A stretch of 64,000 nucleotides of DNA. Source: Pontiella desulfatans. GTDB taxonomy: Bacteria; Verrucomicrobiota; Kiritimatiellia; Kiritimatiellales; Pontiellaceae. Under the pieces are notes generated by a model. The model had not been told where the DNA came from. It made no database searches and saw only the letters and a program-made list of their open reading frames with translations. Location: the NCBI RefSeq assembly GCF_900890425.1, contig NZ_CAAHFG010000001.1, positions 310,001 to 374,000 of the forward strand, in the 5' to 3' direction. The translations under genes and the position numbers were made by a program. Below are positions 1-64,000 of this stretch, in pieces (positions within the stretch are counted from its first letter, which is position 1; each line of letters opens with the position of its first letter).

Positions 1-1324
1 TGCAGATTTCGCGTAGCTTCTTCGGCCGCGTTTTGCCGGAATAGGTGATCGTGATCCGGTGATTGCTGCCAACAATATTGGCCAATGCATGATCCCCGGC
101 ATCCTGGTCGGTCTCGACCAGCTCCAGCTCGATGTCCGCGTTGCGCCGGTTGCTATAGGGGATGGAAAGCAGCGGGCTGTACGACGCATCGCCTTTGCAC
201 CGGCGAATCGTGCAGTTGGACGGCAGGCCATAGGCCGTGCCGCCCGCTTCGCGCACCGTGCAGTCGGTAACGTCGGCACTCGAGGCCGCCGCCAGCGCAA
301 CGCAGGTGCGCATGCGGACGATGGTGCAGTTTTCCATGGTGACGTGTCCGGTGTTGCGCTCTACTCCCTCTTTGTTGGTGCCCCGGACATACGCCCGGAT
401 GCCGTCTTCCGTCAGGCTCAGCATCTGCCCCTTCGGAATCGGCTGCCCCTGCATCCAGTCGGGAAACATGATTTTATAGTCGTGCTCGGCCGCCGGCCCC
501 GACTTCTCGTTGTAGATCTCGTCCGTCAGGCGCAACGCCCCCAGCATCTTCACATTGCGGAACACATTATCCTGCGAGCCGTGCATGTGAATGCCGTGGC
601 CATAGGAAAAGACCTTGAAGTCGCAGTCTTCAATCAGGATGCGGTCGCCCATCACCGACATCAACGCATGCTTCTGCAACCGCACAAATGCGCCACGCCC
701 TTTGCCGTACATATCACCATAGCCATAGGGCGCCGAACCGCGAACCGTAACCGAGCTGCCCTTCATTGTGAAATCGTTGCCCATAATCTCGAATTCGTTG
801 GCCCCGCGCGGCCCCACCTTTTCGCCGATGTCTTCAAACTCGCCGCCGAGAATCGTGATGTGATCTCCATGCATGCGGAAGCCCATATACCCATGCGGGT
901 TCTTGGAGTTCGGCATATCCGCATAGACCTGCGTGTCGATTTCAATCCGCACATCCGTCAGATCAAAGGTGTTGTTCGATCCGCTGAAGTTGAAAATAAT
1001 TTTAGGGTCGTCCGCATAATACGTTTTCTTAACGACATAGGTTCCGGGCTTCATGCGGATCAGGTTGCCGCTCTGCGCCGCATAGTCCGCCAGCTCATCC
1101 AGCGAGGAGATCAGCGTGTATCCCGCAGGAATCTCGAAATCCGCCGTAACCGGCGCGGGTTTGGGCTCGGGGACGGGTTTCGGTTCCGGGGTCTTTTGCT
1201 CAACCGGGGCCGGAACCGGAGCCGCGATCGTTGTGGCCTCCGGCACCGGTTCCCGTTCCATGAAATAATAGACCCCGGCAAAGCCGGCCGTGCAGAGCAT
1301 CAAAAACAAGATAAACTTTTTCAT
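1..1324 (-). CDS. Right-handed beta-helix secreted protein, 3' end beyond window
   Basis: About 441 codons are visible, read from ATG 1324-1322 to the window edge with no stop, so the gene is partial. The N-terminus (MKKFILFLMLCTAGFAGVYY) is a signal peptide or single membrane anchor. It is followed by a Pro/Lys/Glu-rich linker (about residues 25-60) and then a domain with short repeating beta-strand blocks and many Asn and Gly, typical of parallel beta-helix lyases and hydrolases. A stretch reading IFNFSGSNNTFDLTDV is nearly repeated in the beta-helix part of the gene at 61945, so the two are homologous. The likely role is attack on or binding to an acidic polysaccharide outside the cytoplasm; the family is not identified and catalytic residues cannot be assigned. 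It is divergent from the GH95 gene and shares a 284-bp promoter region with it. Confidence 0.8.
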   Translation of the reverse strand, partial: MKKFILFLMLCTAGFAGVYYFMEREPVPEATTIAAPVPAPVEQKTPEPKPVPEPKPAPVTADFEIPAGYTLISSLDELADYAAQSGNLIRMKPGTYVVKKTYYADDPKIIFNFSGSNNTFDLTDVRIEIDTQVYADMPNSKNPHGYMGFRMHGDHITILGGEFEDIGEKVGPRGANEFEIMGNDFTMKGSSVTVRGSAPYGYGDMYGKGRGAFVRLQKHALMSVMGDRILIEDCDFKVFSYGHGIHMHGSQDNVFRNVKMLGALRLTDEIYNEKSGPAAEHDYKIMFPDWMQGQPIPKGQMLSLTEDGIRAYVRGTNKEGVERNTGHVTMENCTIVRMRTCVALAAASSADVTDCTVREAGGTAYGLPSNCTIRRCKGDASYSPLLSIPYSNRRNADIELELVETDQDAGDHALANIVGSNHRITITYSGKTRPKKLREIC

Positions 1325-1399
1325 CACATTCCTCGGAACCCGCCTCCATTCGCTGGCCGCCCCCGGTGCAAGCCGAGCGATCTGCTGCCACCAAGCAAA

Positions 1400-1415
1400 C
1401 CAACAGGGTATCCCA
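1400..1415. promoter_or_regulatory. Possible LacI operator, weak copy
   Basis: The sequence CCAACAGGGTATCCC differs at two positions from the GCTAACAGGGTAACCC form seen elsewhere. It lies about 75 bases upstream of the minus-strand beta-helix gene start. Confidence 0.35.
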
Positions 1416-1444
1416 AGCCCGCGGCGGCGGAAGTCGTTCGTGGA

Positions 1445-1456
1445 TTAACATGTTAA
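1445..1456. promoter_or_regulatory. Palindromic operator candidate TTAACATGTTAA
   Basis: A perfect 12-bp palindrome between the divergent beta-helix and GH95 genes. It has the TTAAC...GTTAA arms of the other LacI-type sites in the window but AT at the centre. A TTGACA box starts 2 bases downstream (1458); no convincing -10 partner was found for it. Confidence 0.45.
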
Positions 1457-1483
1457 CTTGACATGGCATAGGTTGAGAAACCC

Positions 1484-1497
1484 TTCCACGTGTGGAA
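1484..1497. promoter_or_regulatory. Palindromic operator candidate TTCCACGTGTGGAA
   Basis: Two 6-bp arms, TTCCAC and GTGGAA, around a GT centre, about 110 bases upstream of the GH95 start. It differs in sequence from the TTAAC-type operators, so a second regulator may bind here. Confidence 0.4.
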
Positions 1498-1608
1498 TCC
1501 TACACAGGCGGGTTGTAATTATGCAATACGCACAGTATGTGTTTGCGGTAGCTTACCCAAGCTCGATGGAAAGCACGCCGAATGAAAACGATGACGAGGA
1601 GGAAGATG

Positions 1609-3987
1609 ATGGATAAAAAACAGATGACCCTGGGTTGGGTTGCAGGCCTTGCAATTCTCGTTTGCCTGGATACGGGCGCGGCTCCCGCCAATAAAAAGGC
1701 CAACAAGTTCAGTTATAAGGAAGCGGTTGAAGTGCTGCCGTTGAACCAGCCGCCGGAATCCGAACTCTCGCTGTGGTACGATGCCCCCGCGACCTATTGG
1801 GAAGAGGCCCTGCCGATCGGTAACGGGCGGCTCGGCGCCATGGTCTACGGCGGCGTTGCAAACGAACTGATCCAACTGAACGAGGATTCGATCTGGGCCG
1901 GCCCACCGATCCCGGAGGCGAACGGAAACATCAGCGAGACGGTCGATCGCGTCCGGGAGCTGCTGTTCGCCGGCAACTATGCGGAAGGGCAAAAGCTCAT
2001 GCAGTCGGTGATGGCGCCGCGCATTTCGCCGCGCAGCTACCAAACCATGGGCGAGCTCCGCTTCGATTTCGGCATCACAAACACGGCAACCGCCTTCCGC
2101 CGCGACCTGAACCTCGACACCGCGATCGCCACCACGACCTATAAGGCCCAGGGCGTCACCTATGTCCGCGAAGTCACCGCCAGCCCAGTTGACCAAGTGA
2201 TCGCCGTCCACATCACCGCCGACAAACCCGGCTCGGTTTCCTTTAGTGCGTGGGTCGAGCGCGATGGCATGTTTGAAATCACCGCGGAAGGAAACGACAC
2301 CCTCGTTGCCCGGGGCCAGGCATCGCAAGGCGAACAGCATCTCGGGGTTAAGTTCGCCACGGTCTACAAAATGGTGGCCAACAACGGGACGGTTACGGCA
2401 ACCGATGGCAAGCTCGTCGTCGCCGCGGCCGACTCGGCCACGCTCTACATTGCGGCTTCAACGGACTACAACGCCGCCGACACGGCCCAGCCGCTGACGC
2501 ACGACCGCGTTGCCGCCGGCAAAGCCACCATTGCGGCCGCGCAGGGAAAAACCTACGCGCAGCTGAAGGCCGCTTCGGTCGCCGCCCACCAGGAGCTGTT
2601 CCGCCGCGTTTCGCTGAAGCTCGGGACACCGTCCAGCAAGTCGACGCTGGAGCGGTTGAAAGCCTACGGCAAGGACGAGATCGATCCCGACTTCGAGGCG
2701 CTCTTCTTCCAGTATGGCCGCTACCTGCTGATCACCTCTTCGCGCGCAGGCTGCCTGCCCGCCAACCTGCAGGGCATCTGGTGCAAGGATCTTGCCGCAC
2801 CGTGGAACTCCGACTACCACATCAACATCAACATGCAGATGAACTATTGGCCGGCCGAAATCGCCAACCTTCCGGAGTGCCACCTGCCGTTCATGGATTA
2901 TATCGAGCGCCTGGTGCCCTCGGGGCGGAAGACGGCGCAGGAGGTCTATGGTTGCCGGGGATTCCTGGCCGGGCACGCGTCCGACGTGTGGCATGGAACG
3001 GTTCCGTTCGGCAAGGCCCAGTATGGCCAATGGGTGGTCGGCGGCGCCTGGTGCACCCAGCATTTCATGGAGCACTATCGCTTTACCCAGGATCAGGCTT
3101 TCCTGAAGGACCGCGCCTATCCGATCCTGAAGGAAGCGGCGCTCTTTTTCCTCGACTGGCTGGTGGAGGATCCGGAAACCGGCAATCTCGTCTCCGGCCC
3201 GAGTACCTCCCCCGAAAATAAATTCATCATTCCCGGAACGGAAAAACAACCGAGCAACCTGACCATGGGGCCCTCGATGGACCAGCAGATTATCTGGGAT
3301 GTCTTTTCCAACACGCTCGACGCCGCACGGATCCTGGGCCTCAACGATGCCTTCACCCAGGAGGTCGAAACGGCGCTCGCCAACCTGGCCATGCCGCAGA
3401 TCGGTTCCGACGGCCGCCTAATGGAATGGACGAAGGAGTTCGGCGAAGTGGATCCAGGGCATCGCCACATTTCCCACCTGTATGGCCTCTATCCCGGCCG
3501 CCAGTACAACGTCCACGACCACCCCGCCATGGTTGCGGCGGCGCGCAAGAGCATCGACCACCGCCTGTCGAAGGGCGGCGGCCACACCGGCTGGAGCCGC
3601 GCCTGGATCATCAACTTCTGGGCCCGCTTCCGCGATGCCGACAAGGCGCATGAAAACATTGCGCTACTGCTCAAGAAATCGACCTACAACAACCTGTTCG
3701 ACAAACATGCGCCGTTCCAGATCGACGGCAATTTCGGCGGCGCGGCGGGTATTGTGGAAATGCTGCTGCAGTCGCACACCGGCCAGATCGAGCTGCTGCC
3801 CGCCCTGCCGAAGGCCTGGCCCGACGGCGAAGTGAAGGGCCTGCGCGCCCGCGGCGGATTCGAGGTCGATTTTGCCTGGGAGCAGGGAAAAGTCACCGAG
3901 ATGGAAATCCGGCGCTTGCCGGGGCTTGAGCCTGCAACGGTTCAGGTGCGCGTCAACGGGGAAATTCGCACGATGGAGACGAAATAG
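1609..3987 (+). CDS. GH95 family alpha-L-fucosidase/L-galactosidase, secreted
   Basis: Glycoside hydrolase of about 792 residues, the usual GH95 length. A signal peptide ([20 protein letters not shown] region) is followed by the N-terminal beta domain ([16 protein letters not shown]) and the (alpha/alpha)6 barrel. Residues matching the GH95 active site are all present: the Asn-x-Asn pair at about 406 and 408 in the [10 protein letters not shown] block, the acid Glu at about 536 in SPEN, and Asp at about 706 in FQIDGNFGG. Family members remove terminal alpha-1,2-linked fucose or alpha-L-galactose by inversion. Three in-frame ATGs (1582, 1606, 1609) are possible; 1609 sits 6 bases after AGGAGG at 1597-1602, the best ribosome site. 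It is the first gene of a tight cluster, 2 bases before a sulfatase. The exact substrate cannot be read from sequence. Confidence 0.93.
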
Positions 3988-3989
3988 CC

Positions 3990-5501
3990 ATGAAGCGCAT
4001 GCTGTTTTCAGCGGCTGTGGCTCTCGCGCTGAGTGCCGCGGCCGCGAACCAGCCGAATGTCATTGTGATCCTCGCGGACGACATGGGATCCGGGGATATC
4101 CGGGCGCTCAATCCGGATTCGGCGATTCCAACGCCGAACCTGGATCGGCTCAGTGCGGAAGGTGCAACCTTCACCGCCGCCCACTCCGGTTCCGCCGTCT
4201 GCACACCTACCCGGTATGGCCTTGTGACGGGCCGCTACTGCTGGCGTTCCCGTTTGAAAAAAGGGGTGCTCAACGGCTACAGCGGGCATCTGATCGAGCC
4301 GGAGCGCTTTACCATTGCCGATCTCTTCAGATCCAAGGGGTATGCCACGGCCTGTTTCGGCAAGTGGCACCTGGGCATGGATCTGCCAATGTCTGGAAAA
4401 AACAAACTCGATCTGGCGGGCAAGGTTGAAAACGGGCCGTTGGCCAATGGCTTCGACCGGTTTTACGGCATCACGGCCTCGCTGGACTTTCCTCCCTATG
4501 TATTCATTTGCGACGACAAGATCGATGCGCCCGCCGTTGAGCGGAAACCCTCCCGTCGTTTTCCGGAATTCCTGCGTGCCGGCGAAACCGGCACCAATTT
4601 CGAGCACGAAAACGTGCAGGATCAACTGGTGGAAACCACAACGGCCTTTATCCGGGAGAAGGCCGCGGCCGGGGAACCGTTTTTCATCTACCTGCCGCTG
4701 CCGTCGCCGCACAAGCCGGTTCTTCCCGCCGGGCGCTTTCGGGGCAAGTCCGCCATCGGCCCATACGGCGACTATGTCATGCAGACCGACGGGTCGGTCG
4801 GCGAAGTGCTGAAGGCGGTCCGGGAGAGCGGTATTGATGAAAACACGATGATCGTCTACACCTCCGACAACGGCTCATTCATGTTCCGGCTCGACGCGCC
4901 GGAATGCCCGCCACAAATGCCGGCCGATTCGAACAACCCGAAAAACGGTTCCGACCATAAAAGCGATCCCACCATCCAGGGGTTCAATTCAGCCAGCCAC
5001 CGCGCCAACCTGAACTATCGGGGCACCAAGGCGGATATCTTCGAGGGTGGCCACCGCGTTCCCTTCCTGGTGCGCATACCGGGGACGGTCGAAGGCGGAC
5101 GCCGCATTTCCTCCACCATCTCCCTGGTGGATATTCTGGCAACCTGCGCCGATCTCCTCGGCGCGGAGGTGCCGGATGGCGCCGCCGAGGACAGCTTCAG
5201 TTTCCTTCCGTTGCTTACGGGGGAGGGGACGCATGAACGCGCCCCCGTGGTCGCCCATTCCGTCAACGGCTGTTTTGCCCTCTATTCCGGACCCTGGAAA
5301 TTCATTGCCACCAAAGGCTCCGGCGGGCGCACCCTGCCGAAGAGCACGCCATTTGAAAAACCGTACCAGCTCTATGATCTTTCGAACGACATCGTGGAGC
5401 GCAACAACCTGATCGATGCGCATCCGGAACTGGCGCAACGGTTGGAAAACGAACTCATGGCCATGATCGGGAGTGCGCTTCAGAAACCGGCCATCCCATA
5501 G
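3990..5501 (+). CDS. Secreted S1-type sulfatase (Cys-type, CTPTR motif)
   Basis: Formylglycine-dependent sulfatase of 503 residues. A signal peptide (MKRMLFSAAVALALSAAAAN) leads into the metal-binding start NVIVILADDMG. The sulfatase signature SAVCTPTRYGLVTGR places the residue to be converted to formylglycine at Cys71. GKWHLG and later Asp/His-containing blocks (YTSDNGS) complete the usual fold. It hydrolyses sulfate esters on sugars; maturation needs a sulfatase-activating enzyme that is not in this window. It starts 2 bases after the GH95 stop and ends 8 bases before the next sulfatase, so the three genes probably share a transcript. Closest relative in the window is the sulfatase at 36085. 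Confidence 0.93.
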   Translation: MKRMLFSAAVALALSAAAANQPNVIVILADDMGSGDIRALNPDSAIPTPNLDRLSAEGATFTAAHSGSAVCTPTRYGLVTGRYCWRSRLKKGVLNGYSGHLIEPERFTIADLFRSKGYATACFGKWHLGMDLPMSGKNKLDLAGKVENGPLANGFDRFYGITASLDFPPYVFICDDKIDAPAVERKPSRRFPEFLRAGETGTNFEHENVQDQLVETTTAFIREKAAAGEPFFIYLPLPSPHKPVLPAGRFRGKSAIGPYGDYVMQTDGSVGEVLKAVRESGIDENTMIVYTSDNGSFMFRLDAPECPPQMPADSNNPKNGSDHKSDPTIQGFNSASHRANLNYRGTKADIFEGGHRVPFLVRIPGTVEGGRRISSTISLVDILATCADLLGAEVPDGAAEDSFSFLPLLTGEGTHERAPVVAHSVNGCFALYSGPWKFIATKGSGGRTLPKSTPFEKPYQLYDLSNDIVERNNLIDAHPELAQRLENELMAMIGSALQKPAIP

Positions 5502-5509
5502 GGAGCATC

Positions 5510-7042
5510 ATGAAACAACACATCCTCATTCTCACGGCACTCCTCCTGGCGGTGCCCGCCTCGTTCGCGCTCAAGCCCTCGCTGGAACGCCCCAACGTGA
5601 TCCTGCTCTACGCGGACGACCTAGGCATCGGCATGCTGGGCTGCTACGGACAGCAGGTGGTCCGGACACCGAACATCGACCGGCTCGCGGCGGAAGGCAT
5701 CAAGTTCAACAACTATTATGGCGGCGTCTTTTGCGCGCCGACGCGCTGGACGCTGCTGACCGGCATGCACGATGGCCGCCGCGGCGGCTGGGGCCATAGC
5801 CAAGGCGGCCTCCCGATCCAACGCGATACGGGAAAGATTACCCAGGAGCAATACGAGCAGAAACTCGAGCAGTTGAAAAAGAACCGGACCATTCCCGACC
5901 ACGAGGTTTTCCTGGGGCAGATTGCCCAGCAGGCAGGTTATAAAACGGCGCAGTTCGGCAAGCTCGACCGCGGCTTCCTGACCTGGAACGAACGCGTGCG
6001 GCGCTTTGGCTGGGACTTCCACGAAGGCTACTATTGCCACGTCCGCTGCCACGGCTTCTACCCGGCCTACCTGTGGCGCAACGGCGAGCGGTTCGAGCTC
6101 GAAGGCAACACCGATCCCTATTGCGGCAAGATGAGCGAAGAGGGGAACGAACCCGTCGGTTCCGGCGGAAAAACCTATTCGCAGAACGTCTTCATCAAGA
6201 GCATCCTTGCCTACATCCGCGAGCACCAGGACGAACGCTTCTTCCTCTACCACCCGACCCAGCTGCCGCACGGCCCTGTCGCCATTCCCGAGCTGCATCC
6301 GGACTACGCCGACCAGGATTGGACGCTGGCCGAAAAAAAATATGCGTCCATGGTGCGCATGCTCGACGACCACGTCGGCTTGATCATGCAGGAGCTGAAG
6401 ACGCTGGGGCTGGACGAAAAAACGGTGGTCGCCTTCACCTCCGACAATGGCCACGAGCTCTACTACGGCCCGAAGAAAAACTTTCCCAACACCCGCCCGG
6501 GTGGAGAAAAGGCCAACCTGACCGACAGGAAGTGGCGCACCTCCGAATGCGGCGACATCTTCGACGGCGCGGGCGGACGCGCCGGCATCAAGCGCGCCGG
6601 CTACCAGGGCGGCATGCAGTGCCCGATGATCGTGCGCTGGCCGGGCAGGATCCAGCCGGGTACGGAAACCGACCACCTGAGCGCCCACTACGATTTCATG
6701 GCAACGCTCGCCGACCTGATCGGCGCAGAAATGCCGAAGGGCAAGGACAGCCTGTCCTATCTGCCCACGTTGCTGTCGAAGCCGCAGCCGAAGGAGCACG
6801 ACTACGTCATCGTCAACAACAACTTCAACCGGATGGGAAGCTCTGCGCTGATTGCCAAGGACGGTTGGAAGCTGGTGGAGATCGACCGCAAGAAGGATGA
6901 GTTCCAGCTCTATAACATTCGGGAAGACAACGAGGAGCGGCACAACCTCGAAGACCAATATCCGGAGAAGGTTTCAGACCTTAAGAAGATCCTGCTTCGC
7001 GAACTGAATTCCCCGCGTCCGGATTTGGTGGAGTCGCTCTAA
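5510..7042 (+). CDS. Secreted S1-type sulfatase (Cys-type, CAPTR motif)
   Basis: A 510-residue sulfatase with signal peptide MKQHILILTALLLAVPASFA and metal-site start NVILLYADDLGIGMLGCYG. The signature VFCAPTRWTLLTG has the formylglycine precursor Cys at residue 75. Other conserved blocks are FGKLDRG, HPTQLPHGPV and FTSDNGHELYY. It is clearly different from the preceding sulfatase (longer insertions around residues 100-130 and 320-360), which suggests a different sulfate position or sugar. GGAGC precedes the ATG. The next gene, tdh, begins 48 bases after its stop. Confidence 0.93.
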   Translation: MKQHILILTALLLAVPASFALKPSLERPNVILLYADDLGIGMLGCYGQQVVRTPNIDRLAAEGIKFNNYYGGVFCAPTRWTLLTGMHDGRRGGWGHSQGGLPIQRDTGKITQEQYEQKLEQLKKNRTIPDHEVFLGQIAQQAGYKTAQFGKLDRGFLTWNERVRRFGWDFHEGYYCHVRCHGFYPAYLWRNGERFELEGNTDPYCGKMSEEGNEPVGSGGKTYSQNVFIKSILAYIREHQDERFFLYHPTQLPHGPVAIPELHPDYADQDWTLAEKKYASMVRMLDDHVGLIMQELKTLGLDEKTVVAFTSDNGHELYYGPKKNFPNTRPGGEKANLTDRKWRTSECGDIFDGAGGRAGIKRAGYQGGMQCPMIVRWPGRIQPGTETDHLSAHYDFMATLADLIGAEMPKGKDSLSYLPTLLSKPQPKEHDYVIVNNNFNRMGSSALIAKDGWKLVEIDRKKDEFQLYNIREDNEERHNLEDQYPEKVSDLKKILLRELNSPRPDLVESL

Positions 7043-7090
7043 TTTAAAGACGGACCACCTGCCGGGGTGGATTAGGGGAGCAAGGATGCC

Positions 7091-8119
7091 ATGAAAGCAT
7101 TGGTTAAGAAAAAGGCGGAACGCGGGCTTTGGCTCGAGGATGTCCCGGTTCCGGAGATTGGCATCAACGATGTCCTGATCAAGATCCGCAAGACCTCGAT
7201 CTGCGGCACCGATGTGCATATCTACAACTGGGACGAGTGGGCGCGGAAAACCATTCCGGTGCCGCTCACGATCGGCCACGAGTTCGTGGGCGAGGTTGCG
7301 GAGATCGGCGCGAACGTCCACGATTTCGAGATCGGCGACCTGGTGAGTGGCGAAGGGCACGTGGTGTGCGGGCGGTGCCGGAACTGCCTGGCCGGCCGCC
7401 GCCATCTTTGCGCGAAGACCCGTGGCGTGGGGGTCAACCGCAACGGCGCCTATGCCGAATACCTCTCCATCCCCGTAACCAATGCCTGGCACTGCGACCC
7501 CTCGATCCCCGAGGAAATCCTCTCCTGTTTCGATCCGTTCGGAAACGCCACCCACACGGCGCTCTCGTTCGATATGCTCGGCGAAGACGTGCTGATTACC
7601 GGTGCGGGGCCAATCGGCTGCATGGCCGCCGCCATCGCCAAGCATGCGGGCGCGCGCTATGTGGTGGCAACCGATGTGAATCCCGTCCGCCTCGAACTGG
7701 CCAAAAAAATGGGGGCCGACCGCGTCGTCAATGTGGCCGGGGAGAGCCTCGAAGCCGTCATGAAGGATCTCGATTTCAAGGAGGGCTTCGATATCGGCCT
7801 TGAAATGTCCGGCAATCCGTCGGCTTTCCGGCAAATGCTTTCCTCCATGTGCCACGGCGGCAAGATCGCCCTGCTTGGCATCCTGCCGGAGAACGTCGGG
7901 ATCGATTGGGACACGGTGGTGTTCAACGGCCTCACCATCAAGGGAATCTATGGCCGCGAGATGTACGAAACCTGGTATAAGATGACCTCCATGCTCCAGA
8001 GCGGGCTGGACATTTCCGCGGTCATTACCGACCGCTACCACTATACCGAATATGAAAAAGGCTTCGAGCGCATGCTTTCGGGCAACTCGGGCAAAGTGGT
8101 GCTGGATTGGAGTGAATGA
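7091..8119 (+). CDS. tdh: L-threonine 3-dehydrogenase
   Basis: Zinc, NAD-dependent medium-chain dehydrogenase of 342 residues that oxidises L-threonine to 2-amino-3-ketobutyrate in the cytoplasm. The sequence follows E. coli Tdh closely through its length. Catalytic zinc ligands Cys38, His63 and Glu64 are present ([19 protein letters not shown]), as are the four structural zinc cysteines 93, 96, 99 and 107. The Rossmann motif [10 protein letters not shown] follows. Its stop overlaps the kbl start by 4 bases (ATGA), the standard tdh-kbl arrangement for threonine conversion to glycine and acetyl-CoA. Its position directly behind polysaccharide genes is unusual and may mean threonine-rich peptide is released from the same substrate. 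Confidence 0.96.
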
Positions 8120-9294
8120 TGGAAAAGGGACTCGAACGGTTCCGGTGTGAGCTGGACGGCATCCGCGAAGGCGGATGGCTCAAGAACGAGCGCGTGCTCG
8201 AAAGCGCGCAGGGCGCCGCCATCGGCGTCGGCGGCGCGGAGGTGCTCAACTTCTGCGCCAACAACTATCTGGGCCTCGCGAACCATCCGGCCCTCGTTGC
8301 GGCGGCCCATGCCGGATTGGACAACTGGGGCTACGGAATGTCTTCCGTCCGCTTCATCTGCGGGACGCAGCAGCTGCACAAGCAACTGGAAAAAAAGGTT
8401 TCGGACTTTCTCGGAACCGACAACACCATTCTCTATTCCTCCTGCTTCGATGCCAACGGCGGCCTGTTCGAAACCCTGCTGACCGACGGGGATGCCGTGA
8501 TTAGCGATGCGCTCAACCATGCTTCGATCATCGACGGCGTCCGTCTCTGCAAGGCGCAGCGGCACATCTACGCCAACTCCAATATGGAAGAGCTGGAGGT
8601 GCGGCTGCAGGAAACCCAGGATTGCCGCATCCGGCTGATCGCGACCGACGGCGTATTTTCGATGGATGGAACCATCGCGAACCTGCCCGCCATTTGCGAG
8701 CTGGCCGACCGCTACAATGCGCTGGTCATGGTCGACGATTCGCACGCGGTCGGCGTGCTCGGCAAGGGCGGGCGGGGCACGCCCGAGCATTGCGGGGTCA
8801 TGGGGCGGGTGGACATTCTCACCGGCACCTTCGGCAAGGCGCTGGGCGGCGCCAGCGGCGGCTATGCCAGCGGGCGCCAAGAGGTGATCGACCTGCTGCG
8901 CCAGCGTTCGCGGCCCTACCTCTTTTCCAACACCATCGCGCCGCCGATTGCCGCCGCGTCCATCCGGGCATTGGAACTCGTTTCCTCCCCCAACGATTTG
9001 CTGGGCCGGTTGACGGCGAATACCGCCTACTTCCGCATGAGAATGAAGGAGGCCGGCTTCGATGTCCCCGAAGGCGACCATCCGATCGTGGCGATCATGC
9101 TGGGCGATGCGCGGCTCGCCACGGCGATGGCCGAACGCTTGCTCGGGCGGGGCATCTATGTTATCGGTTTTTCCTTCCCCGTGGTTCCCCGGGAGAAGGC
9201 GCGCATCCGGGTGCAGATTTCCGCGGCGCACAGCATGGAAAACCTGGATGATGCCATCGAACAGTTTTCGGCGGTCTACCGGGAACTCGCATAG
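8116..9294 (+). CDS. kbl: Glycine C-acetyltransferase (2-amino-3-ketobutyrate CoA ligase)
   Basis: PLP enzyme of the alpha-oxoamine synthase family, 392 residues, usual length. It cleaves 2-amino-3-ketobutyrate, the Tdh product, with CoA to glycine and acetyl-CoA. The N-terminal block [14 protein letters not shown], the [10 protein letters not shown] aspartate motif and the PLP lysine (about residue 241, in [14 protein letters not shown]) are all present. It is translationally coupled to tdh through the ATGA overlap. The next gene, an M24 aminopeptidase, begins 29 bases after its stop. Confidence 0.96.
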
Positions 9295-9323
9295 GAAAAC
9301 CAGGAATGTTGAAAGGAAGACCA

Positions 9324-11129
9324 ATGGAAAAACCCGCAGTAGAACACGTGAAACAGCTTCGTGCCTTGTTGAAGGAGAACCGGCTCGATGCCTACGTGGT
9401 TCCGAGCGCCGACCCGCACCAGACGGAATATGTCCATCCGCACTGGCGCTGCCGCGCCTGGCTGAGCGGCTTCACCGGTTCCGCGGGCACCGCCGTGGTG
9501 ATGGCCGAAAAGGCGGGGGTCTGGGCCGACGGGCGCTATTTCATCCAGGCGGAGCGCGAACTGGAAGGTTCCGGGTTCGAGCTGTTCAAAATGAAAATGG
9601 ATGGCGTGCCGGAGCTGATCGACTGGCTGGCCGAGAACGTGCCGCAAGGTGGGGCCGTGGGGGTCGACGGCCGGTTGATCACCGCGAAGCAGGGCAAGGA
9701 ATGGGCGGAAAAACTGGAAAAGAAAAAGGCACGGCTGGTAACCGATGTCGATCTGGTTTCCCAGGTTTGGATCGACCGCCCGGAGCTGCCGACCGATCCC
9801 GCCAAACGTTGGCCGGTTGAATATGCGGGGCGTTCCGCCGCCGACAAGTTGAAGGAGATCCGCGCGGCCATGGAGGAGCAGGATGCCGACACCTATCTGA
9901 TCTCCTCCATCTACGATGTCAACTGGCTGTTCAATATCCGCGGCAACGATACGGCGCACACGCCGCTGCTCACGTCCTATGCGCTGGTGGAAAAGGATAA
10001 AGCCACGCTGTTCGCCGAAGAAGCCAAGCTGACCCAGGAGGTCCGCGAAGGGCTGGCCGCCGAGGGCATCGGTGTTGCGCCCTACGATGGAATATTCGAA
10101 GCGGTGGAAGAGCTGCCGGAGTCGGCGGCCGTCTTTCTTTGCGAAGAGCGGGTGAGCGCCGCGCTGCGCCGGCGAATCCCATGCAAGGTGGTCGAGGGGA
10201 AGGAGCTGGCCAGCCTGCCCAAGGCACGCAAGAACGAAACCGAACTCCACAACTGGGAGCGGGTGCATGAGCTCGATGGCGTGGCCATGGTGCGCTACTG
10301 GAAATGGCTCGAGGAAAACGTGCCGAACGGCGGCGTCGACGAGGTCGATGCCTCCGATGAACTCGAACGGCTGCGCCTCGCGAACCCCGAATGTCTCGAT
10401 CTGAGTTTCACCTCGATTTCCGGCTATGGCCCCAACGCCGCCATGATGCACTACTGCGCCAAGCGCGGCGATTGCGCCACCCTGGAGCCGAAGGGGTTCT
10501 ATCTGATCGACTCCGGCGGGCAATACCTCGGCGGCACCACCGACATCACGCGCACCTTCGCCCTCGGCGAGCTGACCGACGAACAGCGCATGGACTACAC
10601 GCTGGTGCTCAAGGGCGTCATCAATCTTTCAAGCACGCGCTTCCTGAAAGGGACGGCCGGCAACAACCTCGACGTGCTCGCGCGCCTCGCGATGTGGGAA
10701 CACGGGGTGGACTACAAATGCGGCACCGGCCACGGCGTCGGCTGCTACCTCAACGTCCATGAAGGGCCCCAGGGCATCAGTGCGCATAAGACGTGCGATA
10801 CCCCCTTTGAGCCGGGCATGCTGTTGACGATCGAGCCGGGCGTCTACAAGGAAGACCGCCATGGCATCCGCATCGAAAACATGGCGGTGGTGGAAGAGGA
10901 CTGCGAAACCGAATGCGGCATCTTCTACCGCTTCCGGACGCAGACGCTCTGCCCGGTCGACACCGCACCGCTCAAGGCCGAACTGATGACCGAGAAGGAA
11001 CTCAAGTGGCTCAACGCGTTCCATCAAAAGGTCTTCGATCGTCTCGCCCCGCATCTTTCCGCAGAAGAGCGCGCCTGGCTCGAAAACAAAACCCGCCCGT
11101 TCCCCGCTGAGGTTGGCCACAAAGGATAA
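9324..11129 (+). CDS. Xaa-Pro aminopeptidase, M24B family (PepP/APP type)
   Basis: Cytoplasmic aminopeptidase of about 601 residues with the three-domain layout of eukaryote-like aminopeptidase P: two creatinase N-terminal domains (residues about 1-310) and a C-terminal pita-bread domain with dinuclear metal ligands (YLIDSGGQYLGGTTDITRT supplies Asp residues, GTGHGVGCYLNVHEGP the His, and LTIEPGVY a Glu). It removes N-terminal residues preceding proline. An upstream in-frame ATG at 9306 exists, but the ATG at 9324 is preceded by GGAAG at suitable spacing and begins a better-conserved N-terminus. It is third in the tdh-kbl-pepP run, so threonine use and proline-peptide breakdown are probably coexpressed. 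Confidence 0.93.
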   Translation: MEKPAVEHVKQLRALLKENRLDAYVVPSADPHQTEYVHPHWRCRAWLSGFTGSAGTAVVMAEKAGVWADGRYFIQAERELEGSGFELFKMKMDGVPELIDWLAENVPQGGAVGVDGRLITAKQGKEWAEKLEKKKARLVTDVDLVSQVWIDRPELPTDPAKRWPVEYAGRSAADKLKEIRAAMEEQDADTYLISSIYDVNWLFNIRGNDTAHTPLLTSYALVEKDKATLFAEEAKLTQEVREGLAAEGIGVAPYDGIFEAVEELPESAAVFLCEERVSAALRRRIPCKVVEGKELASLPKARKNETELHNWERVHELDGVAMVRYWKWLEENVPNGGVDEVDASDELERLRLANPECLDLSFTSISGYGPNAAMMHYCAKRGDCATLEPKGFYLIDSGGQYLGGTTDITRTFALGELTDEQRMDYTLVLKGVINLSSTRFLKGTAGNNLDVLARLAMWEHGVDYKCGTGHGVGCYLNVHEGPQGISAHKTCDTPFEPGMLLTIEPGVYKEDRHGIRIENMAVVEEDCETECGIFYRFRTQTLCPVDTAPLKAELMTEKELKWLNAFHQKVFDRLAPHLSAEERAWLENKTRPFPAEVGHKG

Positions 11130-11150
11130 ATGGCACCAGACCGATTATAC

Positions 11151-11270
11151 CCAATTGAACTGATTCGTTTTTTACCACAGAGGGCACCGAGGCACAGAGG
11201 AGCGGGGGTGCTATATTCCTCTCTGCCTCGGTGTCCTCTGTGGTGAGACGATTCAAGTTGAGTTCCTTTA
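11151..11270. repeat. Interspersed palindromic repeat, family A copy 1
   Basis: A 71-base imperfect inverted repeat (11174-11244) opens with ACCACAGAGGGCACCGAGG and closes with CCTCGGTGTCCTCTGTGGT. It is flanked on the left by an AACTGATTCGTTTTTT segment and on the right by GATTCAAGTTGAGTTCC. The same layout occurs at 35801-35921 (inverted) and 46776-46895. No coding function is seen. Confidence 0.85.
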
Positions 11271-11321
11271 GATGGACGGACGATTCGGCGCGGGCGAAAG
11301 CGTCAAAACCCCCCGACGGAA

Positions 11322-11349
11322 AACAGGCGCGGCGTGGGCCGCGCCTGTT
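11322..11349. terminator. Hairpin terminator between convergent genes
   Basis: A perfect 12-bp stem, AACAGGCGCGGC and GCCGCGCCTGTT, with loop GTGG, lies between the convergent aminopeptidase and esterase genes. Read on the minus strand it is followed by TTTT, so it most likely ends the esterase transcript, 26 bases past its stop. Confidence 0.7.
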
Positions 11350-11375
11350 GGCGTAAAACGGATGGGCAAGGTGGG

Positions 11376-14300
11376 CTATTCAGCCAGCTTGACCCGATAG
11401 AACTCGTTGTCCTTATCCATTTCTTCGGTGATCGAGATAACGGCATCCTCGCCGGCGACATTCGTTACGGTTTCCCAGATGCCAACGGTCAGCGATTCCC
11501 TGGCTTGGAGCTCGTAGTTCGCACCCGACTGCCCGTACCAGCTGAAGCCTGCGTGCGTGCCGCCGCCCCCGGACAGATCCATCGTAATGTCGCCGATGCC
11601 GGTTACGACATTGACCGGAACAAACGAAACGCTCTGAATCTCAAGCCCCGTGGAAGCCCGTTGGGAATAGATCGCGAAGTGGTATTCCTTGGTCAGGTCG
11701 AATGTCGTCGTGCCCATGGTTGCGGCGGCTCCATCGACACTATAGCTGTAGTTGCCGTCCGCATCCACCGTAAGGCTGAAGGTGCGGTCGGTTCCGGCAG
11801 AGATAGTTTGAGCAGTGCTCAACGAGGTCAATATGCCAGCCGCATCGCCCTCCGTATAGGTGCAGTGGTTTAGGCCCTGATTACCATTCCGGGCGGTGAG
11901 GCTGATTCCAAGGGACTCTTGCTTGGTCGCGGCATAAAGCATCCCTGGTAGACCCTCAACACCATCAATCAGTCCAATGCCTACTGACTCCGAAAGGGTT
12001 CCGGGAACGCCAACGATCGAATAGGTTACGTCCAGTGTGAAGCCGTGTGTTACGGGGAATGTATTAGCCGTGTGCACGCCGCCGTGCTGAGCACCCAAAT
12101 TGCTGCCCAATCCTTGACTGAACACCAGGTTGTCCGAATTGTCCGTGACATAAAGTGTGTAGCTGGTGAGTGCTACATATTCCAATCCGCCACCGCTTCC
12201 GGTGTTCACGTCAAGCCCATCGCCATCGAAGGTGTCGACATATTTGGAGAGGTCGGGAGCGACATACGCGAGGACTTCAATCGTCATCGTGGCGGTGGCG
12301 GTGCGGCCAATGTTGTCCGTCACCTGAACGTTGAAGGAGTTGACTCCCACATCACCCGGAGCAGGCGTTCCGCCGAGGGTGCCGTCTTCGGCGATGCTCA
12401 GCCAGGTGCCGGTCGTCAGGTTGCTGAAGACCAATTCCGCACCTGTCGCCGCGCTGGCAATGGAGCCGGTGTATTCCACATTTTCCTCGGCAGGATCTGC
12501 ACTGAAGGGATCCGCGCTAAACGTCGGAGCGGGGTCTGCCCACTCGGTATCGGTGCGGAACGGGGCGGCGGGCAGGCCGTCGGAGTTCACCAGGTTGATG
12601 GTGTCCTTCGCATAGGGCAGCCAGGCGTAGCGAACATACATCGGGGTTGCAACCGATGTGGAACTGACGGTGACGTCCGAACCGCTGATGCTTGCGCTGT
12701 CGGCGGCATGGAATACAGCGTCCGCACCCGCGACTTCGAATGCGGCCGGATCGGCGGCATCGTCGGTCGTCAGGCCGGTGGCGCTGGAGAAGCTGACGGT
12801 GACGTCGCTTCCGGCGATGCTGACGGACGACAGGGTCGGTCCGTGTGCTTCAACCGGGAGGCCGTATTCATATTTCTGTGCCAGCAGCGAGAGGCGCTGG
12901 CCGATCGGCCCCTTGTCGTAGGGGTGGATGTTGCCGGAAAGGCCGGTGTCCAGCGTAACCGCAACATAGGCGTTGGGGATCGTCAGCAATTGGTCCTGCG
13001 CTTCGCGGAACCAGGGCCAGTAGGTGCTGTTGTAGGAGGGGAGCTGAACGCCGTAGAAGGCGAGGTCGCCCTGGCCAAACAGCGAACGGTATTCCGTAAC
13101 GAATGCGGGCAGGGTGTCGCCATACTGGTCGGCATCGGTCGCGTTGCCGGCGTTGGCTTCGCCCTGATACCACACGAAACCGGAAATGCCATAGTCCAAC
13201 AGCGGGTGGATCATCCGGTTGTAGATCAGGTTGGGACGCTGGCGGATCCAGACATCGTCGTAGTTGATGGAGCCATCGAGCATGGCGATGGCATCCGCTT
13301 CGTCGTTGGCGTAATACTCTTCCATCTCCGCGGCAAAGTGCGGGAAGTCGTTGGTCATCTGGATGGGCATCCATCCCTCGATCGTGGAGCTACCCCATGC
13401 GCCCCAGATGATGGCGGTGGGAACGCCGGTTTTCTGGTAGTTTTCATAGGCGAAGACCGTGCCGACGGAAGTCCAGAAGCTCGGATCGGAGTTGCCGTGC
13501 CAGGTCATCGAAGCGGTGGTCTGCGGGGAGGTGGCCGCCATGGAGCGTACCTGCAGGCAGCGGATGGGGGCGCCGTTGGTGATCGCGTCGATATAGGTGG
13601 TTGCACCCTCCATTTCGCTCAGCGGGCGAACCATGTTCGACTGTCCGAAGGCGATCCATACATCGCCGATCAGTACATCGGCGAGCGTATTGGTTTCGCC
13701 GTTGCTGATTACGTCCATCTGGTAGGGGCCGCCGTAGCCCATGGCGGGCAGTACTGCGGTCCAGTTTCCTTCGGCATCGGCCGTGGTGTTGGTTGAAGTG
13801 CCGTTGATCGAAACCGAAACCGAGGCGCTGGCATCGGCCAGGCCCCAAACCGATACGGCTTTGTCGCGCTGCAGCACCATTCCATCCTGGAACGGCGAAC
13901 CCAGTTTCAGGCCGCCCGATCCGGCAACTTTCGTTCCCGTCACATAGAAGGTCAAGTCCTGGTCATAAGACGTATTGGTCGTTGATTCGGTTCGAAGCGT
14001 TCTTCCTCTTGGGTATGTGGACCCCCCGGAGCCGATTCCCAACTGGAGAAACTGGGCTCCTGTGGCATCCGCGTCGTTGAAGACGATGAACGCGCCATAA
14101 GCCGTGTTTTCGGCGAGTTCCAGCGGTGTGTCGAAGCCGAAGTGCAAATAATGCCCGCCCGTAATCGATTCCGGCAGCTCATAAACATCGCCATTCACCA
14201 GCACTTCGCCAACGCCGGTTCCATTCATCGGGTCGCCGTCGCTCAGGTTTCCATCGCCCGTGATCCACTTGTCCATGGTGTCGGCGTCTGCCGTGGGGCT

Positions 14301-14615
14301 CCACTCAAAAATCCAAAGCTGAATGGTGTCGTTGGTTCCAAAGGTGTGGGTGGTGTGCTTTTTAAGCGCGAATTCCGTCACGCTCCAAGCCTTGTTGGCA
14401 TCGCCCGTGTCGGCGGTGGTGAAGGTTTGTCCGCGGCTGAAGCCTGAGTTGGCATGGTTGGTTCCGAATGCGCGGGTGTAGCTACCCATTTGGGAATGCT
14501 TTGCGGCCTCGCCGCCGGGCTCGGTCGTGTCAACGGTAAGCGTTGCCCCTAGGCTGGTCTGGCATAGCAGGGCAACCACGCCCATTGCCATGGTGAAGCT
14601 TCGTGTGGTCTTCAT
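11376..14615 (-). CDS. Secreted SASA-type (sialate O-acetylesterase-like) multidomain esterase
   Basis: A 1079-residue exported protein with signal peptide MKTTRSFTMAMGVVALLCQTSLGA. Residues about 25-230 form a beta-rich domain also found in the sulfatase at 22106. The SASA esterase domain follows (about 235-650): GDVWIAFGQSNMV gives the nucleophile Ser near 326, FVWYQGEANAG lies near 480 and NIHPYDK gives the likely His near 564. After it come an Ig-like putative-binding domain (GTLGGTPAPGDVGVNSF), a lectin-like region and the C-terminal tail domain ending NEFYRVKLAE. Family members remove O-acetyl groups from sialic acids or other sugars; in marine PVC bacteria the substrate may be another acetylated sugar. 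AAAGGAGA precedes the start. Confidence 0.88.
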   Translation of the reverse strand: MKTTRSFTMAMGVVALLCQTSLGATLTVDTTEPGGEAAKHSQMGSYTRAFGTNHANSGFSRGQTFTTADTGDANKAWSVTEFALKKHTTHTFGTNDTIQLWIFEWSPTADADTMDKWITGDGNLSDGDPMNGTGVGEVLVNGDVYELPESITGGHYLHFGFDTPLELAENTAYGAFIVFNDADATGAQFLQLGIGSGGSTYPRGRTLRTESTTNTSYDQDLTFYVTGTKVAGSGGLKLGSPFQDGMVLQRDKAVSVWGLADASASVSVSINGTSTNTTADAEGNWTAVLPAMGYGGPYQMDVISNGETNTLADVLIGDVWIAFGQSNMVRPLSEMEGATTYIDAITNGAPIRCLQVRSMAATSPQTTASMTWHGNSDPSFWTSVGTVFAYENYQKTGVPTAIIWGAWGSSTIEGWMPIQMTNDFPHFAAEMEEYYANDEADAIAMLDGSINYDDVWIRQRPNLIYNRMIHPLLDYGISGFVWYQGEANAGNATDADQYGDTLPAFVTEYRSLFGQGDLAFYGVQLPSYNSTYWPWFREAQDQLLTIPNAYVAVTLDTGLSGNIHPYDKGPIGQRLSLLAQKYEYGLPVEAHGPTLSSVSIAGSDVTVSFSSATGLTTDDAADPAAFEVAGADAVFHAADSASISGSDVTVSSTSVATPMYVRYAWLPYAKDTINLVNSDGLPAAPFRTDTEWADPAPTFSADPFSADPAEENVEYTGSIASAATGAELVFSNLTTGTWLSIAEDGTLGGTPAPGDVGVNSFNVQVTDNIGRTATATMTIEVLAYVAPDLSKYVDTFDGDGLDVNTGSGGGLEYVALTSYTLYVTDNSDNLVFSQGLGSNLGAQHGGVHTANTFPVTHGFTLDVTYSIVGVPGTLSESVGIGLIDGVEGLPGMLYAATKQESLGISLTARNGNQGLNHCTYTEGDAAGILTSLSTAQTISAGTDRTFSLTVDADGNYSYSVDGAAATMGTTTFDLTKEYHFAIYSQRASTGLEIQSVSFVPVNVVTGIGDITMDLSGGGGTHAGFSWYGQSGANYELQARESLTVGIWETVTNVAGEDAVISITEEMDKDNEFYRVKLAE

Positions 14616-14668
14616 GGTCCATCTCCTTTTGGTGGGTTGTTCAACTTATTAACACTGCGTTCCGCACG

Positions 14669-14692
14669 GTTGATCACTATGGAGGGTCAACC
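14669..14692. promoter_or_regulatory. Inverted repeat GGTTGA-N12-TCAACC in divergent promoter region
   Basis: Two 6-bp arms face each other in the 262-base gap between the esterase (minus) and the M24 peptidase (plus). It could be a regulator site for either gene. The rest of this gap holds only the 18-base motif at 14721 and a short GCACC-TT-GGTGC symmetry near 14743. Confidence 0.35.
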
Positions 14693-14720
14693 ATGTTGGA
14701 ACTTTTTATCAAAGGTGTTG

Positions 14721-14738
14721 AGTTGATATATTGTACAA
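14721..14738 (+). promoter_or_regulatory. Shared 18-base motif AGTTGATATATTGTACAA
   Basis: It occurs about 140 bases upstream of the M24 peptidase start. The same 18 bases with one mismatch occur at 46902-46919, 73 bases upstream of the gene at 46992, in the same orientation. It may be a promoter or regulator site; the function is unknown. Confidence 0.4.
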
Positions 14739-14877
14739 TTCACGCACCTTGGTGCACGCTAGCGGCGTGGGCGTCTCTTCCCGGATTGAGGCGGGAAGGA
14801 TTGTTGCCGATGGGGGTGGACATTTGGACGAACGATGCTTTAAAGGATATCTTCCCGGCAGGTGAATCGCTACCGGG

Positions 14878-16026
14878 ATGGAGATGGCCGATATGGGTTT
14901 GGAACGCGATGGGTTGACGGAAAAATACAAGAAGCGCCGCGCCGCCGTCTTGCGGGCTGCCGTTAAGCAAAGCGACGGCCGGGTTGCCGGATTGATGATC
15001 ACCAATCCGGTGGATGTGCACTATCTGAGCGGTTTGCGCGAGGGCTGCCCGGCACTGCTGATCGGCAAGAAATGGTGCGTGCTGTTCACCTCGAACATGT
15101 TCAAGGATCTCGTGCCGCGCTTTGCCCCCGGTGCCGAAACGATGCTCTTCAAGCATCTCGACCAGGAGATGGCCGGCATCTTCAACAGCCGCGGCGTTAA
15201 GGGCATCGGTATACAAACCGACCATATGGCCATCGATCGCTACCGCTCGCTATGCAAAACGATTCCGGAAAAGAAGTTGGTTCCGGTGCCCGGGGTGGTG
15301 GGGCGCTGTCGGGCGGTGAAGGACGACGGCGAAATTGCCCTAACGCAAAAGGCCATCCGGATTGCGGAAAAGGCGATGAAGCAGTTGCTGGGCGGCGGCG
15401 CGGGCTATTTTATCGGCAGGACCGAAAAGCAGTTGGCGGCCGAGCTGGAATACCGGATGCGCTCGCTGGGGGCGGACAAGCAGGGCTTCCAAGGCAATGG
15501 AACCATTGTGGGCGCCGGTCCCAACAGTGCCGCATGCCACCATGTGCCCACCAACCGCAAGGTGAAGAGAGGCGATCCGGTACTCTTCGACTGGGGCGCC
15601 GAGCTGGACGGCTACCGCAGCGACATGACGCGCGTGGTGTTCATTGATTCGGTGCCGGAGAGGATCGGTAAAATCTATTCGTTGGTGCGCGAGGCGCATT
15701 TGGCGGCGGTCGACCTGCTGAAGCCCGGCGTCTCCTGCCGCAAGGTGGATGCGGCCGCCAGGGATTGGATTGCGGCGGCGGGATACACCACGGAGTTCCG
15801 GCATGGGCTCGGGCATGGCATTGGTCTGCAGATCCATGAAGCGCCGACGCTCGGAACCGCGTCCAAGGAACGGCTTAAAAAAAACATGATCGTAACGATT
15901 GAACCCGGCATCTACTTCATCGGCACCGGCGGTGTGCGGTTGGAGGACGACTACCTGATCACCTCGGACGGCTGCAAAAACCTCTGCACCCTCCCGACCA
16001 AGCTGGATAAATGGATATTAACCTAA
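14878..16026 (+). CDS. M24B family Xaa-Pro peptidase (short form)
   Basis: A two-domain M24 peptidase of 382 residues, comparable with bacterial prolidase/PepQ-type enzymes: creatinase N-terminal domain (about 20-150) and pita-bread domain (about 160-375). Metal ligands are visible in LFDWGAELDGYRSDMTR (two Asp), FRHGLGHGIGLQIHE (His) and VTIEPGIYF and VRLEDDYL (two Glu). It acts on peptides with proline at the second position. ATGs at 14884 and 14893 are alternative starts; no strong ribosome site separates them. Its stop overlaps the transporter start (TAATG), so the two genes are translationally coupled, which suggests that imported peptides are its substrates. Confidence 0.9.
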   Translation: MEMADMGLERDGLTEKYKKRRAAVLRAAVKQSDGRVAGLMITNPVDVHYLSGLREGCPALLIGKKWCVLFTSNMFKDLVPRFAPGAETMLFKHLDQEMAGIFNSRGVKGIGIQTDHMAIDRYRSLCKTIPEKKLVPVPGVVGRCRAVKDDGEIALTQKAIRIAEKAMKQLLGGGAGYFIGRTEKQLAAELEYRMRSLGADKQGFQGNGTIVGAGPNSAACHHVPTNRKVKRGDPVLFDWGAELDGYRSDMTRVVFIDSVPERIGKIYSLVREAHLAAVDLLKPGVSCRKVDAAARDWIAAAGYTTEFRHGLGHGIGLQIHEAPTLGTASKERLKKNMIVTIEPGIYFIGTGGVRLEDDYLITSDGCKNLCTLPTKLDKWILT

Positions 16027-19000
16027 TGTGGAATAACCTGAACCGATCCATGATGTTTTGCCAAATGTTGTTTGGCCTCTCCTATTACGGCGTGATGGGT
16101 ATCTTGACGCCCTTTTTCCTGGAGCTCGATTATAGCGAAGAACAAACCCTGCTGATCCTCGGCGCATTCTCTGCCATCGGCCCCCTGTTCGCCGTGGCCG
16201 GCGGCTTCGTTGCCGATAAATTCCTCGGGGCGTATCGGGGCCTCACCATCGCCTGCATGGGTTTTGCGGCCGGCTACCTCCTGCTCGTGCTGGCCGCATG
16301 GGTGCGGAATGTTCCCTTGGCATTGAGCGGCATCGCGCTCGCGAGTTATTTCCGCGGCCTCATGTCGCCCTCCTATCCGAGCCTTTACAAGCGCACGTTC
16401 AAAACGCAGGAGGATTTTGAAAATGGCATTCCGGTAAACTATTCGGTCAATAACGTGGGTGCGTTTTTGGGGATGTACCTCTTCCCGGCGTTGATTCTCA
16501 AGGCCGGGTTCCAAGGGGGGTTCCTGTTGTCCGCGCTTTTGAGCGCACTGGCGCTCGGCACGCTGGTGTTCATGCGCCGGCCGCTCAGGGGCGTGGCGGC
16601 GGAGATTGACCAGGCGCCCGTCGGCGTCCGGAACTGGCTGGCGTTTTTCGCGGTATCGGCGGCGATGACCGGCTTGGTGTTCTTCATGTTTTCGAACATG
16701 GAAGCGGGGCGGATCATGGTCTACGTGATCGGCGGTGCGGCGATTCTCTATTTTGTTTCGCTGATGTTCACGTTCGGCCGCGCGCAGCGGCTGGAGATGG
16801 GCACCATCCTGGTGATGATGTTTCTGACCACCTGTTTCTATGTCTATTACGGACAGATCATGACCTCGTTGAACCTGGTGGCCATCAATACCATGCGCGG
16901 CGACCTCTTCGGCATCATCCCCATTACCCCGGCAGCCTCCATGTCGATGAATCCATTGTGGTGCATGGTGGCGGGCCCGGTGATTGCCCTGGTCTTCTCG
17001 AAGATGGAAAAGCGTGGCATCAATTGGTCGACGGCCACCCGGGTTGCCATCGCCTTCGTGCTGACGGCCATCGCCTTCGGAACCATGACGGCGGCCATGG
17101 AACTGGTGGGCGCCGATGCGGTGGTTCGTCCGGAAATCTTTCTCGTGGTTCATCTCTTCCAGGCGTTCGCGGAAGTCATCGTGGGGGCGTTGGTGGTGGC
17201 CTTCATCCTGTCGGTCGCACCGCGGCGCATCGAAAACTTTTCGGTCAGTCTCTTCTCCGTTGCCATCGCGTTGAGCGGAATTTTCGGTGCGGTCTTCTCG
17301 ACCTCCATCGCGCAGGAAAAGGGGATGGAGATTACGCAGGGGATTGTTCAAGAGGTCTATGGCAACTATTTCGGGCTGCTGACGGTTCTGGCCGTAGTCA
17401 TGGTTGGCATCGCCTTCGGCGCCTCGGTCATCATTCGCAACATGCTCGCCGCCGCCAAGCAGTCAGCTGTGTTGTTGTGCGGTGTGCTGTTGGCCTGGTG
17501 CATCGTTCCGCCGGCTGAGGCCGCCGGGGCTGAACGGGGGGAGGCGACGAACCCGGTGCATATCGGAAACGTGGGCGGCTATGCGCATATCGGCAAGGAA
17601 AACGCCGCCGATTCGTATGGTGCCGGGTTTTCGATGTATACGGCGGCCTGGCCCTTGCATCCCCGGCATCCCGGGCGCCGCTTCCAATCCGGTTTGTTCG
17701 GAACGTGGATGTTTCCCGCGAACAACCAGCCGGCCCCCATTAAACTTTACACCGATATCGAGGGGGGGCTCGGCTGGTGGCGCAACACGGAATATCCCAC
17801 AACGACGCCCAAATTCATTATGGGGGGCGTGGAACTGAATTTCCGTGGATGGGCCAACGGGCCCGGCGCGGGGAAGGGCAAGGACTGGAACAATCCCAAG
17901 GGGCACTATGGCGTGGCGCAGCTGAGCCCCTGGCTGTTGTTTCCGCCGGACGGGTTAAACCTGAAGCAGGGCACCTGCGGCGAACTGTTCGGATACGGCT
18001 ATCACCCGCTGCCGCTCACTGAACCGAAAACCACCACGGCGGGGGCGGATGTCCCGACCGGGAACCACTCCTGGACGCTGTTCCTTGGCACAGGCAATTT
18101 CAAGGGGCCGGTCGCGTTTTTCACGCCCTACTTCTGGTCGCGCGCATCGGTCGACGAGCCGAGCGTGGCGGGCATGTTCCTCGACAGCCGCCCCTCAAAG
18201 GCGAACCGCTCCCTTTCGATGGAGACCCAACACATTCTGTGCGCGCAGGTGACCGACTCCAAGGGCGAGACCTTCGCCCGGATGGCGCCGACCCTGTTCC
18301 CCGTCGGCCCCAAGGGCGATTCGCTGATCATGCACCGCCTGAGCGTCTACGACAAAACCGCCCTGTGGGACGGAGTCGAGGCCTGGTTCAACGGTGGCGA
18401 TCCGGTTGACGGCCGCTTCGCCCCCGGGGGAACCTTCACGCAACGGTTCAACGGCAAGGGCGGCGTGGGGTGGAAGGTTTACATGAAGCATGTTCCCAAG
18501 GAAGACCGGGCTCCGTTCGCGATGGATTTCATGAAGCCGGATGCGGCGGATCCATACACCTTCCGCTATCTGTGGGACCTGGATACGGTCTCGCTGAAGA
18601 AAACCTCGCGGGGAGCCGTGGTGGAGCTGCCGCAGCTGTATCGTCTGGATACATCCGGAAAGAGCAAGAACGGGAAATGGATTCCAACGCGCACGGCGAG
18701 CATCGAGGCCAAGCAACAATTGGGCGAGGCCGACTTCAGTCCGAACCCGAAGGAAACACCCTATGTCTACACGACGCCGGAAGACCCCGGCAGTTGCTGG
18801 AAAACCCCCGGCCCCGTGGCGGGGCCGTTCAAGGCGAACCTGGGCGACGGCAGCGCGGTGACCTACCATTGGTATCGCTTCGCCGACCAGCCCGCGCTGC
18901 TCAATGCCGACCTGACCGACGAAGAGCGCGAAGCCCTGCAGAAGAAGGTGGAAAAAATCCACGCGCATTGGAAAAACGATCGCGACTATCTGGCACCGCC

Positions 19001-19106
19001 CACCGTTGGAACGCTCGCGGACCTCGACCCCGCGTTGATCGTTTCCCCGCCGAAGGGCATGGAGGTCGGCTATGTCCCGATCGTCACCCGGCAGGAGCCG
19101 CAATAG
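16026..19106 (+). CDS. POT/PTR2-type peptide transporter fused to large extracytoplasmic domain
   Basis: A 1026-residue fusion. Residues 1 to about 475 are a polytopic major-facilitator protein of the proton-dependent oligopeptide type: the GGFVADKFLGAYRGL loop after helix 2-3 and GIPVNYSVNNVGAFLG match POT family motifs. A hydrophobic segment at about 479-503 (VLLCGVLLAWCIVPPAEA) looks like a signal peptide and is followed by about 520 residues rich in Trp, Gly and Pro that resemble a secreted beta-sandwich or sugar-binding protein and that I cannot assign. An upstream in-frame ATG at 16011 would overlap the peptidase by 16 bases; the TAATG start is preferred. It is coupled to the M24 peptidase and lies 10 bases before the GH95-like gene. 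Confidence 0.82.
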   Translation: MWNNLNRSMMFCQMLFGLSYYGVMGILTPFFLELDYSEEQTLLILGAFSAIGPLFAVAGGFVADKFLGAYRGLTIACMGFAAGYLLLVLAAWVRNVPLALSGIALASYFRGLMSPSYPSLYKRTFKTQEDFENGIPVNYSVNNVGAFLGMYLFPALILKAGFQGGFLLSALLSALALGTLVFMRRPLRGVAAEIDQAPVGVRNWLAFFAVSAAMTGLVFFMFSNMEAGRIMVYVIGGAAILYFVSLMFTFGRAQRLEMGTILVMMFLTTCFYVYYGQIMTSLNLVAINTMRGDLFGIIPITPAASMSMNPLWCMVAGPVIALVFSKMEKRGINWSTATRVAIAFVLTAIAFGTMTAAMELVGADAVVRPEIFLVVHLFQAFAEVIVGALVVAFILSVAPRRIENFSVSLFSVAIALSGIFGAVFSTSIAQEKGMEITQGIVQEVYGNYFGLLTVLAVVMVGIAFGASVIIRNMLAAAKQSAVLLCGVLLAWCIVPPAEAAGAERGEATNPVHIGNVGGYAHIGKENAADSYGAGFSMYTAAWPLHPRHPGRRFQSGLFGTWMFPANNQPAPIKLYTDIEGGLGWWRNTEYPTTTPKFIMGGVELNFRGWANGPGAGKGKDWNNPKGHYGVAQLSPWLLFPPDGLNLKQGTCGELFGYGYHPLPLTEPKTTTAGADVPTGNHSWTLFLGTGNFKGPVAFFTPYFWSRASVDEPSVAGMFLDSRPSKANRSLSMETQHILCAQVTDSKGETFARMAPTLFPVGPKGDSLIMHRLSVYDKTALWDGVEAWFNGGDPVDGRFAPGGTFTQRFNGKGGVGWKVYMKHVPKEDRAPFAMDFMKPDAADPYTFRYLWDLDTVSLKKTSRGAVVELPQLYRLDTSGKSKNGKWIPTRTASIEAKQQLGEADFSPNPKETPYVYTTPEDPGSCWKTPGPVAGPFKANLGDGSAVTYHWYRFADQPALLNADLTDEEREALQKKVEKIHAHWKNDRDYLAPPTVGTLADLDPALIVSPPKGMEVGYVPIVTRQEPQ

Positions 19107-19116
19107 GAAAAAGAAC

Positions 19117-21480
19117 ATGAAAACGATTCAACAGATTTTTTTGACCGCGAAGACGCAAAGGCGCAAAGGAAATGAATTGGGGATTCTTAGCGTCTTAGCG
19201 TCTTTGCGGTCATTAATACTCGCCACCCTGTTCTTGTCGGTCGCGGCGTGGGCGGCGGTGCCGGAGATCGATGCGGTGGATTGGCCGGTGTTCATGGCCG
19301 GGCAGGACCTGCAGTGGAAAAAGCTTCCGTCCAAATGGTTCGAAGGGCCGTTCCTCGGCAACGGCGAGCAGGGGACGCTGATGTACCAACTCGACCACCG
19401 GACGCTGCGGTGGGATGTCGGCTGCTCGGCGGCCCACGACCACCGTCCGATCGAAAAGGACGATCTCACGGAGAAAAACGTTACGGTGCTCAACCGCGGC
19501 CGCCACTTCATCGGGCACCTGCGGATGGAGCTCCCGGCAGATGTGACCGGCAGCCAGTCGCGCCTCTCGCTGTGGGATGCCGAGGCCACGGGCACGCTCT
19601 CCGCCAAAGGCGGTTCCGCCGAATGGTCGGCGCTGGCGCATGCCACCGAACCCGTGCTGCGTTTCGAACTGGCGGGCGAGGGCCGTCTCAAGGGCGCGAA
19701 GTTAGCCTATGTTGCCGAAGAGGCGCGCAATCCCCGTGCGCTGCGCGCCAGCATGCTGCCCAAACCGCGCAACGAGTTTCGCGTGCCCGCCAACCCATCG
19801 CCCGAGCTCGAAACACTCGACGACGGGGTGCGGACCGCCGTGCAGAATCTCGCTTCCGGCGGACAGACCGCCGTGGCCTGGATCGAAAAGAAGGCCGGCG
19901 ATAAAACGCAGCTTTGGCTCAGCGTCCTGCACAGCTTCCCGGACAAGGGCGCGGTGGAACAAGCCGTGGCCGCCGTGCGCGCCGCGGCGAAGGCCGACCA
20001 GGCCGCCTGGGTGCAGGCGCACCGCGACTGGTGGCATGCCTACTATCCGCAAAGCTTTGTCTCCATCGGCGACCGCTACTGGGACGCGTTCTACTGGATC
20101 CAGCAGTACAAGCTCGCCTGCGCCACGCGCGACAAGGGGTGGATGATCGATAACCAAGGACCATGGCTCCAGCCCACCGCATGGAATGCCCTTTGGTGGA
20201 ACCTCAATGTGCAGCTGTCGCATAGCGGTGGCTACACCGCCAACCGCCGGGGGGCGGTTTCGGCCATGAGCCATCGGCTCGATACCAACCGCGACAACCT
20301 CGCGCGCAACGTGGCCGAACCCTACCGCGCCGATTCCTATGCCATTGGCCGCACGGTGTCGGGGTGGGATTTCCTCGGCCATGCCGGCCAGCCCGGCGGG
20401 CGCGATCCGATCGAACCCAACATGGGCCGCGAAACCGGCAACCTGCTGTGGGGACTGCACAACGTCGATCTCGAATGCCGCTATTGGCAGGATGCCGAGC
20501 TGCGCGACAACGTGCTCTATCCGCTCCTCACGCGCGCCGTGAACTATTACCGCCACTTCCTGGTGGAAAACAAGGAGGGGCAGCTCTCCCTGCCGGAAAC
20601 CTACAGCCCCGAATACCGCCGCGCGGCCGACTGCACCTACGATATCGATCTGCTCCACTGGGGTGTCGGGCGCCTGCTCGAACTCTCCGCCGGCAAGGAC
20701 GAACCGCTGGTTCCCGTCTGGAAGGAGCTGCAGGCCAGGCTTGTGCCGGCGCATGTCGATGCAGAGACCGGACGCATGGTTGGCCGCAACGTCAAGCTGA
20801 CCGGCGGGCATCGCCACTGGTCGCACCTGCTTGCCATCTATCCGCTGCGCACCCTCACGCCGGAGGCGCCCGCCGACCGCGCGCTGATCGACCAAAGCCT
20901 GAAGCATTGGCACAGCTTTGGACGGGGCTTGGCCGGCTATGCCTATACGGGGGCGTCCTGCATGGCGTCGTTGCTGGGCGACGGCGACGAAGCCCTCCGT
21001 TATCTTTCCATTCTCAAATCCCATCTACGGCCCAATACGCTCTATTACGAAATCGACCACCTGCCCGTTATGGAAACGCCGTTGCACGGCGCCACCGCCA
21101 TGCAGGAAATGCTGCTGCAGAGCTGGGGCGGCAAGCTCCGCGTCTTTCCCGCCGTACCGTCGGAATGGCCCGATGCCCAGTTCCACCAGCTGCGCGGCGA
21201 AGGGGCCTATTTGGTCAGCGCCCGCCGCGAGCACGGCACGACGCAATGGGTGCTCGTCCAGTCCGAAGCCGGCGGAACCGTGGAGGTGGATCCGGCCATG
21301 GCCGATGCCCAATGGGTTGCTTCCAACGAGGCCACGGTCAAAAAAGGCGCCGACGGCATCTGCACCATCCAAACCGAGCCCGGCGCCACGGTCCTGTTCT
21401 GGCCCAAGGGCGCCGCCCGGCCCACGCCATCGGTCGCCCCCGTCGCCCCGCATGGCAAGGAGCACCCGTTCGGGTTGTAG
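19117..21480 (+). CDS. Diverged GH95-like six-hairpin glycosidase, secreted
   Basis: About 787 residues. Blocks can be lined up by eye with the two clear GH95 genes: WWNLNVQLSHSGG keeps the Asn-x-Asn pair, LPETYSPEYR keeps the Glu of SPEN, GHRHWSHLLAIYP matches the [13 protein letters not shown] block, and HGATAMQEMLLQSWGG matches the C-terminal [13 protein letters not shown]. The Asp of the DGNFG block appears replaced by Glu in METPLHG, so the specificity or mechanism may differ. Start ATG 19117 follows AGGAAAAAG, 10 bases after the transporter stop. The signal-peptide region contains a palindromic repeat (19143-19211) read in frame as TAKTQRRKGNELGILSVLAS. The hydrophobic LILATLFLSVAAWA before VPEID probably serves as the export signal. 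Confidence 0.8.
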   Translation: MKTIQQIFLTAKTQRRKGNELGILSVLASLRSLILATLFLSVAAWAAVPEIDAVDWPVFMAGQDLQWKKLPSKWFEGPFLGNGEQGTLMYQLDHRTLRWDVGCSAAHDHRPIEKDDLTEKNVTVLNRGRHFIGHLRMELPADVTGSQSRLSLWDAEATGTLSAKGGSAEWSALAHATEPVLRFELAGEGRLKGAKLAYVAEEARNPRALRASMLPKPRNEFRVPANPSPELETLDDGVRTAVQNLASGGQTAVAWIEKKAGDKTQLWLSVLHSFPDKGAVEQAVAAVRAAAKADQAAWVQAHRDWWHAYYPQSFVSIGDRYWDAFYWIQQYKLACATRDKGWMIDNQGPWLQPTAWNALWWNLNVQLSHSGGYTANRRGAVSAMSHRLDTNRDNLARNVAEPYRADSYAIGRTVSGWDFLGHAGQPGGRDPIEPNMGRETGNLLWGLHNVDLECRYWQDAELRDNVLYPLLTRAVNYYRHFLVENKEGQLSLPETYSPEYRRAADCTYDIDLLHWGVGRLLELSAGKDEPLVPVWKELQARLVPAHVDAETGRMVGRNVKLTGGHRHWSHLLAIYPLRTLTPEAPADRALIDQSLKHWHSFGRGLAGYAYTGASCMASLLGDGDEALRYLSILKSHLRPNTLYYEIDHLPVMETPLHGATAMQEMLLQSWGGKLRVFPAVPSEWPDAQFHQLRGEGAYLVSARREHGTTQWVLVQSEAGGTVEVDPAMADAQWVASNEATVKKGADGICTIQTEPGATVLFWPKGAARPTPSVAPVAPHGKEHPFGL
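19143..19211. repeat. Palindromic repeat inside the GH95-like coding region
   Basis: A 69-base inverted repeat runs from GACCGCGAAGACGCAAAGG to TTAGCGTCTTTGCGGTC. It has the length and layout of the family A cores but a different sequence. It is translated in frame as part of the signal region of the gene at 19117. Confidence 0.8.
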
Positions 21481-21499
21481 CAGAAAAGGAAACACGGAC

Positions 21500-21952
21500 A
21501 TGGATAAACCAGCGGCCTATGAACAGCTTTTCGGGGGGCTCGACGCCCTGTGCGGGGACGAGCCGGATGCGATTGCGCGCATGGCCACCATCGCCTGCGA
21601 GCTCAATCACGCCTTCGACCATTTCGACTGGGTCGGCTTCTATCGCAACATGGGCGACGACACCCTGAAGATCGGCCCCTACCAAGGCACGCACGGCTGT
21701 CTTTCGATTCCCTTCTCCAAGGGTGTCTGCGGCAAGTGCGCGCGCGAAATGAAAATCCAGCACGTGCCCGATGTGGACGCCATCGCCGACCATATCGCCT
21801 GCTCTTCAACCACCCGCTCCGAAGTCGTTATCCCCATGGTGACGGCCACCGGCGAACTGGTCGGCGTCCTCGATATCGACTCCAACACCCTCGACGCCTT
21901 CGATGAAACCGATCTCCGGGAACTCCCGAAGATCAACCGCTACTTTGAGTGA
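21500..21952 (+). CDS. msrC: Free methionine-R-sulfoxide reductase, GAF domain
   Basis: A 150-residue cytoplasmic GAF-domain enzyme that reduces free methionine-R-sulfoxide with thiols from thioredoxin. The three reactive cysteines are spaced as in E. coli fRMsr (84, 94, 118): here Cys67, Cys77 and Cys101, in GCLSIPFSKGVCG and HIACSS. SEVVIPMVTATGELVGVLDID completes the family pattern. A much longer frame opens upstream, but the ATG at 21500 follows AAAAGGAAA and sits 19 bases after the preceding stop. It probably recycles oxidised methionine; a specific link to the glycan genes is not evident. Confidence 0.93.
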   Translation: MDKPAAYEQLFGGLDALCGDEPDAIARMATIACELNHAFDHFDWVGFYRNMGDDTLKIGPYQGTHGCLSIPFSKGVCGKCAREMKIQHVPDVDAIADHIACSSTTRSEVVIPMVTATGELVGVLDIDSNTLDAFDETDLRELPKINRYFE

Positions 21953-22105
21953 CCGCACCCGTACCACGGGGACGCCTGCAGTAATATACACAGGCATGGC
22001 AGACTTCTACAAGACGCAGGCCGGTCTCCTGGCTACATTCAAGCCGTGGAAATGGATCCGCAGATAAAGCACCCTGCGCTGTTGGTTATGAAAAGGAGAG
22101 GTTGC

Positions 22106-25100
22106 ATGCGTTCGGAATGGATAACCTGTTTGTGTTTGGCCGCCGGTGTGTCATCGGTTCAGGCCGAGGCGGTGTTGACGGTGTCGGCGTCCGCCCCAGC
22201 CGGCGCCCTGGTCTCGAACCCAACCGCATCCAGCTACACGAGATCGTTCCACGACGGAAGCAGCGGAAAAACGACCCGGGGGAACTCCTTCCTGATGCCC
22301 GACACGGGCGATGAATTCCCCGGCTACCAGGTCACCGGCGTGACGCTGCGCAAGGATGCCGCCCAGAGCTTCGGTTCGGGCGATGCCCTGCAGCTGTGGC
22401 TCTTCACCTGGGAGCCCACCATGGACGGCAATGACGAGTCGGGCTGGACGCAGGCCGGAACCACCGGGACGGACGACGGCGATCCCCTCAGTGGAACCGG
22501 CATGACCGCCCTGAAGGTTGAGAGCGTCGACCTGAACGGCCTTTCGTTCGCCGATGAATCGTTTCTGACGTTCGATTTCAGCTCCAGCCCGCTCTACTTC
22601 GCCGAGAACAAGGCCTACGGGTTTTTGATCGGCTATGTCGACGGGGCGGGCGACAGCGCCTATTTCCAATACCGGGAGTCGGGCAGCTCCGCCTATGCCG
22701 ACGGGGTCGAAATCAGGACGGCCGGCATCCCCAGCTACAACCAGGCCTATTCCCCGCGGGATGTGGTTTTCTATATCAACGGCAACGCCATCGACGCCGG
22801 CATGTACGCCATCGACGAGGACGAGGACGGGCTTTCCGACGTTTGGGAATCCATGAATTTTGGAAACTTGAATCAACTGGGGACGGGCAATCCCGATGGG
22901 GACGGGCTCGACAACGAGGCCGAGGAAACCAACGGCACCGATCCGAACAAGGCCGACTCCGATTCCGACGGGTTGGCCGACGAGGTGGAAGTGGCGGGCG
23001 TGACCGATCCAATGAACCCCGATTGCGACGACGATGGATTGCTGGATGGCGTGGAGTCGGATACCGGAACGTATGCCGGCCCCGGCAACACCGGCACCGA
23101 CCCGCTGCTGGCCGACACGGACGACGATGGCGTTGACGACGCCACGGAAATCCAGCTCGGCTACGATCCTTCCGACGGGACGCACGTTCCCAACCTGGCC
23201 GAAAAGCCGAACATTGTCTTTATCATGATCGACGACCTCGACATCCGCGAAATCGGCGTCTATGGCCAGGCCACGCTGCAGACGCCGCGGGTGGACACCA
23301 TGGCCAGCCAGGGCATGATGTTCACGGACTACTACACCGCGAGCCCGGTTTGCCAATCCTGCCGCTCCTGCCTGATGAGCGGCCAGGACGCGCGCCGGTC
23401 GCAGGATCGGCATAATTCGACGATGGCGCTGCAGACCGATCGCGTTACGCTGGCCGAAGTGCTCAAGCAGGCGGGCTACACCACGGGCCTGGTGGGCAAA
23501 TGGGGGCTCGGGGGATCCACCACCGTCGGCGCCCCCTGGAACCAGGGGTTCGACTTTTTCTGCGGCTACCTCAGCCAGACGGCGGCCCACCGCTTTTTCC
23601 CGAAGTATCTTTGGAAAAACGACCAGAAGATCTACTTCAACGAAGACCAGTTGGGCGCGGGCGACTCGCTGTATATTCCGGGCGCGGCCAACCTCAACGC
23701 CATTACGAAAGCCTGGAGCAACGATTTCGGCAACGTCTGCTCCCACGATGTCGTGGTGGCCGAAGGCCTCCGGTTTATCGAGGACCACGCCGATAAACCC
23801 TTCTTCCTCTACTGCGCCTGGACGCCGCCGCACGCCTACATGTATCCGGCGGCCACGCTCGATGCGCTGACCGATGCCGACGGCCTGCTGTACGATCCGC
23901 TCGATCTCGACCAGACCCTGATCAACGCGGTCTATCCCGGCATGCCCTTCGGCGAAGATGAATATGCCGCCGGCTGGCCAAACTTCAACAACCACTGCTA
24001 CGCCTCCATGGTTTCGGCCGCCGACCGCGACACCGGACGCATTCTGGATAAGCTCGTCGAGCTCGGGATCGACGACCGTACCTTGGTGATCTTCTGCTCC
24101 GACAACGGCGAAGACGAGCCGACCTTCCTCACGCCGGAGCACCTGAAGCCGGGCTACTCCGATTTCCGCGGCCTGAAGCGCGACTGCTACGAAGGGGGCA
24201 TCCGCGAACCGTTCGTGGCGTGGTGGCCGGGCACCATCCAGGCCGGCACCACCTCGGGCGTGGTCGGCACCTTCGCCGACATGCTGCCGACCTTCGCGGA
24301 GCTCGCGGGGATGTCGTCCCCGGCGCAGGTCACCGGGCGTTCCATCCTGCCGGCCCTGCTCGGCGGTTCCGAGGCCGACCTGCAGCCGCGCAACTACCAC
24401 TACTGGTCCTTCACCGAGGGCGACCGCCGCTGGCGCGCCGTGCGCTCGGGCGACTGGAAGATTGTCCGCACCCGCAAAACCGACGGCAGCGCTCCGACCT
24501 ACGAACTGTTCAACCTCGCCGCCGACCTCTACGAAACGACCGATCTCTCGACGAACGAAACGGATGTCCTGGCGCGCCTGATTCCGCTGGTGGAGGGCAC
24601 CCACGAGGTCTCCGTTTCGACCTACTTCAAGGCGGACGACGAATTCTTCACAAAGACCGACCTGACACCCGCCGCCTACCTCTTTGGTTCGCACGATGCC
24701 GCCGGGGCCAACAATGGATATACCCTAACGCCGTCCGGTACGGGGTCGGCGTTCAACTATCTGCCGTTCGAAAACGGGCTGGGGGCTTCCGCGCGGTTCG
24801 ACTGGAAACTGAATTTTCCCTCCAGCACCGCCGCATCGTTCCTGCTGGGCAACGCCAACGAGGTGTCGCAGTGCCTGGCCGTGCGCATCGATGCCAGCAG
24901 CTTGCAGGTTGCCGTAAGCTATCCCGGCCAAACCACCGTCAGCACCACGTTGCCGGCGGAGGATTTCGAGGGTAGCCAGGCCAACTGCACAATGGACCTT
25001 GACCCGGCCACTGGGGCGGGCCAGCTGGTGGTCGGGGCAACCGTGCTGCCGTTCGACTTTTCGACCGATCTCGGGCCGCTGCGCTTCTGGGGCTATGAAG

Positions 25101-25411
25101 TGGAAACCTCCGCCGTCCGGGCCAGCCGCCCGCGCTGGCGGATGATCTCCTCGACGGGCGGCGCCCAGCGGCTGGTCGATGGCGAAGGCATTCTTGCGGC
25201 CGAATACACCGTGCCCGCCGCCCATGGCGACGAGGCTGTCATGCTGCAATACAGCACCGACCTGCAAAGCTGGATCGACAACCCGCCCGGGGTGGTTGAT
25301 CTGCGCAGCACGGGATCGCAGGGCGAGCTCCAGGGGAGCTGGACGCTGCCCGCCGACAGCCTGCTGCCGCGCAACAATCCCAACCTCTTCTTCCGCGTTC
25401 AGGCGGAATAA
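22106..25411 (+). CDS. Large secreted multidomain sulfatase with CxSxR motif
   Basis: About 1101 residues. The order is: signal peptide (MRSEWITCLCLAAGVSSVQA); a beta-rich domain (about 22-230) homologous to the N-terminal domain of the esterase at 11376; acidic calcium-binding repeats of the DxDxDG type (about 235-360); S1 sulfatase (about 366-830); an unassigned beta-rich region; and the tail domain ending NLFFRVQAE. The sulfatase signature is VCQSCRSCLMSG, with the formylglycine precursor Cys near residue 416 and Ser in place of the usual Pro two residues on. The start at 22106 is 7 bases after AGGAG (22094-22098); ATGs at 22046 and 22088 lie upstream in frame but lack a comparable site. 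The 153-base gap before it shows only a weak GCCTG...CAGGC symmetry. Confidence 0.9.
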   Translation: MRSEWITCLCLAAGVSSVQAEAVLTVSASAPAGALVSNPTASSYTRSFHDGSSGKTTRGNSFLMPDTGDEFPGYQVTGVTLRKDAAQSFGSGDALQLWLFTWEPTMDGNDESGWTQAGTTGTDDGDPLSGTGMTALKVESVDLNGLSFADESFLTFDFSSSPLYFAENKAYGFLIGYVDGAGDSAYFQYRESGSSAYADGVEIRTAGIPSYNQAYSPRDVVFYINGNAIDAGMYAIDEDEDGLSDVWESMNFGNLNQLGTGNPDGDGLDNEAEETNGTDPNKADSDSDGLADEVEVAGVTDPMNPDCDDDGLLDGVESDTGTYAGPGNTGTDPLLADTDDDGVDDATEIQLGYDPSDGTHVPNLAEKPNIVFIMIDDLDIREIGVYGQATLQTPRVDTMASQGMMFTDYYTASPVCQSCRSCLMSGQDARRSQDRHNSTMALQTDRVTLAEVLKQAGYTTGLVGKWGLGGSTTVGAPWNQGFDFFCGYLSQTAAHRFFPKYLWKNDQKIYFNEDQLGAGDSLYIPGAANLNAITKAWSNDFGNVCSHDVVVAEGLRFIEDHADKPFFLYCAWTPPHAYMYPAATLDALTDADGLLYDPLDLDQTLINAVYPGMPFGEDEYAAGWPNFNNHCYASMVSAADRDTGRILDKLVELGIDDRTLVIFCSDNGEDEPTFLTPEHLKPGYSDFRGLKRDCYEGGIREPFVAWWPGTIQAGTTSGVVGTFADMLPTFAELAGMSSPAQVTGRSILPALLGGSEADLQPRNYHYWSFTEGDRRWRAVRSGDWKIVRTRKTDGSAPTYELFNLAADLYETTDLSTNETDVLARLIPLVEGTHEVSVSTYFKADDEFFTKTDLTPAAYLFGSHDAAGANNGYTLTPSGTGSAFNYLPFENGLGASARFDWKLNFPSSTAASFLLGNANEVSQCLAVRIDASSLQVAVSYPGQTTVSTTLPAEDFEGSQANCTMDLDPATGAGQLVVGATVLPFDFSTDLGPLRFWGYEVETSAVRASRPRWRMISSTGGAQRLVDGEGILAAEYTVPAAHGDEAVMLQYSTDLQSWIDNPPGVVDLRSTGSQGELQGSWTLPADSLLPRNNPNLFFRVQAE

Positions 25412-25439
25412 TCTGTAAGCACTAAATCAGGAGTATACT

Positions 25440-26555
25440 GTGACGGATCCACGTCTTCAAAAACTGGCCCAGGTGCTGGTGAACTATTCGGTCGGCGTTA
25501 AGCCCAACGACCGCGTGGCCATCAGCGGAAACTCGATTACCGAACCCCTCATCGTCGAAATCTATCGCGAAACCCTGCGGGCGGGCGGCTATCCGATCGT
25601 CCGCGTTGCGCCGGAAGCGCTCGGCGAAATCCTGCTCAAGGAAGGTTCGGACGAGCAACTTTCCTACTTGAGCCCGATCGCATTGTACGAGCTCGAAAAC
25701 ATCGATTGCCGCATCGGGCTTTGGGGGCAGGAAAACACGCGTGCGCTTTCCAACACCGATTCGAAGCGCCACAGCCTGATGAGCGCCGCCCGCAAGCCGT
25801 TTTCCGAAACCTTCTTCCGGCGCGCCGCCAGCGGCGAGCTGCGCTGGACGGGGTCGATGTTTCCCACCCACTCGTCGGCCCAGGATGCCGGCATGTCGCT
25901 GGCCGAATACGAGGATTTTGTCTTTTCCGCCGGGCTGCTCGACCACGACGATCCGATTGCCTCCTGGCAGGCGCTCTCCAAAAAGCAGGATGCGGCGGTC
26001 GATTATCTCAACGGGCATAAGCAGATCCATATCGAAGCGGCCAACGGAACCGACCTGGCCTTCCGCCTCGAAAACCGCCGGTGGGTCAGCAGCTGCGGCA
26101 ACGACAACTTTCCGGATGGCGAAATCTACACCTGCCCGGTGGAGGAAACCGTCGAAGGCACCATCTGCTTCAGCTTTCCGGCTATCCACATGGGCCACGA
26201 ATGCCAAGGCGTGAAACTCCGTTTTGAAAAGGGCGTGGTGGTCGAAGCAACGGCCGAAAAAGGCGGGGAGTTCCTCAACCACATGCTCGACCAGGACGAG
26301 GGCGCGCGCCGCGTCGGCGAATTCGCCATCGGCTGCAACTACGCCATCAAAAACTTTTCGCGCAACACGCTCTTCGACGAAAAGATCGGCGGAACCGTGC
26401 ACCTGGCCGTCGGCGCGAGCCTGCGCAAGGCCGGCGGCGTGAACGATTCCGGCCTGCATTGGGACATGGTCTGCGACATGCGTCCCGGCGGCCGCATCCA
26501 GCTCGATGGCAAAACCGTCCATGAAAACGGCCGGTTCACCGAAGTGGAAATTTAA
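25440..26555 (+). CDS. M29 family metallo-aminopeptidase
   Basis: A 371-residue aminopeptidase of the M29 (AmpS/PepS, thermophilic aminopeptidase) family, cytoplasmic, binding two metals. Recognisable blocks are the start RLQKLAQVLVNYSVGVKPND, the CGNDNFPDGEIYTCP region with a metal Glu, EFAIGCNYAI, and the C-terminal HWDMVCDMRPGG with the His/Asp pair. The start codon is GTG, 6 bases after AGGAG at 25429-25433. It lies 28 bases behind the sulfatase stop, so they may be cotranscribed. It is the third aminopeptidase-type gene in the left half of the window. Confidence 0.92.
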   Translation: MTDPRLQKLAQVLVNYSVGVKPNDRVAISGNSITEPLIVEIYRETLRAGGYPIVRVAPEALGEILLKEGSDEQLSYLSPIALYELENIDCRIGLWGQENTRALSNTDSKRHSLMSAARKPFSETFFRRAASGELRWTGSMFPTHSSAQDAGMSLAEYEDFVFSAGLLDHDDPIASWQALSKKQDAAVDYLNGHKQIHIEAANGTDLAFRLENRRWVSSCGNDNFPDGEIYTCPVEETVEGTICFSFPAIHMGHECQGVKLRFEKGVVVEATAEKGGEFLNHMLDQDEGARRVGEFAIGCNYAIKNFSRNTLFDEKIGGTVHLAVGASLRKAGGVNDSGLHWDMVCDMRPGGRIQLDGKTVHENGRFTEVEI

Positions 26556-26576
26556 CCCTTAACTCGGGAATGGAAC

Positions 26577-26640
26577 TACGGATGAACACCGATGGACGCT
26601 GATATGGTTTCTGTGTTTATCCGGGTTCATCAGTGGTTCA
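26577..26640. repeat. Short inverted repeat, GATGAAC...GTTCATC type
   Basis: ACGGATGAACACCGATGG and TATCCGGGTTCATCAGTGG face each other. The style resembles the other interspersed palindromes, and a related ACCACTGATGAACACCGAAG piece occurs inside the family B repeat at 56787. Confidence 0.5.
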
Positions 26641-26698
26641 TTTACGTTTTTAGTCCCTCTCTACTCAAATCCTATCATGTTTGCGACGGATTTTTTTT

Positions 26699-26992
26699 AC
26701 CACTGAGGACCTGGAGCAGCGGTGCCGCAACCAAATTATTTGAAGCTACAGAAGAACACCGAAGACACGGATTTTTTACCACAGAGATCTCAGAGACACA
26801 GAGCATCCTAACCCTCTGTGCCTCAGAGTCCTCTAGCGCAGCGGGTGGTAAAAAAATTTGCCAGGAAAACAAGAAATTGACGGATAGTAGTACGGAGGCA
26901 CAGAGGGATGGAGTTCTCTGTGTCTCGGTGCTCTCTAGCGACACGAAGTGAGGCTGGCGCGAAGCGACGGCAGCGAAGCGGCAACCGGGTGG
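26699..26992. repeat. Composite interspersed repeat, family B copy 1
   Basis: About 290 bases made of several ACCAC...GGTGGT palindromes in series. The stretch from 26864 (GGAAAACAAGAAATTGACGG onward, about 35 bases) is identical to one in the repeat at 56741-56985. Several CTCTGTGGT ends are replaced by CTCTAGCGCAGCGGGTGGT. It fills most of the 541-base gap between the M29 gene and the terminator at 27041; no gene is visible there. Confidence 0.8.
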
Positions 26993-27040
26993 TAAAATTT
27001 GGTTCCGGCTCCGCCGGGTTGGGTTAAACCGTTTGCCTAC

Positions 27041-27074
27041 GAAAAATGCGTCCCCTTGCGGCGACGCATTTTCC
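27041..27074. terminator. Hairpin terminator for the PEP-CTERM gene
   Basis: AAAATGCGTC (27043-27052) pairs with GACGCATTTT (27063-27072) around a 10-base loop. A and T runs on both sides make it usable in both directions. It lies 25 bases past the minus-strand stop at 27097. Confidence 0.75.
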
Positions 27075-27096
27075 ATGGCAACGGGTGTGCTCGATC

Positions 27097-29181
27097 CTAG
27101 ATCATGAACCGGCGGCGGATGAAGAGCACCGCCGCGCCAAAGACCGCCACCAAACCGAGCGTGGCCGGTTCCGGAATCACAACCACCTGGAGGCTGCCAG
27201 TCTGGAAGTAGGCGCTCTTGCCGCCGCCGATGTCGGCGGCGAAGGCTTCGCCGAAGTTTTCGATGTGGGAGAAGTCGCCGTCATTGGCGATCAGCGTGTA
27301 GGTTCCCTCGGCCGTGCTGCCGTCGAGGCCCAGCAGGTCGTCGATGCCGAAGGAGCTGTCCAAGGTGACCGAGCCTGCAACGGTAAGGGTTTCGGTGGCG
27401 CTGAATTCAATCATCGCGCCGGATGCGAGCGTGAGGTCACCGGCCAGCGAGCCGCTACCGCCAATTGAACCCCCGGAGGCAACCGTGATTCCCCCGGCGT
27501 AGGTATTGGCCGTGTCCAGCGAGATGGCCCCGAGGAAGTTCAGCGTTCCTGCGCCATCCCCGGTGATGGTGGCGCCATCGCCCAGGGAGGTCAAATTCAC
27601 CGTGCCGGCCGATGTTCCGAGATTGAGTGTGCCCTCGAAGGTGTTGCCGGTGTTGCTGAAGCTGAGCGTTCCGTTATCCTTGATGGTGAGTTCCCCAGTT
27701 CCTGAAAGCACGCCGCTAAAGGTTGCGGTCTTGGCTCCCTTGATGTCGCTGCCGGTGCCTACAACCGCAATGTCGTTGGCGAAAGTGTGCCCGTTGTTGA
27801 CCAGCTGAAGATCTCCGTTATCGAGGGTCACAGCACCCGTGCCGAACGAATCGCCATAATAGGCCCAAGCCTGGCCGCCTTCGGTGACGAGCGTGCCGCC
27901 CGTATAGTCGCTGCCGTTGCCGGTCATCTGGAAGCGACCGCCATCGCCATTGGCGCCTTTGATCGTCAATTGCCCGGCACCGGTGATCTTGGTGCTGCCG
28001 TAGATGTTTCTGCTACCTCCGTGAATGACCGTTCCGCCATTTTCGGTCAGGACGATCTGACGGTTGCCGATGTCCATGTGGTTGTTGCCGTTGGCCGACA
28101 GCGTTCCGCCGTCCAGGGTGATGTTGGCCGTTCCAAGTCCGCTGTCGATCGCGATCGAGTTCTGGTTCGCTTTCAGTGTCGCTCCGGGCCCAATGGTGAT
28201 GTCGCCGGTGAAGGTGGCGGTGCTGTCCGCTGTGAGCGTAAGGGTTCCGCTAGGCGTTCCACCATTGTCTTTCAGATTTTGTCCGTCGATAAGCAATGCG
28301 CCCGAGCCGCTAAGGCTGCCGCCAATCGTTGAAGCCTGATTGTTGAGACTAATTCTACCTCCATTACTCGTGATCGCGAACTCGCGGCTTCCGAAATCAA
28401 CACCGCCGCCTGTAATAAGCCTCGCGTCATCAATGGTCACTTTGGAGCCAGCAGCACCAAAGTTTTCATCCGCAGTAACTTGAACGTTTGCCTTGTTTTG
28501 GAGACGCGTTCCACCGGTGTAGGTGTTTATGCCACCCTCCATCTGAATACGACTGTTTCCGGAGTAGCTGGTGCTACCTGAACCGTCGAGTGTTAATTGG
28601 CCAGCACCTGAAATGACGGTGTTATTCAGCCCATAAACGGCCCGGGTGTGCGCATTGGCGAGGGTGCCGCCGCCTGATCCGAGGACAATGCTGGTCGTGT
28701 CCCTCATATTGATGTGACTGCTCTGCCCTGCAATTGTTCCTCCGTTATCGAGGGTGATGGTTCCGGTTCCCAGGAAGCCTTGAGTCCCTGTAGTGGCCTC
28801 GACCGTAGCGCCATCAATCGTGACATCGGACGCATAGGTGGTGACGGTGCCGGTCCGCAAGGTCACGTTGTTGCTGAGAATGAGCGCTGAAGAGCCGGTG
28901 AGGCCGCCTCCGCCCAGAATCAAGCGCGTTCCCGAGCCGGTCAACGTGCTGGCTGTGTCGATATCCAAACCGTACACACTGCGGTCGGCGTCCAGGTTGA
29001 CGGTGCCGCCCGTGAGCTGGGCGATATCGGTCGTGAGGTCATCGGTCGGGGCCGTGCCGCCCCAGTTTACTCCGTCGGTGTAGGTGCTGCCGTCGCCGGC
29101 CCCGGTCCAGGTAATGGTTGTTTGCGCCATCAGGGCCAAGGGTAGTGCCACCAGGGCTGCGCAGGTAAGGATTTTCTTCAT
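27097..29181 (-). CDS. PEP-CTERM surface protein with autotransporter-type beta-strand repeats
   Basis: About 694 residues. The signal peptide MKKILTCAALVALPLALMAQ is followed by many Gly/Thr/Asn-rich beta-strand repeats of the kind found in autotransporter passenger domains (recurring L-GGG-L-G, GAGQLTI and TGGTxLxxxA patterns). The C-terminus is a PEP-CTERM sorting signal: VIPEPATLGL, a membrane-spanning segment and RRRFMI. Such proteins are processed by an exosortase and placed on the cell surface or in exopolysaccharide; no exosortase gene is in this window. The start at 29181 follows AAGGAGAG on the minus strand; an in-frame ATG 7 codons upstream lacks one. A LacI-type operator lies 120 bases upstream, between this gene and lacI. 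Confidence 0.85.
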   Translation of the reverse strand: MKKILTCAALVALPLALMAQTTITWTGAGDGSTYTDGVNWGGTAPTDDLTTDIAQLTGGTVNLDADRSVYGLDIDTASTLTGSGTRLILGGGGLTGSSALILSNNVTLRTGTVTTYASDVTIDGATVEATTGTQGFLGTGTITLDNGGTIAGQSSHINMRDTTSIVLGSGGGTLANAHTRAVYGLNNTVISGAGQLTLDGSGSTSYSGNSRIQMEGGINTYTGGTRLQNKANVQVTADENFGAAGSKVTIDDARLITGGGVDFGSREFAITSNGGRISLNNQASTIGGSLSGSGALLIDGQNLKDNGGTPSGTLTLTADSTATFTGDITIGPGATLKANQNSIAIDSGLGTANITLDGGTLSANGNNHMDIGNRQIVLTENGGTVIHGGSRNIYGSTKITGAGQLTIKGANGDGGRFQMTGNGSDYTGGTLVTEGGQAWAYYGDSFGTGAVTLDNGDLQLVNNGHTFANDIAVVGTGSDIKGAKTATFSGVLSGTGELTIKDNGTLSFSNTGNTFEGTLNLGTSAGTVNLTSLGDGATITGDGAGTLNFLGAISLDTANTYAGGITVASGGSIGGSGSLAGDLTLASGAMIEFSATETLTVAGSVTLDSSFGIDDLLGLDGSTAEGTYTLIANDGDFSHIENFGEAFAADIGGGKSAYFQTGSLQVVVIPEPATLGLVAVFGAAVLFIRRRFMI

Positions 29182-29302
29182 GGTCTCTCCTTTGATTTCC
29201 ACTTTTGTTTGGGTCGGGGCCGGCGCGGAGACCGGACACGACCTGACGTATTGTCAGTGGATAGATATAGGCCGCCCCTGCTTCCGGAGAAACCATTTCC
29301 TG

Positions 29303-29317
29303 GGTTACCCTGTTAGC
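29303..29317. promoter_or_regulatory. LacI-type operator (GCTAACAGGGTAACC on minus strand)
   Basis: The 15-base site lies between the end of lacI (29366) and the start of the PEP-CTERM gene (29181). Its core GCTAACAGGGTAAC is identical to the site at 40420 upstream of the lamin-tail gene. Confidence 0.6.
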
Positions 29318-29365
29318 TTCCGGGCGCAGGCGGGCGATGTGGCTAGACGCGGTTTTTGGGGCGCG

Positions 29366-30412
29366 CTATGTGCGGGGGGGCAGCATGGAACCGTCGATCC
29401 ATTGGCCTTCGATGAGGATTTCGTTGCGGCAATCCGGGATGCCGAAGTTTTTTTCAACGAGCAGCGAAACCAAGGTGCGGACGGCGGCGCGGCCGATCTC
29501 GAAGGGGCGTTGGTCGATGCCCGCATCGATCGGCGTGTCGTGGATGCTGGTAGTGGCGAGCCCGAGGTCTTCGGGGATGCGGTAGCCCAGGTTGCTGAGC
29601 ATCTTCAGCGTATTGCTGTTGTCGGTGAGGATGGCATCGGGTTTGGCTTTTGCGATCCATTTTTCAAAGACGCTTTGTTGATGCTCGAAATCATCCGTCT
29701 GGTTGAGGGTCAGCAACGGGAGCTGCTGTTTGGGGGGGAGGGTTTTCTGGGCCCAGGAATAGCCCACCCCGAAAAAGCGCATGCGCCAATATTCGCAGAC
29801 AAACCCGATCCGTTCATAGCCGAGCTGGTGCGCGCGGTCGAAGGCCAGCATGGTGTCCGCCATTTGGGCGCCCGTCACAAAGTGCGTTTCGGGAAAGGGG
29901 ATGGCTTGGCCGAAGCGCACCACGGCGAAGCTCGACCAATCAAACGCCTGCAAACCCTCGACCGGGTCGCGCAGGGGAGGGAGCAGGATGCCTTGGATAT
30001 TCCGGGTTTTAAGGATGGTTTCGAGTCGCCGCAACGGGATTTCGGCCGTGGAAAACTCCTGGAGCTTGAACCCCAGCCTCCGCGCACTTTCCGCCGCGCC
30101 CTGCCAGTAGAGATCGAACTCCTTAAACTGCCGAAGTTGATTCGGATCAGTCCACGTGTTGATCCAGGCCAGGCTCGCCTGTACCGGTTTGGTCTTGCTG
30201 CTCTTGCGATAGTGGGAGAGGGCGGCCAGCATGGGGTCGGGTTGGTAGCCCATTTCTTCCGCCTTGGCCTGGATCCGCGCTTTCAGCTCCTCCGAGGCGC
30301 CGGACTGGTTGCGAAGCGCCTTGGAGACCGTGACGTGGGAAACGCCCAGCTCCTTGGCAATATCGCGCAGGGTGACCCGGCGCGCTCCGTTGTGGTCTGG
30401 TTTTTCACTCAT
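29366..30412 (-). CDS. LacI family transcriptional regulator (paralogue 1)
   Basis: A 348-residue LacI/GalR regulator. The N-terminal helix-turn-helix and hinge read TLRDIAKELGVSHVTVSKAL; the periplasmic-binding-protein-like sensor domain follows and ends with DGSMLPPRT. It is a clear paralogue of the regulator at 57013, sharing ELGVSHVTVS, PMLxALSHYR and SIHDTPxDAGIDQ. The frame stays open upstream to 30478, but the ATG at 30412 is preferred: residues before it do not resemble LacI proteins, and the upstream extension overlaps a palindrome (30458-30473) that is probably its own operator. Sugar-acid or oligosaccharide inducers are typical for the family; the ligand here is unknown. Confidence 0.9.
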   Translation of the reverse strand: MSEKPDHNGARRVTLRDIAKELGVSHVTVSKALRNQSGASEELKARIQAKAEEMGYQPDPMLAALSHYRKSSKTKPVQASLAWINTWTDPNQLRQFKEFDLYWQGAAESARRLGFKLQEFSTAEIPLRRLETILKTRNIQGILLPPLRDPVEGLQAFDWSSFAVVRFGQAIPFPETHFVTGAQMADTMLAFDRAHQLGYERIGFVCEYWRMRFFGVGYSWAQKTLPPKQQLPLLTLNQTDDFEHQQSVFEKWIAKAKPDAILTDNSNTLKMLSNLGYRIPEDLGLATTSIHDTPIDAGIDQRPFEIGRAAVRTLVSLLVEKNFGIPDCRNEILIEGQWIDGSMLPPRT

Positions 30413-30457
30413 AGGGATGGGAACGTAGCACGACGAGTGCAGGGATAATAGCGAAAA

Positions 30458-30473
30458 GGCTAACCAGTTAGCC
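30458..30473. promoter_or_regulatory. Palindromic operator GGCTAACCAGTTAGCC
   Basis: Perfect 7-bp arms around a CA centre, 46 bases upstream of the preferred lacI start. This fits autoregulation of the regulator at 29366. Confidence 0.6.
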
Positions 30474-30517
30474 TTCACCGCCCGCGGCTTTTTTTTGGGG
30501 GGGTGGTAGCCATGCGG

Positions 30518-30529
30518 TTAACAGGTTAA
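30518..30529. promoter_or_regulatory. Palindromic operator TTAACAGGTTAA
   Basis: TTAAC and GTTAA arms around an AG centre, about 100 bases upstream of the alginate-lyase-like gene at 30631 and 106 bases from the divergent lacI start. It may serve both genes. Confidence 0.55.
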
Positions 30530-30630
30530 TCATTGTGTTCGTCGCTAACAATGGTTTGTCTGAGGTATTAAACGCTGATGGTCGTGGACGTGTTTAACCG
30601 CTGCACGCCAGTAACCAAAGAGGAACGCGA

Positions 30631-33600
30631 ATGACGAAAAGAGCCTTGACCCTTGTTTCCGCACTCAGCCTGATGGGCAACCTGGCCCTGGCGGAGTGGT
30701 TTACGAATGACCTGACGGATGCGGCAAGCGTCGCGTCGGATTTCGACGAGTATGTTTCCTCCCATGCCAACTCCTCCTGGTCGCATGTGGCCAGCGGTGC
30801 GACGGATCAGAACGGTGCCCCCAATACGGAGCTGACCGGCGGTGCGATCCTGGACTGGGTGACTGCTGATGATGATACGGCCCGCAGTTATCTGGGAACG
30901 ATCGCTTCCGACTGGCTGGATAAATCCTGGACGGCACATATTGCCATCGAAGCCCCGTCTTCGACGACGCCCTACATTTTCTTCGGCCTGGGCGATCCGA
31001 CGCCGAACGAGAGCGCGTCGAACGAGCCGCGGAAAGGGGACAGCACCTATGTCTACTGGCGTTCCGGGAGCACCGGTTCAAAGGTTTCGGTGAAGCGAAA
31101 CGGGATCACGGAAATCAACACCGGTGCGTGGCAGGGCGATCCCGGATACGATATGTATATGACCTACAACCATCTCGACCAAACGGTCCGGTTTGAAATT
31201 GATAACTGGAACGGCGGGCGGTTCAGCGGGGTCAATGTGGATACGGGAACGCTTTCGGTCGATGGCTACTTCTCCAATACCAACGATGTCCATATTTTCT
31301 TCGGGGCCAACGCCAAGGTGACCTTTGGCGAGTTTTATGTGAAGGAGACGTTCCAGTGCGTGCATCCGGGAATCCCGCTGACCATCGAGGATCTGGATGC
31401 CGTCAAGGCAAGACTGGCTGTTGAGCCGTGGGCGACGGGCTATGCGCACTTGCTGGCCGATGGGCACGCTTCAACCAACTATGTCATGCGCGGCCCGTTT
31501 GAGACCGTTTCCCACGCGAAGCCCGGGCAGGAAAATGATGGAAGCGATCCCGCATGGGAAAACGACATGGAGGCGATCCATTGCCTGGCGCGCATGTGGT
31601 ATTTTACGGAAGAGGATGCCTATGCGCAGAAAGGGCGCGATATCCTGATCAGCTGGGCGACCAATCAAACGCTATTTGCTGCCGGCGAGACCTATCTGGA
31701 AATGGGCTACAACGCCTGGCGCGTTTTCGAAGGGGCGGACATCCTGCGCGGAACCTGGCCGGGATGGACGGATGAGGATACCGAAATCTGTAAAACCTAT
31801 TTTGAGAATGTGTACTGGGATCCGGGTCATGTTCACGTTCCGTATCCGTTGCGGTCGGCGAACCAGGGCGCGGCCAATCTGGCGGCCGCGGTCGGGGTGG
31901 CCATCTTCAATGACGATGAAGTGAAATTCAACCAGTGCCTTCAGGCGTTCCGGGCGGGCCCGGCCGGCGCACTGATGGACAGCCTGTGCAATGGCCAGGT
32001 CGGCGACAGCGGCCGGGATTCGCATTCGAATGGGCAGATTGAGCTGTTGACGTGGATTGCGGAAGCCTTCTGGAAGCAGGGCGTGGATGTCTATGCCGAG
32101 CATGATAACCGCCTGCTGGCTGCCGGGGAGTATTATTCCCGGGTGGCGATGGGGTTGGAAACGCCGTTTGTGACGGCGGGTACCGTGTATGACATCTATT
32201 CCGACAACAACGCACTGACCGCGACGAACGCCACGTACTTTCATGGAGCGAAGGGATTGAATAAGCTGCATGCCGCCTACGTGTTGCGCAAAGGGTTGAG
32301 CGCGCCGTATCTCGAAGAATACCTCGCCTGTTTTGAGCAAACCGAAGAATCGTTCACGTATTTGAAAGCGGTCGATACCTCCACCGCAGTGATTCCCGCG
32401 CCATTGACCGAACCGGCTCCTGTCGCTTCCGTAACCAGCCTGAACGGGGCCAACATGGGCGACTGCACGTCCGGCAACGAATCCTACAGTTCGGGAACCT
32501 GGACGGTTTCCGGCCGGGGAACGAGACTGTATTACAGCTCGGATCCCGACTATCGTTTTGCCTACCTGCCGGTGACCGGCGACGCCACGATCATCGCGCA
32601 GTTGATCGGCCTTTCCGGTGGATCCGCCACCGATGCCCGCGCCGGACTCGTTTTCAATGAAAGCATGGCGAACAACGATACCATGGCGGCGGTGGTCATC
32701 ACCGCCGAGGACGCCGACGATGAGCTGCAAACCTGGTACCGCGGCGAAACGGCGCACAGTCATGACGGTGGCGATCCCGTTCATGGAAAACCGAACCAGC
32801 CCCGGCCGAGAATGCCGTACTGGCTTAAAATCGAGCGGGTCGGCGAGCGGGTTACGCTCTTCACGTCGCCGGACGGCGCCAGCTGGAGCACAGCCGGCGT
32901 CGCCGATTATGAGGGTCTCGCGGACACGGCCTATTTCGGACTGGCGGTCAGTTCGGATGAGTATGGTTCCACGGCCACCGCCACCTTTACCGATGTCCGG
33001 ATCACCGGCGGCGATGGCGGCGAAGCATCGACGGTGCCCGAAGCCCCCTTTGCCATCTATGCCTCGCCCGGCGGCACGGAGGTGCCCCTGCGCTGGCTGG
33101 AATCGTTCGAAGCCGACAGCTATAAAATCTGGAAGAGCACGATAAGCGGCGGTCCGTACACCCTGTTGACCCAGGAAACCGGAACCAGTTTCGTGGATAC
33201 CAATGTGGTCTACGGCACCCGCTATTATTACGCGGTCAGTGCCGTCAATACCCATGGCGAAAGCGCTAAATCTCCGGAAGAAACCTTCCAGTATCGAGCG
33301 AACCATATTGAGGCCGAGGATTATGATGGCCGGGGTGGGAATGCCCGGGAAGTGGGCGGTTGCTCGGATTGGTGCGGTGGCGATAAGGTGGGCTTTATCA
33401 ATGATGGCGAGTGGAACCGATACGACAATATCCAGATCGGCACCGGCAGCGTATTCCGCGCACGCGTTGCCACCGGAAGCACCAATGCCACCGGAAAAAT
33501 CGAGGTGCGTTTGGATTCAAGCACCGGAACGCTGATCGGCTCGGTGGATGTTCCATACACCGGCTCCTGGGACAATAACTGGAATACCATTGAGACGGCG

Positions 33601-35745
33601 CTTGATCCGGTTTCCGGAACCCGGTCGGTCTACCTGAAATATGTTGAGACAACCGCTGCGGGCGTGACAGGCGCCGGCCTTTTTGACGTCAACTGGTTTG
33701 GGTTCATCAACACCAATATCGCCCCGGACCATCTGGCGGCATCCGTTTCTTCGGCCTCTCAATTGGATCTCACCTGGAGTCCCGTGGCCGGTGCAACGGA
33801 GTATGTTCTGAAGCGTTCGCTGGCCAGCGGCGGGCCGTACACCGAGGTGGGCACCTTCCTGGATACCGGCTTCTCCGATGCCGGGCTGATCGCGGGGGCC
33901 GCGTATTATTATGTCGTGACTGCAATCATCGACGGTCAGGAAACCGTCAATTCCGCTGAAGTGATGGCCGTGCCCGAGGGGCCACCGCCGCCGGCTGTGC
34001 CCTTCTTTACCAATACCCTGACGGACGCGGCCAGCGTGGCGCTGGACTTCAATGAATATATTTCGTCCGTCAGCAATGCGGTTTGGTCCTACACGAACGG
34101 CTATATGGTGACGGACAGCGGGACCACCAATACCGTCCTGGAAGGGGGCGCGGTCATTGATTGGGTGACGGTGGACGATGATACCGCCCGCAGTTATCTG
34201 GGAACAATCCATTCCAACTATCTTGGAAAATCCTGGACGGCCCATATCGGCATGGAAGCGCCGAACGCCGAGAAACCCTACTATTTCTTTGGGCTGGGCA
34301 ACCCGACACCGAACGAGGCGGGTAATCGGTACCATGAACCGAGGAACGCCGACACGGTATATCTCAAGTTCCAGACCGGCAATAGAAACTCGGATGTGAA
34401 GGTCTATAACGACAATGGAGACGTATTGTATGATACCGAAGCCTGGCGTGGTGATCCGGGTTATGACATTTGGATGACCTACAACCATGTCAACCAGACC
34501 ATCCAGTTTGATCTCGATGACTGGAACGGCGGCCGCTACAGCGATATCGACCTCTCCACGCCGGAGATTTCCATTGCCGGCCAGATTTCGGATACCAACA
34601 TGGCGCACATTTTCTTCGGCTCCAACGCCAAAGTGTGCTTCCGCGATTTCGATGTCGTGGAGAATGATGCCGAAACGCCTCCGGCGGTTCCCCAGAATGT
34701 CTATACCGTCGTCAACAATATGGCGGTTTCCGTTAACTGGGATGCGGCCGGCGGTGCCGATTCGTATGACGTGAAGCGCTCAGCCACGAGCGGGGCGGGC
34801 TATGCGACGATTGCCACGGGCGTGACCGACCTGACCTATGTCGATGCAACGGTTGAAACCAACGAGACCTACTATTATGTGGTGTCCGCCACCAACCAGT
34901 TCGGGGCAAGCGATGATTCTTCGGAGGTGATCGGCGTAGGGTTCCCCTACGACATCATCGGTACGGATGCCACCTATCTGAACAATCCTGCACTGGCCAA
35001 GGATAATCTCTTCGATACGGATCCGACGACGTTTTTTGATGGCTACGGCAATGGTGGTTGGGGCGGCGTGGACTTTGGCACGGCCCGGCAGGTGGTTGAA
35101 ATTCAGTATACCCTGCGCAACTGGGGATCCCACGCCTATCCTGCGGCAACCAATGCAACGTTCGAGGGGGCTAACCTGGATGACTTTTCCGATGCCGTGG
35201 TGCTGCATACCATATCGACGAATGCAGCCCTCTATCCGGCGGTGAATTCGGCGGTCGTTTCCAACACGGCATCCTTCCGCTACGTCCGGCTGCTCCCGAG
35301 GGAGGGCAATGCATGCAACTTCATGGCGGAGCTGAATGTTGTGACCACCGAAAACATCCCGTCCACCACGAACGGCACGCTGCACAGCTGGTTGGATTCG
35401 TACTACGATGTGGACACCTTGTTTGGTGGCGACTACGAGGCCGCCGACCTTTCGGATACGGACTTGGACGGTCATCTGGCCTGGGAGGAACACATTGCCG
35501 GAACCATCCCGACCGATTCCAGCTCGGTACTCAGGGTGAATTCAACCGAAGCAACCGGTGGCGGCTTGGTGATCACTTGGCAGTCCGTTGCAGGGAAAAA
35601 CTACAGCATCATTACGAATGCAAATCTGCTGTTCAGGAATACCAGCACCATGGCTACAGGGATTTCCGGATTGCCGACGGAAACCTCGTATACTTCAAGC
35701 ATTCCGTCCGCAGAATCGCTGTTCTTTGAGGTCGGTGTTGAGTAA
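30631..35745 (+). CDS. Giant secreted alginate-lyase-like multidomain protein
   Basis: 1704 residues with signal peptide MTKRALTLVSALSLMGNLALA. By eye the domains are: unassigned module D (about 22-240); alginate-lyase-type alpha/alpha barrel (about 245-590), with SANQGAANL and GRDSHSNGQIELLTWIAEAF matching the Asn and His blocks of that family; a concanavalin-like region (about 610-800); a fibronectin III-like domain; a CBM6-type domain (HIEAEDYDGRGG to about 1030); another fibronectin III-like domain; a second copy of module D (about 1120-1345); a third fibronectin-like domain; a discoidin/CBM32-like domain (about 1430-1570); an acidic DxDxDG linker; and the tail domain ending SLFFEVGVE. 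It probably cleaves a uronic-acid polysaccharide by elimination. The start follows AAAGAGGAA, and the operator at 30518 lies upstream. Confidence 0.85.
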   Translation: MTKRALTLVSALSLMGNLALAEWFTNDLTDAASVASDFDEYVSSHANSSWSHVASGATDQNGAPNTELTGGAILDWVTADDDTARSYLGTIASDWLDKSWTAHIAIEAPSSTTPYIFFGLGDPTPNESASNEPRKGDSTYVYWRSGSTGSKVSVKRNGITEINTGAWQGDPGYDMYMTYNHLDQTVRFEIDNWNGGRFSGVNVDTGTLSVDGYFSNTNDVHIFFGANAKVTFGEFYVKETFQCVHPGIPLTIEDLDAVKARLAVEPWATGYAHLLADGHASTNYVMRGPFETVSHAKPGQENDGSDPAWENDMEAIHCLARMWYFTEEDAYAQKGRDILISWATNQTLFAAGETYLEMGYNAWRVFEGADILRGTWPGWTDEDTEICKTYFENVYWDPGHVHVPYPLRSANQGAANLAAAVGVAIFNDDEVKFNQCLQAFRAGPAGALMDSLCNGQVGDSGRDSHSNGQIELLTWIAEAFWKQGVDVYAEHDNRLLAAGEYYSRVAMGLETPFVTAGTVYDIYSDNNALTATNATYFHGAKGLNKLHAAYVLRKGLSAPYLEEYLACFEQTEESFTYLKAVDTSTAVIPAPLTEPAPVASVTSLNGANMGDCTSGNESYSSGTWTVSGRGTRLYYSSDPDYRFAYLPVTGDATIIAQLIGLSGGSATDARAGLVFNESMANNDTMAAVVITAEDADDELQTWYRGETAHSHDGGDPVHGKPNQPRPRMPYWLKIERVGERVTLFTSPDGASWSTAGVADYEGLADTAYFGLAVSSDEYGSTATATFTDVRITGGDGGEASTVPEAPFAIYASPGGTEVPLRWLESFEADSYKIWKSTISGGPYTLLTQETGTSFVDTNVVYGTRYYYAVSAVNTHGESAKSPEETFQYRANHIEAEDYDGRGGNAREVGGCSDWCGGDKVGFINDGEWNRYDNIQIGTGSVFRARVATGSTNATGKIEVRLDSSTGTLIGSVDVPYTGSWDNNWNTIETALDPVSGTRSVYLKYVETTAAGVTGAGLFDVNWFGFINTNIAPDHLAASVSSASQLDLTWSPVAGATEYVLKRSLASGGPYTEVGTFLDTGFSDAGLIAGAAYYYVVTAIIDGQETVNSAEVMAVPEGPPPPAVPFFTNTLTDAASVALDFNEYISSVSNAVWSYTNGYMVTDSGTTNTVLEGGAVIDWVTVDDDTARSYLGTIHSNYLGKSWTAHIGMEAPNAEKPYYFFGLGNPTPNEAGNRYHEPRNADTVYLKFQTGNRNSDVKVYNDNGDVLYDTEAWRGDPGYDIWMTYNHVNQTIQFDLDDWNGGRYSDIDLSTPEISIAGQISDTNMAHIFFGSNAKVCFRDFDVVENDAETPPAVPQNVYTVVNNMAVSVNWDAAGGADSYDVKRSATSGAGYATIATGVTDLTYVDATVETNETYYYVVSATNQFGASDDSSEVIGVGFPYDIIGTDATYLNNPALAKDNLFDTDPTTFFDGYGNGGWGGVDFGTARQVVEIQYTLRNWGSHAYPAATNATFEGANLDDFSDAVVLHTISTNAALYPAVNSAVVSNTASFRYVRLLPREGNACNFMAELNVVTTENIPSTTNGTLHSWLDSYYDVDTLFGGDYEAADLSDTDLDGHLAWEEHIAGTIPTDSSSVLRVNSTEATGGGLVITWQSVAGKNYSIITNANLLFRNTSTMATGISGLPTETSYTSSIPSAESLFFEVGVE

Positions 35746-35800
35746 TACTAGGCTTTCCCAACGCGGTTTCGCGGCAGAGCAATTATGCAAAATGATTTAT

Positions 35801-35921
35801 AGGAACTTTGCTTGAATGGTCTCACCACAGAGGACACGGAGGCACAGAGAAATATAGCAATCCCGCTCCTCAGTGCCTCAGTGCCCTCTGTGGTAAAAAA
35901 ACGAATCAGTTTAATTTGGTA
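35801..35921. repeat. Interspersed palindromic repeat, family A copy 2 (inverted)
   Basis: The 71-base core 35824-35894 (ACCACAGAGGACACGGAGG ... CCTCTGTGGT) is flanked by AGGAACTTTGCTTGAATGG on the left and AAAACGAATCAGTTTAATTTGG on the right. This is the reverse-complement layout of the copies at 11151 and 46776. Confidence 0.85.
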
Positions 35922-35926
35922 TTAGA

Positions 35927-35973
35927 GCAAAATGTTGAACACTCAAAGACACTGGCCGAAGCCAACATTTTGC
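35927..35973. repeat. Inverted repeat GCAAAATGTTG-N25-CAACATTTTGC
   Basis: Perfect 11-bp arms between the family A repeat and the sulfatase at 36085. It could be a hairpin that ends transcription from the left or a regulator site. GCAAAATGATTTA-like pieces also occur at 35787 and, inverted, near 35976. No gene is seen in the 339-base gap. Confidence 0.5.
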
Positions 35974-36084
35974 ATTAAATGATTTTGCTTATCATCCTCC
36001 CGCAGAGCGGATAGGGGAGGTGTTCGTTGAAACGCAGAATGGCAAGAAGTTGGAGTGTAAGGGTCGAAAACAGGAAGAGAATGA

Positions 36085-37674
36085 ATGAGCAGATACAATA
36101 TTGTCCTCGCAATGGTTGCCACCGTCATGGCAACCGGTATTTCATCGCTGGCAAAAGATAGAGGCGAGCTGCCGAACATCGTGCTCATCCTCGCGGACGA
36201 CATGGGAGTGGGGGAGCTGAGCGCCGCCGGCGGGCTTGTCCCGACGCCGGCGCTGGATCGGATGGCCAGGGAAGGCATGAATTTTACGGATGCCCACACC
36301 AGTTCGTCGGTCTGCACGCCGACGCGCTACGGCCTTCTCACCGGGCGATACAACTGGCGCAGCCGGCTCAAAAGCGGTGTGTTGTTCAAGGCGACCGACC
36401 CCGCATTAATGGATCCGAACCGTTTGAACCTGCCTGCATTTCTTCAGCAGGTGGGCTACCACACCGCATGCATCGGAAAATGGCACCTCGGCGTCGACTG
36501 GTTGCGGCATTCCGAGGAACTTGGTGCCGGAAAAAAGGGCAACAAGGATAAATCGTGGAACATCGACTATTCGCAGCCGTTCCGCAATGGCCCTGTCGAT
36601 GTGGGATTTGATGAAGCGTTCTTTATCCTCTCCTCGCTGGACATGGCACCGTATGTCTATCTCCGCAATGATCGCGCGGAGGCGATCCCGACGGTGAACA
36701 AAAGCTGGCCGCACAATGAATACAACGACTATCAGCGGGTCGGCGCGGCGGCGGAAGACTTTGATGCGAGCACCTGCCTGGCCGATTGGACTGCGGAATC
36801 CCGTCGCTATATTCAGCAGCGGGTGAAAGATCCTTCAGAAAAGCCGTTCTTTCTCTATCTCTCGCTGACCTCGCCGCATACGCCCGTAACGCCCGGCAAG
36901 GATTTCAAGGGCCGCTTTCCGCAATACAGCTGGTATGCCGACTTCATTGCCGAGACCGACTGGGTGGTGGAGCAGGTGCTCGAACAGCTGAAAGAGTCGG
37001 GGATCGACGACAACACGTTGGTTGTTTTTACGGCGGACAACGGCTTTGCCCCCTATGTGGAAATTCCAAAGATGATTGCCGCGGGCTATTGCCCCTCCGG
37101 CCAATTCCGCTGGGCCAAGGCATCCATCTACGAAGGCGGCCACCGGGTGCCGTTCATCGTGCGCTGGCCTAAACAGGTCAAGGCGGGCAGCACCAGCGAT
37201 GCGACCATCTGCACGACGGACTTCTTTGCCACCTTCGCCGATGTCGTGGGAAGCAAAAATAAAATTCCGGACAATGCCGCCGAGGATTCGTTTTCGTTCT
37301 ATCCGAACCTGAAAGGCAAAAGCGAAGACGTTCGTCCGTTCACGATCCATCATAACTTCAAGGGCGGATTCGCCATTCGCAAGGGCGACTGGAAACTGAT
37401 CATGGGCAAGGATGGAGGCGTCGGCTGGGAGCTACCTTGGAAGGACGTTGAAACGTCGGCCAAGCTGGTTCAACTCTACAATCTGAAAACGGATCCCGGC
37501 GAAACCAAAAACCTCGAGGAAGCCAACCCGGAAATCATTGAGGAACTGGTAACCGACCTGGCCAAGGCCCTGCGCGATGGCCGCACAACACCCGGTCCCA
37601 AGCAGGAAAACGACGGCTGGCCGTATCGGGATAAAAAAACAAAGTCGGCATTTCCGCAACTCGCAGAAGAGTAG
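36085..37674 (+). CDS. Secreted S1-type sulfatase (Cys-type, CTPTR motif)
   Basis: A 529-residue sulfatase. A short hydrophobic export signal (MSRYNIVLAMVATVMATGIS) precedes NIVLILADDMG. The signature SSVCTPTRYGLLTGRYNW places the formylglycine precursor Cys at residue 77; GKWHLGVDWL, SLTSPHTPVTPG and FTADNGFAPY follow. The order and wording of the blocks resemble the sulfatase at 3990 more than the others, so the two probably share a subfamily. AGGAAGAG lies at suitable spacing before the ATG at 36085. It is flanked downstream by the truncated AraC gene on the opposite strand. Confidence 0.93.
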   Translation: MSRYNIVLAMVATVMATGISSLAKDRGELPNIVLILADDMGVGELSAAGGLVPTPALDRMAREGMNFTDAHTSSSVCTPTRYGLLTGRYNWRSRLKSGVLFKATDPALMDPNRLNLPAFLQQVGYHTACIGKWHLGVDWLRHSEELGAGKKGNKDKSWNIDYSQPFRNGPVDVGFDEAFFILSSLDMAPYVYLRNDRAEAIPTVNKSWPHNEYNDYQRVGAAAEDFDASTCLADWTAESRRYIQQRVKDPSEKPFFLYLSLTSPHTPVTPGKDFKGRFPQYSWYADFIAETDWVVEQVLEQLKESGIDDNTLVVFTADNGFAPYVEIPKMIAAGYCPSGQFRWAKASIYEGGHRVPFIVRWPKQVKAGSTSDATICTTDFFATFADVVGSKNKIPDNAAEDSFSFYPNLKGKSEDVRPFTIHHNFKGGFAIRKGDWKLIMGKDGGVGWELPWKDVETSAKLVQLYNLKTDPGETKNLEEANPEIIEELVTDLAKALRDGRTTPGPKQENDGWPYRDKKTKSAFPQLAEE

Positions 37675-37705
37675 TTAAAAAATAGCCAATATGATGATAG
37701 GCCGC

Positions 37706-38182
37706 CTACATGTTGTTTTGCATGCGGAACTGGCGGGGTGGGAGGCCGGCGACTTTCTTGAACTGGCGGGTGAAATAGTTGCTGTCGTTGAAGCCGACGG
37801 CAAAGGCGATCTTGGTGATTGTGCGATCGGTTTTCAGTAGCATTTCCATGGCGCCGATCACTTCGCCGACGCGCTGGAGCGCCTGGGTTTCGGTGGATTC
37901 GCCCTGCATGTAGGTGCGCGACAGGTAGGCCATCAGATCCAGCAGCTTGGCGCGGAGCACGATTTCGTGGCCGGGCGTTTTTTCGGTGGACTCCCGCTCC
38001 ATTTCGTCGCAAATGGCTTCCACGTGGGCGAGCTGCATTCGTTTCAGGTGGAGGCGGCTGGCAAAGCGGTGCTGTTTGCGGTAGGCCGGTTCGAGCATGA
38101 ACATGGCGCAGTAGCCCGGCATGCGGCGCAGTTCATTTTCGGGCAGCGCGATCTGTTCCGGATTGTACATCACGATATACAT
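37706..38182 (-). pseudogene. AraC family regulator lacking most of its N-terminal sensor domain
   Basis: A 158-residue reading frame. The C-terminal part is a complete AraC DNA-binding region with two helix-turn-helix motifs (RVGEVIGAMEMLLKTDRTIT, then KIAFAVGFNDSNYFTRQFKK). The N-terminal part begins inside the end of the cupin sensor domain (PGYCAMFMLEPAYRKQHRF). The frame stays open upstream of the first ATG for about 36 codons and reads GRQRHYFHDRKDLV, which looks like more of the same sensor domain, but no start codon occurs before a TAA near 38290. So most of the sensor (perhaps 60-90 residues) and the original start appear lost. A constitutively binding short regulator made from the ATG at 38182 is possible. 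Confidence 0.75.
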
Positions 38183-38245
38183 GACCAGATCCTTCCGGTC
38201 GTGGAAATAGTGGCGCTGGCGACCGCATGGCGAATGCGGGGCTGC

Positions 38246-38259
38246 TAAACAGGGTAACC
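38246..38259. promoter_or_regulatory. LacI-type operator TAAACAGGGTAACC
   Basis: One mismatch from the TTAACAGGGTAACC form. It lies in the open stretch upstream of the araC remnant and about 150 bases before the heparinase-like gene at 38408. Confidence 0.5.
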
Positions 38260-38299
38260 CCGCGTGGTTTTGCCAAAAGATTTGAACCTGTTAGAGATG

Positions 38300-38310
38300 T
38301 AACACTGTTA
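38300..38310. promoter_or_regulatory. Palindrome TAACACTGTTA
   Basis: A perfect 11-base palindrome, with a GAACCTGTTAG half-site just before it, about 100 bases upstream of the heparinase-like gene. It could be a second regulator site. Confidence 0.35.
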
Positions 38311-38407
38311 AGCCTGTAGCCATGGGTTTCAAGTGGTGGGTGCAGGTCGTGTTCGGGCATGTCAAAAGAAGGTAAATACGTTTACGTTGAAAAACGATCG
38401 GGGTGAA

Positions 38408-40342
38408 ATGGTGAGACCATCAGGAATGATAGTAAGTGCCGTAGTCGGCGGAATGATGCTGGCCGCAGGCAGTGGGCTAGCCGCGGAGAAGCTGGACATC
38501 GGCGAATACCTCGGTGCCGCGGACGAAGGGGTCATCCATCCTTCCGAAAAGCAGATCGAAATGCTCAGGCCGTATCTCCCCGCAACAAGCTATCGCCCGG
38601 CGCCGTCCATCGCCGATCGCGCTTTCTGGGAAATGATCGGGCAGAAGGAATCGGCCGAGGCGATTATCAAGCAGGCGAGGGAGGACCGGGAGAGGAAGCC
38701 GGAGGTTCCGATCAGCGACGAGATCTACCGCCGCGCGAACAAGGAGGGGAACCGGGGCATTTATAAACCGCGCTATTACCGTACGATGGAAACGCTGGAG
38801 CGGGCCGTGATTGCGGAGTGCGTCGAAGATGAGGGGCGCTATGTTCCGCAGATCATCGAGCACATCCAGGCCATCCTGGAAATGAAATCGTGGCTGCACC
38901 CGAATCATGATCCCGGAAACGATGTGCTCGAAGGCAAGCGGGTGGCGATTGATCTGGGAGCCCGCAAGTTCGGTTCCGTGCTGATGCTGTCCGAGGTTCT
39001 GCTGGAGGACAAGCTGCCGGCGGAGCTGCGGAAGGAAATCCGGGCGCAGATCCAGTGGCGGATGATTGATTCCTACCTGAAGAGCTGCCGGGGTGAAGAC
39101 CAGAAAGGCAATTCCTGGATTTGGGGAACCAGCAACTGGAATTCGGTCTGTACGGGCGGAACCGTCTTCTCGACGCTGACGGCGTCCGAAAAGGTGGACG
39201 AACGAATTGCGGTGATCGGCTGCGCCCTCAACAGCATGAAGCACTATCTTCGCGGCTTCGGTGACGACGGCTATTGCTCGGAAGGTGTCGGGTACTGGAA
39301 CTACGGCTTCGGGAACTATCTTTATCTCGCGCAGATGATCTACGACTACACGGACGGCAAGGTCGATATGTTCAGGTTTGACGATCCGGAAAAAATGAAA
39401 TGCGTTGGTAATTTCCCGGCTGGTTTTCAAATTCAGAACAGCATTTATCCCTGCTTTTCAGACGGTGGCGCGAGGATCAAAGAGGGACAGGATAACTTTG
39501 CCTATATCCTTTCGGCCAAGAACTACGGCGCGGCCAAACCGGTCTACAGCCGTCCTGCGGATATTACGATGCAGCTGATGGAATGGGCCGATCCGGTATC
39601 CTATGTTGCCCCGGGCCGGGGAGCGGACGAGTTGCCGCCACACACCTATTATGAAGATTACGGCGTTTTGATTTCCCGCGGCAAGCAGGCGACTCCGTTC
39701 TCGATTGCGATCAAGGCCGGGCATAACAACGAAAACCATAACCATATGGATGTCGGCAGCTATGTCATGGTGCTCGACGACGACCACATCCTATGCGGCG
39801 ATCTGGGCGCACCGCCGTATCAGGCCGGCTCGTTCTCGCCCAAACATAAAATGCGCTCGTCCTGGGGGCACCCGGTGCCCCGCGTGGATGGATCGCTTCA
39901 GTCGGAAGGCGAGCAGTTCCGCGGGAACGTGCTCGAAACCGAGTTTGCGGAGAACAGGGATAAAGTGGTGCTGGATCTCAAGGCGGCCTACGAAGTTCCA
40001 ACCCTTGGAAAACTGGTTCGTACGATGACCAACGATAAGTCCGGCAACGGAACCATCACGATCACGGATGAATTTTCCGCTACCAGGCCGATCTCGTTCG
40101 ATACCGCCATCATGACGCATACGGAATACAAGATCGTGGATTCAGATACCCTTCTGCTGATGAATGATGGAAAAACCATCAAGGTCGAGATCCGTGCCGA
40201 GGGCGGCGGAATTAAAATCAAGGATGAGGAAGTAAAGGTTAAGGCGATCCGCTATGCAGACCAGGCCTTCAAGATCGGGATTGAATTCAAGGAAAAGCTG
40301 AAGGCCGGCTCCATCACGATGCGCTTCACACCGGAACCGTAG
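38408..40342 (+). CDS. Heparinase II/III-like polysaccharide lyase, secreted
   Basis: About 644 residues. Signal peptide MVRPSGMIVSAVVGGMMLAA, an alpha-helical toroid (about 30-340, with GNSWIWGTSNWNSVCTGG and a helix-rich surround) and a C-terminal beta-sandwich with the NENHNHMDVGSYVMVLDDD block typical of heparinase II/III-type lyases. Lyases of this fold break uronic-acid glycosidic bonds in alginate, heparin-like or similar chains; the exact PL family was not identified. ATGs at 38333 and 38429 are alternatives; 38408 gives a normal signal peptide but only a weak GGGGTG ribosome site. The operator-like sites at 38246 and 38300 lie upstream. Confidence 0.82.
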   Translation: MVRPSGMIVSAVVGGMMLAAGSGLAAEKLDIGEYLGAADEGVIHPSEKQIEMLRPYLPATSYRPAPSIADRAFWEMIGQKESAEAIIKQAREDRERKPEVPISDEIYRRANKEGNRGIYKPRYYRTMETLERAVIAECVEDEGRYVPQIIEHIQAILEMKSWLHPNHDPGNDVLEGKRVAIDLGARKFGSVLMLSEVLLEDKLPAELRKEIRAQIQWRMIDSYLKSCRGEDQKGNSWIWGTSNWNSVCTGGTVFSTLTASEKVDERIAVIGCALNSMKHYLRGFGDDGYCSEGVGYWNYGFGNYLYLAQMIYDYTDGKVDMFRFDDPEKMKCVGNFPAGFQIQNSIYPCFSDGGARIKEGQDNFAYILSAKNYGAAKPVYSRPADITMQLMEWADPVSYVAPGRGADELPPHTYYEDYGVLISRGKQATPFSIAIKAGHNNENHNHMDVGSYVMVLDDDHILCGDLGAPPYQAGSFSPKHKMRSSWGHPVPRVDGSLQSEGEQFRGNVLETEFAENRDKVVLDLKAAYEVPTLGKLVRTMTNDKSGNGTITITDEFSATRPISFDTAIMTHTEYKIVDSDTLLLMNDGKTIKVEIRAEGGGIKIKDEEVKVKAIRYADQAFKIGIEFKEKLKAGSITMRFTPEP

Positions 40343-40394
40343 GGACGGCGCGTGGAGGGGTGTAGGACGCGCCTGTCCCGCAGGGACGGCGCGT
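40341..40394. repeat. AGGGACGGCGCGT direct repeat with inverted middle copy
   Basis: AGGGACGGCGCGT occurs at 40341-40353 and 40382-40394, with an inverted variant GACGCGCCTGTCCC at 40366-40379. It looks like a small interspersed element just behind the lyase stop. Confidence 0.6.
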
Positions 40395-40396
40395 AT

Positions 40397-40419
40397 CGCG
40401 GGGGTTCGGGAACCCCGCG
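40397..40419. terminator. Strong GC hairpin, possible terminator
   Basis: GCGGGGGTTC pairs with GAACCCCGC around GG. There is no T run on the plus strand, so it may only pause transcription or protect the transcript of the lyase gene. Confidence 0.4.
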
Positions 40420-40433
40420 GCTAACAGGGTAAC
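40420..40433. promoter_or_regulatory. LacI-type operator GCTAACAGGGTAAC
   Basis: Identical in its 14-base core to the site upstream of the PEP-CTERM gene (29303, other strand). It lies 114 bases before the lamin-tail/CotH gene. Confidence 0.6.
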
Positions 40434-40546
40434 TTTCTGGATGGTCGGCAGATGGCGCATTTCCAGGCATGAATAATCAGTTATGGTTGCTGGTTTCCAG
40501 GGGCTGCATGGGATGTATGCGCAGGATAGAGTGAAGGATTCGGTTT

Positions 40547-43500
40547 ATGGGCACGGTTTCATTGTTTAAGACGCTATGTGTTTCCGGGCTGCTGGCCGGA
40601 TCGGTCATGGCCGCGGAGGTGGTCGTTGAGCAACCGGGGGCCTGCACGCGCAAGACCGGTTTTGTGATTTCGGAAATCATGTACAGGCCGGCCACGACCA
40701 ACGCGCTGGAGTTTGTCGAAGTCTACAACTCCAATCCCTTCGAAGAGGAAATCGGCGGCTATCGCCTGAAGGGCGAAATCGACTTTACCTTTCCCGAGGG
40801 CACCCTGCTGGCAGGACAGTCCTATCTGGTGGTGGCAAAGGATGCAACGGCGTTCCAGCTGGAGTATGGGGTGTCGGGGGTGCAGCTGTTTGAATACGGG
40901 GAAACCAACGGCGGCAATTCGCTGGGCAGCTCGGGCACCCTGCGGCTGGTCAACAGCTGCAACGGAACGGTGCTCGAAATCGACTACGACAACGACGCAC
41001 CCTGGCCGGTGGCGGCGGACGGGGCGGGGCACTCGCTGGTGCTGGCGCGCCCGTCGTACGGCGAAAACGATCCGCACGCCTGGGAGGCGAGCGACCAGAT
41101 CGGCGGCTCGCCGGGCACCGGCGAAACCTATGGCGACGAAGCCCTGCGCCATGTGGTCATCAACGAAATCCTCGCGCATACCGACGACCCGCAGCTCGAC
41201 ACCATCGAGCTCTACAACCATTCCAATGCCAGCGTCGATCTCTCCGGATGCACTCTGTTCGACGAGGCCACCACGAACAAGTTCACCATCCCCGGCGGAA
41301 CCACCATCGCGGCGCGCGGCTTTGCGGTTTTCGACCAGGTGCAGATGGGCTTCTCGCTCAACTCCGGCGGCGAAACCATCTATTTCCGCAACGCGGCGGG
41401 AACCCGCATGATCGACGCCGTGCAGTTTGGCGGCCAGGAAAATGGAATCTCCATTGGCCGCTATCCGAACGGGGGCGCGGAGTTCCACCGGATGGCCGGC
41501 CTAACGCTGGGCAGTGGCAACGGCACCCGGCGCATCGACGACGTGGTGATCAATGAAATCATGTACGACCCGATTTCCGGCGAAAAGGACGACGAGTTCG
41601 TCGAGCTCCATAACCAGGGTTCGGGCACCGTCGATCTAGGCGGTTGGCGGCTCCGGGGCGGGATTGACTTTGAGTTTCCGGACGGGGCGGAAATTCCTGC
41701 GGGCGGCTATGTGGTGGTCGCGCGCGACGCGCTTCACCTGCAGACCAACTATGCGCAGTTGAATGCGTCGAACACCTTTGGCGGCTTTAGCGGCTCGCTA
41801 GGCAATGGCGGGGATCGCGTTAAACTCAACAAGCCCGATACCGTGGTCGACTACGCCGACCCGGCCCATCCCGAAACCAACCTGATCCATATCGTGGTTG
41901 ACGACGTGACCTATGGAACCGGCGGGCAGTGGCCGGTCTGGGCCAAGGGCGGCGGCAGCAGCCTCGAGCGCGTCGATGCGCGCGCAAACCCGCGCCGCCC
42001 GACCGCCTGGGCCGACAGCGATGAAACGGGCAAGGCAACCTGGACCGATGTTTCCGTTACCGGGATGCTGGAGCTGGGGTCGCGGGGGGCGAGCCGGATC
42101 GAGGGCGGCCTGCAGGGGGCGGGGGAGTGTCTGCTGGATGATGTGCAGGTGCTGGTCGATGCCGAAAACCGGGTCAAGAATCCGACCTTCAACAGCGGCC
42201 TGTCCGACTGGGTGATGCGCGGGTCGCACGAGCGCTCCTCGCGGGAGCCCGGCGGATCGGGCGGGACGTATGCCCTTCAGGTCCGGGCAAGCACCCGCTG
42301 CGATACCGGCGCGAACCAGATCAGCGGCGCCTTGTCTTCATCGGTTGCGGATGGCGCCACCGCAACCATCAGCGCCAAGGCCAAATGGCAGAAGGGCTAT
42401 CCGTGGCTCTATCTTCGCTTGCACGGCAACTATCTCGAAGCGCCCGTTCGGCTCGACGTGCCGGCCAACCTGGGAACGCCCGGCCAGGCGAACAGCCGGG
42501 CCGTGGCCAACGCGGCGCCGGCGATCGACGAGGTGGCGCACAGCCCGGCGGTGCCGGCCGCCGGCCAGGCTGTGGTGGTGACCGCGCGCGTGGAAGATCC
42601 CGATGGAGTCACTTCGCTCGTGCTCTATTATCGCGTCGATCCCTCCTCCTCGTACACGGGGGTTGCCATGAAGGACAACGGCACCTCGGGCGACGCCGTG
42701 GCGGGGGACGGAATCGTCAGCGCCACGATCCCGGGGCAGTCGGCCGATACGCTGGTTGCGTTCTACGTGCTCGCCTTCGATGCCGCCGGTGCGCCTCGCC
42801 GCTTTCCGGGCAACACGCCGGAAAACGCTGCCCGCCTAAGGGAATGCCTCGTGCGCTTTGGCGATGCCACACGCGCCAGCAGCTTCGGCACCTACCGCAT
42901 GTGGTTCACGCAGGCCGCCACCGCGGATTGGGAAACCCGCCTGGTGCTCAGCAACGAACCGGTCGAGGGCACCTTTGTCTACAACGACGACCGCGTGATC
43001 CATCATTTCGGCGCCCACTATGCCGGAAGCCCCTACCACCAGGGCTGGACCGCCATCACGGACGACTGCCACTACTCCTTCGACATGCCTCTGGACGACA
43101 AGCTGCTGGGCACGGATAATTTCAACAAGCTGCACGGGCCGGGCAACAATCCATTCCAGGATAAAACCATGACCCGCGAACAGGCGGGATTCTGGGCCGC
43201 CCGCAAGCTGAAGCTGCCGTGGCTCTACCGGCGCTATGTGAACGTCTACGTCAACGGCGTGGCCCGCAAGGCCGGTTGGTTGATGGAGGACACCCAGGTG
43301 CCGGGCAGCGAATTCATCGAGCAATACTGGCGGAACGATGCGGACGGAAATTTGCATAAGGCCAACTTCTGGTGGGAATATTCCAATGTGGCCACCTCGA
43401 CGAACGGGGTGCTGAATAATCAGCGCCAGAGAGGAACCGAGCTGCTTCCCTATGCCAATGCGGAAGGGAACCTCCATGCGCCGCGCTACCGCTGGACGTG

Positions 43501-46500
43501 GGGCGCGCGCGCCTATGGCAACACCGGCGGCAACGATTTTACGCCGGTGCTGGATTTGATGGACGCCGCGAATTCGGGCGCCGACATGACCGAACGGATG
43601 CTGGCCGAAGCCGACATGGAGGAGTGGATGCGCGTCTGGGCGCTTCGCAAAGCGGTGGGCGACCTCGACCATTTCGGGTGCCAGATTGCGCAGAACATGT
43701 ACATGTATAAACCCACCGAAGGGCGCTGGGCCTTGCTGATCTGGGACATGAACCACCTACTGGGCAACAACCTGTCGTACGGCCCCGGACGCGGGCTGTT
43801 TCCGGATTACAGCCACTACGGCGACGGCGATGGTGACACCACGCTCTCCGCAGTCTATGCAAACCCGGCCTTCCGCCGGATGTCGTTGCGGGCCTATAAG
43901 GAAATCGCCAACGGGCCGTTCCTCGGGCCGGAAATCAACCAGTGGTTGGATGCGCGCTACCAGGCCTTTGTCGCCGACGGCCTGCCGGCGATGTCGCCCG
44001 ACACGTCGTTCAGTTATTCCGAATCGAGATCGGGGGTTTATGATGGGGGCGGAACGGCCTACTTCTCGGGTTCGATCAAGGATTGGGTGGCGGAGGCCCG
44101 GGTCGGCATTCTGGCCCGCGTGGCGCAGGAGGATACGGCGGCGTTCGCGCTGACCAGCCCCGCTTCGGTTTCAACAACCAGCAACACGGTGACCCTCACG
44201 GGCACGGCCCCGGTCGAGCTCGCTTCGATGACCCTCAACGGGATCGAATATCCCGTCACCTGGACATCGGTCACCGAATGGTCGATCGATGTCGTCGCGG
44301 ACTCCTCGCCCGCAACGTTCGCCTTGCAGGGGCTGGATGTCTACGGCGCGCCCATCGATGGAACAACGGCGTCGGTTGAGGTAACGGTGACGGGCAGCCT
44401 GGATGCGCCGGAGGACTCCATCGTCATTAATGAAATCCACTACAACCCGACGGTGGTAGGCGACGAGTTCGTGGAGCTGTTCAACCGCTCCGCGAGCACG
44501 GCGTTCGACCTGACGGGCTGGCGGATGAATGGATTGGGATATACGTTCCCGGTCACGGTGCTCGATCCCGGCGGTTATCTGGTGCTCGACGAGTTCGACG
44601 GCAAACTCGATCTCGATGGCGAGACGCTGACGCTCTACCGCCCCGTTGGAACCAATGGCGCGGAGGCGGTGGTGGACCAGGTTCGCTACGAAACCGTGGC
44701 GCCTTGGCCGGCCACGACGGCCGGTAGCTCGTTGCAGCTCATGGAGGCCGCGCAGGACAACCGCCGCGCGGCGCTTTGGGCCGTGGCCGATGGTTCCGGG
44801 ACGCCGCCTCCGGGGCAAACGCTCATCGACTGGGGCGCCTCCTGGAAATACCAACAGGGCATAAACCTGGATGGAACCGGCTGGCAAACGACTGGATACA
44901 GCGACTCGGCCTGGCCTTCCGGGCCCGCCGCGTTCGGGTACGAAGAAGACTCGTTGCCGCATCCGATCCAAACCCCGCTGACGCTCGGGACCATTACCTA
45001 TTATTTCCGCAAGACGATCAACTTTACGGGGGCCGGCGGTGCGTCGCTGTTGCTGACCACCATGGCCGACGACGGGGTCGTGGTGTATCTCGACGGTGTG
45101 GAAATCCACCGCGTGCGGATGCCGGGCGGCACGCCGACCTATACGACCACGACCACATCGTATGTGGACAATGCCTATGAAGAGGGGCCGGTTGCCATCG
45201 AAGTGAACCTGCAACCGGGCACGCATGTGATTGCCGTGGAGCTTCACCAGACCTCCGCATCCAGCAGCGATGTCGCGTTCGACCTGCACGTGGCGACCGA
45301 CTACGCGGCGAGTAGCGCGGCCGGTTCCACTCCGGGCGCGGCCAACAACATCGGCTATCCGAACGCCGCCATCCCCGCGCTTTGGCTCAACGAGGCCATG
45401 CCTTCGCCGGTGAGTGGCCTGCCCTGGGTGGAACTCCACAATGCCGGAGCCATGACGCTCAGCCTGGCCGGCTATTCCCTGTCCGACGACTATGGCGATT
45501 TGGCCAAGTGGCCGGTCACTGCCCCAACGTCGATTGCTCCGGGCGGGTTTGTCCAGATTGAATTGGGGGCAGGGGCCTTGGCCAACGGAAGCGTTGCGCT
45601 TTCCCGCGATGTCGGCGGCTCGCCCGAAATGATCGACTATCTCAACCCTGGAACCATCCCGGTCGGCTGGAGCTATGGCGACTATCCGGATGGCGATCCG
45701 TGTTCCCGCCTTGCGATGTATGCGGCCACGCCCGGCGCCGCCAACACCAACCAGTCCGCGCCGCTCGATGCCCGCATCAACGAATGGATGGCCGACAACG
45801 GCGCCACGTTGGCCGATGCGATCGACGGCGACTTCGAGGATTGGTTCGAGATCCATAATCCCGGCGATGAAGCCATCGACCTGGCCGGCTATTTCCTGAC
45901 CGACGATCTGGCCGATCCCTTCCAGTTCGAGATTCCAACGGGAGGGAAATACGCCGTTCCCGCCCATGGCTTCCTGCTGGTTTGGGCCGATAATGAGCCG
46001 GCGCAGAACGAGCTCGACGCCGCGGCGCTGCATGTCAACTTCGCACTCTCGAAGAACGGGGAAACCCTTGCGCTGGTGGCTTCCGACGGAAGCATCATCG
46101 ATAGTGTTACCTTCGGCGCCCAAGCTCCCGATCAAAGCGAAGGGCGGATGCTTGACGGCGGGGCGGTCATCGTGGCGATGGAATCAACGCCAGGGGCACC
46201 GAACCAGGTGGTCAACACGGCACCGATCCTCGAATCCATTGCGAACGTGTGGCTCTATCCCGGGGAAACCTGCTCGTTTTCCGCACAGGCCACCGATGCC
46301 GAAGGCGCGTTCCAGCAGCTGCACTATTCGCTCGATCCGGGGGCGCCGGCCGGTGCAACCGTCACCCCCGGCGGTTCGTTTTCCTGGACGGTGCCCGCTG
46401 GATGGACCCCTTCCGATTCCGCCGCGACCGTGCGGGTGACGGATGATGGCACCCCCGCGCTGGACGATTCCGCGACGTTCATCCTGCAGGTCGGCGCGTT

Positions 46501-46720
46501 GCCGTATTTCACCTGCAGCGGATCGCCGACCGGGGATGAACTGCTGTTGGGCGTCGAAACCCTTGACGGCCATGATTATGCCCTCAAGTACAAGGATTCG
46601 TTGTCGGATACCCACTGGCTGCCGCTCGGCAATGCGGTTCCGGGCACCGGCGCGCCCTTGGAATGGGAGGTTCCAACCACCAACGCGCCGCAGCGTTTCT
46701 ACCGGTTGTTGGTTGAATAG
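40547..46720 (+). CDS. Giant secreted lamin-tail and CotH-domain protein
   Basis: 2057 residues with signal peptide MGTVSLFKTLCVSGLLAGSVMA. Lamin-tail domains recur (starts with VISEIMYRP, VVINEILAH, VVINEIMYDP, IVINEIHYNP, LWLNEAMPSP and RINEWMADNG), giving about six copies. Between the third and fourth is a CotH kinase-like domain (about 790-1170): DNFNKLHGPGNNPFQDK, a KAGWLMEDTQVPGSEFIEQY block and LLIWDMNHLLGNN, where an Asp that could bind metal is kept. A sandwich domain (about 1430-1590), an Ig-like domain and the tail domain ending QRFYRLLVE follow. CotH domains phosphorylate secreted proteins in spore coats and adhesins; such fusions are common in PVC bacteria but their role is not established. 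The operator at 40420 lies upstream. Confidence 0.85.
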   Translation: MGTVSLFKTLCVSGLLAGSVMAAEVVVEQPGACTRKTGFVISEIMYRPATTNALEFVEVYNSNPFEEEIGGYRLKGEIDFTFPEGTLLAGQSYLVVAKDATAFQLEYGVSGVQLFEYGETNGGNSLGSSGTLRLVNSCNGTVLEIDYDNDAPWPVAADGAGHSLVLARPSYGENDPHAWEASDQIGGSPGTGETYGDEALRHVVINEILAHTDDPQLDTIELYNHSNASVDLSGCTLFDEATTNKFTIPGGTTIAARGFAVFDQVQMGFSLNSGGETIYFRNAAGTRMIDAVQFGGQENGISIGRYPNGGAEFHRMAGLTLGSGNGTRRIDDVVINEIMYDPISGEKDDEFVELHNQGSGTVDLGGWRLRGGIDFEFPDGAEIPAGGYVVVARDALHLQTNYAQLNASNTFGGFSGSLGNGGDRVKLNKPDTVVDYADPAHPETNLIHIVVDDVTYGTGGQWPVWAKGGGSSLERVDARANPRRPTAWADSDETGKATWTDVSVTGMLELGSRGASRIEGGLQGAGECLLDDVQVLVDAENRVKNPTFNSGLSDWVMRGSHERSSREPGGSGGTYALQVRASTRCDTGANQISGALSSSVADGATATISAKAKWQKGYPWLYLRLHGNYLEAPVRLDVPANLGTPGQANSRAVANAAPAIDEVAHSPAVPAAGQAVVVTARVEDPDGVTSLVLYYRVDPSSSYTGVAMKDNGTSGDAVAGDGIVSATIPGQSADTLVAFYVLAFDAAGAPRRFPGNTPENAARLRECLVRFGDATRASSFGTYRMWFTQAATADWETRLVLSNEPVEGTFVYNDDRVIHHFGAHYAGSPYHQGWTAITDDCHYSFDMPLDDKLLGTDNFNKLHGPGNNPFQDKTMTREQAGFWAARKLKLPWLYRRYVNVYVNGVARKAGWLMEDTQVPGSEFIEQYWRNDADGNLHKANFWWEYSNVATSTNGVLNNQRQRGTELLPYANAEGNLHAPRYRWTWGARAYGNTGGNDFTPVLDLMDAANSGADMTERMLAEADMEEWMRVWALRKAVGDLDHFGCQIAQNMYMYKPTEGRWALLIWDMNHLLGNNLSYGPGRGLFPDYSHYGDGDGDTTLSAVYANPAFRRMSLRAYKEIANGPFLGPEINQWLDARYQAFVADGLPAMSPDTSFSYSESRSGVYDGGGTAYFSGSIKDWVAEARVGILARVAQEDTAAFALTSPASVSTTSNTVTLTGTAPVELASMTLNGIEYPVTWTSVTEWSIDVVADSSPATFALQGLDVYGAPIDGTTASVEVTVTGSLDAPEDSIVINEIHYNPTVVGDEFVELFNRSASTAFDLTGWRMNGLGYTFPVTVLDPGGYLVLDEFDGKLDLDGETLTLYRPVGTNGAEAVVDQVRYETVAPWPATTAGSSLQLMEAAQDNRRAALWAVADGSGTPPPGQTLIDWGASWKYQQGINLDGTGWQTTGYSDSAWPSGPAAFGYEEDSLPHPIQTPLTLGTITYYFRKTINFTGAGGASLLLTTMADDGVVVYLDGVEIHRVRMPGGTPTYTTTTTSYVDNAYEEGPVAIEVNLQPGTHVIAVELHQTSASSSDVAFDLHVATDYAASSAAGSTPGAANNIGYPNAAIPALWLNEAMPSPVSGLPWVELHNAGAMTLSLAGYSLSDDYGDLAKWPVTAPTSIAPGGFVQIELGAGALANGSVALSRDVGGSPEMIDYLNPGTIPVGWSYGDYPDGDPCSRLAMYAATPGAANTNQSAPLDARINEWMADNGATLADAIDGDFEDWFEIHNPGDEAIDLAGYFLTDDLADPFQFEIPTGGKYAVPAHGFLLVWADNEPAQNELDAAALHVNFALSKNGETLALVASDGSIIDSVTFGAQAPDQSEGRMLDGGAVIVAMESTPGAPNQVVNTAPILESIANVWLYPGETCSFSAQATDAEGAFQQLHYSLDPGAPAGATVTPGGSFSWTVPAGWTPSDSAATVRVTDDGTPALDDSATFILQVGALPYFTCSGSPTGDELLLGVETLDGHDYALKYKDSLSDTHWLPLGNAVPGTGAPLEWEVPTTNAPQRFYRLLVE

Positions 46721-46775
46721 GGGGGCTTCCCTCCCGTGACCCCTGATCTGGTTAACCCGCATCGATCGAGTTACT

Positions 46776-46895
46776 CCAAATTAAACTGATTCGTTTTTTT
46801 ACCACAGAGGGCACTGAGGCACAGAGGAGCGGGATTGCACTATTTCTCTGTGCCTCCGTGTCCTCTGTGGTGAGACCTTTCAAGCTAAGTTCCTG
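46776..46895. repeat. Interspersed palindromic repeat, family A copy 3
   Basis: The 71-base core 46801-46871 has the same arms as the copies at 11174 and 35824. It is flanked by AAATTAAACTGATTCGTTTTT on the left and CTTTCAAGCTAAGTTCCTG on the right. It fills much of the 271-base gap between two genes. Confidence 0.85.
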
Positions 46896-46901
46896 TTATT
46901 T

Positions 46902-46919
46902 AGTTGATATAGTGTACAA
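46902..46919 (+). promoter_or_regulatory. Shared 18-base motif AGTTGATATAGTGTACAA
   Basis: One mismatch from the copy at 14721-14738, same strand; 73 bases upstream of the gene at 46992. Confidence 0.4.
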
Positions 46920-46991
46920 AGGGGATGTGCCGTATTATCCTGCGTATATCTAGCTCGGGATTTTGGGAATCATAACCATGGAGGCAAGGCA

Positions 46992-48509
46992 ATGAGAGTG
47001 CATGCAAGATCGATGATGCTGCCGATGGCAGCGCTGTTGACCCTAACGGCATCGGCGGCGACCATAGAATTGAACGATGCACAGTGGTCGAGCATGGTGG
47101 TGGAGGCACATAATCCTTATTTCAACGGGAGCATTGCCGGCACGGTGGATTATCCGCTCGATCCCGGATACCGATGGGATGTGAATGTGGTTGATGTGGG
47201 GGGAGGGTATGGCCTCCTGGGCATCGGTGCGGCTACCGGCACCATGGGCCTTGCCGTAAACCCCGGGGACATCTGGTCGGTCGATTTCACGAATCCGGGA
47301 ACCAATGCGGCGAATTACAATGCCGTTACGCTGGCCGCCTATGTGACGACCGCGGTCTATACCGGTTGGGTCGTACGCCCGCTGGGCGATGATGAAGAAA
47401 AAATCTATGAAGGAGAGTCGAAAACCCTGACCTGGGATCTCACCACCGGTGACATTCTTGGCGATGCGGCCGGTCTTTCCATCACATCGGTTCAAAAGCT
47501 CGGGTTGGTCTTTATCGGTGATCTCGGAGGGGCTTCGGGAGGGGCCGGCGAACCGTTCTCCATCATCGTGGGTTCTCCGTCCACCGTAGTACTGAATGAC
47601 GCGCAGTGGTCGAGCATGGTGGTGGAGCCGCACAACCTCTATTTCAGCGGGAGCATTTCCGGCACGACAGACCATCCGCGCGATCCGGGATACCAATGGA
47701 ATGTGAATGTGGTTGATGTCGGCGCGGGTTACGGTCTTCTGGGTATCGGGGCGGATACGAACACGTTGGGCCTTGCCATAAACCCCGGGGAACGCTGGTC
47801 GGTCGATTTCACGAATCCGGGAACCAATCCGCCGAATTACAATGGCATTACAATGTCTGCCTATGTGACGACCGTTGAAGGGCATACCGGCTGGGTGGTA
47901 CGACCGATGGACGGTCAAGAATCCATCGTTGAAGGCGACTCGAAAACCATGGAGTGGGATCTCGCAACCGGCGAAGTATTGGGCGGTCCGACGGGCCTGA
48001 ACATTACATCGGTCCAAAAACTCGGGTTGGTCTTTATCGGCGATCTCGGTGGAGCGGTCTCCGGTTCCGGCGGAGAAGATTTCGCGATGCTGGTGGGATC
48101 GGCGGAGGCGGCTGGCTACAACATCTGGCTGGCGGAACAGTATCCCGACTTTGATACCGACAACGGCAAGACCGACAATCCCGATGGCGATGCGCTCGAC
48201 AACTGGAACGAATATGCCTTTGGCGGCAATCCGACCAACGGTGCCGACACCGGCCATCCCGTGGAATACGGCCTCGTTGAAGCCGGTGGCGCGTTCATGT
48301 CCTTTATCCACGCGCAGCGCATCGGCAGCGACGATATTGAGTATGTCGTTGAGACCACCGTTGATCTGGTCGGTGGCACATGGACGAACGAAGGCGTGGT
48401 CATTGCCGGTACGAACGGGAGTTTTGCGGCAGACTTCGTGGGGGTAACCAACCTCGTTGCGACGGATGCCGGGGAACGTTTCATCCGCATTAAGGCGGTC
48501 GAAAAATAA
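46992..48509 (+). CDS. Secreted protein of unknown function with two tandem 175-residue repeats
   Basis: 505 residues. The signal peptide ends near TLTASA. Residues about 25-195 and 200-375 are near-duplicates: both begin LNDAQWSSMVVE, both contain GYGLLGIGA and WSVDFTNPGTN, and both end with SVQKLGLVFIGDLGGA. A DxDxDG-type linker (FDTDNGKTDNPDGDALDNWN) and a tail domain ending GERFIRIKAVEK complete it. I recognise no family for the repeat; it is probably a beta-sandwich. Start follows GGAGGCAAGG. A clear terminator stands 45 bases past the stop, so it is probably a single-gene transcript, or the end of one. Confidence 0.85.
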   Translation: MRVHARSMMLPMAALLTLTASAATIELNDAQWSSMVVEAHNPYFNGSIAGTVDYPLDPGYRWDVNVVDVGGGYGLLGIGAATGTMGLAVNPGDIWSVDFTNPGTNAANYNAVTLAAYVTTAVYTGWVVRPLGDDEEKIYEGESKTLTWDLTTGDILGDAAGLSITSVQKLGLVFIGDLGGASGGAGEPFSIIVGSPSTVVLNDAQWSSMVVEPHNLYFSGSISGTTDHPRDPGYQWNVNVVDVGAGYGLLGIGADTNTLGLAINPGERWSVDFTNPGTNPPNYNGITMSAYVTTVEGHTGWVVRPMDGQESIVEGDSKTMEWDLATGEVLGGPTGLNITSVQKLGLVFIGDLGGAVSGSGGEDFAMLVGSAEAAGYNIWLAEQYPDFDTDNGKTDNPDGDALDNWNEYAFGGNPTNGADTGHPVEYGLVEAGGAFMSFIHAQRIGSDDIEYVVETTVDLVGGTWTNEGVVIAGTNGSFAADFVGVTNLVATDAGERFIRIKAVEK

Positions 48510-48553
48510 TATAGATTCACATCCCTCTACCGGAGCGGGGATCACGCCTGCTT

Positions 48554-48590
48554 AACGCTGTTTCCAATGATTGGAGGCAGCGTTTTTTTT
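48554..48590 (+). terminator. Rho-independent terminator after 46992 gene
   Basis: AACGCTG pairs with CAGCGTT, with an inner TCCAAT/ATTGGA stem, followed by eight T residues. Confidence 0.88.
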
Positions 48591-48606
48591 CGGTTGAAAA
48601 GGGGGC

Positions 48607-48621
48607 TTAACAGGGTAACCT
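48607..48621. promoter_or_regulatory. LacI-type operator TTAACAGGGTAACCT
   Basis: It lies 115 bases upstream of the second GH95 gene and extends as CTTAACAGGGTAACCTATTC, almost the same as the site at 53847. Confidence 0.65.
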
Positions 48622-48735
48622 ATTCGCGACTCGGGGGATGGCTGGTTTTCCTCCATAAATAGAGGCCCAATGCGGTGTCGGTGGAATAGGCCTGCGCAGG
48701 GCAGCGGGTAGCCGGTTTAACGAAGTCAGGGTGGT

Positions 48736-51108
48736 ATGATGTGTAAATTTATTTTTGTGATGGTCGGACTGGTCGCGGCGGGAACCACATTTGCCGCGCG
48801 CCATGCCGCGGATGAATCGAACAACCCGAAGGCGGACATGAAGTTCGAAAAGGATGCCCCGGCTCCGGACGAGCCGCTGACGCTCTGGTATCGCAAGCCC
48901 GCCCTCCATTGGGAAAACGAGGCGTTGCCGGTGGGCAATGGCCGGCTGGCGGCGATGGTGTTCGGCGGCGTGAACGAGGAGCGGCTTCAGCTCAACGAGG
49001 AGACGGTCTGGGACGGTGTCCCGACCGACTACACCAATCCGGAAGCGTTCGAAGCGCTGCCGGAAGTCCAGCGCCTTCTTTTCGAAGGCAAGAATGTCGA
49101 GGCCAAAAAACTGGCCGGCAATAAAATGATGGGGCGGCCGCACAAGGTTAAATCCTACCAGACGTTGTGCGATCTGCTTCTCGATTTCCCGGACACCGAA
49201 AAGGTGGAGGGCTACCGCCGCGAACTGGATCTGACCACGGCCATCAGCCGCACACAGTATACGGTTGGTGGGGTGGACTATGTGCGCGAGGTTTTCGTGA
49301 GCGCGCCGGATCAGGCCATCGTGGTGAATCTCAAGGCGAGCCGGAAGGGCAAGATCAACTTCACCGCCCGGCTGGCGCGGGAAAATGCATCCACGGAATC
49401 CGCTTCCGGCAACCGCCTGGTCTTGCGCGGCAAACTGGGCATCGACTACGAGGCGCAGCTGTTTCCCATGGCGGAAGGTGGAAGGGTCGAGTCCAACGGC
49501 GGCTTGCTGACGGTTTCCAATGCGGACGAGGTGACGCTGCTGGTGGTCGGGGCAACGAGCTACAATGGCCCAACCGATATCTCCGGCGATGCCACGGCGC
49601 GTTGCGAAGGCTATTTGAAGGCCATCGGGAAAAAGCCCTACGGGCAGCTGCGCGCCGCCCACGTTGCCGACCACCAGGCCCTGTTCAACCGGGTAAAGCT
49701 CGACCTCGGCAGCACCGATGCCATTAACCTGCCGACCGACGAACGGTTGAAGGCCGTCAAAGGCGGCCGTTTCGATCCGCAGTTTGAAGCGCTCTATTTC
49801 CAGTTTGGCCGCTACCTGCTCATCGGCAGCTCCCGCCCCGGCTATCTCCCGGCCAACCTGCAAGGGAAGTGGAACCAATATTACAAAGCGCCGTGGAACG
49901 CCGACTACCATTTGAACATTAACTTCCAGATGAACTATTGGCCGGCGCAGGTCTGCAACCTGTCCGAATGCCACCTGCCATATTTCGACTATATCGAAAG
50001 CCTCGTGCCCTTCGGCGAAAAGACGGCGAAGGTGCATTATGGCGCGGACGGCTGGACGGTGCACCACCTCTCCGACATCTTCGGCATGGCGGCGCCCGCC
50101 GACGGCGTGCACGGCGTCTGGCCGTTGGGTGCGGCCTGGCTGGCGCGCGACATGATGGAATACTACCGCTTCAACGGCGACATGGCGTTCCTGAAGGAGC
50201 GCGCCTATCCGCTGATGAAAGGCGCCGCCGAATTCATGCTCGATTTCCTCATCGAAGCGCCGGAGGGAACGCCGGCGGCCGGCAGGCTGGTCACCAACCC
50301 GTCGCACTCGCCGGAAAACTTTTTCCTCATGGAGGACGGCACGAAGATTGAATTCACCTATGCGGCCACCATGGATCTGCAGATTATCCAGGACTTGTTC
50401 AACGGATTGCAGGAAGCCAGCCTGGCCATCGATCCCTCCGGAAACCATGATGCGGAATTCCAGCAAGCGCTCCAGGCAACCTTGGAAAAACTTCAGCCCG
50501 TTCGGATCAGTGCGAAAACCGGACGTTTAATGGAGTGGATCGAGGACTACAAGGAGTTCGATCCGAACCACCGCCACACGTCCCATCTCTACGGGCTTCA
50601 TCCGGGAACATCCATCACCCGCAACGCCACGCCGGATCTCTATGAAGCCGCGCGCAAATCGCTGATCGCCCGCGGTGACGGCGGCAAGGGATGGAGCATG
50701 GCGTGGAAAGTGAACATGTGGTCGCGGCTGCACGATGGCGACCGCTCCTATGCGTTGCTATGCAACCTGCTCAGAAAGATGACCCTGACGAACCTGTTCG
50801 ATACGCATCCGCCTTTCCAGATCGACGGCAACTTCGGCGGCACGGCGGCGATTGCCGAAATGCTGTTGCAGAGCCACGATGGCGAGGTGCAGCTGCTTCC
50901 GGCGCTTCCCGGCGTTTGGAAGGAGGGTTCCGTGCAGGGGTTGCGCGCCCGGGGCGGGTTCGAGGTGGATATCGCGTGGAAGGACGGCGCGCTGTCCGCC
51001 GCGCGAATCACATCGCTCAATGGCAACCCGCTGAAACTCCGCCATGGAACCAACACCCTCGAAAAGGAACTCGCGAAGGGCGAGACCTTCACCTGGTACG
51101 GCAAATAG
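48736..51108 (+). CDS. GH95 family alpha-L-fucosidase/L-galactosidase, secreted
   Basis: A 790-residue GH95 enzyme. Signal peptide [21 protein letters not shown]-terminal domain with [16 protein letters not shown]; catalytic barrel with the Asn-x-Asn pair at about 394 and 396 ([11 protein letters not shown]), Glu near 527 (SPEN) and Asp near 697 (FQIDGNFGG). All GH95 active-site residues are kept. It resembles the enzyme at 1609 throughout, so the window carries a paralogous pair. ATG 48739 is an equally good start (AGGG at 48728). A LacI-type operator lies upstream. The subtilase starts 32 bases past its stop. Confidence 0.93.
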
Positions 51109-51139
51109 CGCTGCGCCGCCAATGATGGAGCATTTGAAC

Positions 51140-53821
51140 ATGATGGAAAAACGTGCGGCGGTTGCATGCGCCGAATCCCGGAAAAGCGTTGATCGCCGGT
51201 GGCCGATCCGCATGGTTGGCCTGGTCGGGTTGTCGATCTTCGTGCTGGCCGCGGAAACGCATGGCCGGACGAATGCCTATACGCGGGCCATGGCGGAACG
51301 CGATGCCAAGGCAATGAAGGACGCGCGGCGGAAACGTTCGGACATTTTTTCAAAACGGCACGACATGAACGACCGGCAGACGCGGGCCGATGTGGTGCGC
51401 CAATTGAAGGCGGCGGAGGAGGAACACCTGCGTGCCGTGCGGCGCCGGGCCGCCGCCGAGGGCCTGGAGCTGGAGGGCACCCGGCCCGACGGCCGGGGCT
51501 TCCGCCTGATCGGTTTCGATGATCGCGGCTTTCCGGTTTACGAGGAGGATTTCAATGTCGACGCCGCCAAAACGACGGCGGCCGATGAGGTTCGTTCCAA
51601 TTCCGCGTACAACAGCGTCGATGGAGCGAGTGTGACGATTGGGCTGTGGGAATCGGGCGGGATTCCGCGCGTGACGCATCAGGAGCTCTCCGGAAAGGTC
51701 ACCGTGATGGATGGATCCACTTCGACGTCGGACCACGCAACGCATGTTGCGGGGACGCTGGTTTCGCGGGGAATCAATGCGGCAACGCTGGGCATGGCGC
51801 CCGGTGCCAACGTGGCGGCTTTTAGCTCGAGTTACGATGAAGTCGAGATGCTCGCCAACGGCGCCGCCGAACCCGGCACCACCGATATCTATCTCTCCAA
51901 CCATTCCTATGGCTCGACGCCGGGATGGAAATGGGTCGGCAGCGACGACTACGACTGGATTTATAACGGTACGTTCAGTGACGATGGCGATCCGTCTAAC
52001 GATTATGATGAGGACTTTGGCCGCTATGACGACAACGCTGAAGAGTGGGACGGCATCGCCTATAATTTGCCCTATTACCTGATTTTTGCGGCGGCCGGGA
52101 ACAGCCGGACGGAAGCCCCGGCGACCGGGGCGTTGTGGAAGTATGGCTGGGATGGCCCGTATGCCTACGATCCGGCAAACCATCCGCCGGGGAACCGCTA
52201 CTATACATCCGGTGGATATGACACGATGGAGGGGAAATCGCTCTCGAAAAATGTCATCACGGTTGGCAGTTCCGATGAAGGGATCTCTGGTGGAGTTCGC
52301 GATCCGGGTGCGGCGACCGCTGTGACCTACAGTTCGCGAGGCCCCACGGATGATGGCCGCATTAAGCCGGATATCCACGGGAACGGAACGGGGCTGACGT
52401 CGTGCATCGATAACAGCGATACCGCCACGGCCAGCTATTCGGGGACCAGCATGGCTTCGCCCAACGTCTGCGGCTCGGCCGCATTGTTGATCGATTATTT
52501 CACGTCGCGTTTCCCCGGAGACGCGATGCGGGCGAGCACCCTTAAAGCGCTGATTCTCCATACGGCGGATGATCGTGGCAAAACCGGGCCCGACTACAAA
52601 TATGGCTGGGGGGTCATGAATACGCAGGCCGCTGCGGATGTGATCAAGGCGCATGCCGACAACCAGGGCGGCGGAATCTTGCTGGAATCCACGGTCGACA
52701 CCGCCATCCCCTCCCGCACGCGCACCTTCGGGTGGGACGGCACAGCGCCGTTGCGCGTCACCCTCTGCTGGACCGATCCGGCGGGAACGGAAAAGGAGGG
52801 CCATGACAACCGCGCAAAGGCGCTCGTCAACGACCTTAATCTCAAGGTGATCAGTCCGGATGGAACCCATTATCCGTATGTGATGCCCTATGTGGGCGAC
52901 TGGTCGGAGAGTAAGTTCGAAACATCGGCGACCACCGGCGTCAACGATGTCGACAATGTCGAGCAGGTCTACCTCTCCGCCCCGGTCGCCGGCGACTATC
53001 TGGTGGTGGTCGATTATGCCGGGGCGCTGACGGACGGGGAACAAACCTATTCCCTCGTCGTGACCGGCCAGACGGCGCCGGAGATCGAAGTGGAGGAAAA
53101 CGGGCCGCCCGTGGTCTTGCTGGCGGACAACTCCGGGGTGCAGGATTTCGGAGCAACGGCCCCCTCCGAAGCCTCGGTGGTGAAAAGCTACACCGTCCGC
53201 AATACCGGCGGCAGCCCGCTCACCGGCCTGGCCATCGCGAAAAGCGGCAGCCATGCGGATGACTTCAGCGTGGGCGCCCTCTCTTCGGTGGAGCTTGAAA
53301 CCGGACAGACGGCCTCCTTCTCCGTCAGCTACGATCCGCTCGGCACCGGCGCGCGTTCCGCCGCGCTCCAACTGGCCAGCAACGATGCCAACGAGAACCC
53401 CTTCGACATCAACCTGTCCGCCACCGGCTACACCGAGCTGCAGGCCTGGCGAACCGAATATTTCGGCACGCTGCTGCCGGTGGGGCCTTTGGCCGACGAT
53501 GCGGACTTTGATGAAGACGGCTACGCCAACCTGCTGGAGTTTGGCTTGGCGACTTCCCCCAAGGTGGCCAATCCCGATCCGTTGCTGTTTGCGGTCGACC
53601 CGGCCCAGGCCAGGCTAACCTATCCGCGCAACGTCAACGCGCTGGCGGATTACACCTTCGAGGTGATCTGGACCGACAATCTTTCGTCGAACACCTGGTC
53701 GTCCGCCGGCGTGGGCGAGACCGTGCTGAGCGACGATGGTGCCGTCCAGCAGGTTGAATCGACCCTGCCCATGGGCAGCTCCACCGAGCGCTATTTCCGC
53801 CTGCGGATCAGCCCGAAGTGA
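51140..53821 (+). CDS. Secreted subtilisin-like serine protease (S8) with accessory domains
   Basis: About 893 residues. A long N-region carries a hydrophobic signal (MVGLVGLSIFVLAAETHG) and a charged propeptide, then an S8 domain (about 160-500): DHATHVAGT gives the catalytic His near 199, FAAAGNS the oxyanion Asn, and YSGTSMASPN the Ser near 437. The position of the catalytic Asp is occupied by Glu in IGLWESGG (near 171). A P-type beta-sandwich, a choice-of-anchor/SPD2-like domain (about 640-760), a DxDxDG linker and the tail domain ending RYFRLRISPK follow. Start choice: ATG 51140 has GGAG 9 bases before it; 51122 is an alternative. Likely degrades the protein part of a glycoprotein or a surface protein. 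Confidence 0.87.
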   Translation: MMEKRAAVACAESRKSVDRRWPIRMVGLVGLSIFVLAAETHGRTNAYTRAMAERDAKAMKDARRKRSDIFSKRHDMNDRQTRADVVRQLKAAEEEHLRAVRRRAAAEGLELEGTRPDGRGFRLIGFDDRGFPVYEEDFNVDAAKTTAADEVRSNSAYNSVDGASVTIGLWESGGIPRVTHQELSGKVTVMDGSTSTSDHATHVAGTLVSRGINAATLGMAPGANVAAFSSSYDEVEMLANGAAEPGTTDIYLSNHSYGSTPGWKWVGSDDYDWIYNGTFSDDGDPSNDYDEDFGRYDDNAEEWDGIAYNLPYYLIFAAAGNSRTEAPATGALWKYGWDGPYAYDPANHPPGNRYYTSGGYDTMEGKSLSKNVITVGSSDEGISGGVRDPGAATAVTYSSRGPTDDGRIKPDIHGNGTGLTSCIDNSDTATASYSGTSMASPNVCGSAALLIDYFTSRFPGDAMRASTLKALILHTADDRGKTGPDYKYGWGVMNTQAAADVIKAHADNQGGGILLESTVDTAIPSRTRTFGWDGTAPLRVTLCWTDPAGTEKEGHDNRAKALVNDLNLKVISPDGTHYPYVMPYVGDWSESKFETSATTGVNDVDNVEQVYLSAPVAGDYLVVVDYAGALTDGEQTYSLVVTGQTAPEIEVEENGPPVVLLADNSGVQDFGATAPSEASVVKSYTVRNTGGSPLTGLAIAKSGSHADDFSVGALSSVELETGQTASFSVSYDPLGTGARSAALQLASNDANENPFDINLSATGYTELQAWRTEYFGTLLPVGPLADDADFDEDGYANLLEFGLATSPKVANPDPLLFAVDPAQARLTYPRNVNALADYTFEVIWTDNLSSNTWSSAGVGETVLSDDGAVQQVESTLPMGSSTERYFRLRISPK

Positions 53822-53846
53822 TCGGGCGGTCCGGATGCCCGGGGCA

Positions 53847-53864
53847 TTAACAGGGAAACCTATT
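53847..53864. promoter_or_regulatory. LacI-type operator TTAACAGGGAAACCTATT
   Basis: It lies 99 bases upstream of the GH39 gene and matches the site at 48607 at all but one position of the 15-base core. Confidence 0.6.
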
Positions 53865-53962
53865 TGTTCATTGATAAAAACAGGTGGGTTCATGACGCTG
53901 TGCCTGTTTGTGCGGAATGCCCATCGGGGAGTTCCCGGCCTATTTTCAGACGAAAGCATACG

Positions 53963-55555
53963 ATGAATACTAAAATCACGATTTCCGCCGATGCCCAGGG
54001 TGAAGCGGTCAAGACCTTCCGTCCCCATTGGAGCCCCTGCGTCGGGGCCGGGCGGGCCAACGAGGCGCTGCGCTGCGGGTGGATGGAGCAGATGGAGCTG
54101 GTGCACCGCGAGTGCGGCTTTGAGAGCGTCCGCTTCCACGGCCTGTTCCATAACGACATGTTTGTCTACCGCCGGAACGCCGATGGTTCGAGCACGTTCA
54201 ACTTCCAATATGTGGACGAAATCTTCGACCGCCTGCTCGACCTGGGCGTGCGCCCGTTCATCGAGCTCGGCTTCTGCCCCGAGGATCTTGCGCGTCCATC
54301 GGAAACGGTCTTCTGGTGGAAGGGCAATTCCGCGCCTCCGACCGACTACGATGCGTGGGGCGAGCTGGTTCGCCGCTTCACGGAGCACGTCGTTGCCCGC
54401 TATGGCATCGACGAGGTGCTGAACTGGTATTTCGAGGTTTGGAACGAACCCAACCTGGAGCCGTTCTGGCATGGGACCAAGAGCGAATATTTCAGGCTCT
54501 ACCAGGTTTCCGCCGAGGTGATCAAGGCGATCGACCCGCGCCTGAAGGTGGGCGGGCCATCTACCAGCAACTTTGTTCCCGATGCCCGGTTCGATGGCGA
54601 GACCGAGGATCTTTCGGAACATAAATCCGTCACCTGTGGCGGCGATTTGGATGCGCTGGACTGGAAGCCGGTCTGGTTGGACGACTTTCTCGCCTTTTGC
54701 GTGGAGCACCAGCTGCCGGTCGATTTTATCTCGGTGCATCCGTATCCGACCGACTGGGCGTTCGACGAGCACGGCACCGGACAGAAGCTGACCCGTGGCG
54801 TGGATGCCACGCCGAAGGATTTGCAGCTGCTGCGGGAAACCATGGATGCGAGCGCGTTCCCGAATGCGGAGATTCATCTAACCGAATGGAACTGCAGCTC
54901 TTCCTCGCGCGACTTCACACACGACTACCTCCAGGCCGCAACCTATGTGGCCAAGGCCAATGTGGAATCGATCGGCTTTGTGGATTCACTCTCCTTTTGG
55001 ACGTTCACCGATGTGTTCGAGGAGAGCGGGGCGGGGGACACCGCCTTCCATGGCGGGTTCGGCATGGTCAATTTCCAGGGCATCCCCAAGCCGACGTTCC
55101 ATGCCTACCGCCTGTTGAACACGCTGGGCGGCGAAGTGCTGGAACGAACGGCAAACGGACTGGTGACCCGCAACCGCGAAACCGGCCGTATTGCCGTCTT
55201 GGCCTACCACTACCCGCCGGAGGTCACCCGGACCATTCCCGGTTCCTACGAGAACCGCGATGTTGCCGAGGCAACCCTCGCCACCGGCTCCCCGGTGGAC
55301 GTGGTGATTGAGCTGTCGGGGCTGGCGCCGGGCGCGGAGTTCGTGCTCGAGCTCGTTGGCCAGGAGCATGGCGATTCGCTGGCCGCGTGGAAAAAAATGG
55401 GGGCGCCCGATCCGCTTTCGCGTGAGCAGGCGAAAAAGCTCAAAGAGGCGGCCCGGGCCACAAAAATGGAAACAAGTTTCGCAAACGAAGACGGAATCCT
55501 GCATGTTTTCATGACGCTGGAGCCTTGGAACCTGCTCAGTCTCCGGCATAAATAG
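53963..55555 (+). CDS. GH39 family glycosidase (beta-xylosidase/alpha-L-iduronidase type)
   Basis: A 530-residue retaining glycosidase of clan GH-A. The start MNTKITISADAQG has no signal peptide, so the enzyme is probably cytoplasmic and works on imported oligosaccharides. The (beta/alpha)8 barrel has the acid/base Glu near 162 in EVWNEPNLEPFW and the nucleophile Glu near 308 in LTEWNCSSSSRD, both in the correct GH39 context; a C-terminal beta domain follows. GH39 enzymes cleave beta-xylosides or alpha-L-iduronides; the neighbouring lyases and sulfatases make a uronic-acid substrate plausible. The frame is open to an ATG at 53864, but the ATG at 53963 starts the conserved part. The next gene starts 13 bases past its stop. 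Confidence 0.9.
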   Translation: MNTKITISADAQGEAVKTFRPHWSPCVGAGRANEALRCGWMEQMELVHRECGFESVRFHGLFHNDMFVYRRNADGSSTFNFQYVDEIFDRLLDLGVRPFIELGFCPEDLARPSETVFWWKGNSAPPTDYDAWGELVRRFTEHVVARYGIDEVLNWYFEVWNEPNLEPFWHGTKSEYFRLYQVSAEVIKAIDPRLKVGGPSTSNFVPDARFDGETEDLSEHKSVTCGGDLDALDWKPVWLDDFLAFCVEHQLPVDFISVHPYPTDWAFDEHGTGQKLTRGVDATPKDLQLLRETMDASAFPNAEIHLTEWNCSSSSRDFTHDYLQAATYVAKANVESIGFVDSLSFWTFTDVFEESGAGDTAFHGGFGMVNFQGIPKPTFHAYRLLNTLGGEVLERTANGLVTRNRETGRIAVLAYHYPPEVTRTIPGSYENRDVAEATLATGSPVDVVIELSGLAPGAEFVLELVGQEHGDSLAAWKKMGAPDPLSREQAKKLKEAARATKMETSFANEDGILHVFMTLEPWNLLSLRHK

Positions 55556-55568
55556 GGGATAAGGATCT

Positions 55569-56708
55569 ATGGCAAGGAAACAATTTTTTACCAGTCACGC
55601 AAAATCGAGCGCTGCGCTCATCAGTCTGGGGATACATGCGGTGCTGCTCGTGGTGGCGTTGTCGTTTGTGGCGGTCACGGTCATCCAGAAGGACGACAAG
55701 GTGTTCGAGGCCAAGCCGGTCAAGCGGCCGAAGATGCAGCTCAAGAAGCTGCAGGTGCCGGTCAATCTTAAGAAAAAGAAGATCGAGAAACCCAAGCTGC
55801 GCAAGAACATTGTGGCCAAGCCCAAGACCAAGTCGTTGGATATCCAGATGCCGGAAGTGGTCGGCATCAAGGGTGGCACGGGCTATATGGATGGCGGCGG
55901 CGGCCTCGGCGGCCTGGGCTTTGGCCTGGAGATCGACCTGTTCGGCGGGAACAAGGGTTCCGGCAACGAGCTCGAAGGCGTCTTCTTCGACCTCAAGACG
56001 GATCCGGACGGGAAACCCACCGACATGAAGCAAATCGTCGAGGGCATGGACTCGAAGGTCGAAAAGGAACAAAATAGCAAGTATACCGAGGTGCTCACGA
56101 GCTTTGGTAGTTCCTGGAGCGTCAGCCGGCTGGAAAGACGATATTTCAAGGCCCCGAAGAAAAAATTCGCCACCAGTTTCATGGTGCCCTACATGCCGGC
56201 CGAAGAGGCACCCAAGGCCTTTGCCGTCGAGGATGTCGTGAAGCCGAAGCGGTGGGCCGCCTACTATAGCGGGAAGATTGCCGCGCCAGAAACCGGCCGC
56301 TACCGGTTCCGCGGCATTGCGGACGATGCCATGATGGTCCGGGTCAAGGGCCGGATGGTCATCGATGCCAGCCTGGGGAAACGCTATTCGGATTGGGACA
56401 GCAGCGATGGAAACAACCGGAAGTTCAAGGATGGCCGGCACGCGGGCCTGGTGATTGGCGATTGGTTCCACATGACCAAGGACAAGCCGACCGATATGGA
56501 GGTGCTGATTGGAGAGCAACCCGGCGGCATCTTCTACTGCCGGCTCTACATCGAGCAGGACGGTGTCGAATATCCCAAGGGGAACGGTGGCCAGCCGATC
56601 CTGCCCATCTTCAAAACCCAGGAAGTTCCGGAAAAGCTGATTCCCCAGATGCAGATCGATCCCGGCGTTGGAACCGTTAGCGGCCCGAACTTCGGCGTGC
56701 TGAAATAA
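55569..56708 (+). CDS. TonB-like membrane-anchored protein with PA14 domain
   Basis: 379 residues. One N-terminal membrane helix (ALISLGIHAVLLVVALSFVA), then a Lys/Pro-rich stretch (about 45-90, PKMQLKKLQVPVNLKKKKIE) like the spacer of TonB proteins, a Gly-rich region (about 98-125) and a C-terminal PA14-type beta-barrel (about 215-345, GKIAAPETGRYRFRGIADDA and MVRVKGRMVIDAS). PA14 domains often bind sugars. No TonB C-terminal domain is seen. Membrane-anchored sugar sensing or handing substrate to a transporter are guesses. It is 13 bases behind GH39 and probably in the same transcript; AAGGAT precedes the ATG. Confidence 0.8.
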   Translation: MARKQFFTSHAKSSAALISLGIHAVLLVVALSFVAVTVIQKDDKVFEAKPVKRPKMQLKKLQVPVNLKKKKIEKPKLRKNIVAKPKTKSLDIQMPEVVGIKGGTGYMDGGGGLGGLGFGLEIDLFGGNKGSGNELEGVFFDLKTDPDGKPTDMKQIVEGMDSKVEKEQNSKYTEVLTSFGSSWSVSRLERRYFKAPKKKFATSFMVPYMPAEEAPKAFAVEDVVKPKRWAAYYSGKIAAPETGRYRFRGIADDAMMVRVKGRMVIDASLGKRYSDWDSSDGNNRKFKDGRHAGLVIGDWFHMTKDKPTDMEVLIGEQPGGIFYCRLYIEQDGVEYPKGNGGQPILPIFKTQEVPEKLIPQMQIDPGVGTVSGPNFGVLK

Positions 56709-56740
56709 GGTGCCGGCCAGACTCCGCAACCGAATTCTTC

Positions 56741-56985
56741 ACCACAGAGAACCTAGCGCGGCATAGCCGCAACCAAATTGTTTAGAACCACTGATGAACA
56801 CCGAAGACACAGATTTTTTTTTACCACAGAGAACTCAGAGACACAGAGCACCCTAATCCTCTGAGCCTCAGTGTCCTCTAGCGCAGCGGGTGGTGAAAAC
56901 TTGTCAGGAAAACAAGAAATTGACGGATAGTAGTACGGAGACACAGAGCTTTCGTAATCCTCTGTGCCTCTGGGGCCTCTGTGGT
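56741..56985. repeat. Composite interspersed repeat, family B copy 2
   Basis: About 245 bases of serial ACCACAGAG...CTCTGTGGT palindromes. The stretch around GGAAAACAAGAAATTGACGG (56907 onward) is identical over about 35 bases to the copy at 26699-26992. It occupies the 304-base gap between the PA14 gene and the convergent lacI; no gene is visible there. Confidence 0.8.
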
Positions 56986-57012
56986 GAAAATACGAATCCG
57001 ATGGATGGGGCC

Positions 57013-58083
57013 TTAGTTCCGGTCGGGCAGCATCGAACCATCCAGCCACCGGCCTTCAACGAGAATCTGGTTGCGGATTTCCGGAACCCCGAAATGATGC
57101 TCGTTCAGCAGGGAGACCAGCATCCGAACGGTCGCGCGGCCAATCTCCTCCGGGTTCTGGTCGATCCCGGCATCGACCGGGGTATCGTGGATGCTCATGG
57201 TGGCGATCCCGATATCCTCGGGCACGCGGTAGCCCAGCTCGCCGAGCATGGTGGGCAGGGGGGCATAATCCGTAAGAATCGCATCGGGCTGGTTTTCTTC
57301 AATCCATTTTGCCAGCCGGTCGGCGTGCTGGGAAAGGGAGTTTCCTTCATAGCCCATCAGGGGAAGCCGTTGGTTTTCGGGCAGCTCCTGCTGCGCCCGC
57401 AGGAACCCGGCACTGAACATGCGCCGGGGGGATGTCATGCCGACAAATCCAATGCGCCCGTATCCTTTTTCGATGGCTTTTTCAACGGCCTGCATGGCGT
57501 TGGAGACCTGTGAACTGGTAACGAAGTGCAGCAAGGGGCCCTGCCTACTCCGCCCGAAGCGAACGGCGGCGTAGTCCTGCCAGGGCAAATCGTTCCAGTT
57601 GATCGGGGTGGTTTCCCACGAGAGGGGGGCAATGATGAGACCGCGAATGCCGCGGGTCTTGAAGATGGTGTCCATCCGTTTGAGGGAAAGCTCCTCGGTC
57701 ATGAATTCCTCGAGATGGAAACCCAGGCGCTGGGCCGTGGACTCGGCGCCCTTCCAATATTGGGAAAACTCTTCATGCTGCCGCAGCTTTTCCGGATTCT
57801 TCAAGGGGTTCAGCCAGGCCAGGGTGGCCTGCACCGGCTTTTCCTTGCTGGTCAGCCGATAGTGGGAGAGGGCCGAAAGCATGGGGTCGGGGTGATAGCC
57901 CATCTCTTCGGCTTTCTGCTTTACCCGCTTGCGGGTGGCGGCCGAAATCCGCGGATGGTCGCGCAGCGCCAGCGATACCGTGACGTGCGAAACCCCGAGT
58001 TCGGCGGCAATGTCGCGCAGCGTCACCTGCATCCGTTTGCCCTCGTTTTCCGGTTGGCTTGGTTTTTTTTCCGGCATGTCCAT
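57013..58083 (-). CDS. LacI family transcriptional regulator (paralogue 2)
   Basis: A 356-residue LacI/GalR regulator with helix-turn-helix TLRDIAAELGVSHVTVSLAL, hinge, and a sensor domain ending DGSMLPDRN. It is a full-length paralogue of the regulator at 29366; the recognition-helix residues VSHVTVS are the same, so the two should bind similar operators. It is divergent from the PEP-CTERM gene at 58323, with two operator-like sites in the shared 239-base region (58103 and 58181), which suggests autoregulation and control of the neighbour. The ligand is unknown. An ATG at 58077 is an alternative start. Confidence 0.9.
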   Translation of the reverse strand: MDMPEKKPSQPENEGKRMQVTLRDIAAELGVSHVTVSLALRDHPRISAATRKRVKQKAEEMGYHPDPMLSALSHYRLTSKEKPVQATLAWLNPLKNPEKLRQHEEFSQYWKGAESTAQRLGFHLEEFMTEELSLKRMDTIFKTRGIRGLIIAPLSWETTPINWNDLPWQDYAAVRFGRSRQGPLLHFVTSSQVSNAMQAVEKAIEKGYGRIGFVGMTSPRRMFSAGFLRAQQELPENQRLPLMGYEGNSLSQHADRLAKWIEENQPDAILTDYAPLPTMLGELGYRVPEDIGIATMSIHDTPVDAGIDQNPEEIGRATVRMLVSLLNEHHFGVPEIRNQILVEGRWLDGSMLPDRN

Positions 58084-58102
58084 CCTCTATCGCTCAATTT
58101 TT

Positions 58103-58118
58103 AGGTTACCTTGTAAAC
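58103..58118. promoter_or_regulatory. LacI-type operator (GTTTACAAGGTAACCT on minus strand)
   Basis: Starts 20 bases upstream of the lacI start at 58083, a position that would block its own expression. Confidence 0.6.
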
Positions 58119-58180
58119 TCCACATAAATCGCCGAAATCGATCGGATAAACAAGCCCTAAAGCCGACAAAATAGGTCGGT

Positions 58181-58196
58181 TTAACAAGGTAACCTT
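58181..58196. promoter_or_regulatory. LacI-type operator TTAACAAGGTAACCTT
   Basis: It lies 63 bases from the site at 58103 and 127 bases upstream of the PEP-CTERM gene. The AAGG centre is shared with the 58103 site and differs from AGGG elsewhere, which may mark sites preferred by paralogue 2. Confidence 0.6.
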
Positions 58197-58322
58197 CCTG
58201 CGGCTAGAGAAATTCCTAGGTGCGTCGTAGAACTATACCGTTCGAAATGGCGCAGTGGCTTTGCCCGAGGCCTTAGGTTCAAGAAGAAGAGAAGCAGTCC
58301 AATGAATAAGGAAGAGAGCACG

Positions 58323-59351
58323 ATGAAGAGAGCATGTAAACAGCTGGTGGCCGCCCTGGCCTTGACCGTGGCTTGCGCAGGCGTTGCGCAGGCGGAGTTG
58401 TGGACCGGAGGAGGGGATGGCGTGAGCTATGGGGATACCAACAACTGGGATGTTCCTGCTACGGCGTTTCCCGGCAGCACTCGGGACATCAATGGAGCCT
58501 TCACCGTGACCCGCTCCGGCAATGTCACTGTGAATCGCACCTTTGTCAATGGGGGTGCCGTGTTGAATGTCACCGGCGGTACGCACAGTGACAGCCAGTC
58601 GGGCAACACCATCCGCAACTTCATTGGTTCCTCCGGAGCCGGCACGGTCAACATGTCCGGCGGTAGCTGGGACATCGGGCATATTACGGCTGTCGGCGGC
58701 AATGGCACCGGGGTATTCAACCTGAGTGGCGGCGATTTGAATATTTCCCGCGGGGGCAACACGCTGGCGGGTAATCCTAACTCCTTCGGTGGAAACTCGG
58801 GAGGATCCCTCTCCGTCGGATATGGAAGTGGATCCGGTCTTTTCAATGTGACGGGGGGATCATTGATTACCCGCATCGGTGCCGAAGTGGGGGACAAAGG
58901 AACCTTCCGGGTTCTGGGAGACGACGCCACGCAAATCGGGATTGGATCCTCCGGGACTCTCGATGGCCACTGGTGGCAACAGGCCGGCGGTGTGCTGAGC
59001 ATGGGCATCGACTCGACCGGTGTAACGAAGATTTTCATCGACGATACAGACCAAGTCACAGCTGACCCCTATGTGCATTTCCAGGATGGAGCCGTGTTGG
59101 ATCTGTCGTTCTTCGGTACGACGCCCGTCGCCGGAACCTGGACGCTGATGGAACTTGAAAACAACGATATTGAAGACCTCGGTCTGGAGCTTTCGGGCGA
59201 CACCGCTTCGGGCTGGAGCTTCAATGTGGATAACTCCGGTGCGAACGGTTTGCTAACGGCCACCTACGTCATTCCGGAGCCGGCCACCTTGGGCATGGTT
59301 GCGGCCTTCGGCGCCGGGATGCTGTTCATTCGTCGTCGATTCATGATTTAG
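58323..59351 (+). CDS. PEP-CTERM surface protein with one copy of beta-rich module M
   Basis: About 342 residues. Signal peptide MKRACKQLVAALALTVACAG is followed by a roughly 290-residue beta-rich module with Gly/Asn-rich strand repeats and a conserved core (GGSLITRIGAEVGDKGTFRV, ATQIGIGSSGT, TGVTKIFIDD). The same module is found twice in the next gene and once in the gene at 61945. The end is a PEP-CTERM signal: VIPEPATLGM, hydrophobic span, RRRFMI, nearly the same as in the protein at 27097. The ATG at 58302 is an alternative start, but 58323 has AAGGAAGAG before it and gives a compact signal peptide. Divergent from lacI. Confidence 0.85.
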   Translation: MKRACKQLVAALALTVACAGVAQAELWTGGGDGVSYGDTNNWDVPATAFPGSTRDINGAFTVTRSGNVTVNRTFVNGGAVLNVTGGTHSDSQSGNTIRNFIGSSGAGTVNMSGGSWDIGHITAVGGNGTGVFNLSGGDLNISRGGNTLAGNPNSFGGNSGGSLSVGYGSGSGLFNVTGGSLITRIGAEVGDKGTFRVLGDDATQIGIGSSGTLDGHWWQQAGGVLSMGIDSTGVTKIFIDDTDQVTADPYVHFQDGAVLDLSFFGTTPVAGTWTLMELENNDIEDLGLELSGDTASGWSFNVDNSGANGLLTATYVIPEPATLGMVAAFGAGMLFIRRRFMI

Positions 59352-59439
59352 AAAACGAACGTTTCCCGGAAGGCTGGGTCAGAGCCAGGTTCAATTCCGG
59401 GTAACGCAGGTAGAAACGCAGGAAAACAGGAGCAATGAG

Positions 59440-61716
59440 ATGAAGAATAGAACGAGAATAATCACAGCTGCGATTGCTGCAGCAACGCTTGGTGCCGTAT
59501 CGGCGCAGGCAGTGGATTGGACAGGCGCTGCCGCAGACGGCATGTGGACGAACGCCGTCAACTGGGGCGGTGCACTGCCATTAGCTGATACCGCTAATAT
59601 TGCAAATGGCGACACGGTTACCTACGATGATGGTAATACGAATTCGATCCAACGGCAGTATGTCAATGGTGGATCAACCGTCAATATTACCGGCGGTAAG
59701 CTGTCAAGCACACTGGCGGGAAATACTATTCGGGAACTTATCGGGGATGGCTCCGCGAACACCGGCACGGTGAACCAGACAGGCGGGTTCTATGATGTCG
59801 GCCATCTCCTGGCTGTTGGTAAATCCGGCGGTTATGGCACCTATAATCTGAGTGGCGGAACGCTCAATATCGGCCGTGGTGGAAACACACTGATGGGAAG
59901 CCCGTTCGGAGCGTCTCTTCATGTGGGTGGTGGAGAATCACTCATGTATATCACCGGCGGTATACTCAAAACCCGCGTCGGGGTGGAAATTGATAATAAC
60001 GGAACCTTTAAAGTCGACGGAACGAACGCAACCATAGCGGTCGGTTCGGCCGGCAGCATCGACGGAAACTGGTATCAGGAAGGTACGCTCAGCCTGGGTA
60101 TTTCCTCCAACGGAATTTCGCAGATCCTGATTGATGATACTGAAAACGACGGCACCTGTCAGGCCCTCTTTGCATTCGGCTCCCTGCTGGATATTGAATT
60201 GCTCGACGGCTATGTTCCCACCGGAACTAACTCCTGGGATGTTATGTTCTCCGAGGGTGTTATGTATGATGATGGTATGCAGTTAGCTGATGCGTCCCTG
60301 ACCAACGACTGGAGCTTTGCGGTTGTTGATACCGACAGTAGCGGTGCGCCGGATACCCTGCGTGTAACCTATGGCATCGGTTCTTCGCTGCCAGGAGATA
60401 TTCCCACGGGAAGAACCATGAAGTGGAACGGAACGGTTGATGATGATTACAACAACCTGGATAACTGGTCCATTTATGACGGAAGCACCTACACCAATGA
60501 AGCGACGGCAACGCCTTACTCGGGTGATATCTGGTGGATCGGTGAATACCATAACGCGGGCAATCCCGTGCCGGACTGTAATTACAACGGTGGAGCTGCG
60601 GTTAACCAGCATTCGATCGCGATTGGAATCGCCCGTACCGCAACCTTTAACTTTAACCGCGGTAATCTGAGTTTCGGCAACAACGGCTGGAATAACATCG
60701 GTGGACACAATGCCGGCGGTAACGCTACACTGAACGTGAATGGCGGAACCCTTGGGATCAACGCTATCCGAACCGCATTGGGTGGGGCGGATGCCACCAT
60801 CAACATTAACGGTGGAGACCTGACGATTGGACGTGGGCAAACCTTTGATGGCATCTCAACCAGTATTGTTCTGGGATATGACAACAAGGGCGGAACAGGA
60901 GCACTTCATGTAGCTTCAGGTTCACTGATTACCCGTACAGGTATGCGGTTGGGTAACGGAACAGGTATCGGTGTTTTCAGTGTTGAAGGAACTGAAGCCA
61001 CGTCTATCGGAATCGGTTCAAACAATACTGGAGATGGATTCTGGAACCAGAAGTCCAACAGTGTTCTGCAGGCACGGTTTGCCACGAATGGTGTTACTAC
61101 GATCTTTATCGATGATCAAGATGGTGATGATGATGCATGGGCAACCTTCGAAGATGGCGCTATTCTGGAGGTCGATTTCATGGAAGGTGCTACAAACTAC
61201 ACGACCTTCGATCTGATGGTCTGTGAAGGTCCGATCACCGACAACGGACTGAAACTTGTTACAAGTTCTCCCGGCGAGTGGAGTTATGGAATCGTCACCA
61301 ACGGTATCACCAATATCCTGCAGGTTACGGTTGTCGACAACGACTTTACAGAAAACGGAACGCCGATCAGCTGGCTGACAGGATATGGTCTGTCCGCGGC
61401 GGATGATGAAGTCGACAACGACGTCGACGGGTTCCTGACCTGGGAAGAGTATATCTGCGACACAGATCCGACTGATTCTAATGACCTGTTCCAGGTAACA
61501 GGCGGCGAGCAGCTTCCTGGCGGTGACTTTGTTATCACCTGGAACTCATCTGCAGATCGTCAGTACAGCATCTCAACCAACCTGAACCTCGTAATCAGCG
61601 ACTTCGCTGTAACGGTGTCAGACATTCCGGGTAAGGATGGATCAACCTCCTACACGTCGAGTGTTCCGGCTGCTGCGGCAATGTTCTTCGAAATCGGCGT
61701 AACGAACGCTAACTAG
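59440..61716 (+). CDS. Secreted protein with two copies of module M
   Basis: 758 residues. Signal peptide MKNRTRIITAAIAAATLGAV; module M copies at about 27-310 and 325-640, each with the ITGGxLxTRxG core, an IGS..GS.DG.W line and an IxIDD line. An acidic DxDxDG linker (VDNDVDGFLTWEEY) and the tail domain ending AMFFEIGVTNAN follow; there is no PEP-CTERM signal, unlike its neighbour. Codon use looks less GC-rich than in nearby genes: the 60-base line at 60841 has 28 G or C, against 38 in the line at 53461. AGGAG at 59428-59432 precedes the ATG. Strong hairpins follow the stop. Confidence 0.85.
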   Translation: MKNRTRIITAAIAAATLGAVSAQAVDWTGAAADGMWTNAVNWGGALPLADTANIANGDTVTYDDGNTNSIQRQYVNGGSTVNITGGKLSSTLAGNTIRELIGDGSANTGTVNQTGGFYDVGHLLAVGKSGGYGTYNLSGGTLNIGRGGNTLMGSPFGASLHVGGGESLMYITGGILKTRVGVEIDNNGTFKVDGTNATIAVGSAGSIDGNWYQEGTLSLGISSNGISQILIDDTENDGTCQALFAFGSLLDIELLDGYVPTGTNSWDVMFSEGVMYDDGMQLADASLTNDWSFAVVDTDSSGAPDTLRVTYGIGSSLPGDIPTGRTMKWNGTVDDDYNNLDNWSIYDGSTYTNEATATPYSGDIWWIGEYHNAGNPVPDCNYNGGAAVNQHSIAIGIARTATFNFNRGNLSFGNNGWNNIGGHNAGGNATLNVNGGTLGINAIRTALGGADATININGGDLTIGRGQTFDGISTSIVLGYDNKGGTGALHVASGSLITRTGMRLGNGTGIGVFSVEGTEATSIGIGSNNTGDGFWNQKSNSVLQARFATNGVTTIFIDDQDGDDDAWATFEDGAILEVDFMEGATNYTTFDLMVCEGPITDNGLKLVTSSPGEWSYGIVTNGITNILQVTVVDNDFTENGTPISWLTGYGLSAADDEVDNDVDGFLTWEEYICDTDPTDSNDLFQVTGGEQLPGGDFVITWNSSADRQYSISTNLNLVISDFAVTVSDIPGKDGSTSYTSSVPAAAAMFFEIGVTNAN

Positions 61717-61726
61717 GCAACCATAG

Positions 61727-61753
61727 ACCTTCCGGGCTTTAGCTCCGGAAGGT
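61727..61753 (+). terminator. Hairpin ACCTTCCGG-loop-CCGGAAGGT
   Basis: 9-bp perfect stem 11 bases past the stop of the preceding gene, followed by TTTG. First of two hairpins in series. Confidence 0.6.
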
Positions 61754-61765
61754 TTGTCTGATTGT

Positions 61766-61797
61766 ACGGGGATGATGTCATGTCATCCCCGTTTTTT
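61766..61797 (+). terminator. Rho-independent terminator
   Basis: ACGGGGATGA pairs with TCATCCCCGT and is followed by six T residues. It separates the gene at 59440 from the gene at 61945, so these are probably separate transcripts. Confidence 0.88.
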
Positions 61798-61852
61798 AGA
61801 TTTTCGTATCGTAGGTTGCCATGCCCTTTGGCCGCTGCTTTTGAGAAAAAAG

Positions 61853-61867
61853 TTCCAACGATTGGAA
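61853..61867. promoter_or_regulatory. Palindrome TTCCAACGATTGGAA
   Basis: 6-bp arms around CGA, about 80 bases upstream of the gene at 61945. A similar TTTCCAATGATTGGA forms part of the terminator at 48554, and TTTCCAATG occurs again at 61918. Confidence 0.4.
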
Positions 61868-61944
61868 ATCTTTGGTGTCCAATAACAGATCGCCGGGATC
61901 GCTATCCCTGAAGGCGTTTCCAATGCTTGTAAAAATGGGGATAG

Positions 61945-64000
61945 ATGAACAGAACAATTCAGGCAGGTTTTCTTACGCTGGTTCTTTGCACGGCCTCGGC
62001 GGTGCGGGCAGCCAACATCTATTGGGATAACAGTGCCGGGGATAATGTCTATACCAATGCTTCGAACTGGGTGGGTGATTCGTTCCCGGCTTCGGAAAAT
62101 ATGTACATCAATCTCGGAGGAAACGATAAAGCGGTCGTTGGTCCGGGACAAACCACGCTGAACGCCGATACGCTGCGCATCGGCTATTCCGGTGCCGGTG
62201 CCGAACTGGAGCAGACCGGTGGCACGCTGCAGGCCACCTCCAATTCCGGAGCGGTCAGCCGCTTCGGCAATGGCAGCGGGAATTCCGGCACGCTGACCAT
62301 CAAGGCCGGGTCGGCTTCGATTAATGCGATACAGCTGGGGCTCTCCGGCGGTTCCGGCCATATCACCATCTCCGACGGCGGCCTGAATGTTTCGCGGGCG
62401 GTTTCGGACTACAGTCTCATCATTGACAACGACAGCGGTTCCTCGGCGGGGAATTTCGAGATTTCGGGTGGATCATTGATTACCCGCGCAGGGGTGAAGA
62501 TCGGTAATAACGGCACTTTTAAAGTGGTTGGGAATGCGGCAACGCAGATCGGAATTGGTTCTTCCGGCACCTCGGTTGACGGCCGCTGGGTTCAGGATTC
62601 CGGCGGAACGCTGGCCGTTCGTGTGGCCGCCACCGCGACCGGCCTGACCAAAATCGTTGTGGACGACCAGGAGGCTTCGACCGACTGGAATGGCGACGTT
62701 ACCTTCGCGGCCGGCTCGCTGCTGGAGGTGGACTTTGCCGGGGCGTTCACCAACGGCGGCACATTCACGGTGATGGAATGGGAGGGGGCCCTGCTGGAGA
62801 ATGGCTTGGCTTTGGCCCCGGGCGTCGATACCTCGATCTGGAGTTTCAATGTGGATGAAACCAACAAGCGACTGACGGTCACCGCCGCCGGTGCGCCGTT
62901 TTACAGCACCAATGTAACGGTGAACAGTATTTCGGAATTGCGCCAGTATGCCGGCGAGTCCGGTTATGCCATCACCATGGCGCCGGGAACCTATTGGTTG
63001 ACCGGCACGACGGATCCCTACCTGCTCAATTTCAGCGGATCGAACAACACCTTCAATCTGACCGGCGTCCACATCAAGGTCGATACGGCGGAGCTGGCCG
63101 GATTCGGCTCCACAACCCTGGTGAATGTGCTGAATATCGGCGGGGACGGCGTGGTGGTGGACGGGCTTACGCTCAGCATGGAAAAGCTGGCCTACAACGG
63201 CACCGATGCCTTCGGAAACCCGAAGGAATACTGTGCCGATAAAAGCAGCGTGGTGGTTGTGGTGACGGGATCGGACACCGTAATTAAAAACTGCGAATTC
63301 ACCACGGGCGGATCCTATCCCTACGGCTATGGCGATGCGTTCGGAAAAGGGGCACGGCCGAATGTGGATGGAGTCACCAGCGCGGCCTTCATCAGCCACA
63401 AGAAGCAGAGCGGTTTTTTGATTACGGGCGGAGCCGGAAACGTGACGGTTGAGAATGTCACGTTGAACATGCGCAGCTTCGGCCACGGGTTCTTTTTCCA
63501 GCAGGGGGCGCACGACCTCTTCTTTAACAACTGCCAGGTGCTCGGCGACACGATGGCGGATAGCGACGACATCATCGCCCATCCCGAATACCAGGCATGG
63601 GGGTCTGCCACCTACAAGGAGCCCATTCCTGCGGACATCCGGATTTCCAAGCATGAGGGCGGGTTCCGCTCCTATGGAAACGACCCTGAGTCCAACGGCT
63701 ACAACCAATATATCGAAAACGTCACCATCACCAACTGCCGGGTGGAGCGCATGCGCACCGGAGTGGCCGCCGGGGCGAATGCCGGAACCCTGAACGTCTA
63801 TGACATGGAGATCGTGGAGTGTGAATACGGCTTTGGAGCCAACGCCTATGGCACCACCCTGTACAAAAACTGTAAGGGCGATGCGCTCAACGGCCCGTTG
63901 ATCTATTTCCAGTATGGGGTTGATTATCCGGCCACCTACGAGGTGGAGCTGACCGGCGACACGCCCGGCCACGGCGTTTGGCCGATCGCCTTGATCAGCG
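61945..64000 (+). CDS. Secreted protein: module M fused to right-handed beta-helix, 3' end beyond window
   Basis: 685 codons are visible with no stop. Signal peptide (MNRTIQAGFLTLVLCTASAV), then one module M copy (about 22-315, with GGSLITRAGVKIGNNGTFKV and ATQIGIGSSGT), then a beta-helix domain homologous to the gene at the left window edge: both carry FNFSGSNNTF or LNFSGSNNTF, GSxPYGYGD and a short MRTxVA block. The beta-helix part is probably a lyase or glycan hydrolase, and module M may attach it to a surface or glycan. The start ATG follows TGGGGAT. It is in a new transcript after the terminator at 61766. Confidence 0.85.
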   Translation, partial: MNRTIQAGFLTLVLCTASAVRAANIYWDNSAGDNVYTNASNWVGDSFPASENMYINLGGNDKAVVGPGQTTLNADTLRIGYSGAGAELEQTGGTLQATSNSGAVSRFGNGSGNSGTLTIKAGSASINAIQLGLSGGSGHITISDGGLNVSRAVSDYSLIIDNDSGSSAGNFEISGGSLITRAGVKIGNNGTFKVVGNAATQIGIGSSGTSVDGRWVQDSGGTLAVRVAATATGLTKIVVDDQEASTDWNGDVTFAAGSLLEVDFAGAFTNGGTFTVMEWEGALLENGLALAPGVDTSIWSFNVDETNKRLTVTAAGAPFYSTNVTVNSISELRQYAGESGYAITMAPGTYWLTGTTDPYLLNFSGSNNTFNLTGVHIKVDTAELAGFGSTTLVNVLNIGGDGVVVDGLTLSMEKLAYNGTDAFGNPKEYCADKSSVVVVVTGSDTVIKNCEFTTGGSYPYGYGDAFGKGARPNVDGVTSAAFISHKKQSGFLITGGAGNVTVENVTLNMRSFGHGFFFQQGAHDLFFNNCQVLGDTMADSDDIIAHPEYQAWGSATYKEPIPADIRISKHEGGFRSYGNDPESNGYNQYIENVTITNCRVERMRTGVAAGANAGTLNVYDMEIVECEYGFGANAYGTTLYKNCKGDALNGPLIYFQYGVDYPATYEVELTGDTPGHGVWPIALIS

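Follow-up and report, generated by a model that had tools for sequence, protein, structure and literature searches.

Several described systems resemble parts of the locus analysed here. In Bradyrhizobium, FbcH is the precursor of cytochromes b and c1, encoded by one ORF and cut by signal peptidase; it resembles the protein considered below in joining a polytopic membrane protein to a secreted protein in one ORF through an internal signal peptide, although the proteins themselves are unrelated, the parts of FbcH form one complex, and its cleavage has been demonstrated, whereas that of the present protein is predicted. Among transporters, the closest described proteins are DtpA and DtpB, which are matched with E values from 1e-31 to 3e-36, and the true peptide/H+ symporters carry an ExxER motif and a lysine in TM4. 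Among secreted enzymes, neprosin (PF03080; PDB 7zvb/7zvc) is a glutamate-class prolyl endopeptidase with the dyad E188/E297 (PMC9343461), and HC7 of Bacillus cereus (PDB 8pmu/8pn3) has been described as a di-glutamate mucinase (PMC13003899).

The window, that is, the whole stretch of 64,000 nucleotides of the marine bacterium Pontiella desulfatans that was analysed, contains a single ORF that would combine features of these systems. With slightly better than even confidence, its product is read as a polyprotein processed by signal peptidase, in which a lineage-specific fusion has joined two unrelated proteins, a POT-like transporter and a secreted glutamic-peptidase-like enzyme, with the Sec signal peptide between them left intact; the gene is taken to share an operon with those of an Xaa-Pro peptidase and a GH95 glycosidase. 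The ORF, its parts and its immediate neighbours are as follows.

14878 to 16026, plus strand: cytoplasmic M24 peptidase of the Xaa-Pro dipeptidase/aminopeptidase type, translationally coupled to the next frame (Pfam Peptidase_M24 E 4.1e-63; PepQ-type E 1.2e-54)
16026 to 19106, plus strand: transporter, signal peptide and secreted domain in one ORF of 1,026 codons (translation)
16026 to 17459, plus strand: POT-like MFS transporter half, residues 1-478, without ExxER or a TM4 lysine (TIGR00924; Vibrionaceae identity; DtpB alignment)
17442 to 17522, plus strand: internal Sec signal peptide with predicted cleavage after residue 499 (sequence reading; hydropathy)
17523 to 19103, plus strand: secreted domain, residues 500-1026, glutamic-peptidase-like, with a predicted neprosin/HC7 fold (AlphaFold model; neprosin the top match, replicated)
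17760 to 17762, plus strand: codon of E579, putative first catalytic glutamate (IE579GG, proposed equivalent of neprosin IE188AG; invariant in 92/92)
18222 to 18224, plus strand: codon of E733, putative second catalytic glutamate (proposed equivalent of neprosin E297; invariant in 92/92; model strand 224-237)
19117 to 21480, plus strand: GH95-like glycoside hydrolase (Pfam GH95_cat E 2.6e-17; tblastn)

The frame is free of stops from 16026 to 19103 and ends with TAG at 19104-19106, giving a product of 1,026 residues in which both halves are intact, as the sequence-only reading had proposed in describing a transporter that runs into a large tail in one frame. The start codon ATG 16026 overlaps the stop of the M24 gene (TAATG) and agrees with the way in which the Vibrionaceae homologues begin (MWN), while an alternative in-frame ATG upstream, at 16011, was judged less likely. 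The GH95 gene begins at ATG 19117, preceded by an AGGA site, 10 bases past the stop of the fusion ORF, so that the arrangement noticed earlier, with a coupled M24 gene in front and a glycosidase 10 bases behind, is correct on both sides.

The transporter half (residues 1-478) is 67-70% identical, from end to end, to stand-alone Vibrio and Photobacterium proteins of 491-498 residues, such as that of Vibrio sp. THAF64, which differ from it in ending with a hydrophilic tail, in not being fused, and in having neither an M24 gene nor a relative of the secreted domain nearby. Residues 10-463 align with DtpB at E 3e-36, the TM7-TM10 region, including that of the TM10 glutamate, is retained, and the POT family cut-off is passed (TIGR00924 score 142.1 bits against a cut-off of 130.2), as is that of MFS_1 (42.7 against 33.4). 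The differences from DtpA and DtpB, apart from the fused tail, concern the motifs: in the DtpB alignment, ExxER is absent from TM1, where QMLFGLSYYG stands opposite ELWERFGYYG, and the lysine is absent from TM4, where GLMSPS stands opposite GLFKAN. Both are likewise missing in the Vibrionaceae homologues (L025, L026 and L027), which together with 16026-17459 constitute a POT-like subfamily lacking these features. Since the missing residues are those of true peptide/H+ symporters, the earlier label of POT-type proton/peptide symporter is too strong in its second part, and, judged from its sequence, this half is best called POT-like. The loss of the motifs in the subfamily suggests altered coupling or an altered substrate, as well as horizontal transfer. 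Among 388 genomes sampled from the phylum, none contained a close relative of the POT half, the best matches being only 22-27% identical, in open frames of 487-525 codons; taken with the similarity to Vibrionaceae, this suggests that the transporter gene was acquired horizontally and then fused upstream of a resident pair consisting of the domain and GH95.

At the junction, the homology of the POT half continues up to residue 478 without leaving the reading frame of the tail, and the 12-20 further hydrophilic residues that the Vibrionaceae proteins possess beyond this point are replaced by KQS-AVLLCGVLLAWCIVPPAEA/AGAERGE, a classic Sec-type sequence that contains two prolines and an AxA site (the slash marks the predicted cut). 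As read from the sequence, an internal signal peptide is formed here by the n-region RNMLAAAKQS, the h-region AVLLCGVLLAWCIV and a predicted signal peptidase I site, PPAEA/AG (residues 495-501), the signal-peptide residues being 479-499; hydropathy peaks at 1.92 over residues 481-499. The AxA site lies 18 residues ahead of the first conserved block of the secreted domain, compared with 12, judged by eye, in the relative L028. The helix resembling a signal peptide that had been noticed earlier is thus well founded as a Sec-type sequence. A lipoprotein reading was rejected because a lipobox is absent, the residue preceding Cys being W or L. The only internal ATG, at 17442, has no Shine-Dalgarno sequence in front of it, which makes a second internal start unlikely; of the starts inspected across the window, about two thirds do have such a sequence.

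The possibility of a missed stop or frameshift near the junction, which the sequence-only reading had itself raised, was examined at the sequence level. A frame error within 17440-17530 was rejected in view of the POT homology to residue 478 in the frame of the tail and of the lack of an alternative POT-like end, none having been found in the other reading frames at the junction, where the closest out-of-frame stops downstream are at 17516 and 17531. The POT tail, a stop, a spacer and the start codon of a second gene are all absent, and a simple frame error is unlikely because one wrong base cannot remove the four together. It could still be supposed that the true genome holds two adjacent genes merged by an assembly error, given that all relatives have separate genes and that the fusion occurs in one genome only; this is highly improbable, however, as no single-base change accounts for the losses, GC3 runs smoothly (0.70-0.85) and in frame through the junction, and the genome of P. 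desulfatans F1 is a hybrid Illumina and PacBio assembly (PMC6388578). The fusion is therefore taken as real at the level of the assembly, and it looks like a single-genome event.

The tail, which had earlier been left as unrecognised, proved, when searched by itself, to belong to a very widespread family of stand-alone secreted proteins, with at least 570 confirmed relatives (loci) in a scan of public genome contigs. Residues 28-548 of the tail query are 55-68% identical to such proteins, and the best 80 of the at least 570 loci, which span this range of identity and are spread over Planctomycetota, Verrucomicrobiota, Bacteroidota and others, were inspected. Most of these 80 are proteins of about 545 residues with their own signal peptide, in keeping with the large extracytoplasmic domain anticipated from the sequence, and some carry a T9SS tail or a Laminin_G_3 domain. 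In six (L059, L073, L078, L094, L101 and L107), an N-terminal SASA carbohydrate esterase is fused to the domain, as identified by Pfam in L059 and L107 and by motif or open-frame length in the other four. A separate paralogue is present in the same genome (G000:C3:1141919-1143505), beside sulfatases and a GH95-like gene, and GH95 relatives adjoin the domain in 7 other loci (tblastn).

No transporter is attached to, or located near, the domain in the best 80 of these loci, and no fused POT was found in the 388 genomes of the phylum. Within a sample of the genus, family, order and class, the tail domain occurs in 8 of 97 genomes, the present one included, and is free of a transporter everywhere outside the window. 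A conserved fusion was rejected on this absence of a POT in or beside the loci, and as the relatives have separate proteins, the outcome that the sequence-only reading had itself named as a refutation, the view of the fusion as a general or conserved two-part machine does not hold; among all loci examined, the architecture is found only here. Mobile-element context was also considered and rejected, there being no tRNA in the window, no viral relatives, and no relatives of the domain on plasmids. Its restriction to a single genome, together with the separate tail paralogue, would agree with a recent fusion, accidental and non-adaptive, that has left one or both halves without function, yet both halves are intact and all family-invariant residues are retained, making this explanation very unlikely.

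The secreted domain has no match among the Pfam, NCBIfam or PDB sequence models, and its possible nature was approached through an AlphaFold model built from 30 family sequences (pLDDT 84, pTM 0.88). In Foldseek, neprosin ranked highest (E 3.8e-4, probability 0.98), ahead of eqolisins and HC7, and VIA-align gave a Z of 13.7 for neprosin (239 residues, 3.8 A) and 10.3 for HC7, with further matches to 4qhw (Z 9.6), the protease CPAVM1 (Z 8.6) and eqolisins (Z about 7). A model of a member of the second subfamily, which is 36% identical, again retrieved neprosin (pLDDT 71; Foldseek 3.6e-5, probability 1.00). In this replicate, six glutamic-peptidase chains were found at E<0.001, with Z 14.9 for neprosin and 12.1 for HC7, the two models being not wholly independent since their alignments have members in common. 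Weak Foldseek matches (E > 0.005, TM < 0.2), to unrelated binding domains of large proteins, were set aside as generic beta-sandwich noise. The resemblance to neprosin lies in the predicted beta-sandwich, whereas no sequence-profile similarity is detectable (hhalign probability 0.1; profile alignment no better than shuffles); PF03080 itself has no match in this genome and none in 289 genomes of the phylum, in a search run without a positive control.

For the comparison of residues, neprosin numbering was taken from the PDB sequences, and two annotated Novosphingobium neprosins were added. E579 and E733 are the only glutamates invariant across the 92 family sequences, recalling the glutamate pair of neprosin. 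By eye, E579 sits in IEGG, resembling IE188AG (IExG at the first glutamate in both), and the strand of E733 is preceded by a strand reading GPVAFFTP and then by a short helix, much as E297 in neprosin is preceded by GTVVGYWP and a short segment. At the position of HxY, which belongs to the active site on the first strand of neprosin and where the alignment is uncertain, the window domain would have GxY; the tyrosine is invariant and a histidine at -2 occurs in 9 of 92. As D720 is invariant in the family too, the assignment of the dyad is not unique, and E579/E733 is put forward as a proposal. Compared with neprosin, the window domain lacks a pro-domain and has an extra C-terminal part of about 150 residues, and in its family the active-site histidine would usually be missing; compared with HC7, which it would resemble in fold, in secretion and in a glycoprotein-directed role that fits the sulfatase and glycosidase neighbours, it is only 4-6% identical and lacks a CBM5.

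On the basis of these models, the secreted half is most likely a di-glutamate peptidase of neprosin/HC7-like type, acting on glycoproteins or proteoglycans, and the fold points to an enzyme instead of the binding protein that had been suggested for the tail. A carbohydrate-binding or polysaccharide-active beta-sandwich of GH16 or laminin-G-like type is the natural competitor, given the sulfatase, SASA and GH95 neighbours, the richness of the domain in tryptophan, and the fact that GH16-type glucanases and jelly rolls share the sandwich at Z 6.9-9.6. These values lie below that of neprosin, however, and the matches that stand clearly above background in both models are neprosin, HC7, the CPAVM1 protease and their relatives; with just two invariant glutamates in the family as well, a carbohydrate-directed domain is considered doubtful.

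In the mechanism proposed, for which we infer cleavage, catalysis, the substrate and any coupling to import, the 14-helix POT-like half would sit in the membrane with its C-terminus in the cytoplasm, by analogy with the DtpB structures; given this orientation, the signal peptide would insert as an extra N-in/C-out helix and carry the tail to the periplasm. Signal peptidase I would probably cut after ...PPAEA (residue 499), where the stand-alone relatives are cut, so that the second half would become a free, soluble enzyme outside the cytoplasm and the transporter would stay in the membrane. The enzyme may then cut glycoproteins outside the cell into short products, which could be imported, possibly via the transporter half, for final trimming by the coupled cytoplasmic M24 Xaa-Pro peptidase; the GH95, SASA and sulfatase enzymes of the window would strip the glycans.

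The retained signal-peptidase site suggests that the halves are separated and do not act as one hand-over chain, in opposition to the earlier idea that the tail binds glycopeptides and passes them to the membrane part; the fusion probably does not create such a machine. An uncleaved protein, in which the former signal peptide serves as an extra helix that tethers the peptidase-like domain to the outer face of the inner membrane and cleavage and uptake are physically coupled, is an unlikely alternative: it has in its favour the single chain, an h-region hydrophobic enough for an anchor, and the sense that the coupling of M24 and transporter would make, whereas the helix-breaking PP and the AxA site are kept at the usual place, the relatives that stand alone are either soluble or secreted to the surface, some of them with T9SS tails, and no other genome among the loci examined has kept the fusion. 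Quite unlikely, too, is a broader version in which the secreted half defines an unnamed and very widespread bacterial family of di-glutamate peptidases for glycoproteins or proteoglycans, one member of which is in this genome permanently tethered to a transporter, with cleavage, uptake and M24 trimming working as one unit. Returning to the processed polyprotein, it would be an arrangement rarely seen in bacteria, with one precursor giving both a transporter and a secreted enzyme and a cleavable internal signal peptide lying between the two, the cleavage itself being predicted.

That the tail family probably consists of glutamic-class peptidases is a more valuable result than the fusion, as it offers a testable function for a family that Pfam, NCBIfam and PDB sequence models leave uncovered. 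The putative glutamic peptidases would work alongside GH95 enzymes, sulfatases and carbohydrate esterases, and, if this is true, such glycan degraders would own a dedicated proteolytic arm for glycoproteins. Strains of this kind were reported not to grow on peptides (PMC7356697), which counts against the proposed mechanism; the authors of the strain paper have proposed that peptidases in these bacteria make the glycans of proteoglycans accessible (PMC7356697).

The window is a dense region of sulfated-glycan degradation. It contains three GH95 genes (1582-3987, 19117-21480 and 48736-51108), four sulfatases (at 3990, 5510, 22046 and 36085), a SASA esterase on the minus strand (11376-14615) and a GH39. 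Two M24 peptidases and one M29 aminopeptidase are located inside 17.3 kb (9306-11129, 14878-16026 and 25440-26555), and a subtilase (S8) with an Ig-like domain (51044-53821), adjoining a GH95 gene, is a second likely secreted peptidase of the region.
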